Positions 1 to 64,000 of a DNA stretch of 64,000 nucleotides are shown piece after piece (the stretch's first letter is position 1; each line of letters starts with the position of its first letter). The translations under genes were made by a program, and so were the position numbers. This DNA is from Odiellus spinosus (lineage: Eukaryota; Arthropoda; Arachnida; Opiliones; Phalangiidae). Under the pieces are notes generated by a model. That model saw only the letters and a list, made by a program, of their open reading frames with translations, was not told where the DNA came from and searched no databases. The stretch is from assembly GCA_963920705.1 (NCBI GenBank), contig OY987236.1, forward strand, positions 4,946,190-5,010,189, written 5' to 3'.

Positions 1-2329
1 GGGTGTATTTTTACAGGGGGTGTATTTTTACAGGGGGTGTATTTTTACAGGGGGTGTATTTTTACAGGGGGTGTATTTTTACAGGGGGTGTATTTTTACA
101 GGGGGTGTATTTTTACAGGGGTGTATTTTTACAGGGGTGTATTTTTACAGGGGGTGTATTTTTACAGGGGGTGTATTTTTACAGGGGGTGTATTTTTACA
201 GGGGGTGTATTTTTACAGGGGGTGTATTTTTACAGGGGGTGTATTTTTACAGGGGGTGTATTTTTACAGGGGGTGTATTTTTACAGGGGGTGTATTTTTA
301 CAGGGGGTGTATTTTTACAGGGGGTGTATTTTTACAGGGGGTGTATTTTTACAGGGGGTGTATTTTTACAGGGGGTGTATTTTTACAGGGGGTGTATTTT
401 TACAGGGGGTGTATTTTTACAGGGGGTGTATTTTTACAGGGGGTGTATTTTTACAGGGGGTGTATTTTTACAGGGGGTGTATTTTTACAGGGGGTGAATT
501 TTTACAGGGGGTGTATTTTTACAGGGGGTGTATTTTTACAGGGGGTGTATTTTTACAGGGGGTGTATTTTTACAGGGGGTGTATTTTTACAGGGGGTGTA
601 TTTTTACAGGGGGTGTATTTTTACAGGGGGTGTATTTTTACAGGGGGTGTATTTTTACAGGGGGTGTATTTTTACAGGGGGTGTATTTTTACAGGGGGTG
701 TATTTTTACAGGGGGTGTATTTTTACAGGGGGTGTATTTTTACAGGGGGTGTATTTTTACAGGGGGTGTATTTTTACAGGGGGTGTATTTTTACAGGGGG
801 TGTATTTTTACAGGGGGTGTATTTTTACAGGGGGTGTATTTTTACAGGGGGTGTATTTTTACAGGGGGTGTATTTTTACAGGGGGTGTATTTTTACAGGG
901 GGTGTATTTTTACAGGGGGTGTATTTTTACAGGGGGTGTATTTTTACAGGGGGTGTATTTTTACAGGGGGTGTATTTTTACAGGGGGTGTATTTTTACAG
1001 GGGGTGTATTTTTACAGGGGGTGTATTTTTACAGGGGGTGTATTTTTACAGGGGGTGTATTTTTACAGGGGGTGTATTTTTACAGGGGGTGTATTTTTAC
1101 AGGGGGTGTATTTTTACAGGGGGTGTATTTTTACAGGGGGTGTATTTTTACAGGGGGTGTATTTTTACAGGGGGTGTATTTTTACAGGGGGTGTATTTTT
1201 ACAGGGGGTGTATTTTTACAGGGGGTGTATTTTTACAGGGGGTGTATTTTTACAGGGGGTGTATTTTTACAGGGGGTGTATTTTTACAGGGGGTGTATTT
1301 TTACAGGGGGTGTATTTTTACAGGGGGTGTATTTTTACAGGGGGTGTATTTTTACAGGGGGTGTATTTTTACAGGGGGTGTATTTTTACAGGGGGTGTAT
1401 TTTTACAGGGGGTGTATTTTTACAGGGGGTGTATTTTTACAGGGGGTGTATTTTTACAGGGGGTGTATTTTTACAGGGGGTGTATTTTTACAGGGGGTGT
1501 ATTTTTACAGGGGGTGTATTTTTACAGGGGGTGTATTTTTACAGGGGGTGTATTTTTACAGGGGGTGTATTTTTACAGGGGGTGTATTTTTACAGGGGGT
1601 GTATTTTTACAGGGGGTGTATTTTTACAGGGGGTGTATTTTTACAGGGGGTGTATTTTTACAGGGGGTGTATTTTTACAGGGGGTGTATTTTTACAGGGG
1701 GTGTATTTTTACAGGGGGTGTATTTTTACAGGGGGTGTATTTTTACAGGGGGTGTATTTTTACAGGGGGTGTATTTTTACAGGGGGTGTATTTTTACAGG
1801 GGGTGTATTTTTACAGGGGGTGTATTTTTACAGGGGGTGTATTTTTACAGGGGGTGTATTTTTACAGGGGGTGTATTTTTACAGGGGGTGTATTTTTACA
1901 GGGGGTGTATTTTTACAGGGGGTGTATTTTTACAGGGGGTGTATTTTTACAGGGGGTGTATTTTTACAGGGGGTGTATTTTTACAGGGGGTGTATTTTTA
2001 CAGGGGGTGTATTTTTACAGGGGGTGTATTTTTACAGGGGGTGTATTTTTACAGGGGGTGTATTTTTACAGGGGGTGTATTTTTACAGGGGGTGTATTTT
2101 TACAGGGGGTGTATTTTTACAGGGGGTGTATTTTTACAGGGGGTGTATTTTTACAGGGGTGTATTTTTACAGGGGGTGTATTTTTACAGGGGGTGTATTT
2201 TTACAGGGGGTGTATTTTTACAGGGGGTGTATTTTTACAGGGGGTGTATTTTTACAGGGGGTGTATTTTTACAGGGGGTGTATTTTTACAGGGGGTGTAT
2301 TTTTACAGGGGGTGTATTTTTACAGGGGG

Positions 2330-2499
2330 TGTGTTTTTACAGGGGGTGTGTTTTTACAGGGGGTGTGTTTTTACAGGGGGTGTGTTTTTACAGGGGGTGT
2401 GTTTTTACAGGGGGTGTGTTTTTACAGGGGGTGTGTTTTTACAGGGGGTGTGTTTTTACAGGGGGTGTGTTTTTACAGGGGGTGTGTTTTTACAGGGGG
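2330..2499 (+). repeat. Block of 10 TGTG-variant 17-mers
   Basis: Exactly ten consecutive units carry TGTGTTTTTACAGGGGG (A to G at position 4), flanked on both sides by standard units. The change turns one A–T pair of the 4-bp unit hairpin into a G·T wobble. A contiguous block of identical variants implies local amplification of one mutated unit. Confidence 0.95.
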
Positions 2500-3332
2500 T
2501 GTATTTTTACAGGGGGTGTATTTTTACAGGGGGTGTATTTTTACAGGGGGTGTATTTTTACAGGGGGTGTATTTTTACAGGGGGTGTATTTTTACAGGGG
2601 GTGTATTTTTACAGGGGGTGTATTTTTACAGGGGGTGTATTTTTACAGGGGGTGTATTTTTACAGGGGGTGTATTTTTACAGGGGGTGTATTTTTACAGG
2701 GGGTGTATTTTTACAGGGGGTGTATTTTTACAGGGGGTGTATTTTTACAGGGGGTGTATTTTTACAGGGGGTGTATTTTTACAGGGGGTGTATTTTTACA
2801 GGGGGTGTATTTTTACAGGGGGTGTATTTTTACAGGGGGTGTATTTTTACAGGGGGTGTATTTTTACAGGGGGTGTATTTTTACAGGGGGTGTATTTTTA
2901 CAGGGGGTGTATTTTTACAGGGGGTGTATTTTTACAGGGGGTGTATTTTTACAGGGGGTGTATTTTTACAGGGGGTGTATTTTTACAGGGGGTGTATTTT
3001 TACAGGGGGTGTATTTTTACAGGGGGTGTATTTTTACAGGGGGTGTATTTTTACAGGGGGTGTATTTTTACAGGGGGTGTATTTTTACAGGGGGTGTATT
3101 TTTACAGGGGGTGTATTTTTACAGGGGGTGTATTTTTACAGGGGGTGTATTTTTACAGGGGGTGTATTTTTACAGGGGGTGTATTTTTACAGGGGGTGTA
3201 TTTTTACAGGGGGTGTATTTTTACAGGGGGTGTATTTTTACAGGGGGTGTATTTTTACAGGGGGTGTATTTTTACAGGGGGTGTATTTTTACAGGGGGTG
3301 TATTTTTACAGGGGGTGTATTTTTACAGGGGG

Positions 3333-3435
3333 TGAATTTTTACAGGGGGTGAAATTTTACAGGGGGTGAAATTTTACAGGGGGTGAATTTTTACAGGGGG
3401 TGAATTTTTACAGGGGGTGAAATTTTTACAGGGGG
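3333..3435 (+). repeat. Block of 6 TGAA-variant units
   Basis: Six consecutive units begin TGAATTTT or TGAAATTTT instead of TGTATTTTT; the last is 18 bp. They introduce TGA and end the long open frames seen to the left, confirming that the openness of those frames is incidental. Confidence 0.9.
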
Positions 3436-4167
3436 TGTATTTTTACAGGGGGTGTATTTTTACAGGGGGTGTATTTTTACAGGGGGTGTATTTTTACAGG
3501 GGGTGTATTTTTACAGGGGGTGTATTTTTACAGGGGGTGTATTTTTACAGGGGGTGTATTTTTACAGGGGGTGTATTTTTACAGGGGGTGTATTTTTACA
3601 GGGGGTGTATTTTTACAGGGGGTGTATTTTTACAGGGGGTGTATTTTTACAGGGGGTGTATTTTTACAGGGGGTGTATTTTTACAGGGGGTGTATTTTTA
3701 CTGGGGGTGTATTTTTACAGGGGGGTGTATTTTTACAGGGGGTGTATTTTTACAGGGGGTGTATTTTTACAGGGGGTGTATTTTTACAGGGGGTGTATTT
3801 TTACAGGGGGTGTATTTTTACAGGGGGTGTATTTTTACAGGGGGTGTATTTTTACAGGGGGTGTATTTTTACAGGGGGTGTATTTTTACAGGGGGTGTAT
3901 TTTTACAGGGGGTGTATTTTTACAGGGGGTGTATTTTTACAGGGGGTGTATTTTTACAGGGGGTGTATTTTTACAGGGGGTGTATTTTTACAGGGGGTGT
4001 ATTTTTACAGGGGGTGTATTTTTACAGGGGGTGTATTTTTACAGGGGGTGTATTTTTACAGGGGGTGTATTTTTACAGGGGGTGTATTTTTACAGGGGGT
4101 GTATTTTTACAGGGGGTGTATTTTTACAGGGGGTGTATTTTTACAGGGGGTGTATTTTTACAGGGGG

Positions 4168-4215
4168 TGTATTTTACAGGGGGTGTATTTTACAGGGGGT
4201 GTATTTTACAGGGGG
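4168..4215 (+). repeat. Triplet of 16-bp units (first occurrence)
   Basis: Three consecutive 16-bp units (TGTATTTTACAGGGGG, one T fewer). The same three-unit cluster recurs at 4656–4703, 488 bp later, which points to duplication of a longer segment of the array. Confidence 0.85.
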
Positions 4216-4655
4216 TGTATTTTTACAGGGGGAATATTTTTACAGGGGGTGTATTTTTACAGGGGGTGTAATTTTACAGGGGGTGTATTTTTACAGGGGG
4301 TGTATTTTTACAGGGGTGTATTTTTACAGGGGGTGTATTTTTACAGGGGGTGTATTTTTACAGGGGGTGTATTTTTACAGGGGGTGTATTTTTACAGGGG
4401 GTGTATTTTTACAGGGGGTGTATTTTTACAGGGGGTGTATTTTTACAGGGGGTGTATTTTTACAGGGGGTGTATTTTTACAGGGGGTGTATTTTTACAGG
4501 GGGTGTATTTTTACAGGGGGTGTATTTTTACAGGGGGTGTATTTTTACAGGGGGTGTATTTTTACAGGGGGTGTATTTTTACAGGGGGTGTATTTTTACA
4601 GGGGTGTATTTTTACAGGGGGTGTATTTTTACAGGGGGTGTATTTTTACAGGGGG

Positions 4656-4703
4656 TGTATTTTACAGGGGGTGTATTTTACAGGGGGTGTATTTTACAGG
4701 GGG
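4656..4703 (+). repeat. Triplet of 16-bp units (second occurrence)
   Basis: Second cluster of exactly three 16-bp units identical to that at 4168–4215, within otherwise standard 17-mers. Confidence 0.85.
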
Positions 4704-5248
4704 TGTATTTTTACAGGGGGTGTATTTTTACAGGGGGTGTATTTTTACAGGGGGTGTATTTTTACAGGGGGTGTATTTTTACAGGGGGTGTATTTTTACA
4801 GGGGGTGTATTTTTACAGGGGGTGTATTTTTACAGGGGGTGTGTTTTTACAGGGGGTGTATTTTTACAGGGGGTGTATTTTTACAGGGGGTGTATTTTTA
4901 CAGGGGGTGTATTTTTACAGGGGGTGTATTTTTACAGGGGGTGTATTTTTACAGGGGGTGTATTTTTACAGGGGGTGTATTTTTACAGGGGGTGTATTTT
5001 TACAGGGGGTGTATTTTTTCTGGGGGTGTATTTTTACAGGGGGTGTATTTTTACAGGGGGTGTATTTTTACAGGGGGTGTATTTTTACAGGGGGTGTATT
5101 TTTACAGGGGGTGTATTTTTACAGGGGGTTGTATTTTTACAGGGGGTGTATTTTTACAGGGGGTGTATTTTTACAGGGGATGTATTTTTACAGTTGATGT
5201 ATTTTTACAGGGGGTGTATTTTTACAGGGGGTGTATTTTTACAGGGGG

Positions 5249-5401
5249 TGTGTTTTTACAGGGGGTGTGTTTTTACAGGGGGTGTGTTTTTACAGGGGGT
5301 GTGTTTTTACAGGGGGTGTGTTTTTACAGGGGGTGTGTTTTTACAGGGGGTGTGTTTTTACAGGGGGTGTGTTTTTACAGGGGGTGTGTTTTTACAGGGG
5401 G
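5249..5401 (+). repeat. Block of 9 TGTG-variant 17-mers
   Basis: Nine consecutive copies of the same TGTGTTTTTACAGGGGG variant found at 2330–2499, again cleanly bounded by standard units. The shared variant and near-equal copy number suggest the two blocks are copies of one ancestral block moved within the array. Confidence 0.95.
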
Positions 5402-5808
5402 TGTATTTTTACAGGGGGTGTATTTTTACAGGGGGTGTATTTTTACAGGGGGTGTATTTTTACAGGGGGTGTATTTTTACAGGGGGTGTATTTTTACAGG
5501 GGGTGTATTTTTACAGGGGGTGTATTTTTACAGGGGGTGTATTTTTACAGGGGGTGTATTTTTACAGGGGGTGTATTTTTACAGGGGGTGTATTTTTACA
5601 GGGGGTGTATTTTTACAGGGGGTGTATTTTTACAGGGGGTGTATTTTTACAGGGGGTGTATTTTTACAGGGGGTGTATTTTTACAGGGGGTGTATTTTTA
5701 CAGGGGGTGTATTTTTACAGGGGGTGTATTTTTACAGGGGGTGTATTTTTACAGGGGGTGTATTTTTACAGGGGGTGTATTTTTACAGGGGGTGTATTTT
5801 TACAGGGG

Positions 5809-5854
5809 GTGTATTTTTACAGGGGGTGTAAATACACCCCCTGTAAAAATACAC
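5809..5854. repeat. Palindromic inversion point of the satellite
   Basis: Perfect 22-bp arms (5809–5830 and 5833–5854) flank an AA spacer. To the left every unit is G-rich on +; to the right every unit is C-rich on +. Beyond the 22-bp arms symmetry continues at unit level but not exactly, because the right side starts with a TACC-variant block absent from the left. It is therefore not a simple foldback of one sequence onto itself. Confidence 0.95.
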
Positions 5855-6019
5855 TACCTGTAAAAATACACTACCTGTAAAAATACACTACCTGTAAAAA
5901 TACACTACCTGTAAAAATACACTACCTGTAAAAATACACTACCTGTAAAAATACACTACCTGTAAAAATACACTACCTGTAAAAATACACTACCTGTAAA
6001 AATACACTACCTGTAAAAA
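5850..6019 (-). repeat. Block of 10 TACC-variant units beside the inversion
   Basis: Ten consecutive units read TACACTACCTGTAAAAA on + (CC to TA in the C-run). The block begins at the inversion palindrome and occurs nowhere else in the window. Confidence 0.93.
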
Positions 6020-7340
6020 TACACCCCCTGTAAAAATACACCCCCTGTAAAAATACACCCCTGTAAAAATACACCCCTGTAAAAATACACCCCCTGTAAA
6101 AATACACCCCCTGTAAAAATACACCCCCTGTAAAAATACACCCCCTGTAAAAATACACCCCTTGTAAAAATACACCCCTTGTAAAAATACACCCCCTGTA
6201 AAAATACACCCCTTGTAAAAATACACCCCCTGTAAAAATACACCCCCTGTAAAAAAAAATAATAAACACACCCCCTGTAAAAATACACCCCCTGGAAAAA
6301 TTCACCCCCTGTAAAAATACACCCCCTGTAAAAATACACCCCCTGTAAAAATACACCCCCTGTAAAAATACACCCCCTGTAAAAATACACCCCCTGTAAA
6401 AATACACCCCCTGTAAAAATACACCCCCTGTAAAAATACACCCCCTGTAAAAATACACCCCCTGTAAAAATACACCCCCTGTAAAAATACACCCCCTGTA
6501 AAAATACACCCCCTGTAAAAATACACCCCCTGTAAAAATACACCCCCTGTAAAAATACACCCCTTGTAAAAATACACCCCCTGTAAAAATACACCCCCTG
6601 TAAAAATACACCCCCTGTAAAAATACACCCCCTGTAAAAATACACCCCCTGTAAAAATACACCCCCTGTAAAAATACACCCCCTGTAAAAATACACCCCC
6701 TGTAACACCCCCTGTAAAATTACACCCCCTGTAAAAATACACCCCCTGTAAAAATACACCCCCTGTAAAAATACACCCCCTGTAAAAATACACCCCCTGT
6801 AAAAATACACCCCCTGTAAAAATACACCCCCTGTAAAAATACACCCCTTGTAAAAATACACCCCCTGTAAAAATACACCCCTTGTAAAAATACACCCCCT
6901 GTAAAAATACACCCCCTGTAAAAATAAAAAGCACCCCCTGTAAAAATGCACCCCCTGTAAAAATACACCCCCTGTAAAAAAAATAATAAACACACCCCCT
7001 GTAAAAATACACCCCCTGGAAAAATACACCCCCTGTAAAAATACACCCCCTGTAAAAATACACCCCCTGTAAAAATACACCCCCTGTAAAAATACACCCC
7101 CTGTAAAAATACACCCCCTGTAAAAATACACCCCCTGTAAAAATACACCCCTGTAAAAATACACCCCCTGTAAAAATACACCCCCTGTAAAAATACACCC
7201 CCTGTAAAAATACACCCCCTGTAAAAATACACCCCCTGTAAAAATACACCCCCTGTAAAAATACACCCCCTGTAAAAATATACCCCTGTAAAAATACACC
7301 CCCTGTAAAAATACACCCCCTGTAAAAATACACCCCCTGT

Positions 7341-7440
7341 AAAAAGACACCCCCTGTAAAAAGACACCCCCTGTAAAAAGACACCCCCTGTAAAAAGACA
7401 CCCCCTGTAAAAAGACACCCCCTGTAAAAAGGCACCCCCT
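7341..7440 (-). repeat. Block of GACACC-variant units
   Basis: Five consecutive units with AAAAAGACACCCCC and a sixth with AAAAAGGCACCCCC replace the standard AAAAATACACCCCC. This is another local expansion of a single variant. Confidence 0.85.
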
Positions 7441-9065
7441 GTAAAAATACACCCCCTGTAAAAATACACCCCCTGTAAAAATACACCCACTGTAAAAGTA
7501 CACCCCCTGTAAAAATACACCCCCTGTAAAAATACACCCCCTGTAAAAATATACCCCTGTAAAAATACACCCCCTGTAAAAATACACCCCCTGTAAAAAT
7601 ACACCCCCTGTAATAATACACCCCCTGTAAAAATACACCCCCTGTAAAAATACACCCCCTGTAAAAATACACCCCCTGTAAAAATACACCCCTGTAAAAA
7701 TACACCCCCTGTAAAAATACACCCCCTGTAAAAATACACCCCCTGTAAAATTACACCCCCTGGAAAAATACACCCCCTGGAAAAATACACCCCCTGGAAA
7801 AATACACCCCCTGTAAAAATACACCCCCTGGAAAAATACACCCCTTGTAAAAATACACCCCTTGTAAAAATACACCCCCTGTAAAAATACACCCCTGTAA
7901 AAATACACCCCCTGTAAAAATACACCCCCTGTAAAAATACACCCCCTGTAAAAATACACCCCCTGTAAAATTACACCCCCTGTAAAATTACACCCCCCTG
8001 TAAAAATACACCCCTTGTAAAAATACACCCCCTGTAAAAATACACCCCCTGTAAAAATACACCCCCTGTAAAAATACACCCCCTGTAAAAATACACCCCC
8101 TGTAAAAATACACCCCCTGTAAAAATACACCCCCTGTAAAAATACACCCCCTGTAAAAATATACCCCCTGTAAAAATACACCCCCTGTAAAAATACACCC
8201 CCTGTAAAATTACACCCCCGTAAAATTACACCCCCTGGAAAAATACACCCCCTGGAAAAATACACCCCCTGGAAAAATACACCCCCTGGAAAAATACACC
8301 CCCCTGTAAAAATACACCCCTTGTAAAAATACACCCCTTGTAAAAATACACCCCCTGTAAAAATACACCCCCTGTAAAAATACACCCCCTGTAAAAATAC
8401 ACCCCCTGTAAAAATACACCCCCTGTAAAATACACCCCCTGTAAAAATACACCCCCTGTAACACCCCCTGTAAAATTACACCCCCTGTAAAAATACACCC
8501 CCTGTAAAAATACACCCCCTGTAAAAATACACCCCCTGTAAAAATACACCCCCTGTAAAAATACACCCCCTGTAAAAATACACCCCCTGTAAAAATACAC
8601 CCCTGTAAAAATACACCCCCTGTAAAAATACACCCCCTGTAAAAATACACCCCCTGTAAAAATACACCCCCTGTAAAAATACACCCCCTGTAAAATTACA
8701 CCCCCTGTAAAAATACACCCCCTGTAAAATTACACCCCCTGTAAAATTACACCCCCTGTAAAATTACACCCCCTGTAAAAATACACCCCCTGTAAAAATA
8801 CACCCCCTGTAAAAATACACCCCCTGTAAAAATACACCCCCTGTAAAAATACACCCCCTGTAAAAATACACCCCCTGTAAAAATACACCCCCTGTAAAAA
8901 TACACCCCCTGTAAAAATACACCCCCTGTAAAAATTCACCCCCTGTAAAAATACACCCCCTGTAAAAATACACCCCTGTAAAAATACACCCCCTGTAAAA
9001 ATACACCCCCTGTAAAAATACACCCCCTGTAAAAATGCACCCCCTGTAAAAATACACCCCCTGTA

Positions 9066-10604
9066 AAATAAAACACCCCTTTTTTGAAAATAAAACACCC
9101 TGTTTTGAAAAAAACATTTAAAAAAAAAAAAAAACACCTTTTTTTTGAAAATAAAACACCCCTTTTTTGAAAATAAAACACCCCTTTTTTGAAAATAAAA
9201 CAACCATTTTTTGAAAGTAAAACACCCCTTTTTTGATAATAAAACACCCCTTTTTTTATAATAAAACACCCCTTTTTTTGAAAATAGAACACCCCTTTTT
9301 TTGAAAATAAAACACCCTTTTTTTGAAAATAAAACACCCCTTTTTTTTGAAAATAAAACACCCCTTTTTTGAAAATAAAACACCCCTTTTTTGAAAATAA
9401 AACACCCCTTTTTTGAAAATAAAACACCCCTTTTTTGAAAATAAAACACCCCTTTTTTGAAAATAAAACACCCCTTTTTTGAAAATAAAACACCCCTTTT
9501 TTGAAAATAAAACACCCCTTTTTTGAAAATAAAACACCCCTTTTTGAAAATAAAACACCCCTTTTTGAAAATAAAACACCCCTTTTTTGAAAATAAAACA
9601 CCCCTTTTTGAAAATAAAACACCCCTTTTTTGAAAATAAAACACCCCTTTTTTGAAAATAAAACACCCCTTTTTTGAAAATAAAACACCCCTTTTTTGAA
9701 AATAAAACACCCCTTTTTTGAAAATAAAACACCCCTTTTTTGAAAATAAAACACCCCTTTTTTGAAAATAAAACACCCCTTTTTTGAAAATAAAACACCC
9801 CTTTTTTGAAAATAAAACAACCATTTTTTGAAAGTAAAACACCCCTTTTTTGATAATAAAACACCCCATTTTTGATAATAAAACACCCCTTTTTTTGAAA
9901 ATAGAACACCCCTTTTTTTGAAAATAAAACACCCTTTTTTTGAAAATAAAACACCCTTTTTTTGAAAATAAAACACCCCTTTTTTTTGAAAATAAAACAC
10001 CCCTTTTTTGAAAATAAAACACCCCTTTTTTGAAAATAAAACACCCCTTTTTTGAAAATAAAACACCCCTTTTTTGAAAATAAAACACCCCTTTTTTTGA
10101 AAATAAAACACCCCTTTTTGAAAATAAAACACCCCTTTTTGAAAATAAAACACCCCTTTTTTGAAAATAAAACACCCCTTTTTGAAAATAAAACACCCCT
10201 TTTTTGAAAATAAAACACCCCTTTTTTGAAAATAAAACACCCCTTTTTTGAAAATAAAACACCCCTTTTTTGAAAATAAAACACCCCTTTTTTGAAAATA
10301 AAACACCCCTTTTTTGAAAATAAAACACCCCTTTTTTGAAAATAAAACACCCCTTTTTTGAAAATAAAACACCCCTTTTTGAAAATAAAACACCCCTTTT
10401 TGAAAATAAAACACCCCTTTTTTGAAAATAAAACACCCCTTTTTGAAAATAAAACACCTCTTTTTTGAAAATAAAACACCCCTTTTTTGAAAATAAAACA
10501 CCCCTTTTTTGAAAATAAAACACCCCTTTTTTGAAAATAAAACACCCCTTTTTTTGAAAATAAAACACCCCTTTTTTGAAAATAAAACACCCCTTTTTTG
10601 AAAA
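9066..10604 (-). repeat. 22-bp satellite family, first block
   Basis: The unit on + is AAAACACCCC, then T5–T8 (mode T6), then GAAAAT, 22 bp with length variation mainly in the T run. It shares the ACACCCC core with the 17-mer and the switch at about 9066 occurs in register at that core. Near the left end an A-rich interruption (about 9113–9135) sits beside a GTTTTGAAAAAAACATTT variant. A marker variant, ACAACCATTTTTTGAAAGT, appears at about 9200 and again at about 9818. Confidence 0.95.
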
Positions 10605-12876
10605 TACACCCCCTGTAAAAATACACCCCCTGTAAAAATACACCCCCTGTAAAAATACACCCCCTGTAAAAATACACCCCCTGTAAAAATACACCCCCTG
10701 TAAAAATGCACCCCCTGTAAAAATACACCCCCCTGTAAAAATACACCCCCTGTAAAAATACACCCCCTGTAAAAATATACCCCCTGTAAAAATACATCCC
10801 CTGTAAAAATACACCCCCCGTAAAAATACACCCCCCGTAAAAATACACCCCCCGTAAAAATACACCCCCCGTAAAAATACACCCCCCGTAAAAATACACC
10901 CCCCGTAAAAATACACCCCCTGTAAAAATACACCCCCTGTAAAAATACACCCCCTGTAAAAATACACCCCCTGTAAAAATACACCCCCCTGTAAAAATAC
11001 ACCCCTGTAAAAATACACCCCCTGTAAAAATACACCCCTTGTAAAAATACACCCCCTGTAAAAATACACCCCTTGTAAAAATACACCCCCTGTAAAAATA
11101 CACCCCTTGTAAAAATACACCCCTTGTAAAAATACACCCCCTGTAAAAATACACCCCCTGTAAAAATACCCCCCTGTAAAAATACACCCCCTTTAAAATA
11201 CACCCCCTGTAAAAATCACCCCCTGTAAAAATGCACCCCCTGTAAAAATACACCCCCTGTAAAAATACACCCCCTTTAAATATACACCCCCTGTAAAAAT
11301 ACACCCCCTGTAAAAATACACCCCCTGTAAAAATACACCCCCTGTAAAAATACACCCCCTTTAAAAATACACCCCCTGTAAAAATACACCCCCTGTAAAA
11401 ATATACCCCCTGTAAAAATACACCCCCTGTAAAAATACACCCCCTGTAAAAACACACCCCCTGTAAAAATATACCCCCTGTAAAAATACACCCCCTGTAA
11501 AAATACACCCCCTGTAAAATAAAACACCCCTTTTTTGAAAATAAAACACCCCTTTTTGGAAAATAAAACAACCATTTTTTGAAAGTAAAACACCCCTTTT
11601 TTGAAAATAAAACACCCTTTTTTTGATAATGAAACACCCCTTTTTTTGAAAATAAAACACCCCTTTTTTGAAAATAAAACACCTCTTTTTTGAAAATAAA
11701 ACACCCCTTTTTGTAAAAAAAATAAATAATAAATACACCCCCGGTAAAAAAAAATAAATAATAAATACACCCCCTGTAAAAAAATAATAAATACAACCCC
11801 TGTAAAAAAAATAATAATAAATACACCCCCTGTAAAAAAAATAAATACACCCCCTGTAAAAAAAATAAACACCCCTTTTTTGATAATAAAACACCCCATT
11901 TTTGAAAATAAAACACCCTTTTTTTGAAAATAAAACACCCCTTTTTTTTGAAAATAAAACACCCCTTTTTTGAAAATAAAACACCCCTTTTTTGAAAATA
12001 AAACACCCCTTTTTTGAAAATAAAACACCCCTTTTTTGAAAATAAAACACCCCTTTTTTGAAAAAAAAAACATTTTAAAAAAAAAACACCTTTTTTTGAA
12101 AATAAAACACCCCTTTTTTGAAAATAAAACACCCCTTTTTTGAAAATAAAACACCCCTTTTTTGAAAATAAAACACCCCTTTTTTGAAAATAAAACACCC
12201 CTTTTTTGAAAATAAAACACCCCTTTTTTGAAAATAAAACACCCCTTTTTGAAAATAAAACACCCCTTTTTTGAAAATAAAACACCCCTTTTTGAAAATA
12301 AAACACCCCTTTTTTGAAAATAAAACACCCCTTTTTTGAAAATAAAACACCCCTTTTTTGAAAATAAAACACCCCTTTTTTGAAAATAAAACAACCATTT
12401 TTTGAAAGTAAAACACCCCTTTTTTGAAAATAAAACACCCCTTTTTTGATAATAAAACACCCCTTTTTTCGAAAGTAAAACACCCCTTTTTTTGAAAGTA
12501 AAACACCCCTTTTTTTGAAAATAATACACCCCTTTTTTGAAAGTAAAACACCCCTTTTTTGAAAGTAAAACACCCCTTTTTTTGAAAATAAAACACCCCT
12601 TTTTTTGAAAATAAAACACCCCTTTTTTGAAAATAAAACACCCCTTTTTGAAAATAAAACACCCCTTTTTTGAAAATAAAACACCCCTTTTTTGAAAATA
12701 AAACACCCCTTTTTTGAAAATAAAACACCCCTTTTCTGAAAATAAAACACCCTTTTTTTGAAAATAAAACACCCCTTTTTTGAAAATAAAACACCCCTTT
12801 TTTGAAAATAAAACACCCCTTTTTTTGAAAATAAAACACCCCTTTTTTGAAAATAAAACACCCCTTTTTTGAAAAT
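10605..12876 (-). repeat. Higher-order satellite unit, copy A (~2.27 kb)
   Basis: Composite unit made of 17-mers (10605–11519, including six CCCCCCGT variants at 10812–10913 and a CCCTTTAAATATACACC marker at about 11271), 22-mers (11520–11713), about six A/T-rich hybrid units (11714–11868), then 22-mers to about 12876. Matching landmarks recur at +2271 bp: the first CCCCCCGT at 10812 and 13083, AAAAATCACC at 11211 and 13482, TTTTGATAAT at 11621 and 13892, TTGTAAAAAA at 11711 and 13982. Confidence 0.9.
11714..11868 (-). repeat. A/T-rich hybrid satellite units
   Basis: About six units in which the 17-mer core (ATACACCCCCTGTAAAA) is joined to a variable A7–A9, TAAATAATAA segment, about 25–34 bp each. 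The same cluster recurs at about 13983–14139, and a related but diverged one at 15156–15335. This is a third family derived from the 17-mer by insertion of A/T-rich sequence. Confidence 0.85.
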
Positions 12877-15150
12877 ACACCCCCTGTAAAAATACACCCC
12901 CTGTAAAAATACACCCCCTGTAAAAATACACCCCCTGTAAAAATACACCCCCTGTAAAAATACACCCCCTGTAAAAATTCACCCCCTGTAAAAATACACC
13001 CCCCTGTAAAAATACACCCCCTGTAAAAATACACCCCCTGTAAAAATATACCCCCTGTAAAAATACATCCCCTGTAAAAATACACCCCCCGTAAAAATAC
13101 ACCCCCCGTAAAAATACACCCCCCGTAAAAATACACCCCCCGTAAAAATACACCCCCCGTAAAAATACACCCCCCGTAAAAATACACCCCCCGTAAAAAT
13201 ACACCCCCTGTAAAAATACACCCCCTGTAAAAATACACCCCCTGTAAAAATACACCCCCCTGTAAAAATACACCCCTGTAAAAATACACCCCCTGTAAAA
13301 ATACACCCCTTGTAAAAATACACCCCCTGTAAAAATACACCCCTTGTAAAAATACACCCCCTGTAAAAATACACCCCTTGTAAAAATACACCCCTTGTAA
13401 AAATACACCCCCTGTAAAAATACACCCCCTGTAAAAATACCCCCCTGTAAAAATACACCCCCTTTAAAATACACCCCCTGTAAAAATCACCCCCTGTAAA
13501 AATGCACCCCCTGTAAAAATACACCCCCTGTAAAAATACACCCCCTGTAAAAATACACCCCCTTTAAATATACACCCCCTGTAAAAATACACCCCCTGTA
13601 AAAATACACCCCCTGTAAAAATACACCCCCTGTAAAAATACACCCCCTGTAAAAATACACCCCCTGTAAAAATACACCCCCTGTAAAAATATACCCCCTG
13701 TAAAAATACACCCCCTGTAAAAATACACCCCCTGTAAAAACACACCCCCTGTAAAAATATACCCCCTGTAAAAATACACCCCCTGTAAAATAAAACACCC
13801 CTTTTTTGAAAATAAAACACCCCTTTTTGGAAAATAAAACAACCATTTTTTGAAAGTAAAACACCCCTTTTTTGAAAATAAAACACCCTTTTTTTGATAA
13901 TGAAACACCCCTTTTTTTGAAAATAAAACACCCCTTTTTTGAAAATAAAACACCTCTTTTTTGAAAATAAAACACCCCTTTTTGTAAAAAAAATAAATAA
14001 TAAATACACCCCCGGTAAAAAAAATAAATAATAAATACACCCCCTGTAAAAAAATAATAAATACAACCCCTGTAAAAAAAATAATAATAAATACACCCCC
14101 TGTAAAAAAAATAAATACACCCCCTGTAAAAAAAATAAACACCCCTTTTTTGATAATAAAACACCCCATTTTTGAAAATAAAACACCCCTTTTTTGAAAA
14201 TAAAACGCCCCTTTTTTGAAAATAAAACACCCCTTTTTTGAAAATAAAACACCCCTTTTTTGAAAATAAAACACCCCTTTTTTGAAAATAAAACACCCCT
14301 TTTTTGAAAAAAAAAAACATTTTAAAAAAAAAACACCTTTTTTTGAAAATAAAACACCCCTTTTTTGAAAATAAAACACCCCTTTTTTGAAAATAAAACA
14401 CCCCTTTTTTGAAAATAAAACACCCCTTTTTTGAAAATAAAACACCCCTTTTTTGAAAATAAAACACCCCTTTTTGAAAATAAAACACCCCTTTTTGAAA
14501 ATAAAACACCCCTTTTTTGAAAATAAAACACCCCTTTTTGAAAATAAAACACCCCTTTTTTGAAAATAAAACACCCCTTTTTTGAAAATAAAACACCCCT
14601 TTTTTGAAAATAAAACAACCATTTTTTGAAAGTAAAACACCCCTTTTTTGAAAATAAAACACCCCTTTTTTGATAATAAAACACCCCTTTTTTCGAAAGT
14701 AAAACACCCCTTTTTTTGAAAGTAAAACACCCCTTTTTTTGAAAATAATACACCCCTTTTTTGAAAGTAAAACACCCCTTTTTTGAAAGTAAAACACCCC
14801 TTTTTTTGAAAATAAAACACCCCTTTTTTTGAAAATAAAACACCCCTTTTTTGAAAATAAAACACCCCTTTTTGAAAATAAAACACCCCTTTTTTGAAAG
14901 TAAAACACCCCTTTTTTTGAAAATAAAACACCCCTTTTTTTGAAAATAAAACACCCCTTTTTTGAAAATAAAACACCCCTTTTTGAAAATAAAACACCCC
15001 TTTTTTGAAAATAAAACACCCCTTTTTTGAAAATAAAACACCCCTTTTTTGAAAATAAAACACCCCTTTTTTGAAAATAAAACACCCCTTTTCTGAAAAT
15101 AAAACACCCTTTTTTTGAAAATAAAACACCCCTTTTTTGAAAATAAAATA
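12877..15150 (-). repeat. Higher-order satellite unit, copy B (~2.27 kb)
   Basis: Tandem repeat of 10605–12876 with the same internal order of 17-mers, 22-mers, A/T hybrids and 22-mers. Small differences are unit-number changes: seven rather than six CCCCCCGT units, and one extra 17-mer shifting the CCCTTTAAA landmark to +2288. About four extra 22-mers near the right end shift the CCCCTTTTCTGAAAAT landmark (about 12731 and 15090). Confidence 0.9.
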
Positions 15151-16411
15151 CCCCTTTTTGTAAAAAAAAAATAAATAATAAATACACCCCCTGAAAAAAA
15201 AATATTAAATACACCCCCTGTAAAAAAATAAATAAAAAATACACCCCCTGTAAAAAAAAATAATAAATACACCCCCTGTAAAAACAAATAATAAATACAC
15301 CCCTGTAAAAACAAATAAATAATAAATACACCCCCTGTAAAAATACACCCATTGTAAAAATACACCCCCTGTAAAAATACACCCCCTGTAAAAATACACC
15401 CCCTTTAAAAATATACCCCCTGTAAAAACACACCCCCTGTAAAAACACACCCCCTGTAAAAATACACCCCCTGTAAAAATATACCCCCTGTAAAAATACA
15501 CCCCCTTTAAAAATATACCCCCTGTAAAAACACACCCCCTGTAAAAATACACCCCCTGTAAAAATATACCCCCTGTAAAAATACACCCCCTGTAAAAATA
15601 CACCCCCCTGTAAAAATACACCCACCTGTAAAAATACACCCCCTGTAAAAATACACCCCCTGTAAAAATATACCCCCTGTAAAAATATACCCCCTGTAAA
15701 AATACACCCCCTGTAAAAATACACCCCCTGTAAAAATATACCCCCTGTAAAAATACACCCCCTGTAAAAATACACCCCCTGTAAAATAAAACACCCCTTT
15801 TTTGAAAATAAAACACCCTCTTTTGAAAAAAACATTTTTTTTTAAAAAAACACCTTTTTTTGAAAATAAAACACCCCTTTTTTGAAAATAAAACACCCCA
15901 TTTTTGAAAATAAAACACCCCTTTTTTGAAAATAAAACACCCCTTTTTTGAAAATAAAACAACCATTTTTTGAAAGTAAAACACCCCTTTTTTGAAAATA
16001 AAACACCCCTTTTTTGATAATAAAACACCCCTTTTTTCGAAAGAAAAACACCCCTTTTTTTGAAAGTAAAACACCCCTTTTTTTGAAAATAATACACCCC
16101 TTTTCTTGAAAGTAAAACACCCCTTTTTTTGAAAATAAAACACCCCTTTTTTTGAAAATAAAACACCCCTTTTTTGAAAGTAAAACACCCCTTTTTGAAA
16201 ATAAAACACCCCTTTTTGAAAATAAAACACCCCTTTTTTGAAAATAAAACACCCCTTTTTGAAAATAAAACACCCCTTTTTGAAAATAAAACACCCCTTT
16301 TTTGAAAATAAAACACCCCTTTTTTGAAAATAAAACACCCCTTTTTTGAAAATAAAACATCCCTTTTTTGAAAATAAAACACCCCTTTTTTGAAAATAAA
16401 ACACCCCTTTT
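15151..16411 (-). repeat. Partial third composite satellite segment
   Basis: The order is A/T hybrids (15156–15335), 17-mers (about 15336–15784) and 22-mers (15785–16411), similar to but not colinear with the two 2.27-kb copies. The 17-to-22 junction at about 15784 (TGTAAAATAAAACACCCC) and the following GAAAAAAACATTT variant resemble the junction at about 9066, suggesting a common origin for those two boundaries. Confidence 0.85.
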
Positions 16412-17015
16412 TAGAAAATAAAACACCCCATGAAAATAAAACACCGCATGAAAATAAAACACCGCATGAAAATAAAACACCGCTTGAAAATAAAACACCG
16501 CTTGAAAATAAAATACTTCTTGAAAATAAAATACCCCTTGAAAAGAAAACACGCCTGGAAAATAAAATACTTCTTGAAAATAAAATACCCCTTGAAAAGA
16601 AAACACGCCTGGAAAATAAAACACGTTCTGAAAATAAAACACTCTTTTAAATTAACACTCTTTGAAAATATAACACCCTTTGAAAATAAAACACCCTTTG
16701 AAAATAAAACACCCTTTGAAAATAAAACACCCTTTGAAAATAAAACACCCTTTGAAAATAAAACACCCTTTGAAAATAAAACACCCTTTGAAAATAAAAC
16801 ACCCTTTGAAAATAAAACACCCTTTGAAAATAAAACACCCTTTGAAAATAAAACATGGTTTGAAAACACACTTTGAAAATAAAACAAGCTTTGAACATAA
16901 AACAAGCTTTAAAAATAAAACACGCCTTGAAAATAAAAGACCCTTTGAAAATAAAACACCCTTTGAAAATAAAGCACGCTTTGAAAACAAAACACTTTTT
17001 GAAAATAAAACACGA
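16412..17015 (-). repeat. Degenerate 18-bp edge of the satellite
   Basis: Units shorten to 18 bp and diversify: ACACCGCATGAAAATAAA, ACACCGCTTGAAAATAAA, ATACTTCTTGAAAATAAA, then about eleven clean ACACCCTTTGAAAATAAA copies (about 16672–16855). Increasingly diverged copies follow to about 17015. The GAAAATAAA half matches the 22-mer. Decay toward unique DNA is typical of an array boundary. Confidence 0.93.
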
Positions 17016-17432
17016 TTTAAATTTGGCGCCTTTATAAATAGTTGCTAGAATGACCGCATTTTACGCTGGCGTTATTCATAGTATATACACGATCCGTGTC
17101 TGAATAATCTGATGTGGGCCAGTGGGCGACACTGGGCGCGCATTTTCACAAACAACAGACGTGATTTTACACTGCCCAAAGTGCCGACCGGATAAACCTA
17201 GGAATATAATACTCGTCACTTGTGCCCCTTCATGCTCTTAGGATAAACTGAGCCTTTACAAGCAAGGGAAATTCTTGACTTTCTGGTTCAAAACTTCAAA
17301 TAGGGAAGTTTAATTTTCCAGATCTGGCATCCTGGCGCGTTGTTTTTTTTAAAAAAAAAAAAAACCCTAGCTAATTAACGGTTTCTTAGTTAATCATCTT
17401 ACCTAAAGCTTGTGGGCTTTTGTCCCTGAAAA
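17016..17432. other. Spacer between satellite and Dim1 gene
   Basis: About 417 bp of unique, less AT-rich sequence must contain the Dim1 promoter and 5' UTR unless an upstream exon lies beyond the array. I see no convincing TATA box. An interrupted T/A run (about 17341–17364) lies shortly upstream of the start codon. Confidence 0.5.
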
Positions 17433-17861
17433 ATGTCCTTTTTACTTCAACATCTTCACAACGGTTGGCAAGTGGACCAAGCCATTCTTTCTGAAGAAGA
17501 CCGTGTCGTAGTTATTCGTTTTGGCCACGACTGGGATCCAACCTGTATGAAGATGGACGAAGTTTTATACAGTATAGCTGAAAAAGTGAAAAATTTTGCG
17601 GTAGTTTATTTGGTGGACATTACGGAAGTGCCGGATTTCAATAAGATGTACGAGTTGTACGATCCGTGCACGTGTATGTTCTTTTTCCGCAATAAACACA
17701 TTATGATTGATCTCGGTACCGGGAATAATAATAAAATAAACTGGGCTTTGGAAGATAAACAAGAAATGATAGATATACTCGAGACGGTCTATAGAGGCGC
17801 TCGTAAAGGCAGAGGTTTAGTTGTTTCTCCCAAAGACTACTCTACCAAGTACAGATATTAA
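17433..17861 (+). CDS. Dim1: Dim1/TXNL4A U5 snRNP thioredoxin-fold protein
   Basis: Complete 142-aa frame, the usual family length, differing from animal orthologues at only a few positions. It begins MSFLLQHLHNGWQVDQAILS and ends SPKDYSTKYRY. The family (human TXNL4A, yeast Dib1) is a component of the U5 and U4/U6.U5 snRNP required for pre-mRNA splicing in the nucleus; it has a thioredoxin fold without the catalytic CxxC. Conserved Cys38 and Cys79 are present. Residue 81, normally Val in the orthologues I recall, is Cys here, giving a C-T-C at 79–81. The gene has no intron in its coding region. A variant poly(A) signal ATTAAA lies at 17903–17908. The intact, strongly conserved frame argues for a working gene; a recent retrocopy cannot be excluded from this window alone. 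Confidence 0.97.
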   Translation: MSFLLQHLHNGWQVDQAILSEEDRVVVIRFGHDWDPTCMKMDEVLYSIAEKVKNFAVVYLVDITEVPDFNKMYELYDPCTCMFFFRNKHIMIDLGTGNNNKINWALEDKQEMIDILETVYRGARKGRGLVVSPKDYSTKYRY

Positions 17862-19384
17862 AAAATAAGATTTCTAACTTTGTATTACATTTTACAAAAA
17901 GAATTAAATATGTGTAATTTGAATCTTTCTAATGATTGGATCGTGGTTAAGAAGGGGAATTTTCTTGAAACTGACCTCCTTCAACCCCTTGGTCAGATTT
18001 ATTTAATAGTGTGGCTGCTGTGGCATGCTACAAGAGGCCATGAAGGCCTCTAACTAATGGGTACAAAAGATTCACTACATTATTTTAATGTGAAACAGTT
18101 TAATTGGATAGAGAATGAGTTGATTAACGAATATCAAATACTATCTCCACTGTTTCATGGTTACTATTTATTAAAGATCCGGCCAATTCTGGTTAAACAA
18201 TTGATTACAATAAACTGCGCAATCTTTTGAAACCTTTAGGGGGCTTTGCACAGAGATTAATTTGTCTCAATTTTGGTACGTAATCAATCAGTCTAAGGGT
18301 AAGAGTGACTGAAAAGCTTCCATAGTTTAAAAAACAAGTACACCATATGAGAACCTTTTTAATTAAAATTTTAATAATATTATAACCATGGAATTTCCAG
18401 TTTTTAAAAGTAATAAATACACCATAATGACCACTGGTGGGAGTTATTTGAACGAGGTTATGCTTCTCGATATTATTCTAGGTAGTAGTGGCGAAAATTT
18501 AGCGTAGACTATTACGATACCTTAAAAATTACATTAGGCCTAATTACTTCAGTTTTTTGTTCAATGCAGCGAGTTCATTAACACGGAGTAGATCTCCCCC
18601 AAGTTACACGAACCTGGTATCTCATAGACATGTAATTAGACAGTTGTACCCAAATCTTGGAAAATTTGTTGATTTAGGGACCTAACACTGATTTTAGAGA
18701 ATTCTGGTGACTAGATGTAAGCCCTGGAAAGTAATTCGCCCACCCCTTAACTATTGAAAGCTTTATGGTTGGAGGTACAGAAAAATATATATTCCAACGC
18801 TCAATGTTGACAGGACTTATTTCTATTTTGTTATCAGCCTATAAGGTCTCTAAAATACCATAAAAAATCCATATTTGGTCCCTAACTCACCCAATTTCGT
18901 TAGAAAATGGTATAACATTTAAAAACCCTGTACCCAGCCCCGCCTAAACTTTGTTTTTTTTTCCCCGAAACTGAATAAATCTCACCTACCTATAAAATTT
19001 TTGCTCCCTATTTCATCCGATAGTATTTTCGTGAAGTCCATATTTATCCTTTTTATTTTTCGAATTTTGCTGAAAGCCCTGCATTGATACGGAGTAGCTT
19101 TTTCCAACTAAACGTTAGTTTTAAGAATGTTACGAGTCTTAATTAGCGATTTTTAAACCTTTGTAGCAGCTGAAAATAAAAGGAAAATAATTGTAATAGA
19201 ACCTCAAAATGTGTTACGAACCCTGAATGATCCCATCATTATTCTGCTATATTTGAGTAAAATTTTCATAGAAGAACAGTAATTTTTTTGGGAAAAGTAC
19301 GCACAATAAGATATTAAGATTTATTGACATTTCACATTTACAATAAATAGACAATATTCTGGTTGGTATTGTTTTTCTTTTTAA

Positions 19385-19494
19385 AAGGGAATATAACATC
19401 AAAAATTTATTTGTTTAAAATAAACTTGACAAAATTTCATGCCATTCAACTGGCAAAAAAATCACCAATAAAATAGTGAAGTGTTATATTCTCT
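19385..19494. mobile_element. Small TTAA-flanked MITE
   Basis: A 110-bp element bounded by TTAA at 19381–19384 and 19495–19498. The ends are inverted: AAGGGAATATAACA on the left and TGTTATATTCTCT on the right. It has no coding capacity. Confidence 0.6.
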
Positions 19495-20320
19495 TTAAAA
19501 TTCTAATGACAAAAAGCCTCAGAGGTAAAAGAAAAATAAAACACATTTCTATATAGAAACTGCTCTTTTAAAAATACGCGGCAATTATAAATTACAAAAC
19601 CTTTGTACTCGCGTTAACTCCAAAATTAGATCAAGGAGCTCACATTTTCTGCTTTGGAAAATTTTTATACAAAATGACGATAGGTGAAAAGCAATATCAA
19701 ATGACTACTCTAATTGATCGATTGTAACGAATCGAAATTAAAATGATTTTCCTTTTCACCCTCCCTTTAAGATCGTTAATGCCCGCGTCAAGATAATCAA
19801 GTTTTTGCTTACAATCTGTTATTTAAGAGGCAAACTTGCAATATTCTAACCCTAGTCTAGACACCAATGCCACAAGCATTAACGATCTTATTTTTAAAAC
19901 AGAAAACTACGCTCCTAATCTTATTTACCTTTCTGAAATAATACTGTAAAAACAATGAAACGAACACCCGATTAACAGAATTATTTCTGCACTAAATACA
20001 TCTTTGGCACGGTTTTTTAATTATTTACTACATTTACAGTTATGACCCACACTGTACCAAGGCTTAGATAAAGTTCAGTTGATTTTGAGATTGAAGAGTG
20101 TATGAGTAATTGAGTATAAATAATACTATTTATACTCATCCAAGATTGAAGCAAAAATATCAATGTAGTGCCAAGACTTATTGAATGTGATTTACAGTTA
20201 CAAGTATTCAAACTTCAAGGGTTACCACTTTGCCAAAATTGGGCAATTGAAATTCCCCGATTTATCCTGACCAAATGAGCTATAACATCCTCTTTTTTTC
20301 CACTACATCTAAGCAATGAT

Positions 20321-20366
20321 GTACAGTGGAAGGCTAGCGAAGCGCTTCGCAAGCCTTCCACTGTAC
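20321..20366. repeat. 46-bp near-perfect palindrome
   Basis: Arms GTACAGTGGAAGGCT and AGCCTTCCACTGTAC enclose a fully palindromic GC-rich core, GCGAAGCGCTTCGC. The only asymmetry is one A/A position pair between arm and core. There is no spacer, so it could extrude as a cruciform. No target duplication was recognised. Confidence 0.85.
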
Positions 20367-21209
20367 TAAATTCAGTGAAGCTTGCCCATCATATAAGATC
20401 AAATTCCCTGACCTTTTGCCTCAATTTTCTATTTCCTTGACCCATGGCAAACCAGTTAGTAATTACTCATTAAATTTAGAAGTACAAGTCAATGCCCAAC
20501 TAATATTGTAACGGTTTCATTAGGCCTAGTCAGAGTCTTGAACATACACCTGGTGGCCAAAAAGTGAAGCTGTATACCATATAGCCTTGCAAATGATATT
20601 TCTTTTAACCATATTAAAAATCGTTCACTAAACACAGGAGATGGCTAGTTTCCTAAAGTAACCAGAGTTAGCTTAACACACATCATGGTGACAGATCGAT
20701 TTAATTAGGTCATCCACTCTAAAATTAGATCCTAAGCCTTTGCGACAAACTCAGTCTTTCTATTTGAAACTCGTCTGTTATTTTAGCAACTTAAGCCTCG
20801 GTGACAGAGTGGGAAATTACTGAATAAGGTAGATTCTTTGAACACCGTGTTAAAAGTTTATATTATTATTTTGAGAGGCACGGAAAAGGTCAAAAAGGTC
20901 CACTCTCATTGCGAACAAAACACAAAATAAATATAAAGTTCTATTATTTGAGATTTTTCTGTAACTTGTCTCACCTTGAGGTTAACCACGCCACTCTAAA
21001 TTTATATAATACATACGATATATAATTCTGATTGGTCTCATTATATTTTATGTTCGAATCCGCGTGGCCGAGAAAGAGATTCACCGAATGAGATTTGCTT
21101 TTTTTAGAATCTAATCGTCAATGGTCCGTCTACATTGCCAACGTTTTTTACGCGTTAAAGCAGTAGGAAGATAGTTCGAATCAAAGTCTTTCTTTCAACC
21201 CGATAATTG

Positions 21210-21320
21210 TTATACTTCCGTATGTTGGAACTCTAGTTCTAGTTCGCTATCGCTTGTTGAACTCGAACATTCGGAGGACGGTGGAGTTTCGAGTACCGGG
21301 ATATTTAATTCCAAGTAATC
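21210..21320 (-). CDS. FGFR: FGFR C-terminal tail exon with PLC-gamma docking tyrosine
   Basis: A 37-codon terminal exon after acceptor CTCACTAG|GATTAC, in phase 0 with the preceding kinase exon (…[12 protein letters not shown]). YLEL matches the conserved FGFR tail tyrosine motif (YLDL) that binds PLC-gamma. The rest is Ser/Glu-rich ([19 protein letters not shown]) and ends in TAA at 21210–21212. It is separated from the last kinase exon by a 1.4-kb intron holding a hAT-like MITE. Confidence 0.87.
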   Translation of the reverse strand, partial: DYLELNIPVLETPPSSECSSSTSDSELELEFQHTEV

Positions 21321-24300
21321 CTAGTGAGAATAAAATTGTTTTTATAAATAAAAAGACCTAATTAAATACACTAAAACTTCGTTACAACAAAATTCTGCAG
21401 GTAAAGGAATAATTTTATAGTTGCTAAGCCTTGGCTTTGCAGCAGGCAGAGTCATAGGTCCAGCTTGGAAATAAGGCACTAGTCACGGCATTTGACTACT
21501 AAAATAAATGTTCTGACTACTAAAATTAATAGAAACCAGGGGGATAACTAGTCAATTTGACTAGTAAAACATTTACCTAAATTTTAATATTTATCAAACC
21601 AAAAAAGGGGAAAAACGAGATTATAGGTGAATGGGAAAAGCTTAAATTCAGTCCTCACCAATACGACTTACGAGATGGGTAAAGCATAATATTAATACGG
21701 TCTTTCCTTCTTGTTTCATACCCTTATGTTTCTTTCCTTCTTGTTTCATACCCTTATGTTTACCCCTAGTAGTCAGTGACTACTAAAATAAATTAAGAAA
21801 GGGGCTCACTAGTCAGTCTACTAAATAAAATATCCTTATTGCCAAGCCTGCATAGGTCTAGACAATAACTCCAAAATTATAAAAGCCGGTGTGCGCTCCT
21901 CAAGCAGGAGGGGATTTTACATTGTATCACATGCCTATTAATTCACTCGTAAGTTACAAACGAGGATAGTTTTAGCGTTAAGCTAATGACTGGCCAATCT
22001 CGGGACTCAAATCCACCTAGTGGTGGTAGCTTGAAACTCTCACAATGCGTGCTAGGACATCCATTTCCTTGTCAAAAGGAATGAGGTGGGGTAGGGAGAA
22101 TTAACTAGGTTTTTCTTCGAGGTGGAGTAGGGCTTCAAATTTCTATCTCTCTCACGTATAGTGCTGAATACGAAGGGCTCTATGGGGAACTCAAACTTAC
22201 GAGTGAAGAATTAGGCTTATGGTTGTATAGGATTGATAATTTTTCTAAAAAGGTAGCAGCATTAGGCCCTGAATGCCTCCTGAATTATAATACATGTATA
22301 CAAGACGAATTGCGCTTATTAAATCAATACATCGTGTAGTTTAAATAAAACTTAAGTGTACTAAATCTCACTTTAAATTAGAACTGACAAAAAGAGTGGT
22401 CTCAAAGAACTCAGAGTCCTACGCCTTGAACCAATCAAGCTTGTAATGTTCGTCTGACTAACTGACATTTAAAAGTTCTAGTGTATATCTCCTATGTCGG
22501 GTTGCAACAGCATAATCGGGCAGGGGCAAGGGCTTTGATAATACTCTAGGAGTTGGTCTAGATCACTGATTTTAATGCAATTGATAAGATTTCGCCATTA
22601 CGAGAGTTGATCTGCTAAAACAAGCACCCTGCCAATTGCTCTTATGGCCACATACATAATGCTAAAACGATGTATTCTCAAAATAATATATAATTAGAAA
22701 AATGAATTACTTGGTCGGATGTTATCGTCAGAATCCGGTCAAGATCTTCGACGAGTTCGGTAAAAGTTGGACGATTAACAGGATTATCTTTCCAGCATTC
22801 TCTCATAATAAAATAGCTTGGTTTCGCAAAAAATTACATTTAGTATAAATTAAATTTTTGTTCTTAAAATATAAAATAAGAATGATTAAAACTTACATTT
22901 CCAACGGACAATTTTGCGGCTTCTCCATGCGATGACCTTGCTGCAACAGAGGCAATAATTTCTCGTGAGGAATCGATGGATAGGGTGAACCTCCAAGAGT
23001 CATTATTTCCCATAATAAAATGCCGTATGACCAGCTACAAATATTTAAATATGAGGGTGATTTTAAATGATGTGGTATGATGTTACAAATCAATATTATA
23101 TAGATATAAGTAATCGACAAAAACTTACACGTCACTTTTGGAAGTGGACATACTGTTGAACAGAGCTTCAGGAGCCAACCATTTCACTGGTAATCGTCCT
23201 TTAGATTTCTTCTTATAATAATCCGAATTATTTATATCTTTGGCCATTCCAAAATCGGCAATCTTCATGACTTTGTCTTCGGTAACCAAAATGTTCCTAG
23301 CCGCAAGATCTCTGTGGATACACTGCAGAAACGTTAAATATTAAAATAAATCATACTTTCTGGAAAAAACATAAGTACGCGAAATTTAAAGAAGGAAGCA
23401 TGGTCATATTTTACTCACTCTTTTCGAAGCTAGATATTCCATTCCTCGAGCGACCTGATACGCAAATGAAACTAGGTTCTTGTGCGTCAAGGTTTTAGGT
23501 TTTAAATCCATTCCAATGGCTTGTTCATAACCCGAACTCTGACGATGAGCCCTCAAAAAGTCCCTTAAGTTTCCATTTGGCGCGTATTCCACAATTACGT
23601 ACAACGGACCTTAAACAAATAATATTTGGAGTTATTGTCAGTGTGAACCAGAAATTTGACTTCGAAACCATTAGGGAGTAGGAGTGGAAATAAGGATTTT
23701 AATTCTTATCAAACAATTTTAAAATTATCTGCCATTTTGAAAATATATAGAACATCAGAGCCCCGTATAGTTCTGTATCAGATAAAGGGGGAATCCTGAA
23801 TAGTTCATTCCCAGATTTAATACCAAGCCGAGAATAGTCAAATTTCTACCATTTTTAAAATGAAATAAATTTGAACAAAATCTTGGATGAAACAAGAGCA
23901 ACTTACCATCTTGGGTACAACAACCGAGTAAGTTTATGATGTTGACGTGTTTTCCGATTTTCTTCATAACCTCCATCTCCGAAACCAAATCAGTCATTTC
24001 TTGATCAATATGTCCATCCTTCAGCATTTTAACAGCAACAACGGATGGACCTTCGACCCCATTAAGACCGTAAGCTTCTCCTTTTATGACTTGACCGAAA
24101 GCGCCGTAGCCTAAAGGCTTCCCGAGCACCAATCTTTTTATTGAAGGAAAAAAATTTAATACTGGTACTTGTAAAGTCCCTCATCATGTTCTGTTACTTG
24201 TCTCTCGGAAATTCCCAAACTGGATCCAATGGCATCTCATACTCGGATAAAGGTACAACGTCCGAGAAGTAGGGAGACCTTTCAAAATCAATTTTGACCA

Positions 24301-27300
24301 ACGGAGCGATTGAACCGTGCGAATGCAAATCGGAATCTTGACGCTCCAGAATAATTTTCTTACGAATTATGATGGTGTGGGTGGTGGGTGGTTGTTGTTT
24401 AGGTTTGGGCCGACAATATCGGCAAATGACAGCGGAAATTATAGTAACGAGGAATAGGAATCCTGCACCACTCAGAACCATCCATACCCAAACTGGGACA
24501 CCCAGTTCCATTTCTTCAGAAGGTTCGGGCCAATTAATAACAGACAGGTAGACGGTTTTGTAAGATTCACCGATACTATTTTCAGCGAAACAAGTATACC
24601 ATCCTTCATCTTCGAGAGTCATATTTTCCAAAACCAGTAAATGAGGATCCGTTACGTTTGGCGCGTCACTCTGATTAAGAAGAAGAGTTTAATTAAAGGT
24701 TAATAATTGTATATTTAAGGTTTGTCTTCCCCTACACTTGAAAATTTCCTTACTGGGTTAGAGGCAATAATAAAATTAACAATAGTTTGGGGAGGAGGGT
24801 TTGGTGCAAAATGAGTAAAAACACTCACCACGATCGGTAGGATATTTGGGAAACCTTTAGAGTCGTAAAATGAATCATTGCTTTTAAAGTGTTTTAGCCA
24901 TCGAACTCTAGGCTGAAGATCACTGATAAACCGACATTCAAAATAAGCAGTTTCCCCAACATGAACCGTCAAATTGGTGGGATAGCCATCTCGAATTATC
25001 GGTGGATGCGAAATACGTTCTGATATTTGAAAAGATTAATTTAAGGCATTTGGAATTATAAACTTCTTACACGTACCTTGAACTTCGAGAGTGAATGTAT
25101 AATTAATGCTGCCCTCGCTATTACTGACAATACAGGTATAATTTCCAGCGTCACCAGTCGTAACCATATCCATTTTCATTACCCATTTGTTATAAGTTAT
25201 CTAAAATACGTGTACTTATTTACTTTTAATTTCACAGTTGAACCCATAAAAGTCCATTTTGATCTTATCAAAACAGCTAAAAAAAGGTTTCAATGTCCCT
25301 TTTATAAAAATCCGAGACTCAAATGGAGTATTCGAGAATTGACTCGATGCTTAATAATAAAGTTTAAGAGTCGAATCACAAAAATTAGTATTAACACACC
25401 AAGATCACATAGAAACCATATTTAAATATTACTTAAAAGTAAACAAGTCTAATAATTTCAAAGTAGGCTTAAGGTTAATACACGTAAAATTGTGGTTTAA
25501 AGTAGGTATACGTACGTTTCGGTTGTATTTTCTTTTTGGTGGCAGAGTTCCTTTTAACCAGGTAATTTTTGGAACTGGAAAACCCTCGGCTTGGCATTTT
25601 AGAGTGACATCTGAGCCTGCTGGACTAACTACAAGTTGTGGTCTCGGTTCGGGAGCAAAATATGGGGCATCTGCGCATCGAAGACATACATGAAGTTTAA
25701 ACATAAAATGACAGTTCACAATAAAAACAAGTTGGCTAAGACCTAATATTTACATTTTTCACCAGGAGTATGATTTCTGTGTTGAGGAGTCTCTCTGCCT
25801 TCTAGATTTTCAGCTGAAGGCCCATCTTTTTGTTCAACCTGGTCTGAAATTTTTTTATAAAATAAAGTAATAATTTTTTTAAAAGTTCTCGATATAAACA
25901 AGAAAGGATAGAATTAGTTACACTTGGAATTTTTAGAATGATTTTAGAAACAGGGATGGATACTTTTGTAGTACAAGCTGATGTGATGATAGATTAAAGA
26001 ATAAAATGTCTAAAATAAAAAACGTAAGCGGAAAAAAATATACGCAGAATTTGTCTAAACCTAGTTATTTTTTGTTAAGCCTTGGCCACTACGAGCCGTT
26101 ATAATTCGAGGTTCTGGGAGGGAAAGATGTCATAATCAGAAAGTTATTGATGATCGAGGTCATTAAATAACTTTTTATAAAGTTTTTAATAGAAATCTCG
26201 CCTTAACCATGGGTCGCTGAGCCATCAATGCAGAGAAATTCAGGATCAACATGTATCCAGCTAAGCCTATTTTCAAGGGAAGTTTTAAAATGGTTTCTAC
26301 TTTCTAGTTTAATATTTGTTTGCAATTTTTTTTTACTCGTGGATCAGGCCTATTTAAATGATAAAAAAAAAAATCACTTAATATGATGCATTCTCCCTTT
26401 AAGAATTCCCGATGTAACTTTTATCCTTTCTTGATATAATGATAAAAACTGAAAACACAATCTTAGTGCTAAATTCAAAAGGAAACTTACCGACAAGAAC
26501 GGTGAAATTTCTCCAAACAAAACGCAAATCATTGTACGCTTTGCAAGCGTATTTTCCAGACTGATTAGACTTGATTTTTCGAATGATCAATTTTGCTCCC
26601 GATAATTTTATACTATTATCATTGTTTGAAACTTGTTCATTCTCGTGGTACCATAAGATGTAGGGTTTTGGTTGACTGTCAGCTTTGCAATTCAGTGTCA
26701 ACTTTTGACCTTCTTTTACGATGTAGACCACTAACTCGGGAGTAGCTACAAAATAAATATTAAATGGTTTTATATTCCTATATAACACCACCGTAGGGGA
26801 TTTAAATTTTTTTTAATCACCTCGATTGTGAGGTTTCAATAATGATACGACGGACAAGTAAACGGTAGCATGCACTTCTTGTCTATTTGCAACAAAACAC
26901 GTATACCATCCTTCATCTTCCATGGTTATATTTTCCAAAATCAGTAAATTCGGATCCGTTACGTTTGGCACGTTGCTCTGATTGGGAAGGAATAAATGGT
27001 TGTCAATTCATTATTGTGTATTTTAAATTTATCTTCTTGATACCCAAAATTATCCTTTCTGAGTTAGCGGCAATAATAGAATAAACTTTAATTTAGAAGG
27101 AGCTAGAGTTGGATGTTTAAACAATGAACAACACTCGCCACTATAGGCAAGGTATTCGGAAGACCTTTCGAGTCATAAAAGGTTTGGTGCAAAATCAGTA
27201 AAAACACTCACCACAATTGGTAGGATATTTGGGAAACCTTTAGAGTCGTAAAATGAATCATTGCTTTTAAAGTGTTTTAGCCATCGTACTCTAGGCTGAA

Positions 27301-30300
27301 GAACACTGATAAAGCGACATTCAAAATGAGCAGTTTCCCCAACATGAACTGTCAAATTGGTGGGATATCCATCTTGAATTTTCGGTGGATGCGGAATCCG
27401 TTCTGATATTTGACAAAATTAATTTTATTCGCTACATTCGAAATTAAAACATTCGTCTTACACGTACCTTGAACTTCGAGACGGAATGTATAATTAACGC
27501 TGCCTTCGCTATTACTGACAATACACGTGTAATTCCCAGAATCATCTGTCTTAACCAAATCCATTTTCATCATCCATTTGTGGTAAGTTATCTAGAATAA
27601 AAGTGTACTCTTAGATAGATAGAATCTTTATCTTCCAAACAAAACCAATATTTATATTTAAAACTAAAATCAGTAATATAAATAGGTCAAAGGATGCTTA
27701 AAGCAACTGGCGGCTCTGGAAGAACCCCTGTGAAAGTCTCTTCCATGACGCACGACAAATATGCCTCGTGCCTATGGGACCCACAGACGCTTATAAATCA
27801 CTACCTCCTGCCTTTGGTAAATTAATTGTGTAGCAGAAAAACGGGCATTTAGGAGATACTTTAGAGCTGCCAGTTGCTTTAAAGGCCTTATCTGCACGGA
27901 AACTTCCCCCTTTAAAATGCTCTTCCCTTACGCACGCAGCATAAGCTAGAAAAGAAGGAGACTTTAAAGGGGATTTGAAAATCACAGATAGTCCCTTTAA
28001 AGGCTCCATCTATTTTAGAAATTGCAAAATTGATTTTCTAAAGCCTAGCCTAGCTTTGCCCGCACAATTCGCTACAGCAGGAATTCATAGATAGAGGAAT
28101 ATTGCATAGTCTTCGGTGAGTTTGCAGCCTAATCCAACAACACCTATGCGAGAGGGGTAGTAAAGATTAGAAGGGTCTTATATTCCTCGCAAGTGTTTTA
28201 AACTAACACTAAAGGATAAATTTTTGGCAGCATAGAGGCAGGACAGCCACCAAGCTCCTGCATGATTCCAGCAGTCCGCCAAACGTTTACTCTCGGGTCT
28301 ACTGCAAAGGTTTTTATTCTTAACCTAAATAATCAATATTATAAAATATTATAAAATTAAATTCGATTTGCTTATGATCGAAAATATATTTAATTGGGTC
28401 AAAATAAAGCTCTAAGCTTATTTAATGGTTGGGAAAATATTTAAATAGAGCTCTATGTTTACGAATATAAACTCTGTAGTGTACGAATTAGTCCCGTCTT
28501 GATCAAGAATTTCTCCAGAAGCCTGATGGGAAACCAGTCGCCTCCCAATCTTTTTTTGTTATCCTGTCAGTGAGATCACCAATACGTAAACTTAAAGTTT
28601 TGATAGACTTTGAGGGATGGGGCTCTGAATGTAATTTACTATGAGTCTGAATACAGTAACAGCAATATGTCCAATACTCATTTTATATATTTGAATTCCT
28701 ACTGTCAATATCATCAGTTGAGAAAAGACAGGGACTTTAAACTTAAAAAGGATTTCATATTACAGAGTTCGTTTAATGTAACCTGACATAAAATTTAGGT
28801 TATAAGGACACAAGTTGAGGCTGCAGATCCAGTTTGAAAACGTTACAGGAAGCTTGATTAAGCCTTTTTTTTTCCTCATTTTGGCCATCGTGACTTTTTT
28901 GAACTGATGTTCGCAGTCTAAGCTTGTGTCCCTTTAAAAAACGTTTACATACCTTTTGGTTGGAATTTCTCTTTGGTGGTAGATTTCCTTTCAACCAAGT
29001 AATGTTTGGTTCTGGATAACCCTTGGCTTGACATTTTAGAATGACCTCTGAATCGGCTGGTCTCACTATAAGCTGTGGACTGGGTTTAGGAGAAAAATAT
29101 GGGGCATCTGTGCGCCAAACAAAGTTTATTTCAATATTTTCCAAATAAAAAAATTGCCAACCAATAGAAACGAGTTGATTAAAGCAACTGGCGACTCTAG
29201 AGTAGCTCCTATATCAGGCTGGGAAATAAGGCGGTTTTACTGGACAAAAGTCCAGTTTAAAAATTAGCTGGGCCAGTTTAAAAATTAAATGCTTGGGGGT
29301 CTACTGGCCACAAGGCCAGTTAATTAATTCCAAAATTTTGTTTTGTTTCTTAGCCTAGGTCATAGTACTATGTCATAATGACAGTTTGTCAATCTCATGA
29401 AAATTGTAACTGGCCAATGTCCAGTTTTTTAATTAAACTGCTTGGACTCTACTGGCCACAAGTCCAGTTTAAAAATAATCCTTATTTCCCAGCCTGTCCT
29501 ATATGCCCACTTTTCTGCTACTGCTAGTCTGCTACACAATTTACCTTACCAAGTTGGTAAGAAGTAGGGCTGGGCGAGTACTCGATTGATTCGAGTAACT
29601 CGATCGACCTCATTTTACTACTCGTGACGAGTATCGAGTATTGGTTTTACTACTCGACAAACTACTCGATAAGCATTCGCGGAACCCATTAGAAACTCGG
29701 CAAGGCTAGTAAATAGAAATTAATATCGAATTCGTACACAAAGGAAATAAAAACGCTCCCTGCAGAGATACAAAAGTCTAGAGAGGGGTTGTCATGTAGC
29801 ACAGTTATATTTTTTTGTAAAAATTGATGGTGCGGACGACGCGATAGAGGCTATTTGAAAATAGCGCCTCTATAGCGTCGTCTGCTCCATCAATTTTTAC
29901 TAAAAATTATAACTGCCACCTGACAACCCCTCTCTAGACTTTTGTATCTCTCCAGGCGGCGAAATGGAATTTCTTGGCGGGATAGGACCTGCCTGGAGTC
30001 CTGGACCCTGCAAGCGTTTTAGTTTTAGTTTGGATTTCTGTCTTCTGAAGTTTTAATACAAAGCCTGCAGGCAATGGAGCTTATATTCTTTTGGATTTTT
30101 ACTTTTGGGTCGTAAGGTGGGAAACTGGAACTTTCTTTGCAAGCACTGATTTATTATTTCTACATGAAAATCTAAACAGTGAAATTTTCTTACTTTTGTT
30201 CTGACTGATCTCTACTTCATGTAATGTGATATAACACAAAACAGTTGTAAAAGTTTAAAATATGATTTTCTTTATATTGTTATTGTTAATGTGGAATGGT

Positions 30301-31459
30301 TAAACCTAAGCTCACTCCTTAATTAGTTAATACTTGCGAGTAGTAGGCTTAAATACTCGCGAGTACTCGAGTGCATGAAAATTAACCAAGGCCCAACTAC
30401 TCGATACTCGACCCAATATTTAATACTCGACTCGGTACTCGACAACGAAAATTTTTGGTACTCGATACTCGACTCGGTACCCTAAAAGTACTACTCGCCC
30501 AGCCCTAGTAAGAAGGGAGGGATTTATAAGTTTATGTGGCTCCCATTGGCTCCTGCCTTTTACAAGGCCATAAGGGCCAAGGCATATTTGGGGTGCATCA
30601 GGGAAGAGACTTTAACAGGGGCTGCTCCAGGGCCGTCACCCACAAGTAACCAGTTGCTTTAAAGCCGCATACTTACAATTTTTCTCAGCAGGCTGTGGGA
30701 TCTCTTCTAGATTTTCAACTGAAGGTCCATCTTTCCGATCAACCTCGTCTGGAAAGGAGAGAAAAAAAAAGAAAATTATAAACAAGATAAAGATTAAATA
30801 AAAATGTGACCAGCCCGTGGGGGTAGATGTCTAAAAAAGTGGTCGAGTGTAGGAGGCCACAGGAAACTGCTTATTGACAATGTCTCTCTCAATTGAAACA
30901 CTTATTGTTTCAATCCCTTGAATAAAAAACAAACCATCCCTATAACTAAAAGAAGGGGCATTGATTTTTAGCACCAGTACAAAATCACTCCTACCATATA
31001 GATTTATAAACAACGACCCAAATAGTTTATAGTAGCGTGATAAAAGACAAAAGATAAGACAAAGACTATCCATAGTTCGCCTTCAAAACATCACTTAACC
31101 ACTTCTGGAAATAACGGTAGTGTTTTTGGGGTCCTCCCATGGTAAAAATATATTCTCAGTGGCTAACTTCAAAGGAAACCTACCGACAAGAACAGTGAAA
31201 TTTCTCCAAACAAAGCCGAAATCATTGAATGCTTTGCAAGCGTATTTTCCAGACTCATTAGACTTGATTTTACGAATGATCAATTTTGTTCCTGATGATT
31301 TTATCCTATTATCGTTGTTGGAAACTTGTTCGTTTTCGTTGAACCATAAGATGTCAGGTTTGGGCTCACTGTCAGCTTCGCAACTCAGGTTCAACATTTC
31401 ACCACTATGCACAGTGATGAACCTCGTTGACTGGCCATCGTCCACAAACGTTGGAGCAG
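21210..31459 (-). CDS. FGFR: FGF receptor tyrosine kinase with duplicated ectodomain (5' end missing)
   Basis: Eighteen exons with consistent phases: 31184–31459, 30677–30748, 28953–29107, 27468–27591, 27212–27402, 26821–26977, 26491–26745, 25754–25843, 25516–25670, 25077–25200, 24829–25019, 24198–24670, 23907–24133, 23419–23609, 23129–23322, 22897–23034, 22711–22816, 21210–21320. They give a 1,076-aa partial protein: Ig1, linker, Ig2, Ig3, then Ig1, linker, Ig2, Ig3 again, a transmembrane helix (~655–680), a kinase (~755–1030) and a tail. The family binds FGF with heparan sulfate at the cell surface and signals by autophosphorylation. Intron positions and Ig3 sequence ([18 protein letters not shown]) are FGFR-like. 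Known insect receptors have two (heartless) or five (breathless) Ig domains; six would be unusual. The signal-peptide exon is not in this span. An alternative is two overlapping transcripts, one a soluble receptor. Confidence 0.9.
21461..21850. mobile_element. hAT-like MITE in FGFR intron
   Basis: A 390-bp element flanked by an 8-bp duplication, CATAGGTC (21453–21460 and 21851–21858). The ends are imperfect inverted repeats, CAGCTTGGAAATAAGG and CCTTATTGCCAAGCCTG, resembling the element at 29215–29496. Internal ACTAGTCA/TTGACTAGT repeats and a tandem 30-bp duplication (21701–21760) are present. There is no transposase. Confidence 0.85.
21701..21760 (+). repeat. Perfect 2 x 30-bp tandem duplication
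   Basis: Two identical adjacent 30-bp units (beginning TCTTTCCTTCTTGTTTCATA) inside the MITE at 21461–21850. Confidence 0.95.
22711..24133 (-). CDS. FGFR: FGFR intracellular kinase exons
   Basis: Five exons carry a complete tyrosine-kinase core. The glycine loop is GYGAFGQV (usually GEGCFGQV in FGFRs), the ATP lysine lies in VAVKML, the catalytic loop is HRDLAARN, and the metal-binding motif is DFGMAKD. The activation loop has tandem tyrosines in [20 protein letters not shown], and the C-lobe has [19 protein letters not shown] and MRECW with RPTF. A kinase insert ([18 protein letters not shown]) is of FGFR length. The exons join in phases 2, 1, 0, 2, 2, 0. Nothing suggests a dead kinase. Confidence 0.96.
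24198..26745 (-). CDS. FGFR: FGFR ectodomain copy 2 and transmembrane exon
   Basis: Exon order, phases and several sizes match copy 1: Ig2 halves are 155 and 124 nt and the first Ig3 half is 191 nt in both copies. Ig1 is 26491–26745, the linker 25754–25843 (30 codons against 24, less acidic), Ig2 25516–25670 plus 25077–25200, and Ig3 24829–25019 plus 24198–24670. The last exon continues through [13 protein letters not shown] into a hydrophobic helix ([20 protein letters not shown]), then RYCR stop-transfer residues and a juxtamembrane region ending WEFPRDK. The first Ig3 halves of the two copies are identical at 59 of 64 residues, while Ig1 is more diverged. Confidence 0.9.
26185..26398. mobile_element. 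Right part of a TTAA-type MITE (AGGGAGAATG family)
   Basis: Lies in the intron between the second FGFR Ig1 and linker exons. It carries the family's internal CAGCTAAGCCTATTTTC segment, CAGGCCTATTTAAA, and the terminus GATGCATTCTCCCT followed by TTAA at 26399–26402. The left terminus is not recognisable, so the copy is truncated. It matches the right part of the copy at 59210–59745. Confidence 0.7.
26821..31459 (-). CDS. FGFR: FGFR ectodomain copy 1 (Ig1–linker–Ig2–Ig3)
   Basis: Six exons. Ig1 (31184–31459) has paired Cys in LSCEAD and KYACKAF. The acidic-leaning linker (30677–30748) reads [16 protein letters not shown] and corresponds to the FGFR acid-box region. Ig2 is split over 28953–29107 ([10 protein letters not shown]) and 27468–27591 ([14 protein letters not shown]). 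Ig3 is split over 27212–27402 ([16 protein letters not shown]) and 26821–26977 ([14 protein letters not shown]). The last exon does not run into a transmembrane segment as copy 2 does: it ends LLKPHNR at GAG|GTGATT in phase 1, exactly the phase needed to splice into the second Ig1 at 26745. Confidence 0.88.
27139..27180 (-). pseudogene. Relic of an FGFR Ig3 exon 3' end
   Basis: On the minus strand this 42-bp stretch reads [14 protein letters not shown], then a mutated donor (GCGAGT instead of GTGAGT). It matches the end of the intact Ig3 exon at 27212–27402 ([14 protein letters not shown]). It lies 31 bp downstream of that exon's donor and those 31 bp match the start of the copy 2 intron. It looks like the stump of the native exon left after the intact exon was copied in from ectodomain copy 2. 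Confidence 0.75.
27702..27878. mobile_element. TTAA-flanked MITE (AGCAACTGGC family), copy 1
   Basis: A 177-bp element bounded by TTAA (27698–27701 and 27879–27882) with termini AGCAACTGGC and GCCAGTTGCT. It lies in the intron between the two Ig2 exons of ectodomain copy 1. Its interior matches, in inverse orientation, the interior of the element at 29183–30658. Confidence 0.8.
29215..29496. mobile_element. hAT-like MITE nested in TTAA MITE
   Basis: A 282-bp element with perfect 17-bp terminal inverted repeats (CAGGCTGGGAAATAAGG) and an exact 8-bp target duplication, TCCTATAT (29207–29214 and 29497–29504). The interior has repeated CTGGCCA and GTCCAGTTT motifs in both orientations. No coding capacity. 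Confidence 0.93.
29565..30507. mobile_element. hAT-like non-autonomous element nested in TTAA MITE
   Basis: A 943-bp element with ends TAGGGCTGGGCGAGTA and TACTCGCCCAGCCCTA and an exact 8-bp duplication, GTAAGAAG (29557–29564 and 30508–30515). Subterminal ACTCGA-type motifs are dense at both ends, as expected for transposase-binding arrays. The interior contains a separate foldback element (29759–29956) and no transposase frame. Confidence 0.93.
29759..29956. mobile_element. Foldback element inside the hAT-like element
   Basis: About 198 bp with 36-bp terminal inverted repeats differing at one base (start CCTGCAGAGATACAAAAGTC). Symmetry continues inward through TAAAAATTGATGG…CCATCAATTTTTA and GCGATAGAGGC…GCCTCTATAGC. 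A target duplication was not resolved. Confidence 0.8.
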
Positions 31460-31696
31460 CTATACCAAATAAATTGAAACATTTACATTTGAATCACTCA
31501 AATCATCCAACATTAATAATTTGAAGTACACCACTTTGGGATTGCCTGAATATTGATATTGATTGAGGAACTAAAATAGGAGACACTCGGAATTCTTACA
31601 GATAATATTGTAATTATTTTGGCATGACATCGAGCTTGAATATGGGAAGTGATATGTTGATATAAAAGTCTGACCAACTTCAATGACATGGGACCC

Positions 31697-31728
<32 letters not shown>

Positions 31729-34700
31729 ATTTACGAATGAGTATTGAAATGTCTACATTTTTATTTCTTAAAGTCTGTACTGAAGCATTTTCGTAAAAAG
31801 AAAACAAAGGTTTTATCTTTCGGATTGTATTTCTGTAATGTTTATTTTGGATTCAGACCAGACTCTAGAGAAGATAGAAGAAAAGTGTTGGATTATGACG
31901 TCCCAGGTCGTCCCTCAGGTTATAGCTCCCAACACATTTCTAGGAGTACCGCGACCCCGAGGGAAGAAGAGTTTCTAGCCATTTAGTTTTGAATTCTCGA
32001 AAGAAAAAATTTTTTTACGCCGCTGTGAGTATGAAAAAAAGGTGCTAAAAATATTGTCACCCTGGTTTTTTTTTCTAAACGCGGTAGAAAAATGTTTTGG
32101 AAATGGGCCTAGACTTTTTTATGCTAGTTTTTTCTCAAATGGTATAGTCTCACCGTCTCACGCATAGTGCGGTACGCATTTTTACGAACCTACGTCTCAT
32201 TATAATTATAATATCAGAAGGGAAAGATATATCATTTTCTAGCCCCCTTTGACAACTCCCAGTTTTACCCAAGAGAAGGTATAGGATGCAGGGGGGGGGG
32301 GCAGTCACTCAGCGTAATCGGTGTACAGCCTTTAACTTAGACTGTACTAAAGGGATTACGCGTGAACTTTATAATACCTCTCTATGACAGTGCTAAAATG
32401 ATTACACGTAATAAGATTAGGGAATCCGAGAGAGATTCGCCCCTCGATAGGAAGAGACATCTCTAAATTCCATAGATATTTGAACGATCTTTCAGAAATA
32501 CTACTCAATTTCCATTTGAGGTTCATTTAAATTCCGTGACAGCCTCACTTTAAAATTTAATTTATTTTTCAGGAGTGAGGCTTTCTCTTTATCACGATGC
32601 CCACCCTGGCTTAAAATACATCTTTCAGTCGTCTTACGAGTCGTTAAACTTAGTCCGTCTTTTCTTTTGAAAGTTGTTAACGGATTTACCACGGAGTTTA
32701 TAATCAAATAGGCTTAGCAACATCAGTTTTAACCTAGACAAACTGACATCGGGGTACGTGATGGCTACGCTCTGTTTAACGTACGTTAACTAACCGACTT
32801 GGCAACCTATTACGCTTCTTAACCCTCGCGAAATTGATGCCAATGATTGTGATCTCAATTTATCCCGCACCAAATTATACTAAAGTTCTATCTATCTCTA
32901 CTCTAACAACCTTAATTTTGTTGAGCTTCTCTCAATCTCTCTGCTGATAATTCGTAACGGCGGTTTTGATTTTAATATTAACTTATTAAGGGTTAATACG
33001 CGAATAACTTCCCGATTTTACCAAGTAAAAAAAGTCTTGGAAAAAAATTTAAATCCAACGAGTTCTCGAATCCCGGGAAAAAGGGTTGAAGTTTATTTTT
33101 AGAATGAGTTTAAAATTATCTATTTTAACTCGACGGGTCGACGTGGCTCTCTGGTCTAGGGAAAAAAGGAATGAGAAATTTAGACAGGGCAATTTTTGAC
33201 TACGGATTTATGTTATGTTTATAAATTAAAAATAGCGAATTTTCTAGTAAAGGGAAGATGAAATTGATACATTTTTTAATAATTAAGGCAGAACCTTTTT
33301 CCTAACTACCCCTTGAAAATTATCTTTAAAGTTTTAGAGATATTCCTCAAAGGAAGGGAGGTTATATTCCCTTTAAAGAAACATCTAAGGCTAATTTTTT
33401 TAACCTAATTATGAAATCAATTGGTTCGAATTATTGTAGGTTCCGAACCAACAGGCCCTCCAAGTTTATGTTTAGTTACACTCGGGAGTCTAAATAATAT
33501 TTGAAATATACCACCTAGGGCGACGATAAAAATGTTAATTTGATATCTGCTGTTTTTTTATACCACGTGTGTTTCTCTAGTGTTTTTTTTTTTTTTGGAT
33601 TTTTCAATTACAAATTCCGAAAGTCAATATCCAGGAGTAGAGGAAGTTTAAGTCACCCGCGGTGAGAATCTGGCGAAAATACTCTATACTACCTTTTATA
33701 ATAAAAATAAGAATGTCTTACTGATAACAAGAAGTTACGAACAACACCTAGAAAGACTTTAAATGCAATAAACGCGTACAGGATAGCAAACATTTGATAT
33801 TAAATATTAAATAAGTAATCCTACATAAAGTTATTAGATTATATGGTTGTAAACGTCATATAATTGACTCACATTTGAAGATTACACCCCTACGAGTTAC
33901 CGAAGACTCGCCATGATTGGCTATAGGTCCTATTATCCTATATTTTATGACATTTTTTTTTTTTTTTTTTTTTTCAAATATTTATCGAGCATAAATTTTA
34001 AATTTACTTCTACCGAAAAATATCATTGGTTAATTTTTAGTTTCTTAAACCAGCAGCCAATCAAAACCTGGCCGAATATTGCTTAAAAGGGAAGCTAAGG
34101 TACAGGAGTAACGCTAATTAGCCTATTAAGTTACTTATCACTCGTCATTACCAATTTTTATTTAATATTGCACTTTAGGATAATTTCGTTGATTTAAAAT
34201 CAAATGTTTCTGACCATATCTTCTGAAATTCAAGGTGTGGGCCTGCAGCTACTTCCGGGAAGTTAGGGTCTTTTTGATGGGGACCATCAAGACTTGTTCC
34301 AAATAGGTTCAAGATGGACGGACCATGGATAGCAAATTGATGAGCCTATCTTTCAAGGGGGCGACAATATTTTGTTCAACCTACTCTCTATCTCTTGAAT
34401 CGTCTTCTTGGGAGGGTGTTACGAATCTTAGCGGGATTTCTTAGTACACGCGTGTGATGCAGATGTCTAATTCTCACCGGAAGCACCCTTTTGAGTTGAT
34501 AGCGTGTGCTAAAAGCTACGCTACCATTATATCAAATAATCCACCAATACAAGTCTAAAATGAAACCTAGGTTTGAACTCATTATCAACTAAAATTGATT
34601 CAAACTGTTCATTTTGAATTTCGCCAATATCGAGCAACACTCGCGAAGCTAGACTTAGGTTATATTCTAACTATTAACAATTAATAGCGATACCTGGAAC

Positions 34701-34822
34701 GCTAGGCTCGAAACGAACTGTCAAATGAAGTTGAAAACTATTTCAGGTTTTCATAAATGGGGAATTTTTAGTCACTGAATCATTAAAACGTGGAAATACT
34801 TAAACAATCCCCCGTTAATATA

Positions 34823-34867
<45 letters not shown>

Positions 34868-36838
34868 AGCAGGTTTTCTCTTTAGAATTTTGAAAGACAA
34901 AAATTACAGCTATTTTGAGCTGTTTTAATTTTAAGAGTGACGTCACTACCATATTTCAGTGTATAAAATTGGTGATTAAATATTAGTATTGTACATTTCT
35001 CGTTAATTTAACCTGCACTTAAGACACGATTTAAGCACGTTAAGCCTAACAATTGCGTTTAAAAATTAGCGCGCGCGTTTTGTTTCAGTTGCAGTTCATT
35101 ATCCCTTTAAATAAAACCTCTGAACAATGCTTTTCAATGTTAATATAGATTATCCACAAATTTTTTTTAAAAACCTCGTGATATATAAAAGATATTAATC
35201 AAAGTTGAAGAAATGATAAGAAAAAACTTAAAACGGATATTCCAACCCTAAAATTCACAAAATTCATGTTTTTTTAAATAAAAACTGAAGCCAAATCTTT
35301 ACAAACCTAACCTAGAATAAGAAAATGGGACCATTCTTCAAATTTTCGGATATAAAGAACGCGTTATTCCTTAAAATTTTCCTTAACTTTCTAAACAATC
35401 ATCTTTTATATATTTAAAATATAATGGGAGTTCCTTCATAGTTTTTTTTTTTTTAGGAATATGGCCGCTAGGTCCACACGTGCGAGTTTCCAAAGAATTG
35501 AACTCTCAACAATATAATTTCTTTCTAGTAGGCGAGTCTAGTGGGATTACAAGTATACTAGAATGAAGTTCCACTCTGAAAGACATTTAAAGTGACCCTG
35601 TCACATTTTTTAATTAGACCTATATTAAATCATTTTAGTTTTTTCATACTATTAATAACCCATATAAACTAAATCACCCAAAAAAAAGGAGAATTTAAGT
35701 TTTCTAAATTAGTAAAAGTCCTTTGCGATAGTGGGCTAAAGGCCCTCGAAATTAATAATTAATATAGTAGTAAATGTTTCTGGAAAGTGATTGAGGGTAA
35801 ATTTCGAATGAAAGGTGCGACGAAAGTGACCGCTTGAAAAGCTTAACCGCATCATGATTCAAAATGCGCTAGATTTAACTGTGGATTAAATAATAGCCAC
35901 GTGACCATAGTGTTGATGTAGTCTAATTTTTGTTTTCGAGGTTGCGACAATCTTTTGAATCATTCTTTACCGATCTTTCTAAAAATGCTACTCAAATTAA
36001 ATTTGGAATTGGTGAAAAATCTGTGACAACATCACTTTCATGATAAAAAAAAAATGGCAAAAAATATAATATCAGACAAAAAAAGCTTGGGCCGTCTACG
36101 CGTGGGATTATGTTTGTAAAACTACTTTTATCTCCTATTACGATTAATATTAAGTGTTCTTCCGCGTCAGTATTCGATATACAGAGCTTGTGATCAAAGT
36201 TTAGGACTCATGTGGGTAGAGTTTTTATTATAAGAATTATTATTCTTATAAATCTAGTCTGTGGTCACATTCAGTTCAAGTTTGAAGTACTCGCAAAGCC
36301 ATGTTCTATTTATTTAGTATTTAATGTGGAATTTAGTTCGAGAGGGAAGCTTGGTTTTGTACGCGCTTAGAACTCAAAACTGATCAGAGTTCGACGACGC
36401 TTTTCCAGACTACTTTTTGTCCTGATCATATTTTAAATTGTGTATTAATCCGCCCCTACTTAAGTTTGTTACGCAAACTATTTGAGAATATTATGAGAAT
36501 AAGTTTATGTAGGGCCCATCACCACGAGGGATCTCTAAAAGAGATTCCTAATGAATTGTCCGACATTCAAAATTTCAAAGGGATGTCAGACTATGGGATT
36601 TTTTTTTTTATTTATTTTTTTTTTTCATTTTTTGGATGAATATAACTTACCGCCTACATTTTATTTACCAAGTTTTTTACCGATATTAATATTCCTCGTG
36701 ATGTCTACGGATTTGTTAGTAAATTTTTCTTACAGAACTCTAGTTTCTATTACAGGTGTATTTGTAGAAATAATAGCTAAGCCTAATCTGTACCCATTGA
36801 TGAATTTTGAAAGACTATATACTTAATCATAATAATTT
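31460..36838. other. Non-coding stretch upstream of visible FGFR exons
   Basis: Mostly AT-rich sequence without coding signal apart from the possible exon at 31857–31986. It contains homopolymers: A31 at 31698–31728, T22 at 33953–33974, A41 at 34824–34864, and a G run near 32290. I found no convincing FGFR signal-peptide exon here. Confidence 0.5.
31857..31986 (+). CDS. Possible terminal exon of an unidentified + strand gene
   Basis: After a good acceptor (TTTTGGATTCAG|ACC) a phase-2 frame gives 43 codons ending in TAG at 31984–31986, with the look of a polar cytoplasmic tail: DSREDRRKVLDYDVPGR, then Ser/Thr-rich sequence and EEEFLAI. Codon use and GC content rise relative to the flanks exactly between acceptor and stop. 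I do not recognise the protein and see no upstream partner exon. A fragment of a degraded gene, or chance, remains possible. Confidence 0.3.
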
Positions 36839-37232
36839 ATGGACTGAATAAAATGGCCTAAATTAATGTATGGACGGGATAAAACGGTCAAAATTAATTT
36901 ATGGACGGGATAAAACGGTCAAAATTAATTTATGGACGGGATAAAACGGCCAAAATTAATTTATGGACGGGATAAAACGGCCAAAATTAATTTATGGACG
37001 GGATAAAACGGTCAAAATTAATTTATGGACGGGATAAAACGGTCAAAATTACTTTATGGACGGGATAAAACGGTCAAAATTAATTTATGGACGGGATTAA
37101 ACGGCCAAAATTAATTTATAGACGGGATTAAACGGTCAAAACTAATTTATGGACGGGATAAAACGGTCAAAATTAATTTATGGACGAGATAAAACGGTCA
37201 AAATTAATTTATGGACGGGATAAAACGGTCGA
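36839..37232 (+). repeat. 31-bp minisatellite (~12.7 copies)
   Basis: Tandem 31-bp unit containing TTTATGGACGGGATAAAACG then GTCAAAATTAA, with a diverged first copy and scattered single-base changes (CGGCC for CGGTC, GGATTAAA for GGATAAAA). It is unrelated in sequence to the satellite at the left of the window. Confidence 0.95.
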
Positions 37233-37239
37233 AAAATGT

Positions 37240-39944
37240 TTTGAAATAACCAAAATCTAAAAAATATACCCAATTAACGTTTTTGTGAGAACAGGACCGA
37301 GATTTGTCGAACTTTTGGAAATATATGGAAATCTTAATTTTAATTATTCACCGCGAATTGATTTAAAATATAATTTAAGCATAATCTTACATAATCAAGG
37401 ACTGAGGAGATGGGAAAGAAATCAAAAGCGCCGAAATACTAGAATGGAGTACGGGAAAATAAATTATCAACGGCTTAGAAATAAATACCGCCCTGAATTT
37501 CAGTTTCAAAAGCAATTAATTTCAGAAAAAGAGCGCTTTTGTTGGGAAGATTTAGTGCTAATATTTTATACTCCAAATAGAATCTTTGAAGTTTAATTTC
37601 GAAACTCAACAAATAAGGTTTTTTTTCCCATGAGAATTTTTTTTTTTAATAATATCATAAGTTCATCATCTCTAATCGTTACAAAGTTGTCTTATTCGTT
37701 AATTAAAACAACGATTTCTTCCAAGATAAGAAAAAGGATGAATGATTTTAATACCCAAGATTTTCGAGGAACGAGTGGTCCTAGGTTTAAAATATTTACA
37801 TCTCTATCAAGGCTGCAAATATGACCTTAAATAAAGCTTAGATTTCTTACGAGAATTGAATATCTTGTTGGATTGCCACAAACATTAGTATATTATATCA
37901 ACAAATGACGCCTACCTTAGTATATAACGATTAATAAAAAAACCTGGTGTTCATAAGCGTCCTCTCACGGCAAACAGTCCGGGTAAAATAATAAACTAAT
38001 CAAACCACGAGTGCGTCTCCTTATTCTCCATCCATAGCAGAAACTTCACGAGGTTTTGTTAGTTACCGCATTTGCCAATGTTTGCCGTTAGAGGACGTTA
38101 ATGGATACCAGGTTTTATTATTCATCTTTATCTGTTAAGATAATTTTAAGAATTAAGTATCATGATTAAAAATATATAAAGTTACTAAAGATTCATCTGA
38201 TTTTTTATATTTTAAAGTAATATTGGGCAAAATTCGAAATCTGTATCAGTCTCCATAACTCTTATTACATAAAATAATTTAAGACACTTTTCCTTGAAAA
38301 ACGAAAACGTCCATTCGTTAAGCCTAATGTCCGTCGGCATATTTCAAAAAGATCTTTTCAATTTACTGTTTTTCAAAGTTATATCTTGAAAATAACATTC
38401 AACCCTCGCCATTTGAAAAAAAAAAGTCTGGACAATTCATTTCAACTATGAAGTCTGGAATTATTATAAAATTTTTTGTTACGCTTTAGAAAATTACGTC
38501 ACGTGGTTTGAAGGAAAAAAATAATTAAAATGGATAACCTCTAAGACATCCTAATGAGTTCTCGAGCTACAAAGAAAGCACGCGTTTGCATTCTCTTGCC
38601 TTTTTCATACAAATAATAGGGCGGCCATAATCATGGATTAATTAAAGGGAATATGAAACTAAAAGAAAATATATATTTAGTTTTAAATAACATTTTCATT
38701 TTACGTCCAATATCTTAGACATCATTTTAATTTTATATCATAGTAAAAATATTTTATTTTCCCTTTTCGAGTGTGTTGATTCTTAATTTGTACAGTGGTT
38801 TTGTCTGAGCAAGTATAGACGTGGACATGAAGGCGGAATAATTACTAATGTATTGTTGCCTAATTACCCCAGCGCGTGTTTCTAAGAGTCAAGAAAAGAA
38901 CTCCTCTTGATGATGGCATTTCCAGAAAAGGACCGCTTATAAAATTTATATGAAACTCGGGTTTTTATCCGCACTTTTGTTTAAAAAAAAATAATTATGG
39001 AATTAGAGAAAACTCAAGAGAGCTCTCGACGTAATTTAAACTCGTTTTTCTAAATTACAAACATGTAAACAGAACAATACGGGTGTTTTAAAATTGAAAT
39101 TATATAGGGTGTTAACACAATCTTCGAATTAATACAGCCAAAGGCAGGGTACTACCGATTTCTTAGAAGATAGGAGTATTCGAATGAGGAAGTGCTAAAA
39201 ACAGATTCACGCATTCCATGGTGTTAATGATGTTTAAAACAAATTATAATAATATTTTAAATTTTGGTTGACTTTAGGTTATTTAATCAGGTCTATTTGG
39301 TTGAATTATGTTAGAATTTTCAAATTCAGATCATTGATTTTTCCCGCTTAATCTTTTGAGCGTAAAAAAAAATCTCAATTTATTTTTGGGATTTTGCTGA
39401 ACAACTCATAAAAAAATTAACTTCACATAAATTTTTCTGTATTCTGGGAATTCGTCTACAGCCTTGAACCAATTTCTTTAAAATCTATCGTTTACCTTAT
39501 CGATATGAAAAGCCAGCTGTCATAGTTCAAATCCTTAGCGCAAATTACGAAGTAATATGTTGAAATAGTATTATTTTCAAGTCTAGCTGCAACCCGCTTG
39601 TGAAATACAGCGACCTTATCAAACTTGACACCCGTTGATTCAAAAAGGAAAAAATGAAGATGCTTTTAGTTAAGAATAGTATTGATTAACTACTAGTAAT
39701 AGTTCGCAAACAATATATTTGATAAACGAATCTAATCGTAGATTAAAACCTTCGGGATTTATATATAAATGGTTCGAGTCTTCTTTTGAGATTAACAACT
39801 CATTAGGCAACTTGAATCAACCTCTTGATAAATTAATAAAATTTAAATAATCCCTGGTTTAATAAAAAGCGAGATTCAAATTCGGAAACTTGACTCTCGA
39901 AGCCACGTCACCTTATTGGTCGGATTGATATCCTTCAACCGAAA
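37240..39944. other. Non-coding stretch upstream of the Mesh-like gene
   Basis: AT-rich DNA; the short open frames (for example 37285–37596) show no family resemblance. It should contain the Mesh-like promoter near its right end. A possible small foldback begins at TTAAAGGGAATATGAAAC (about 38642). Confidence 0.45.
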
Positions 39945-40038
39945 ATGCGATTAAAAGAGACATTCAATTTGTTTAATGGACTTCTAATATTAGCGTTTTT
40001 AAGTCAAAATGTTGATGCTAATATTTCCGAGTCGTCAG
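39945..40038 (+). CDS. mesh: Mesh-like gene exon 1 with signal peptide
   Basis: The ATG at 39945 opens a signal peptide (MRLKETFNLF, then NGLLILAFLSQNVDA) and the exon ends TCAG|GTAAGT in phase 1. It joins exon 2 at 40380, which begins EAPTKYEPYVNN. The start is chosen because the hydrophobic leader precedes the first conserved extracellular sequence. Confidence 0.85.
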
Positions 40039-43000
40039 GTAAGTAATCGTAAAATAAGAAGCTAATACACAATTGGGCCTTTTTCTTACAGCTTTGGTTG
40101 TAAACATCGTGCGCTTTTTGGGGTTAAATATCACCCTCACACCCCCCGTCCAATAATAATTGGGCATAGTTAAGTTTTACGTCATCAATTTTAATTAGCT
40201 ATATACAAAATAATCACTAAATATGCCTAGATTGCGCGTGACGTCGGTTTTACTTTTTATTTCATTGTACTCCCATAGAATAACAAAATGAATTGGTTTT
40301 CCCAATGAGGAAAAATCTTCCAGATGATCAAAATTCTTTCTGAATTCGAATCAAAATACATTTTATTTTCGGTTTTTAGAGGCACCCACAAAGTACGAGC
40401 CATACGTAAACAATCCACCTGGTCTGGACGAAGAGAGGGCCAAGTTGATGTACCCTTACGAGCAGAAGGATTGGCTCAACATCAGCAACGTCCGACCCAT
40501 GCACAACGCCCAGTTCCAGTTCAGGCTGCCCTTCTTCGGATTCAGCTACACTTATATGCTCGTACGATCAAATAAATAATGACGCTAAGCTAATTGAGCG
40601 AACGTAGATAAATCATGGAGAAATAATAGAAAGGGATTACCATACGTGGTGAAATGGGTAGGTGGAAGGAAATGAACTATTTTCTTCCCCTATTGAGACG
40701 ATTTAATACTTCTCAGAGGGTTTCAGAAACAAGTATCAATGAAATGAAATTTATGTCATTCAAGGACCCCGTTACGTGTTAATACCTCGCTGGATTCGGG
40801 GGTAAACATTTCCGCATCCAAATTACACTGTTCCTCACGCATGGCATTCCCCTCTGTATTATTATCTCCGAGACTCTTATTTACCGTTAACTCGGCGGAC
40901 TATAATTAATGTGGTAACATACATTGGCGTACATATTCCGATTCTTAGGTTAACAAGAACGGTTACATCTCGTTCAACCGAGGTTTGATGTCGTACGAAT
41001 TCCCTATCAATTTCCCCGCGAGAGTCAAGGATACGAACAGAGAAGAAGATCCTTCGATCATTGCGCCCTGGCTGGCGGAACAGGAAGTACCCAGAAACGT
41101 TGAAGGTAACCCCTTTAAGATATTCCCGATAGTATATTTCGTTACTAATCTAACCTGGGGTTATTTTGTTGTTGGGAAACAGGAGCGGGTTTGTACTTTA
41201 GGGTCATTGATGTCGACAAGGAAACGAATCCAACTTTGAAAGAAAAAATATACAGGGACTTCCGGGAAGGAATGATTGGAGCCGCTGATTTCAACCCGAA
41301 ACAAGTCGTCATAGTAACCTGGAAAAACTTGACATTCGCCAATCCTCAGCCATCCCGGCTACTAGTACGTCACCAGAAGGCGTTTGGGTTATTGAAATTC
41401 GTATTTTAATTGGCTTACTTTTTCCTTAGACTAACACGTACCAAGCGGTTATCGCTACTGACGAAATGAGAACTTATGCTATGTTCAACTACGAATGGAT
41501 AACTTGGACAACACACTTGGATAACTTCGAAGGAGTAAAAGGACCCCAAGCTTTCGTAAGTCTCGTTCCTGCCTCAGCTCGCTACGAATTTTTAAATCTT
41601 AAAAAGGGTTTAACGAATTATAGGTGGGATTCAACGCTGGTAACGAAACCAGGGCTTTCGAATTTCGCCCATATTCACAAAACCCCCGCATTAAAACTCT
41701 CCCGGAAAGAGGTTTCGCCAACGGCCTCAACGGCAGATACCTTTTTCAAATAGACGAAGAAATCTGGTCTGGATCTTGCGTAGAAAGAGGTAATTAAGAA
41801 ATCACCCATCCAATTAATTCTTACAAGTACTCTAATACTAACGGTTTTGTTAAGAACTGGACTTGAATTGGAACGACCGATCATTGACTTTCTTCCCGCG
41901 TTACGGCAGCATGTTGGGAGGCACCTTGGTCAACATCACAGGGCCCTGTCTTGGATCCCTAAGCAACGAGAAAACAATCATCGTCAAATTCGACTTCATC
42001 AATGTAGAATGCAGCGTCCGAGGGCCGAACCACGCTACTTGCGTATCACCGCCCATCATGTACCATGGATATATCGACATCGCCACCGGACTCGACGAGA
42101 ATTCATTGCTCTACCGCGGAAAGTGGTACATTCGTAAGTACAAACGAAAAAAAATCCAATTTGAAATCTATAAATACCGGTTTGTACATCAGAACCGCCG
42201 GAAATTTCGAGAGAGCAACTTTTGATCAGCGGAAACAACGACAGAGAAGAGGATCCCGAGACGTTGGACATATCTTGGCGCTCTACAGATCTAACTTGGC
42301 ACGAAAATGCTCAAGTGCAACTTCACCTCTGGGGCTACAGGTAACCCCTTCATGGCCAACGCCGAACCGAAGCGTAGGAGATAATGCCACCGTTTTAAAT
42401 AATTGTAGGGAAACAGATTCGTATCCGGCGCTGACTCATATAACCAAACTGGCTACCGGACTGAAAATCGCTGACAAACGCTACGAACTCCTCGTTAACC
42501 AATTCCACAACCAAACCGATTACGGAAAGCAAGATTTGACCTTCGGATTCATCAGCATGAACTTGACCGAAGCAAAGAACGCACTCGGAACCGAACTTAA
42601 CGTTTCCCCGTAAGTATAGAGCGATATACTGGTCAAAGAATGGTAATCAACAATGATTATCCTTTTTAAGTGTACTTTGGTCTCGACCGATGCCCTTGGC
42701 TTGGTACTTCAAACGCCAATGGGATCGAGCCAATGGAGAGAACGAATGGAAGGACAAGTTCTGCGAAGCCTGGCAACAGAAGGAACGAAACTCTGGTAAA
42801 TTCGCTGACAGCAACATCCAGTGTCCTTGCACTTTGCAACAAGCTGAACTGGACCGGGGAAGATACGTCCCCGACGTTCAATGCAACGTCATCGACCGAG
42901 ATTGCGACGTCTTTCACCAGGGAGCCTATCATTGCGTCGTGTCCGGAAGACCCGCGTAAGTTTCGTATGACAAAGTGGACTTTTTCAACAATGTTCAAAA

Positions 43001-44938
43001 TGAGACTGCTAATTTACGAACCCAAATCCCGCAGGGTTAATGGTGCGGGCCAAAAATGTTGTTACGATGACCGAGGCGAATTGATACGGACGGCTGATTC
43101 AATTTACGGCGGAACAGCGACCAGAGCCTTCAAATTCGGAAAACAACCTTACAGAAAAAGTATGACGGTGAGTACCGAAAAAATTCCCGCAGCTCTCATC
43201 TTCGAACTAAATGGTATATTCATTCAGGTTCCTTCTTTGTCGAACTGGTTGCACGACGTTGCACCGTTCTTCTTCTGTTGCAAATGGCAAGAGGACAACG
43301 AGAACTCCGATTCGTGCGCCATGTACAAGAACTTGAGGACGTCGCAGGATTGCTCCTCTTACAAGTCACCGGGAGTCGGTGAGAAAAATAATTTTAACTT
43401 AAGACGAGAGCGTCAATTAAAGACATTTTTCTTATCCGCAGCTAGTGTTTATGGTGACCCTCACTTTCTTACCTTCGACCGGTTGAACTATACCTACAAC
43501 GGAAAGGGTGAATTCGTCCTCTCAAGAGTTAACGACGATGTTCACAAACTGGACGTGCAAGCCCGTTTCGAACAGATTCCAAAGGCCCATTTTCTAGGTG
43601 ACCGACCGCGCATTTTTTTAACTCCATTTCGAGAACAGTTTAGAAAAACTGGTATATTTCAGATCCCGCGATCAAAGGAACGGCTCTAACGGCCATCTCT
43701 ATGCGAGAAAACCTTTCGAGCATCGTGGAATTCCGTCTTCGACCAAACGCGGCCCGTTGGCGTTACCAATTATACGTCATCGTCGATAAAGAATACGTTT
43801 TCTTTTGGGACGATTCGATGAGTATTCAACAATTCCGTGGAGTGACGTTGTACCAGACGGTCGGTACTTATAACATGTCTCGCATCGTGGCCATGTTCGA
43901 CTCGGGTGCGGGAATCGAAGTAAGTTCGGGCAACGGATTCATGTCAGCCCACGTCTTCCTGCCTTACACCTTCCTGAACAAGACCAAAGGATTGATGGGA
44001 AAATGGTCCGAAGACAAGGAAGACGAGTTCACTGGCGTCGATGGATTAATTAGTTTAGACCCGAGCGCCTCTTCCAAAGAAATATACGAACAATTTGGAT
44101 CGCAATGTAAGCGAAGAAGCTTAGACCTTAAAAACAAATACCGAACCAACATGTGTTTTAAATAATTTGTTACGTTTTAGATCGACTTTCGGAAAAGGAT
44201 CAACCGAACTTGGGTTCTTCGCTGTTTTACCACGACTCTTTACCCTTATCTGCATACGATGATCCAAATTTCCAGCCGGAACTGCAAGAACCTCTACCGA
44301 TACCAGAAAACTTTATCCCTACCAAAGTCGACGAAGTAAGAACTTGCCTTTTCCAAAAAAAAAAGAGGCTAATAAGCTAATTAGATAATCTCTTATTTGT
44401 AGATTTGTGGTAATTCAGTTCCTTGTCGATACGATTTGATCGTGACCACAGACCTTAATTGGGCCTTATCCACCAAGGCTCAGGAATGGGCAGCCGACGA
44501 ACTATGGCTCGATGTCAACCAATATGGTAAGTTATATTCTAGCTGAACGTATAGTATTCGGATCTAACGAGTACATCTTCGCGATTCGCAGTGGTCAGAT
44601 GTCCCTCTTTGCCCAAACCCCGGCACGGACGCAAAAGCGAATTGAGATATTTCGTCGGTTCGGTGATCAGATTCACTTGCGACGACGGCTACCATTTGAC
44701 CGGAACCCAGGTTAGGAGGTGTGGAGAAAATGGACTCTGGTCTTGGGGTATCGATGCCGAATGTGTCGGTAAGTATCGAAGTAAGGTAGACCCCATGGTC
44801 GCTACTGGACATAACCCCAGGAAAAACGCCGAATAGATTTCAAAGATTTGATCATTTGAATTCGATTTAATAGTTACATTTGTTTTATTTAATTTAGCGG
44901 AAACAAGTTACCGGGCTAAAATCGAAGCAGCGCCTTGA
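39945..44938 (+). CDS. mesh: Mesh-like protein (signal peptide, NIDO, E-set, AMOP, VWD, sushi)
   Basis: Eighteen exons, all GT–AG with matching phases: 39945–40038, 40380–40561, 40949–41105, 41183–41364, 41430–41555, 41624–41789, 41855–42133, 42193–42340, 42409–42609, 42671–42955, 43035–43167, 43228–43378, 43442–43597, 43663–44106, 44181–44335, 44403–44526, 44592–44768, 44898–44938. They total 3,201 nt, or 1,066 aa. The order is signal peptide (1–~25), NIDO (~125–295), E-set (~310–395), AMOP (~515–625), VWD (~703–890), sushi (~995–1053). In insects Mesh is a smooth septate-junction protein of gut epithelia; vertebrate SUSD2 and MUC4 share parts of the architecture. Mesh is normally single-pass; here the frame stops 13 residues after the sushi domain without a membrane helix. 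A poly(A) signal AATAAA lies at 44993–44998. Confidence 0.9.
40949..41789 (+). CDS. mesh: Mesh-like exons 3–6, NIDO domain
   Basis: Four exons encode the nidogen-type extracellular region. Recognisable pieces are SIIAPWLAEQ, GLYFRVIDVD, AADFNPKQVVIVTWKN, TYQAVIATDEMRTYAMFNY, GPQAFVGFNAGNETRAF and NGLNGRYLFQIDEE. Introns are short (60–80 bp), unlike the long FGFR introns. Confidence 0.88.
42671..43167 (+). CDS. mesh: Mesh-like exons 10–11, AMOP domain
   Basis: Cys-rich segment typical of AMOP: KFCEAWQQKE, IQCPCTLQQAELDRGRYVPD, then DCDVFHQGAYHCV, and QKCCYDDRGELI across the exon 10/11 junction. AMOP domains occur in adhesion proteins including Mesh, SUSD2 and MUC4. Confidence 0.9.
43442..44106 (+). 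CDS. mesh: Mesh-like exons 13–14, von Willebrand D domain
   Basis: VWD signature YGDPHFLTFDRLNYTYNGKG at the start of exon 13, continuing through the 444-nt exon 14 (IEVSSGNGFMSAHVFLP, KTKGLMGKWSEDKEDEF). GLMG followed by acidic residues is the usual end of a VWD domain. Confidence 0.93.
44592..44768 (+). CDS. mesh: Mesh-like exon 17, sushi domain
   Basis: One exon encodes a single CCP/sushi module with the four expected cysteines: RCPSLPKPRHGRK, FTCDDGYHLTGTQ, VRRCGENGLWSW and DAECV. Confidence 0.93.
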
Positions 44939-44992
44939 ACATCCTCATTCCCATCATCATCCGCGGGTACCCAGTGACCATTATAACGTATT

Positions 44993-44998
44993 AATAAA
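44993..44998 (+). terminator. Poly(A) signal of the Mesh-like gene
   Basis: Canonical AATAAA 55 bp after the predicted stop codon, placing the transcript end near 45,010–45,020. Confidence 0.7.
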
Positions 44999-45019
44999 GG
45001 GCAAATCTCGACAATTATG

Positions 45020-47908
45020 GGTTATTATTTGTTACGGCGTTTAATATCCAATAAAAGTTAATAATCAATAACAAAAATATGTTAATTTTCAGGCGTTATT
45101 AAACCTGGAAGTCGCTAATCTATATTTTCCTGGTTTTGGTATGAAAAATTGGGTCAAAGGGGGAAAAGAAACCACCATAGGTTTCATATTTCTGCCACCA
45201 TTGGATTTGCCTTTGCGAAATTTAGCACTGGCTAGTCATTAGTGATTGGTGGAAATCCAAGGGGTTGGACACTTGCCAAAATCTCGAATGGCCGAAATCC
45301 TAAATCTCTGAATGTTCATTCTCTATATGAAATTAATATTGAAAATTCCAAAAATTACTCCAAAAAACAGCTTTTAAATAAGGAAATCTCGTGTATAAAT
45401 ATTTTAAGCACTAGAAAATGAGTTCAAATATGCAAATATATGTCGTGCTTTATAAAAACCCCGCCTAAAGGAGTAGTGTTTGCATTAAATTTTAAGCCCA
45501 AGTGCGTGATATAATTGGATACCAAAATGAACATAAGGCCATAAAAAAAAGCGCGCAAAATTTCCGATTGATGTACACATAAAAGGTTTTCTTTGTTATT
45601 TTTCAGCAAGACTTCAGTATTTGGAAAAACATGTAAAAACACAAGAATAAAGAAGGCACGCCAATCACAACTGTCCCTATACTTTACGTCATAACAGTCA
45701 AGACTAAAAGGTCCAAAAGCCTTAAAATATCCCTGCCAACTGTTACTGTCTCAACTAAAACTATAAATCCATAAAATTCCCCGGGTAAAGAAACAAATAT
45801 TTTTTTAAACGAAAGACTATTCCACAACTAAACCTTAATTCAAGGCAATAATATAGGAGCTAAAATCTCATGAAACCCCTATTTTAACTCCAGTATCATC
45901 TATCCACGAAGAACTGTACACGAGGGTGGGGGTGGTCCAACCTATACGCGACGCTTGTCAAAAAAAAACTATCTAGGGACATCGTAAATTGCCCTGGAAC
46001 GGGCGTGTACTCCTCTTAGCCTATGTGCCTAAAACCCTGAGTAAAACGTCATATAAGGGGTATAAATGGTGTTTATATTGCGACCCTAGATTTTCAACCA
46101 GGGATTAGATCACTACACCCCATAAGAGTTAGAAACAGTCGGAAATTTCAGCGTATAACATAAACTTTTACGTCTAAGGAATGAAATTATCGAAGTTTTA
46201 CGTTCATAATAACCTTATTGGTGCTGAAATTTCGCACTGATTCCAACTACACGGTTCTCTTCTTGACAAGACAGCTAACTCCCCGTCTATAGAAGCCTGC
46301 TAGAAGATAAATACAAAAATCCTAAATTTGAACTGAGTTTTGACTCGAGTTCCAGAAAGTGGAGAATTATTCCTAGAATGGTTTTAGATGATTTTTTCCT
46401 TTCCTTGGGAGTTTTGGATGCTTCAAGATTATTATTACATTTGACCGATTTGGGGCCACCAATCTAAAGTCGTCGTGGCCTGATTTCTTTCATAGGGGTA
46501 TGTGATTGAACTCCCCTAACTCGGCCCTTAGAGACGTGAAAATATATTATAAATAGTATATAAGTGTAACGCAAGTGCGAGCGACGATGGGTATAGGATA
46601 TTTTAATAGTTATTGATTAATATAAATTGACGTTAAAGTTAGTTTCTTCCTCCATGGTTCTACGTAGACACACGCTTTGATTAATCTAGTTGGGTGAAAA
46701 ACTACAGACGAGTGTTTAAAATTTATCAGTTGAATTTAGGTGATAGCAATTAACATTTGTGTTTTTTACAACTGTGGTAATTTTATATAATCATGTGCAT
46801 ATATATTTATATTTTGAATCGATTTTAACGATATTTCCCAAAATGCAACTTAACTTTAATAAGCATGATAAAAATGGGCTATAGGAAAAGCTTTATTTAA
46901 GCTTCAACTTTGATTTGACGCATAAGCTTTGATTGAAAACGCGCCTTTAGTCTTGTTATTAGCGAGTTTTAACGTTGCTAGAATGGGCTCTTTCATATTA
47001 CAAAACTCCCGAGCTGTAACTTATCGCTCTAACATAGGCAACTAAGCCTACTGTTATGGGCCCCTGGATAACTCGACTACGCATACTTGCAAGCCTCTCT
47101 GTTATAGTGAAACATTCCTAAACGTTATTTTGCGCGAGTTTACAAATATTTTGTAGGCATCACTGTTTTTTCGCTAGTTTCTGCTATAGGTTAACTGAAA
47201 GTCTGTGATATACTTAAGCCTCTTGGTATCTGTATCGTTTCATCTTCATTCCGTTTCATTTTACGCCCAGTTTTAAACAGCGGAAGAAAGTCTTTTGAGG
47301 ACCGCCTTTCATACCTAAGAATCTTCTGTCAACAACGCACTATTTTTTTGTTGCGGCCGTGAGCCCGTGACTGACTGTTTTAGGCATTTTAGGAGCAATG
47401 CTTCGCTCAGTCCGTTCCGCTCGTCGTCTGTACTTATAGAAACCAATTTTTTTTTCCGCTTTAGGAATTAGGCCTAACTATATACCCGTTGTTTTTGGTT
47501 TTCCGACGGTAGATAATCCCCACCCACGAAAGCTTCAAATAAGAAGCTAAGGACCGACAAAGTTTCTAGCTGACAAGCGCACCGCTTTCAATTATCATTC
47601 GTCATTTATATCATTGCAAAGATAACTATAGCTATGTAGATATGATTTTAACCAAGCTATAAGAAGACTAAAACCATTCAAGTGTTGTTTTTCCAAAGAA
47701 ATATTTCTCTGCGTCTATATAGACAGGGTAAGTTTATGCTTCAATTTTAAAATCAAAAGGAGTTCATAAAAGGGCAAATGATGATGTAGTTTGTTACAAT
47801 ATGTAAAATCTCAAAGACACGCAAGAAGTAATTACGGGATTAATGTTCTCAGAAAAATAATATCTTCAAAATTTGAAACACGAAATTAGAAGAGAGAGCC
47901 AGTTTGAA
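45020..47908. other. Non-coding stretch
   Basis: No open frame with coding character, RNA gene or transposon end was recognised in this AT-rich interval. No alternative transmembrane exon for the Mesh-like gene was seen. Confidence 0.45.
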
Positions 47909-47915
47909 ACGCTAT

Positions 47916-48215
47916 CAAGAAGGATCAGACAAGGAGAGGAAAAGTGGGGCTGCGTTGAGTTAGAGAAGAGTCAACCTCCCACTCGGGTGGAAAGGGGGGG
48001 ATAGGAAATTCTCTAGGTAAACTGTTGTCACGTGGTCGCTAGCGTCGTCGGCTACTACGCGTCTCATAAAGGATCCGTTTTACCCACGTGACAACAATTT
48101 ACCACGAAGTATCTCTACTCCCGTCTGTCCCCCGTTCTCCCAGAGTGGGAGTTTAGGCCGACGCAGTAGAAACCGCGCCGTTCCCACTTTTCCTCTCCTT
48201 GTCTGATCCTTCTCG
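47916..48215. mobile_element. Foldback MITE with 7-bp target duplication, copy 1
   Basis: A 300-bp element flanked by ACGCTAT (47909–47915 and 48216–48222). Ends CAAGAAGGATCAGACAAGG and CCTTGTCTGATCCTTCTCG are inverted. The interior is an imperfect hairpin (CCCACTCGGGTGG / CCCAGAGTGGGAG; TTGTCACGTGG / CCACGTGACAA). It is GC-richer than its surroundings and matches 60621–60901. Confidence 0.9.
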
Positions 48216-48222
48216 ACGCTAT

Positions 48223-50225
48223 ATATGATTGAATTTTTACAGTTTTGCCTTAATTTGGTAATTTTAAATGATTTTGCATAAATTAAGCATACCCTAATAC
48301 GTGTAAAAACAGACCATTTAACGGATATCACTATGGAATTCCGCTAAAACCAGGCTTAGCTAAAAGAAAGTCAGTAAGAGGATCTAAACAGGGTATATAA
48401 AAATCAAAACAAAAACCCAAGAAGCACATTCGAAGAGCCAATGAATCGTTAAAAGCACGCGTGCGAGAGTTCAGTACACCCATTACTACACGTATCTAAC
48501 ACCAAAAATAACCCAAAAATATAGTCCCCCGTCTTCAAAATAGCATCCATACAACAGCACCCTATTCATTCCGGGGTTTATAAGCAGCCCTACCTTTTAG
48601 GCTTAGCGCAACTGAGAAAGCTCGAAGCAGTTGAATTCAACTCAGTAATAACGTTCAGTACTAACAAAGGCTTACGAAAGAAAACTACTCTTATATATTA
48701 CATTATAACTAGGGTTAGCACGTGTGCTAAAATTTCAAACAGATTCTGCTAAGCCTAAACATCCCAAGAAGCTCTAGATTAAAGCAAATACTGAACTTGC
48801 GCACCACTTCATCTCCAATATAGAAAGAACCAAAAGGCTGCGTTCAGCGACGCGTACCAGATATACCACCTTTCACTGAAAATAAATTAAGCTGTAGCAT
48901 ACCGGACGCTTTGCTACGAGTGGCTGAACGTAACCTATGGATAGCTTTACTCCGGTTGAAGTTGTATCCTGATTCTGACAAGAGCGTTCGCTAAGCCTAA
49001 ATTCCCAAAATATACTGTTATATTTACTGTTGTCCCGGTAATGGGTGCGTTTTGGTCTCTCTCCCTTCCCTACTTATACCGGCTCTTAAACCTTACTATG
49101 TTATACGACTATCTAATAACTGTAAACCATAGGTTCGTGGTGGGACTTGCAGACATTCTCTCGGTCAACAAACAGCCGTGAATATTGGGTATATCAACCC
49201 ATCAGATAGGGAAAAGGTATATTTATAGATTAACAGTCAAAGTAAAGAGGTTTCTGAGAGCAATACGAAGCAACCCCATTTTTATTTTAAGCAAATAATC
49301 GGCCTCATTACCCGCTACTTAAAAACAAAACCTCTATCACTCAAGATATATTCGGCAGCAGTGTTTTGTTTACATTGATCAAACCCATTTTATTTTTGAG
49401 TTTTCTTAAATACGCGTCCACATGGAGGTTCCAAATTTTGAATAAGGGTTTTTAAAAGTATGAAAAAACCAAAAACATTGCGCATTTGATTTAGAAAAAA
49501 AGGGGAGAGCCTCATTATCAAGGGAGACAGACAAATCTGTTTAAATCAAACTTATTGAAATGAGTGTAGTAATATACACAAAATTTCACTCTATGATTTT
49601 CTAGCGAACAACATTTAAAACTCGCGTCAAGACCCTATTGTTTTCGAAATAAATTCGAATTTTCAGAAAAGGGGCGTGGTCAAAGATGCACGTGATTTGT
49701 ATAGATGCCACTAGCTGGAAAATTAGATATCTAACGAGCGAAGTGCGTTAATTGTCAAGCACCATGCCTAATTTAATTTATTCATTTACAGCGCGCGACA
49801 AATCTATCTAGAAATAATTATATTTCGAGCCTGGGTTTTCGTTGAAAATCTCGTCAACAACGACGATTTCATTTGTTTGGGAATGGCATAGTTAATAATT
49901 GTACTGTATTGTAACCAAATTTTGAAGAATTTGAACAAAGCTTAGTGTCTGGAGGATACTTAATTTCAGACAACATCATACACTTCGCGATGAGAGGGGG
50001 AAATTTAGGCCTACTAATAATTAACGGTATTTAAAATTAATTAAAAATGTAGCTCTAAATCTAATTTGTGACCGTTTTGACAATCTGGCAAAGTTCCGGT
50101 GACCTACCATATATTTCAAAACTTTATTTTAGAAGATTATTTAGGAAAAGCTAACATCTACACCAATTAAATTTCTTTCAAGACACGTTTTACGACTAAA
50201 AAATACAAAGAAAATTGTTACTTAC
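48223..50225. other. Non-coding stretch
   Basis: No coding frame, RNA gene or complete transposon was recognised in this AT-rich interval. Confidence 0.4.
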
Positions 50226-50304
50226 AATCGGGCGGCATCTTGGAGCAACATCTTCGAATGAGTAAAAGTTGTAGGATCAAAAAGGTCCAATAATAATACA
50301 TCAT
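50226..50304 (-). CDS. Candidate signal-peptide exon, possibly FGFR exon 1
   Basis: Strong acceptor (TTTTGTTTTCACAG|ATGATG) and donor (GATT|GTAAGT) bound 79 nt on the minus strand. Read from the ATG, it encodes MMYYYWTFLILQLLLI then RRCCSKMPPD and ends in phase 1, the phase required by the first visible FGFR exon at 31459 (T + CT gives Ser-Ala-Pro-Thr). This would place the Mesh-like gene inside an 18.8-kb FGFR intron. The RR after the hydrophobic run is not ideal for a signal peptide. A second frame (DDVLLLDLFDPTTF) is also open and would imply an internal exon of another gene. Confidence 0.35.
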
Positions 50305-50587
50305 CTGTGAAAACAAAATTATCGGGTTTTTTTATTTTGAAAATATAGGTAAAGAAAAAAAATGAGAAATGAGAAAGACACGGAAAAATAAAATCAATAA
50401 CTGGTTTGCACCCCAATTTTAAATTCAAGACATGGCATTTAAAAATCATTAAAATGTCTATGGAGCGTGAATTCTTCGATAAACACGAGTGCAGGGGTGA
50501 ACGCAAATATTTGCCAATAACACCCACGAATTTTCTACAAATTTATTTGAAACTTTGAAATTGGGGGAAAAAAAATCGTATCTTTAA

Positions 50588-50957
50588 AGGGAGAATGCAA
50601 CCTAACAACAAGTGATTCCTTATCCTTTAAATAGGCCTAATCCACTTGTGAAAATTTTTTCGAACGAATATTAAACTTTCCCGGAAAATAAAATAGGCTT
50701 AGCGGGATTTATGAAGATCCTGATTCCCTCGCGTATAAGGTCTAGCAACCAATCGAACGCGATTGTAAGTCTCGTATTTGCTAATTAGTCGCTAGACCTT
50801 ACACGGAGGCAATTCAGATTCTCCATGAATCCAGCTAAGCCTATTTTGATGATAAGTTTTAAATTTTTTTCAAGTTTAAAAATTTTTTTTTTTTAAACTT
50901 TTTATTAGTGGATTAGGCCTAAACGATAAGGAATCGATATTAGGTTGCATTCTCCCT
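50588..50957. mobile_element. TTAA-flanked MITE (AGGGAGAATG family), complete copy
   Basis: A 370-bp element bounded by TTAA (50584–50587 and 50958–50961) with termini AGGGAGAATGCAACCTAA and TTAGGTTGCATTCTCCCT. Further inverted pairs lie inside: TAGGCCTAATCCACT against GTGGATTAGGCCTA, and AATAGGCTTAGC against GCTAAGCCTATT. Relatives are at 26185–26398, 58000–58557 and 59210–59745. Confidence 0.9.
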
Positions 50958-50961
50958 TTAA

Positions 50962-51376
50962 AAGGGAGTTTTTATAAAAGCCAAACAAATCATGTTAAAT
51001 ATATTTTAAAAATGTCTTGCATATGGCACTCAGTTGAAATTAAAATACATGAATTCATTTAAGTATTGAGATGAATTCATTGATGATTAAACCATGAATT
51101 AAATATATAACTATTTCGCCACAAAGCATGCAGTTCTGATTGGCTAATTTGGATGTTCTTATGATATGTATAGCTACAAAAACATCGCCTATTTTTGAAC
51201 CACATGAGAAGTTACAATTAAGTCTATTGACGCAGTTGCATTATTAATGTTAATATATATAAAAACCTCTAATATTTATAAGTTTAAACATTAAAACACT
51301 ATTTTTCTTTTAAATAAGTTTGTCGAACTGGTATAATAACATTTCTCTATTTCTGGGTTATGTCCTGAAAAGTCTG

Positions 51377-51407
<31 letters not shown>

Positions 51408-53470
51408 CAACTGAATTTATTAAAGAGGGAGTGTTTTAAGTAAAGTTCAGTGATTTATAATGGTATAATACGATACCATGGCTTTTACTTTTACGGAATT
51501 GAATTTCAATGCAAGGCTCACTAAAAATTATAACTAGACCCTTAGAGAGAGGGAGAGACATAAGCGAGGCGAAAGGGTCCAAATCAGAAGTGACATGAAG
51601 ACAGTGTTTTTATTTTTAATTTAAAAATCCTTCGATATAAAAATCTTAATTAAGGATAGAAAAAAAAAAAAAAAATGGCTTTGAAAGAAGTGCGCTGTTC
51701 GAATAGTTAAGGCTTTTTCGAAAAGCTTTTGATGTAATAAAAAAATTTACTTCGTTAAAAATCTGTCAATAGATGGTTAAAAAGTCTCTCACGACCTCTC
51801 TCGTGACTGAATGTTGATTTTAAAATATTTAGTTTAAAGAGATAGTTAAATGTATTTATTATTTTATCTTTAAATTAACTTTAAGAAAAACTAAGGCATA
51901 TAAATAATGTTTATTCATTATTTAATATTTTAAAATATTCCTAAATTAAGAAGAAAGTCTTAATTACTCGTTCTATATATTATGTAAGTAGGCCTAACTT
52001 CTTCACAGCCAAATGATCTGATTTAATTCATGAAAAAACCAAAAATGGCTTCTAAAGAAAAATATGCGAAATATACGTACGCTTAAGTTAAAAACCCATT
52101 AAACTTTTCAATTAGTTAAATTCATAATGGCGACACAATTGACTTTATCTCCCTGTTTTTATTACATCCAAAGTCGTCTAGTTTTAAAAAAGGAAAAATG
52201 TTTTGTTAAGCTAAGCCTTCAAAATACGATAGAAATTAGTCTCGTCACTGGTTCATAATAATAACGAGAATTAAGCGCTTAAATACTATGGAATTTTACA
52301 GACTATCCTAATCTTACTAGGTGGAAAAGTCATGTTCATTGTAAATTACAATTACTCGTTTCTCGAGTTGAGATTTAGACAGAGAAACATGAATGTAAAG
52401 GGCACGCCCTCCCTCTTGGGTAAGGCTAGAAATGTCAACAGGAAACGTGGTAGCCTTGTACAATTTTAATGATTAAAAAAATCATCATTATGCCTACACT
52501 AGAATAATTGATTTTTGAGAAAAAAATGTACAATTTAAATCGAATTTGTGGGTCCTCGAACCATAATTTGGTAACCGGGTTTGTTGGAAAGCAAACGCCC
52601 GGGCGTTAATAGTTTCGAGTGGTAAACGACGCCTTTATAAATTGTTTAAGGTTGAAATAAATAGGAGCTGGGGAAGAGGAGTAGCGTTAGAAACAATCTT
52701 ATACTTTTAGGAGGGTGTCTAGCTTCATCTACGAAGCCATCAGTGATAGCTTATAGAGATGGTAGCGAGAAAATACGGTAAGCAGCCAGCTACTATTGGG
52801 GGAACTGCGAGAAATCGGGCAATGGTCCAAGAACGATCTATCTCAAACCTAGAGTGATATTCCCGAAAGCTATTTGCGACTCTACAAATAGATATCCTAA
52901 GACTTAACATTGTGTATTAATACACCCCTACTTTCCTTACGATATGACATTACAAGCAAACAAAGGTTATAAAATAGAATAAAATATCTATTTGATTTAA
53001 AGTTCCAATGACACGACTGTTTCCTGTAAAAAAATAATCAAAGATGATACGGAGGAATAAATCAATAAACGATCGAAGCCCGGTTTAACTCATAGTGTGC
53101 TAGTTATTAAAAATTTTAAATATTGAACCCACGATTTCGAGACCTTCGAATTTTTGATTTTATTTAATGAACGGAGTTAGAACAAAAGGCGGGCATTAAT
53201 ACGTTTTAAGATTGTTTTATGGCCTCACGCAACCAAGTTCTGGCCAGTGTTTAAAAGAGGGTGTTGGTGTATGGTTTATTTCAAATCACGATATAAAAAA
53301 AAGTTTTTATAATTTGAAAGAAAAATGTATCGGGTTTAAGTTTACGTTGCGTTAAAATTTGGAAGGTTTTTGATTACAATAGGGGTGCGTTTAATACTGA
53401 TAGACGAAATATTAAGAGAGAAATCAATTTTAAACTTGGAAAGTAGGCTTAACTCTCGTCGATAAAAAAG
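50962..53470. other. Non-coding AT-rich stretch
   Basis: No coding frame recognised. It contains T29 at 51379–51407, an A run at about 51660–51675 and many simple A/T tracts. Confidence 0.45.
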
Positions 53471-53745
53471 TTTCAAATTAGGCTTAAGAAGAGCAAGCTT
53501 TTGATCGTTAAAGACGAAATATCAAACTCCCCATTGATCCTTGTTAAGCCTACTTCATAAGTAAGTTAAAAATTGATTTCTAGGATAAATGAAAACTAAA
53601 GAAACATGATTCATCACTTTTCATTTATTTTGGTATATTTTTAGGCCTAATTACAGACAAAGGTTTCAAACTAAACGTAAGAGCACGCTTTTGATCGTTA
53701 AAGAAGAGATATCAAACTTCCCATTGATCCTTGTTAAGCCTACTT
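53471..53745 (+). repeat. Diverged direct repeat pair (~82–85 bp)
   Basis: 53471–53555 and 53664–53745 are direct repeats sharing CTTTTGATCGTTAAAGA and CCCATTGATCCTTGTTAAGC. Both end in AAGCCTACTT, and the second is followed within a few bases by GCATTCTCCCTTT, the end sequence of the AGGGAGAATG MITE family. They are probably tandem fragments of such an element. Confidence 0.75.
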
Positions 53746-54226
53746 TCGGACTGCATTCTCCCTTTTACGAGTATCATCAAAAAACGGGTTGCGTAAATTA
53801 CCGTTTAAATTCCTTATGGGCGCGAACAAAGCTAAACAATTTCCTATAACTTGCGCAACTCCAGAAAAAAAAATCCTCAAAGAAAAATATAAATGATTTC
53901 CCGTATACCTTACCAAACTTAAAAGCAATCTTATAAGGACCTATATAATATGCAAAAACAACTTAAACTGGTATTAAGAATGGTACTATAACTATGAAGC
54001 AATCATAAATTATGCAAAATACATCCCAGCCAGATTTAGGCTGTCAACATCTGCGAGACCCAATTATCATAAACGTACCGCCTACGCGTCAAAAAATTTA
54101 AAACCCGCGAAATAATTATAAATCGTTAAACGTCTGGTCTTAATTTTTCTTTTTTCGTCAACAGATCTGTCTGGATTTAATTTAAATATTATGACTATGA
54201 GTGTGGCGAACAGGCCTCTCATTATG

Positions 54227-54291
54227 ATTGGCGGGAACAGACTTTCCCGCCAATCTTTCCCGCAAAAAATGAAATACACGCGGCACGTGCC
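54227..54291. promoter_or_regulatory. Palindromic CCAAT/E2F-like cluster with E-box
   Basis: Perfect 11-bp inverted repeat, ATTGGCGGGAA and TTCCCGCCAAT (54227–54237 and 54244–54254, 6-bp spacer), combining CCAAT and TTCCCGCC E2F-type cores. A third TTTCCCGC and the palindrome GGCACGTGCC (E-box, 54282–54291) follow. The patch is CpG-rich in AT-rich DNA. No gene is recognisable next to it, so function is inferred from motif content only. Confidence 0.35.
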
Positions 54292-56212
54292 ACGAGCGCG
54301 TCTTTCCAATAAACCTTTTTTTTAATGCGTTTTTGCACGGGTTTTTTAAAAACTGTTCATCGTATTTGAGACAAGGTGTAGTTAACTACGTAAGGTTTTT
54401 TTACGAATACACGATCGCCTATGTTTCGCGCGTGGTACAAATTCAAGATTGAATGTCCAATAAAATATGCTTTTAAAATATTTCGCGCGGGGCATTTAGA
54501 GCTTAAGAGTACTGCACCGAAGCATTTTTTTGTTACCCATATGGGATGAAAAAAATAAGAAGGTTCCGAAACATATTGAGGGCAGGTGTAGGCATATAGA
54601 GTCGAAGATGCGTTGGAAAACTCCAGAGAGAAATATATTTTTTTATTCTCACTGCGTGCATCTTTAAGAGAGCTTCGAATATAGAGAGCGGGAGAAAGGT
54701 TATAAATAGGTTTATTTACGATCTAGATGTTAAACTGGAAGAAATATCTACTGCACTTTTACTCAAGACGCCTGCCTGCCTGCGCATTGGGGAGGAGAAT
54801 GAACGAATTCATATTTTCAAAGTTCGTTAATATTTTTTGAGAGAGCGTTTGGAGGGAATTAAAGACAAACGCGTACGTCAAACGAATAGAGCCTCTACCA
54901 TCTTTAACTGCAAGGCCAAATGCAATAATACATTTAAGTACGCTTAACAAGGATTCATCTTTGATATATCGTCGTTAATGTGTCTCTGGCCAATCACGTA
55001 AGAATGGCGCGATTCATTTCGACAGTTAAACGTTTGAAACGAAGTTTAAGATATCATGCGCGCGCTTTTCCTGCAGGGCTGAATGTAGACGCGTTATAAC
55101 ATTGACACCGAAATTGCAAACTTTCCTTGAATCCTTGCTAAGCCTACTTTCTGTGCAAGTTAATTTTTATAAGAATTTAAATTCCAAGTACTCATCCCAT
55201 TATTCCAGTTCCTTGTATCCAAAGAGGCTCCCCCGTTTTTATTATTTATTTTTTTACTAGAGGAACATTAAATCTCTCGTTATCGCGGTTCATTAAGATT
55301 AGCTTAATTACAATAGATTAATTAACAATAATTTGCGATATTATTGTTACGAACCATATCTAATCAGGCTCATTTGATGTCGGTAAAAAGGCGAAACCTA
55401 AGAATATTATACATATATATCTCTTAAAAAAATAGAGCGGGCCCTTTTAACACGCAATTTACACGTAGACGTACACGTTATCGGAATGTTTTCACGGTAA
55501 ATTATCTCGTGGTTTTCTTTTGGGGGTTGAGAATCCCGCTGCGACGAACCAAAAACATAAAAAATAAATAATGATGATAAAATATGTACACGAAAGTTCT
55601 TATGAATATGTAATCACATTTACAATTTTGGCGCCCGATTAGAAGTTGATTTCCCCCTTGACGACCTCATGCTACGCGCCAAAAAACTCTAGTATACCCA
55701 TAAATATATATACAAAACACAGATGCTATATAAAACCAAGAGATAATGAAGACAAAGTTGACTTCCGATTCAAAAGTGTAAACAAAAATAAAAATCAGAG
55801 TCCAACCCAGTAGATAACGCAATTGAATTAGGATTAGCAAATTATTTAATTAACTATAAATTTATTGAAAATTTAAGGTGAGTTTTAATTAAAAAATAAT
55901 ATTCTATTTGTCTTCATTATCCCTTTTGAAACTCTTCGGGCGCGAGAAAGCATGAGAGAAATATTCAAGGGTATCGCTATATAAATATATATAAGAATAT
56001 TTTGAACCAGTACATATAATACACGAATGTTATGAAAAAATTAAACTTATTTTCGGCTAATATCAAAAGAATTATTAAGATTTCAAGCTTAGAAAGAATC
56101 TAAATAACTTTTATAGAAAACAAGTTTTTAAAGAGTTCTTTCGAACAATTCGCAAACTATTTTATATTCATCAGTTATATCAAAAGTAAATAATAGTGCG
56201 TGGAATTGGATA

Positions 56213-56496
56213 ATAGTCCTGGTCGATTTGCCGGAAATGGGCCCTTGTCTCATAGCCGCGCCGCCATCTTTTTGTAGTAACAGGTTGCCAGACAATTTCT
56301 AATTTTATTTCCCACAAACCAAATTCAAGTTGTTAGTCCAACGCTTCCTATATGATAAAGTATAGGAGGCGTTGGTTAGTCTGTAGCTATTTTCACACTA
56401 CAAAAAGATGGCGGACGATCACGTGACAAAAAGTTTTCCCCGCCAAAATTTTCGCGAGGTTCTCTAGACTTCCGGTTTTGGAAATCGACCAGGACT
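56213..56496. mobile_element. Foldback MITE with 8-bp target duplication
   Basis: A 284-bp element flanked by ATTGGATA (56205–56212 and 56497–56504). Inverted ends AGTCCTGGTCGATTT and AAATCGACCAGGACT are followed inward by a CCGG pair, CTACAAAAAGATGGCG-type inverted segments, and a central CCAACGCTTCCTATA / TATAGGAGGCGTTGG hairpin. No coding capacity. Confidence 0.88.
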
Positions 56497-57999
56497 ATTG
56501 GATATTTTAATTTCGGATTGTTTGGAATTCAAAAATTCAACTTGTATATTCAATTAATAGTTATATAGACAGAGTTTATCTGAAAATAAGGGCCTAGAGT
56601 TTGGGTGGATTCACCCTAACGCAAATTTTCTCATTCGAACGTATAACTCGTATAATTTTCTACAGAGTTGTCAGTTTTTTCCCTGACCTTTCCAGGTTTT
56701 TCCTTGACCTTTTCCAACGATTTACCATGACCTTTTCAGCTAATACTACCCAATTTTTACCCTTTGGCACGCGTATCTTTGTTCTAATCTACTGACACGG
56801 TCAGCTTCGAATCTTTTCAGCAGATAATGATTGTAATTTCCTGGCTTCTTGAAAGATCTTTAAATTCCCCGACTTTTTTAAAATATCTTAAAATTTCCTG
56901 ACTTTTCCCTGTTTCCCTGACCTGTGGGAATCCTGTTCTAAGGACATTTTTCGGTAGATTAGGCATAGTCCGCCATTTTTGGCGGGAAAAAATACTAGCG
57001 CTAATTTTCCCGCCTTTTCTGAGGCTTCATTTCAGACTCTTATTACAATTGCCTAAGTTTAGTGTCATCCTTTGTTTTATTATCTCCTTCCGGTATTTTA
57101 ATTTGACGTAAACCTTTCCCTGATTTGAAAATTGCAAAACATCTTATTTCGGGGAATACAATTCTAATTTATTTTTTTCGTTAACCAGGCCATGCAAGAA
57201 AATTCTGTTTTTCCCAGATCTATCCCGCCAAAATTTCCTTTTTTCCCTAAAAACCATGTTGATAGGGGAAACCGCATCTGGTACTGATGATGGAGAATCA
57301 CTTCATTTACACCATCCCAAGAATGCAGTGCGTGAGAACATACTATAATGAATCAATTTGTTCAACTGATGGAATGATAAAAACTGTAGGGTTTAGCTAA
57401 GTCTGTGTTGAAGTTTCTAGGTGGGACTAGTGCAGGGATGTTCAACTTTTCTTAAAGGGTGGGTGAAAATGAATAAAAAACTGGTTCTTCGTTCCTGATT
57501 TTTCAACTTGGCATTTTAAGAACTTGAAGAAAGTCAACATCTTCAATAGAAACAAGTTGTTTTATAATTCCAACAATTATTACAATCTCTAAGTTAGGCT
57601 TAACAGTCGTATTACAATGTAGCCATTTACTTCTTGCCTACCTTACGAATTAATTTATCTTTTTCACCATGCCTTAAGAGTATCCTAATGTATATGGGCA
57701 GCCAACTAAGAATGAGCCAGCCATCCATTGGCGCTTCTCATCAGTGGTCTGCTGGTTTATCTTAAAAAGTCAAGGTTTTTGGTAACGTCGGGAAAGAAGG
57801 GGTTCTACGCATCTGACACGCGCGCTGGAACTGATTGAAAACAGTTTCACCCCGAGGAACGATAAAACGAAGACTCCCTTGAGTTGGAAAAATGCCATTT
57901 TCCCCAGGACCAATTTTACATTTCGGTTGAAAAATTCTCGAGAATCAATGGGCCGAGTTAAAATTCTGAGCAGTAATTTTTTTGTTTTTTAAACTAAGA

Positions 58000-58557
58000 T
58001 TTTCTTAAATAGGCCTAATCCACTTGTAAAAAATTTAAATCTTAGCCGGAAAATAGGCTTAGCTGGATTCATGGAGATCCTGAATTAGGGTTGACCAGCG
58101 ACCAATGGACAAAGGACTGTTCATAAGGCGCAATCTCCTCGAGACTTACAATAACATTCATTATCTCCATGAATCCAGCTAAGCCTATTTTCCGTGCAAG
58201 TTTGATATTTGTGTGTAATTAAGTGGATTAGGCCAATAGGTAAATATATAAAAGGGAGGAGTCCTTTTTCGTAAGTTGAGCGTCGACGTCACCTGTGACG
58301 TTTCTTGTACAGAAACACGGCGCCCGCAGTCAGAATGACAAAATTCTTAAGATCTCTAGTTTTACTCTCAAGCTTAACGGCTGCTTTCTCCGCGCCTGCG
58401 TTCTTTTCACATCCGGAACTCTAGGGGATGAGTGACGTCTACAGTGACGCGGCCGCTAAACTAACAAGTTGATCAAGCCGAACTGAGCTTTTCATATATT
58501 TACCTATTTAAACGATAAGTAATCGATAAAAATCACTTGTTAGATTGCATTCTCCAA
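58000..58557. mobile_element. TTAA-type MITE (AGGGAGAATG family), interrupted copy
   Basis: Shares TAGGCCTAATCCACTTGT, AATAGGCTTAGCTGGATTC, CAGCTAAGCCTATTTTC and the right end TTGCATTCTCCA + TTAA (58558–58561) with the complete copy at 50588. The left terminus is missing. The right portion is split by a 270-bp insertion at 58237–58506. Confidence 0.75.
58237..58506. mobile_element. 270-bp insertion with inverted ends inside a MITE
   Basis: Ends TAGGTAAATATATAAAAG and CTTTTCATATATTTACCTA are inverted (one base longer on the right) and interrupt the family sequence GGCC…TATTTAAACG. A TA duplication is possible but the left side has diverged. The interior is GC-rich, with TGACG-type palindromes (ACGTCACCTGTGACGT). 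Confidence 0.7.
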
Positions 58558-59209
58558 TTAAAAAAAGTTTTTAACAATTCTACTTGAAAATACGAATACA
58601 GTTCCGTGACCTTAAGCAAAGGAGTAGTCCGTTTTAAATCGAAATTATAAAACCATTAAAAGATCTAAACTTAAAATGTTATTATTAAATATATTGGTAG
58701 GCGTTAAATAAGATTTCATGAATGAAAATTCACTCCTCGAAAAAGCAAGCCAAATCATCTCATGAATTATTCATACATATTTCTCTTTAAACGGGTAATT
58801 TAGGAAATGATTTTTAAGAGTGGAGGGTTAACACTTTGACGCATTTATCTTTTCTCGAATAATTAACGTAACTACTTTATATCCTATGAGGAATAATATT
58901 ATGTATTAATCCGACAAGAGGGTTCGCTTTATTACAACATATACCCGAACAAAAATATTTGGAACGAGCTTCAAATGCTTATTAAATCCTTAATATCATT
59001 TTTTTTTTTTTCTTCAAAACTTTACTTTCAAATATTTTGATCACGATTCAAACCTTTTTTGAAACCAAAAATGAAAGCGCAAAATTATAATCGTGTTTGC
59101 GAAAAGCTCATCTTTTACCCCTTTTTTTGTTATTATTAAAAAGCGTTGCCCTGAAATGAGTCGTCGCGAATGAGTTTAAGTTTCTGTGATTTCATAAATT
59201 TTAACTTAA

Positions 59210-59745
59210 AGGGAGAATGAAACCTTAACGTGAATTGTGTTCATACAAGGCCTTGGAACGTTTCGCAGGAGTCGTGTGAACAGAAAAAGTGTTTTATCGA
59301 ATCGATTTGATTCGATTTCTCGAAACTGCTTCGGGAACCAGTTTCATAACCATTCGGTTTCAAAAACCGATAGATGAAGCTATAATAAATCGATTTATAA
59401 AGATACTGCGTGAACACATGACGCTCAAAACGATTCTTGGCTATTTGAATATCGGTTTGATTTTAAATCTAAATAGGCTTAGCTGGATTCATGGAAATAT
59501 CCTGAATTTCTTCAAATTGAAGGGTCAGTGATCAATCTAATGTTATTGAAAGTTTGATGGAGATCTAGCCTTAACGACGGGCCTTTGCTCATTGGTTGCT
59601 GACCCTTCAATGCGAAGAAATTCATGATATTAATATATCCAGCTAAGCCTATTTTCAGTATAATATTTGTCTGTTAATTTTAGGGATAGATTAGGCCTAT
59701 TTAAACGGTAAGAAATCGATACGGATCATTTGTTACATTGCATTC
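59210..59745. mobile_element. TTAA-type MITE (AGGGAGAATG family), long copy
   Basis: Starts after TTAA (59206–59209) with AGGGAGAATGAAACC. It contains AATAGGCTTAGCTGGATTC and CAGCTAAGCCTATTTTC in inverted positions, and ends near TTGCATTC with the last bases of the terminus diverged. Confidence 0.75.
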
Positions 59746-60446
59746 ACGGTTTCTTTTTCGTGAAAGTACTGTACGCCTTTTATTCGAAACTTTTCGTTCA
59801 AGTCTAAATCTACGTCATAATGTGGAAGAATATTAAATCTATAAATTATATAAAGACACTCAAAATCTAAACTACCATAAAACCGACCAAATCGTTTAAA
59901 ACTTAAACCCAAAGCGTGAAATACGACCTTCGAGATTACACCCAAAGTTGAAAAAAATATATAAATATATAAACTTTAAAAAGTTAAGGTTAAACTTAAG
60001 TATCTTGCGGTTAATTTATCTTAAGAAATGACGTTACAACACCGAGCGCGCGATAATAACGTAATGATGAAACAATAAAAGGTAAGGCGAGAACCACTCT
60101 ATCAATTATCTTTGCTAAGGTAAAATTAAAAATAAAAAAAAATTATCCAAAAACAAATCCTTATTTTATCCTCATTCTTTCACTTCTCCGTTGGGAAAAA
60201 AGGGTTCAAACTTAGGAAGAAAGGTCAAAATTTCCTATCTTCTCGTCTTATAGATAAAGTATATTAGTATTTAGCCTCGAGAGTCGAGAATGATTATATT
60301 AAAGGGAAACTATGAGCTAAAAATGGAATTGAATTTATTTTTGAAATCACCGTGACAAAAACGTATTTGAGAATTTTTCACAATTTGTAGACACGTTTTT
60401 GGTGATTACATTAATTTCTGAAGTTTTATAAAAATTTCTATAAAAG

Positions 60447-61032
60447 CAGAAGCCGATGAAACCCTCCTTTGAAGTCTACTACTCTAATGTTCCATATAGT
60501 GCTCCTCTCTGTATGGGTAAAATTCACAATTTTACGAGATCGGAGGGGTCCTACTTCATACCCCCTGTCTCCGGAAAATTAGAAATTCTCTCTCTCCACA
60601 TACGACGACGTTTGGTTGACCAAGGAGGATTAGACAAGGAGAGGAAATGTGGGGCTGCGTTGAGTTAGAGAGAGAAGAGCCAACCTCCCACTCGGGTGGA
60701 AAGGGGGGATAGGAAATTCTCGAGGTAAACTGTTGTCACGTGGTCGCTAGCTAGCGCGTCTCATAAAGGATTCGTTTTACCCACGCGACAACATTTTACC
60801 ACGAAACGTCTCTACCCCCGTTCTCCCAGAGTGGGAGTTTAGGCCGACGCAGTAGGAACCGCGCCGTCCCCACATTTCTTCTCCTTGTCTAATCCTCCTT
60901 GGGTTGACGAACTCCAAGAGATATTCGCTGGACGAACACTCCCTCTCCGAAAATATCTACCGTTAGGAGGCGTACGAATCGCGACAAGACCCGGGAGTAA
61001 TAGACTTCAAAGGAGGGTTTCATCGGCTTCTG
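60447..61032. mobile_element. Inserted foldback element with perfect 32-bp TIRs
   Basis: A 586-bp insertion with identical 32-bp terminal inverted repeats (start CAGAAGCCGATGAAACCC). The flanks ATAAAAG and ATAAAAT form a 7-bp duplication with one mismatch; the empty site (ATAAAAG) is preserved in the relative at 62045–62419. It is itself interrupted by 60621–60901. Confidence 0.88.
60621..60901. mobile_element. Foldback MITE with 7-bp target duplication, copy 2
   Basis: A 281-bp element with perfect ends CAAGGAGGATTAGACAAGG and CCTTGTCTAATCCTCCTTG, flanked by exact GGTTGAC (60614–60620 and 60902–60908). It is closely similar to 47916–48215 throughout. Confidence 0.92.
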
Positions 61033-61073
61033 ATAAAATTAAATATAAATTTGGACCAATCATAACAGTGCTT

Positions 61074-61167
61074 GTAATGTCCTAACATTAAAAGAATAGG
61101 CCGGCGTTTGATGGACAAGGTCTTAGGCATCAAACGCCGGCCTATTATTTTAATGTTAGGACATTAC
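61074..61167. repeat. Long hairpin (40-bp stem, 14-nt loop)
   Basis: Arms 61074–61113 and 61128–61167 pair with a single mismatch across 40 bp around a 14-nt loop. The stem includes AATAGGCCGGCGTTTGATG. It is the palindromic centre of the 60303–61270 MITE; the relative at 62045–62419 has a less perfect version. Confidence 0.88.
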
Positions 61168-62044
61168 AAACACTGGCATTGGTCCGAATTTATTCTCGGA
61201 TACGTTTTTTGTCATGGTGATTCCGAAAATAAATTCAAAAGCTGTTGCATTTTTAGCTCCAAGTTTACCTTTAAGGTTTGGTCGCGGAATAGATTTATCT
61301 CATGTTCTTAACCGGACGAGGAAAAAAAATAAACGATACCTCTTTGTACACCAAAAGAACGTGTAATTTGTCAAGATTAACATCTTTTAGCCAGCGCTAT
61401 TATATCTCGCCTTTAAATAATAAAGGGATACTATCGTGAAAGAATTTAATGATAATTTTAGATTATCTGCGGGAGTAATCGTTAAAAAAAACTGATCTAC
61501 GGATTTCGACCACGATAAATTAAAATCAAGCGTGTTTATTGGTAAATTTTGAAACAAACTAAATTTCAAGAAAAAATGTTTTTTTGGGCACAAATATTAT
61601 AATTAATACAAAACCTAGTTGCTAGGCAACTAGAAAATAGTGTTATTTGTGTCACAGTTGTTATAATTATGAGTTCGTTAACCAAAGTTGCAACTTTGAA
61701 TGGACATCTAGTTTTAAATCGTCAGTGTCATTCATCGAAACCTAGCTTTCACGAATAAATCATAATTATGATTTAAATTTAAAATTATAATCAATTTTAG
61801 GCACTAAAGAAAACACTTTTCACGTATTTCTACACGTTGTATAGAGTTGGTTTTAGTTATAGTTGAATTCCAGGGTTTAATCCATATAAACTTAAATTGT
61901 TACAATGATTAATAACGCTGTTAATATTTTTAAAGATAAAAAACTTTGAGGAAACTATATTTTTTTAAAGAATTGCAAGCATACCCCGTTTATGATTAAT
62001 GATTAAAAATTCGGTTTCTTTTCTGACCAAAACTTAATATTTAA

Positions 62045-62419
62045 AGGGAAACTTGGAGCTAAAATTAGAACAACTTTTGAATTTATTTTCGGAATCTTTA
62101 GACACGTTGTTGGTATTTAATTTTAATTAAATTAGTTTGGTAAAATCTCTATAAAAGTAAAATTCGGACCAATCATATTATTATGTCCAAGGATAGGCAT
62201 CAAATAACTGCCTATTCTTTTAATTTTAGGACATTACAAGCTCTGTTGATGGCTGAAATAATATGATTGGTCCGAATTTATAATTACTTTATTTTAGAAA
62301 TTAATTTAAATACCAAAAACGCGTCTAAAAATTATGAAAAATTCTCAAATACGTTTCATGACATGGTGATTCCGAAAATATATTTAAAAGCTTTTCCATT
62401 TTTAGCTCCAAACTTCTGT
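62045..62419. mobile_element. TTAA-flanked MITE (GAGCTAAAA family), uninterrupted copy
   Basis: A 375-bp element bounded by TTAA (62041–62044 and 62420–62423). Ends are AGGGAAACTTGGAGCTAAAA and TTTTTAGCTCCAAACTTC, and a long internal inverted pair TTCGGACCAATCATATTATT / AATAATATGATTGGTCCGAA encloses the centre. Confidence 0.88.
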
Positions 62420-62423
62420 TTAA

Positions 62424-64000
62424 AAAAAGCGACGTCACATTATTTTTGAAAAAGAGCCTATAAGAAAAGTTTTTGAATTTTTTAAGAATGTGCTAAGATA
62501 ATGTTTCAAATTCATATAGGGGTGCATGATGGTACGGACGTAATATATGTAACCTAAATTCACCAAAATTAAGCAGTGGTTATAATGATACTTAATATTA
62601 CGTAAAATTGTGTGAATTTTTTTAAAAACCATATTTTTTTTAAGAATTTTTTGAGGGTTGTCTAACTTTGGCCTTAATACTCTGGCGTATATAGGAGAAC
62701 TAGCATTTTTAAGTAAACTTAAGTTTCTTTAACGGGAGATACAAATCTTTGGTCATTTCGAAAGTTCAGACTCAGAAAGAGCCAAGATTGGTAAAGATTA
62801 AAGACATATGACAGGATACAAAATATAATATTTCTTTTTCTATATAAAATCATTAGTTTTTTCATTATCTGTAACAAATTGACTGAAATTTGAAAAGTCC
62901 ACAGTACGAGATACCTTCCTCGTACAATATTATTTCTTTCTAAGTTTTGAAACATGATATTCCTCATTTATTTTATGCTAAACACTTTCATTGAAGTTTT
63001 GCTTTAATTTTAATTAAATGTAAATATTTTTGGGAAACTGCCTAAAATGTTTATGTTCCTTATATCCATGATAGCCAAAAAAACTAGTAGCAAAACACGG
63101 GACACTCATAACGCTCGTAAATTCTATATATGCCACAGTAATAATCCCGTAAATGTATCTATTTTTTTTACTATTGGTCATAAATAGACTTACTGTGGAA
63201 ACGTCTGGGCATTTTAGGAATGACTTTAGCCCCGCTTTAGCCAACCATGTTGCTAAATCCAAGGGGCATTAAAGTTCACACGCAACCGAAAACAATTTTT
63301 GACAAAACATATTTGCAACGCTAAATCAAAAAGGTTAGAAAAATCATCTTGCCAATTTTCGAAATAATCAAAATAATAATTTAAATAAGGCTTCCATAGA
63401 TTTGCCTAATTTAAGGCATATATAATGTTAATTTAAATTTAATTACGTCATAGATTTTTACCAATAAATTAATTGTAAATTAAAAAAATTTAAGTGGCAA
63501 AATTTATTTGTCGTTGTTTGAGATAAACTTATTAATATTTTAAAATATTAATTTACACGTTGCATATATGTGTACTTTAGGATTTAATGAAAGCGCTTAA
63601 GCTCATGAGCCCAGAAAACTGGGTTCTCTTCGGCCCATAAGAAAGCCTTCTCGTAAATCTAAGGAATGCGAGCGGAAAGTTGGGAATAGACGCTCGAGGA
63701 ACGACGGATTTCCTTCGGACTTCTTCAGTTACCATGTGGTTCCCACATTCGACGTAGGCTATTTTACGTATACGAACTTGGAACATTGCCTCTCGAGTAT
63801 TATCGCTAAGCCTTATTTTAACCGTTAACGTCTTTTATTTCCCCCTTCCTTAGCTATAGGTCTAACACACGTAGGACTGAAAACGTTTATAGCAGAAACT
63901 GTGGGTTTTAAATTCGGGACTTTTTTTAATGATCCCTTACTCCCTAAAGAACGTCATAAAGAATTTTGTAGGCCTTTTTTGTAGGGTTATAAGTTTATAA
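62424..64000. other. Non-coding stretch at the right edge
   Basis: AT-rich sequence with no supported gene. A short GC-richer patch at about 63590–63800 has open frames on both strands, none of a recognised family, and a small GAGCCCAG…CTGGGTTCTC hairpin. Confidence 0.4.

Follow-up and report, generated by a model that had tools for sequence, protein, structure and literature searches.

What does a receptor gene make when its ligand-binding ectodomain is encoded twice and its kinase once? Metazoan FGF receptors (FGFRs) have been described with two to five immunoglobulin (Ig) domains (PMC8224027). The number varies among insects: Drosophila Heartless has two Ig domains, Breathless has five and the lepidopteran receptor has three, and none of the receptors described in that source has six (PMC3320908). 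A search of titles and abstract openings on FGFR Ig number or duplication, with gene-model databases and most subscription papers lying outside its scope, returned no six-Ig FGFR.

The locus described here lies in the arachnid Odiellus spinosus, in a 64,000-nt stretch of contig C14 (C14:4946190-5010189; the window) of a 443-Mb assembly of 286 contigs. A preliminary description of the window had proposed an FGFR gene with its whole ectodomain duplicated in tandem, giving either a six-Ig receptor or alternative transcripts for a soluble ectodomain and a normal receptor. Here, we describe a computational analysis of this gene. We present evidence that both ectodomain copies are open and spliceable in series, that the upstream copy is under constraint, and that an exchange of sequence between the two copies has left a relic within an intron.

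Two ectodomain exon sets precede a single kinase

The gene is on the minus strand, where two sets of six exons, A (31459-26821) and B (26745-24198), each encode Ig1, a linker, Ig2 and Ig3 in that order. Only set B continues into a membrane helix and an FGFR kinase. The exons, with the intron that separates the sets, are as follows:

31184..31459, minus strand: exon A1, entered in phase 1 and coding for Ig1 of set A (exon reading, Pfam)
30677..30748, minus strand: exon A2, Ig1-Ig2 linker of set A (exon reading)
28953..29107, minus strand: 155-nt exon A3, coding for the first half of Ig2 in set A (exon reading, Pfam)
27468..27591, minus strand: 124-nt exon A4, coding for the second half of Ig2 in set A (exon reading)
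27212..27402, minus strand: 191-nt exon A5, coding for the first half of Ig3 in set A (exon reading)
26821..26977, minus strand: 157-nt exon A6, coding for the second half of Ig3, leaving in phase 1 and ending upstream of any membrane helix
26746..26820, minus strand: A-B intron, 75 nt
26491..26745, minus strand: exon B1, Ig1 of set B (exon reading, Pfam)
25754..25843, minus strand: exon B2, linker of set B (exon reading)
25516..25670, minus strand: 155-nt exon B3, coding for the first half of Ig2 in set B (exon reading)
25077..25200, minus strand: 124-nt exon B4, coding for the second half of Ig2 in set B (exon reading)
24829..25019, minus strand: 191-nt exon B5, coding for the first half of Ig3 in set B (exon reading)
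24198..24670, minus strand: exon B6, coding for the second half of Ig3, a membrane helix (recognised by eye) and the juxtamembrane part
23907..24133, minus strand: kinase exon K1 (exon reading, Pfam, PDB)
23419..23609, minus strand: kinase exon K2 (exon reading, Pfam, PDB)
23129..23322, minus strand: kinase exon K3 (exon reading, Pfam, PDB)
22897..23034, minus strand: kinase exon K4 (exon reading, Pfam, PDB)
22711..22816, minus strand: kinase exon K5 (exon reading, Pfam, PDB)
21210..21320, minus strand: last coding exon K6, stop TAA at 21212-21210 (exon reading)

Direct reading of exons and splice sites confirmed the boundaries at 31459, 26821, 26745 and 24198 that the preliminary description had given, and bore out its account of matching order, matching phases and identical exon lengths (155, 124 and 191 nt). 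AG acceptors and GT donors are present in all 12 ectodomain exons. The paired lengths (A/B) are 276/255, 72/90, 155/155, 124/124, 191/191 and 157/473 nt, B6 being longer than A6 because it also carries the membrane helix. Entry phases are equal in all six exon pairs and exit phases in five, the exception being A6, which exits in phase 1, as required by B1. The sets can thus be spliced together in phase 1, as had been proposed: joined in order, the A, B and kinase exons encode 1,075 residues with no stop.

Each set contains three Pfam I-set matches, and the downstream kinase matches PF07714 (1.4e-98). The best 20 of 217 PDB matches for set A and the best 20 of 224 for set B are all FGFRs, and FGFR1-3 account for all of the best 60 of the 103 kinase matches. 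The gene has the architecture of an FGFR, with an FGFR-like D1-D2-D3 Ig ectodomain, a membrane helix (by eye) and a cytoplasmic kinase. The D1-linker-D2-D3 order of both sets is that of vertebrate FGFR1-3; the difference is that the ectodomain is present twice. The six Ig domains, predicted by counting genomic exons, fall outside the two to five described for FGFRs, a range that describes the known receptors and is not a criterion of homology. Both the single frame across A, B and kinase and the FGFR identity of the best PDB matches of both sets and kinase favour a six-Ig FGFR produced by ordinary splicing, which we consider the probable product. The readings weighed below overlap with this one, so their likelihoods do not sum to one.

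A stop and a possible poly(A) signal overlap the A6 donor

The A6 donor, GAG/GTGATT, ranks 8th of the 17 donors in the gene, and its phase fits B1, which supports splicing of A to B. Counted against the six-Ig reading are an in-frame stop in the A-B intron (26815-26813) and an ATTAAA (26817-26812) that overlaps both this stop and the donor GTGATT and is followed by a GT-rich stretch. Without splicing, the A frame ends at once past A6, as R-G-D-stop (26821-26813). R-G-D is an integrin-binding motif, and its occurrence at the unspliced end of A is probably due to chance.

This overlap could constitute a splice-or-polyadenylate switch, in which a transcript retaining the 75-nt intron would be cleaved after the ATTAAA to yield a secreted three-Ig A protein, whereas a spliced transcript would specify the membrane receptor; donor-bound U1 would compete with the poly(A) machinery on the overlapping ATTAAA. 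Among the 30 AATAAA/ATTAAA sites in 33800-21000, the one at the A6 donor has the highest downstream GT/TG count (5; next 4), a measure chosen after the site was seen, and by plain G+T content one site (10) exceeds it and two others tie with it (9). In vertebrates, some soluble receptor tyrosine kinases (RTKs), such as secreted VEGFR2, arise from U1-controlled intronic poly(A) sites (PMC3826338), a precedent for such a switch; against it, ATTAAA is frequent in A+T-rich DNA and the A6 donor is a good one. We regard the switch as a tentative possibility, and it may coexist with the six-Ig receptor. The preliminary description had suggested looking for poly(A) sites just below 26821, and the ATTAAA with its GT-rich stretch is a candidate there, which may be due to chance. 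No remnant homology of the A-B intron was detected to the sequence before A1 (177 of 500 shuffles as good) or to the part of B6 past the A6 equivalent (439 of 500 shuffles as good).

Candidate leader exons

A scan of the minus strand from A1 up to 64 kb found no convincing leader (signal-peptide) exon upstream of A1. The following two stretches are the candidates of interest:

33748..33793, minus strand: weak leader candidate at chance level, with an ATG, a hydrophobic stretch and a phase-1 exit
30995..31073, minus strand: leader-like candidate in A intron 1, ATG, hydrophobic, phase 1 out

In 31460-39900, where random expectation is 2.5 candidates at loose and 0.4 at strict limits, the scan yielded a single candidate, 33793, which passes the loose and the strict limits alike. 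An equally good candidate occurs in 31.5% of 200 random sequences. Loose-limit candidates below 41.4 kb are 33793 and 40924, the latter within the stretch of the neighbouring gene. Above 41.4 kb there are candidates at 51561 and 50304/50301, to be read with the proviso that the random control covers 31460-39900 only. Inside set A the scan returned 31073, 28009 and 26923, the last being A6 itself.

The leader-like stretch at 31073-30995 scores better than the candidate before A1, and both this and the lack of a convincing leader before A1 count against the six-Ig reading. In principle the stretch could feed A2 or B1, initiating a product that lacks either Ig1 of A or the whole of set A, so that a B-only form is conceivable. 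The two sets might serve as alternative ectodomains, with A1-A5 joined to B6, or a leader (before A1 or in A intron 1) joined to B1, to give three Ig domains per receptor. All phases permit these joints, and 31073-30995 supplies a phase-1 exit. However, the leader-like stretch is possibly a chance occurrence, many exons would have to be skipped, and the A5-B6 form leaves A6 unused, though A6 is open, spliceable and constrained. We find alternative ectodomains doubtful, and the preservation of an exon that is useless to an A5-to-B6 receptor favours the six-Ig reading. Of what the preliminary description offered, the analysis supports the duplication, the matching phases and a potential six-Ig chain, and its option of a soluble form with a normal receptor retains some plausibility from the stop and ATTAAA and from the leader candidate.

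Set A has diverged under constraint

Sets A and B are identical at 235 of 315 aligned residues. Chance likeness is excluded, since a B-ectodomain query of the genome matched five A exons at 60-75% identity (A2 is not among the matches listed), and the best match elsewhere has 29%. Over the 315 codons, dS is 0.42 and dN is 0.14 (Nei-Gojobori), giving a dN/dS of 0.34; for exon 6 alone the ratio is 0.32. These ratios are pairwise A-B averages taken without an outgroup, which do not separate the branches, so that part of the measured constraint may lie on B alone; this counts against the six-Ig reading, as does the divergence of exon 6, the most divergent pair (61% identity). The dS values of exons 1-6 are 0.40, 0.57, 0.41, 0.44, 0.18 and 0.91. 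Introns 1-3, with A/B lengths of 435/647, 1569/83 and 1361/315, are alignable between the sets only at their edges; introns 4 and 5 are still alignable. The length of A intron 2 is due in part to a hairpin-like inverted repeat at 29960-29780, which by eye has the look of a small transposon and is flanked by GAGTA-rich stretches (30500-29600, also by eye).

Set A contains no stop and no frameshift, and all 12 of its splice signals are intact. Within the aligned part, three exon pairs are equal in length, and in the other three every difference is a whole number of codons: 7 in exon 1, a net 6 in exon 2 and 1 inside exon 6. In simulations of neutral drift to 0.21, half the divergence, the open frame was kept in 6 of 4,000 runs starting from A and in 1 of 4,000 starting from B; at 0.10 it was kept in 1.7% (from A) and 1.2% (from B), and at 0.42 no run kept it. 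The lack of stops, the restriction of length changes to whole codons and the dN/dS of 0.34 indicate, at the level of sequence, that set A is maintained. The whole-codon changes and this ratio also favour the six-Ig reading, as does the rarity with which neutral runs keep the frame of set A open.

The second half of Ig3 differs between the two units

The recognition of ligand by D2-D3 in FGFR ectodomains is a textbook case. Columns invariant among FGFR1-3 in PDB chains number 61 in D2, 46 in the first half of D3 and 37 in the second half. Where A and B differ, each set has lost one invariant residue in D2 and two in the first half of D3. The five losses in the second half of D3 are all in A. 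By this comparison neither set is closer to FGFR1-3 in D2 and the first half of D3, and B is closer in the second half. The Glu-Arg at the D2-D3 junction is retained in both sets; the NSIG of the last Ig3 loop is retained in B and absent from A. In FGFR1 numbering, position 282 is Val in A and the conserved Asp in B, position 252 is the conserved Pro in A and Ser in B, and position 248 is Gln in both sets. Positions 165 and 169 are kept in both sets, and several basic residues at putative heparin contacts (163, 175 and 209) are absent from both.

The five invariant residues of the second half of Ig3 that are lost in A and kept in B, with none lost in the reverse direction, together with the divergence of exon 6, could be taken as a sign that set A is a decaying duplicate, left out in splicing. 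This is highly improbable in view of its lack of stops and frameshifts, its 12 intact splice signals and its dN/dS of 0.34; moreover, A and B have lost the same number of invariant residues in D2 (one each) and in the first half of Ig3 (two each), and a neutral frame survives a divergence of 0.21 in at most 0.15% of runs.

Exon 5 of set A carries the probable scar of an exchange with set B

A5 and B5 have 92% protein identity and a dS of 0.18, with synonymous differences at 7 of 43 sites versus about 58 of 157 elsewhere (Fisher p 0.01, the exon having been chosen post hoc). They lie within a block of likeness (27609-27181 in A, 25216-24798 in B; 88%) that spans from just before exon 4, through exon 5, into about 30 nt of intron. 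Past this block, A repeats the exon-5 tail in a second copy that is older and 54 nt long, and from which homology to B continues via intron 5 into exon 6 at 74%:

27127..27180, minus strand: relic of the original A5 tail, within A intron 5 (A/B alignment)

As counted on the alignment, 8 of 14 codons differ between the relic and B5, 6 of them silently. The relic has GC at the donor position, where both A5 and B5 have GT. The simplest history would be that B was copied into A, replacing most of A's own exon 5 and leaving its tail in the intron; A is taken as the recipient because B is continuous at this place. Since the changes in the relic are mostly silent, they suggest that A's own exon 5 was under constraint before its replacement. 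The relic is a clear record of sequence exchange between the repeated exons of one gene. This conversion patch and the apparent single-copy state of the receptor (below) are new with respect to the preliminary description. That description had allowed that the duplication might be an assembly error, an alternative made extremely unlikely by a dS of 0.42 between the sets, by introns 1-3 that differ in length and cannot be aligned past their edges, and by a conversion scar in one set only.

No second FGFR is found in the assembly

A kinase query of the assembly returned 122 matches, 5 in the FGFR gene (89-97% identity) and 117 elsewhere (at most 62%). The B-ectodomain query returned 11 stretches at 60-98% identity, all within the FGFR gene, and 38 matches elsewhere at 24-41% identity, the best of which has 29% (E 7.8e-10). 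By these two queries, at first-look scoring, no second FGFR was found in the 443 Mb, which favours the six-Ig reading, and it is unlikely that one was overlooked. The kinase match elsewhere with the best E-value is on C4 (34% identity).

Six stretches of 9.9 kb, covering some of the 117 kinase matches elsewhere, were read. One locus on C2 (L015, in exon pieces) was considered as a second FGFR and rejected, since its bit scores (VEGFR1 161, PDGFR-alpha 155, FGFR3 148, with an EGFR-labelled entry on top at 180) read as VEGFR/PDGFR-like. By eye, three further loci (L016-L018) resemble it. Of these four loci, C2 carries three, including a pair about 12 kb apart that look very alike, and C1 carries the fourth, with a further C1 kinase match about 80 kb away. 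Two kinase loci on C3 look Src-like. Five FGF-domain matches were grouped as three loci, two adjacent on C14 and one on C15.

Discussion

The six-Ig receptor would have arisen by tandem duplication of the FGFR ectodomain exons, from Ig1 to just upstream of the membrane helix, after which the upstream copy A would have gained a phase-1 donor at its 3' end. The pre-mRNA would be spliced as leader-A1..A6-B1..B6-kinase, the A6-B1 intron presumably being removed in most transcripts. The predicted chain has an outer D1-D2-D3 unit (A), a short linker, an inner D1-D2-D3 unit (B), one membrane helix and one kinase, and thus two potential FGF sites. The inner B unit would be the main FGF-binding unit, and the outer A unit, with its altered second half of Ig3, might bind other or weaker ligands or modulate access.

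A more elaborate proposal, which is speculative and, taken as a whole, unlikely, is that the sole FGFR combines two diverged FGF-binding units in one six-Ig chain, that the overlapping donor and ATTAAA let the altered outer unit also be secreted as an FGF trap, and that the exchange of B over A5 keeps the first halves of Ig3 alike as the second halves diverge in specificity. If this were true, a single gene would stand in for a whole receptor family. A receptor with two complete units in series would provide a natural test of FGFRs as bivalent chains, and of whether specificity can evolve by duplication within a gene, as opposed to gene duplication or IIIb/IIIc-type splicing.

Several known systems share features with this gene. 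In most soluble RTKs a single ectodomain is common to the secreted and membrane forms. The secreted form proposed here would differ in being a separate copy, A. Its likeness to soluble RTKs and soluble FGFR variants lies in a possible secreted ectodomain obtained through the choice of 3' end (PMC3826338, PMC2394287). FGFRL1 has a kinase-free FGFR-like Ig ectodomain, as the putative secreted A form would, and is described as having its own membrane helix and, in insects, two Ig loops (PMC2754479); in the present gene, by contrast, a kinase follows the ectodomain. Arthropod Dscam also contains tandemly duplicated Ig exons, which are used as alternatives (PMC4244043), whereas in this gene the repeat comprises an entire ectodomain, and both copies can be used one after the other.

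Surroundings of the gene

A long satellite occupies 1-17013 of the window. It consists of 17-bp units (GGGTGTATTTTTACAGG), 343 copies at 99% in 1-5830, is inverted from 5830 on and is then continued by 22-bp and 18-bp relatives, with a strong GC skew of opposite sign on either side of the inversion. A three-unit probe gave 12,083 overlapping hits in the assembly, with a similar strand switch on C1. Since the window lies inside contig C14, the satellite is interstitial and does not mark a chromosome end. A DIM1/TXNL4A-like single open frame without introns (17430-17861, plus strand; PF02966 3.5e-70) could be a gene or a retrocopy.

On the other side of the FGFR gene, a divergently oriented neighbour extends on the plus strand from about 39945, its probable first exon by eye, to at least 44165, with NIDO, TIG, AMOP and VWD matches in open reading frames at 41430-44165; it is probably a mesh homologue. 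This neighbour and the presence of TTAGG repeats both suggest an arthropod genome. Between the two genes a 31-bp tandem repeat is present in 13 copies (36833-37235).
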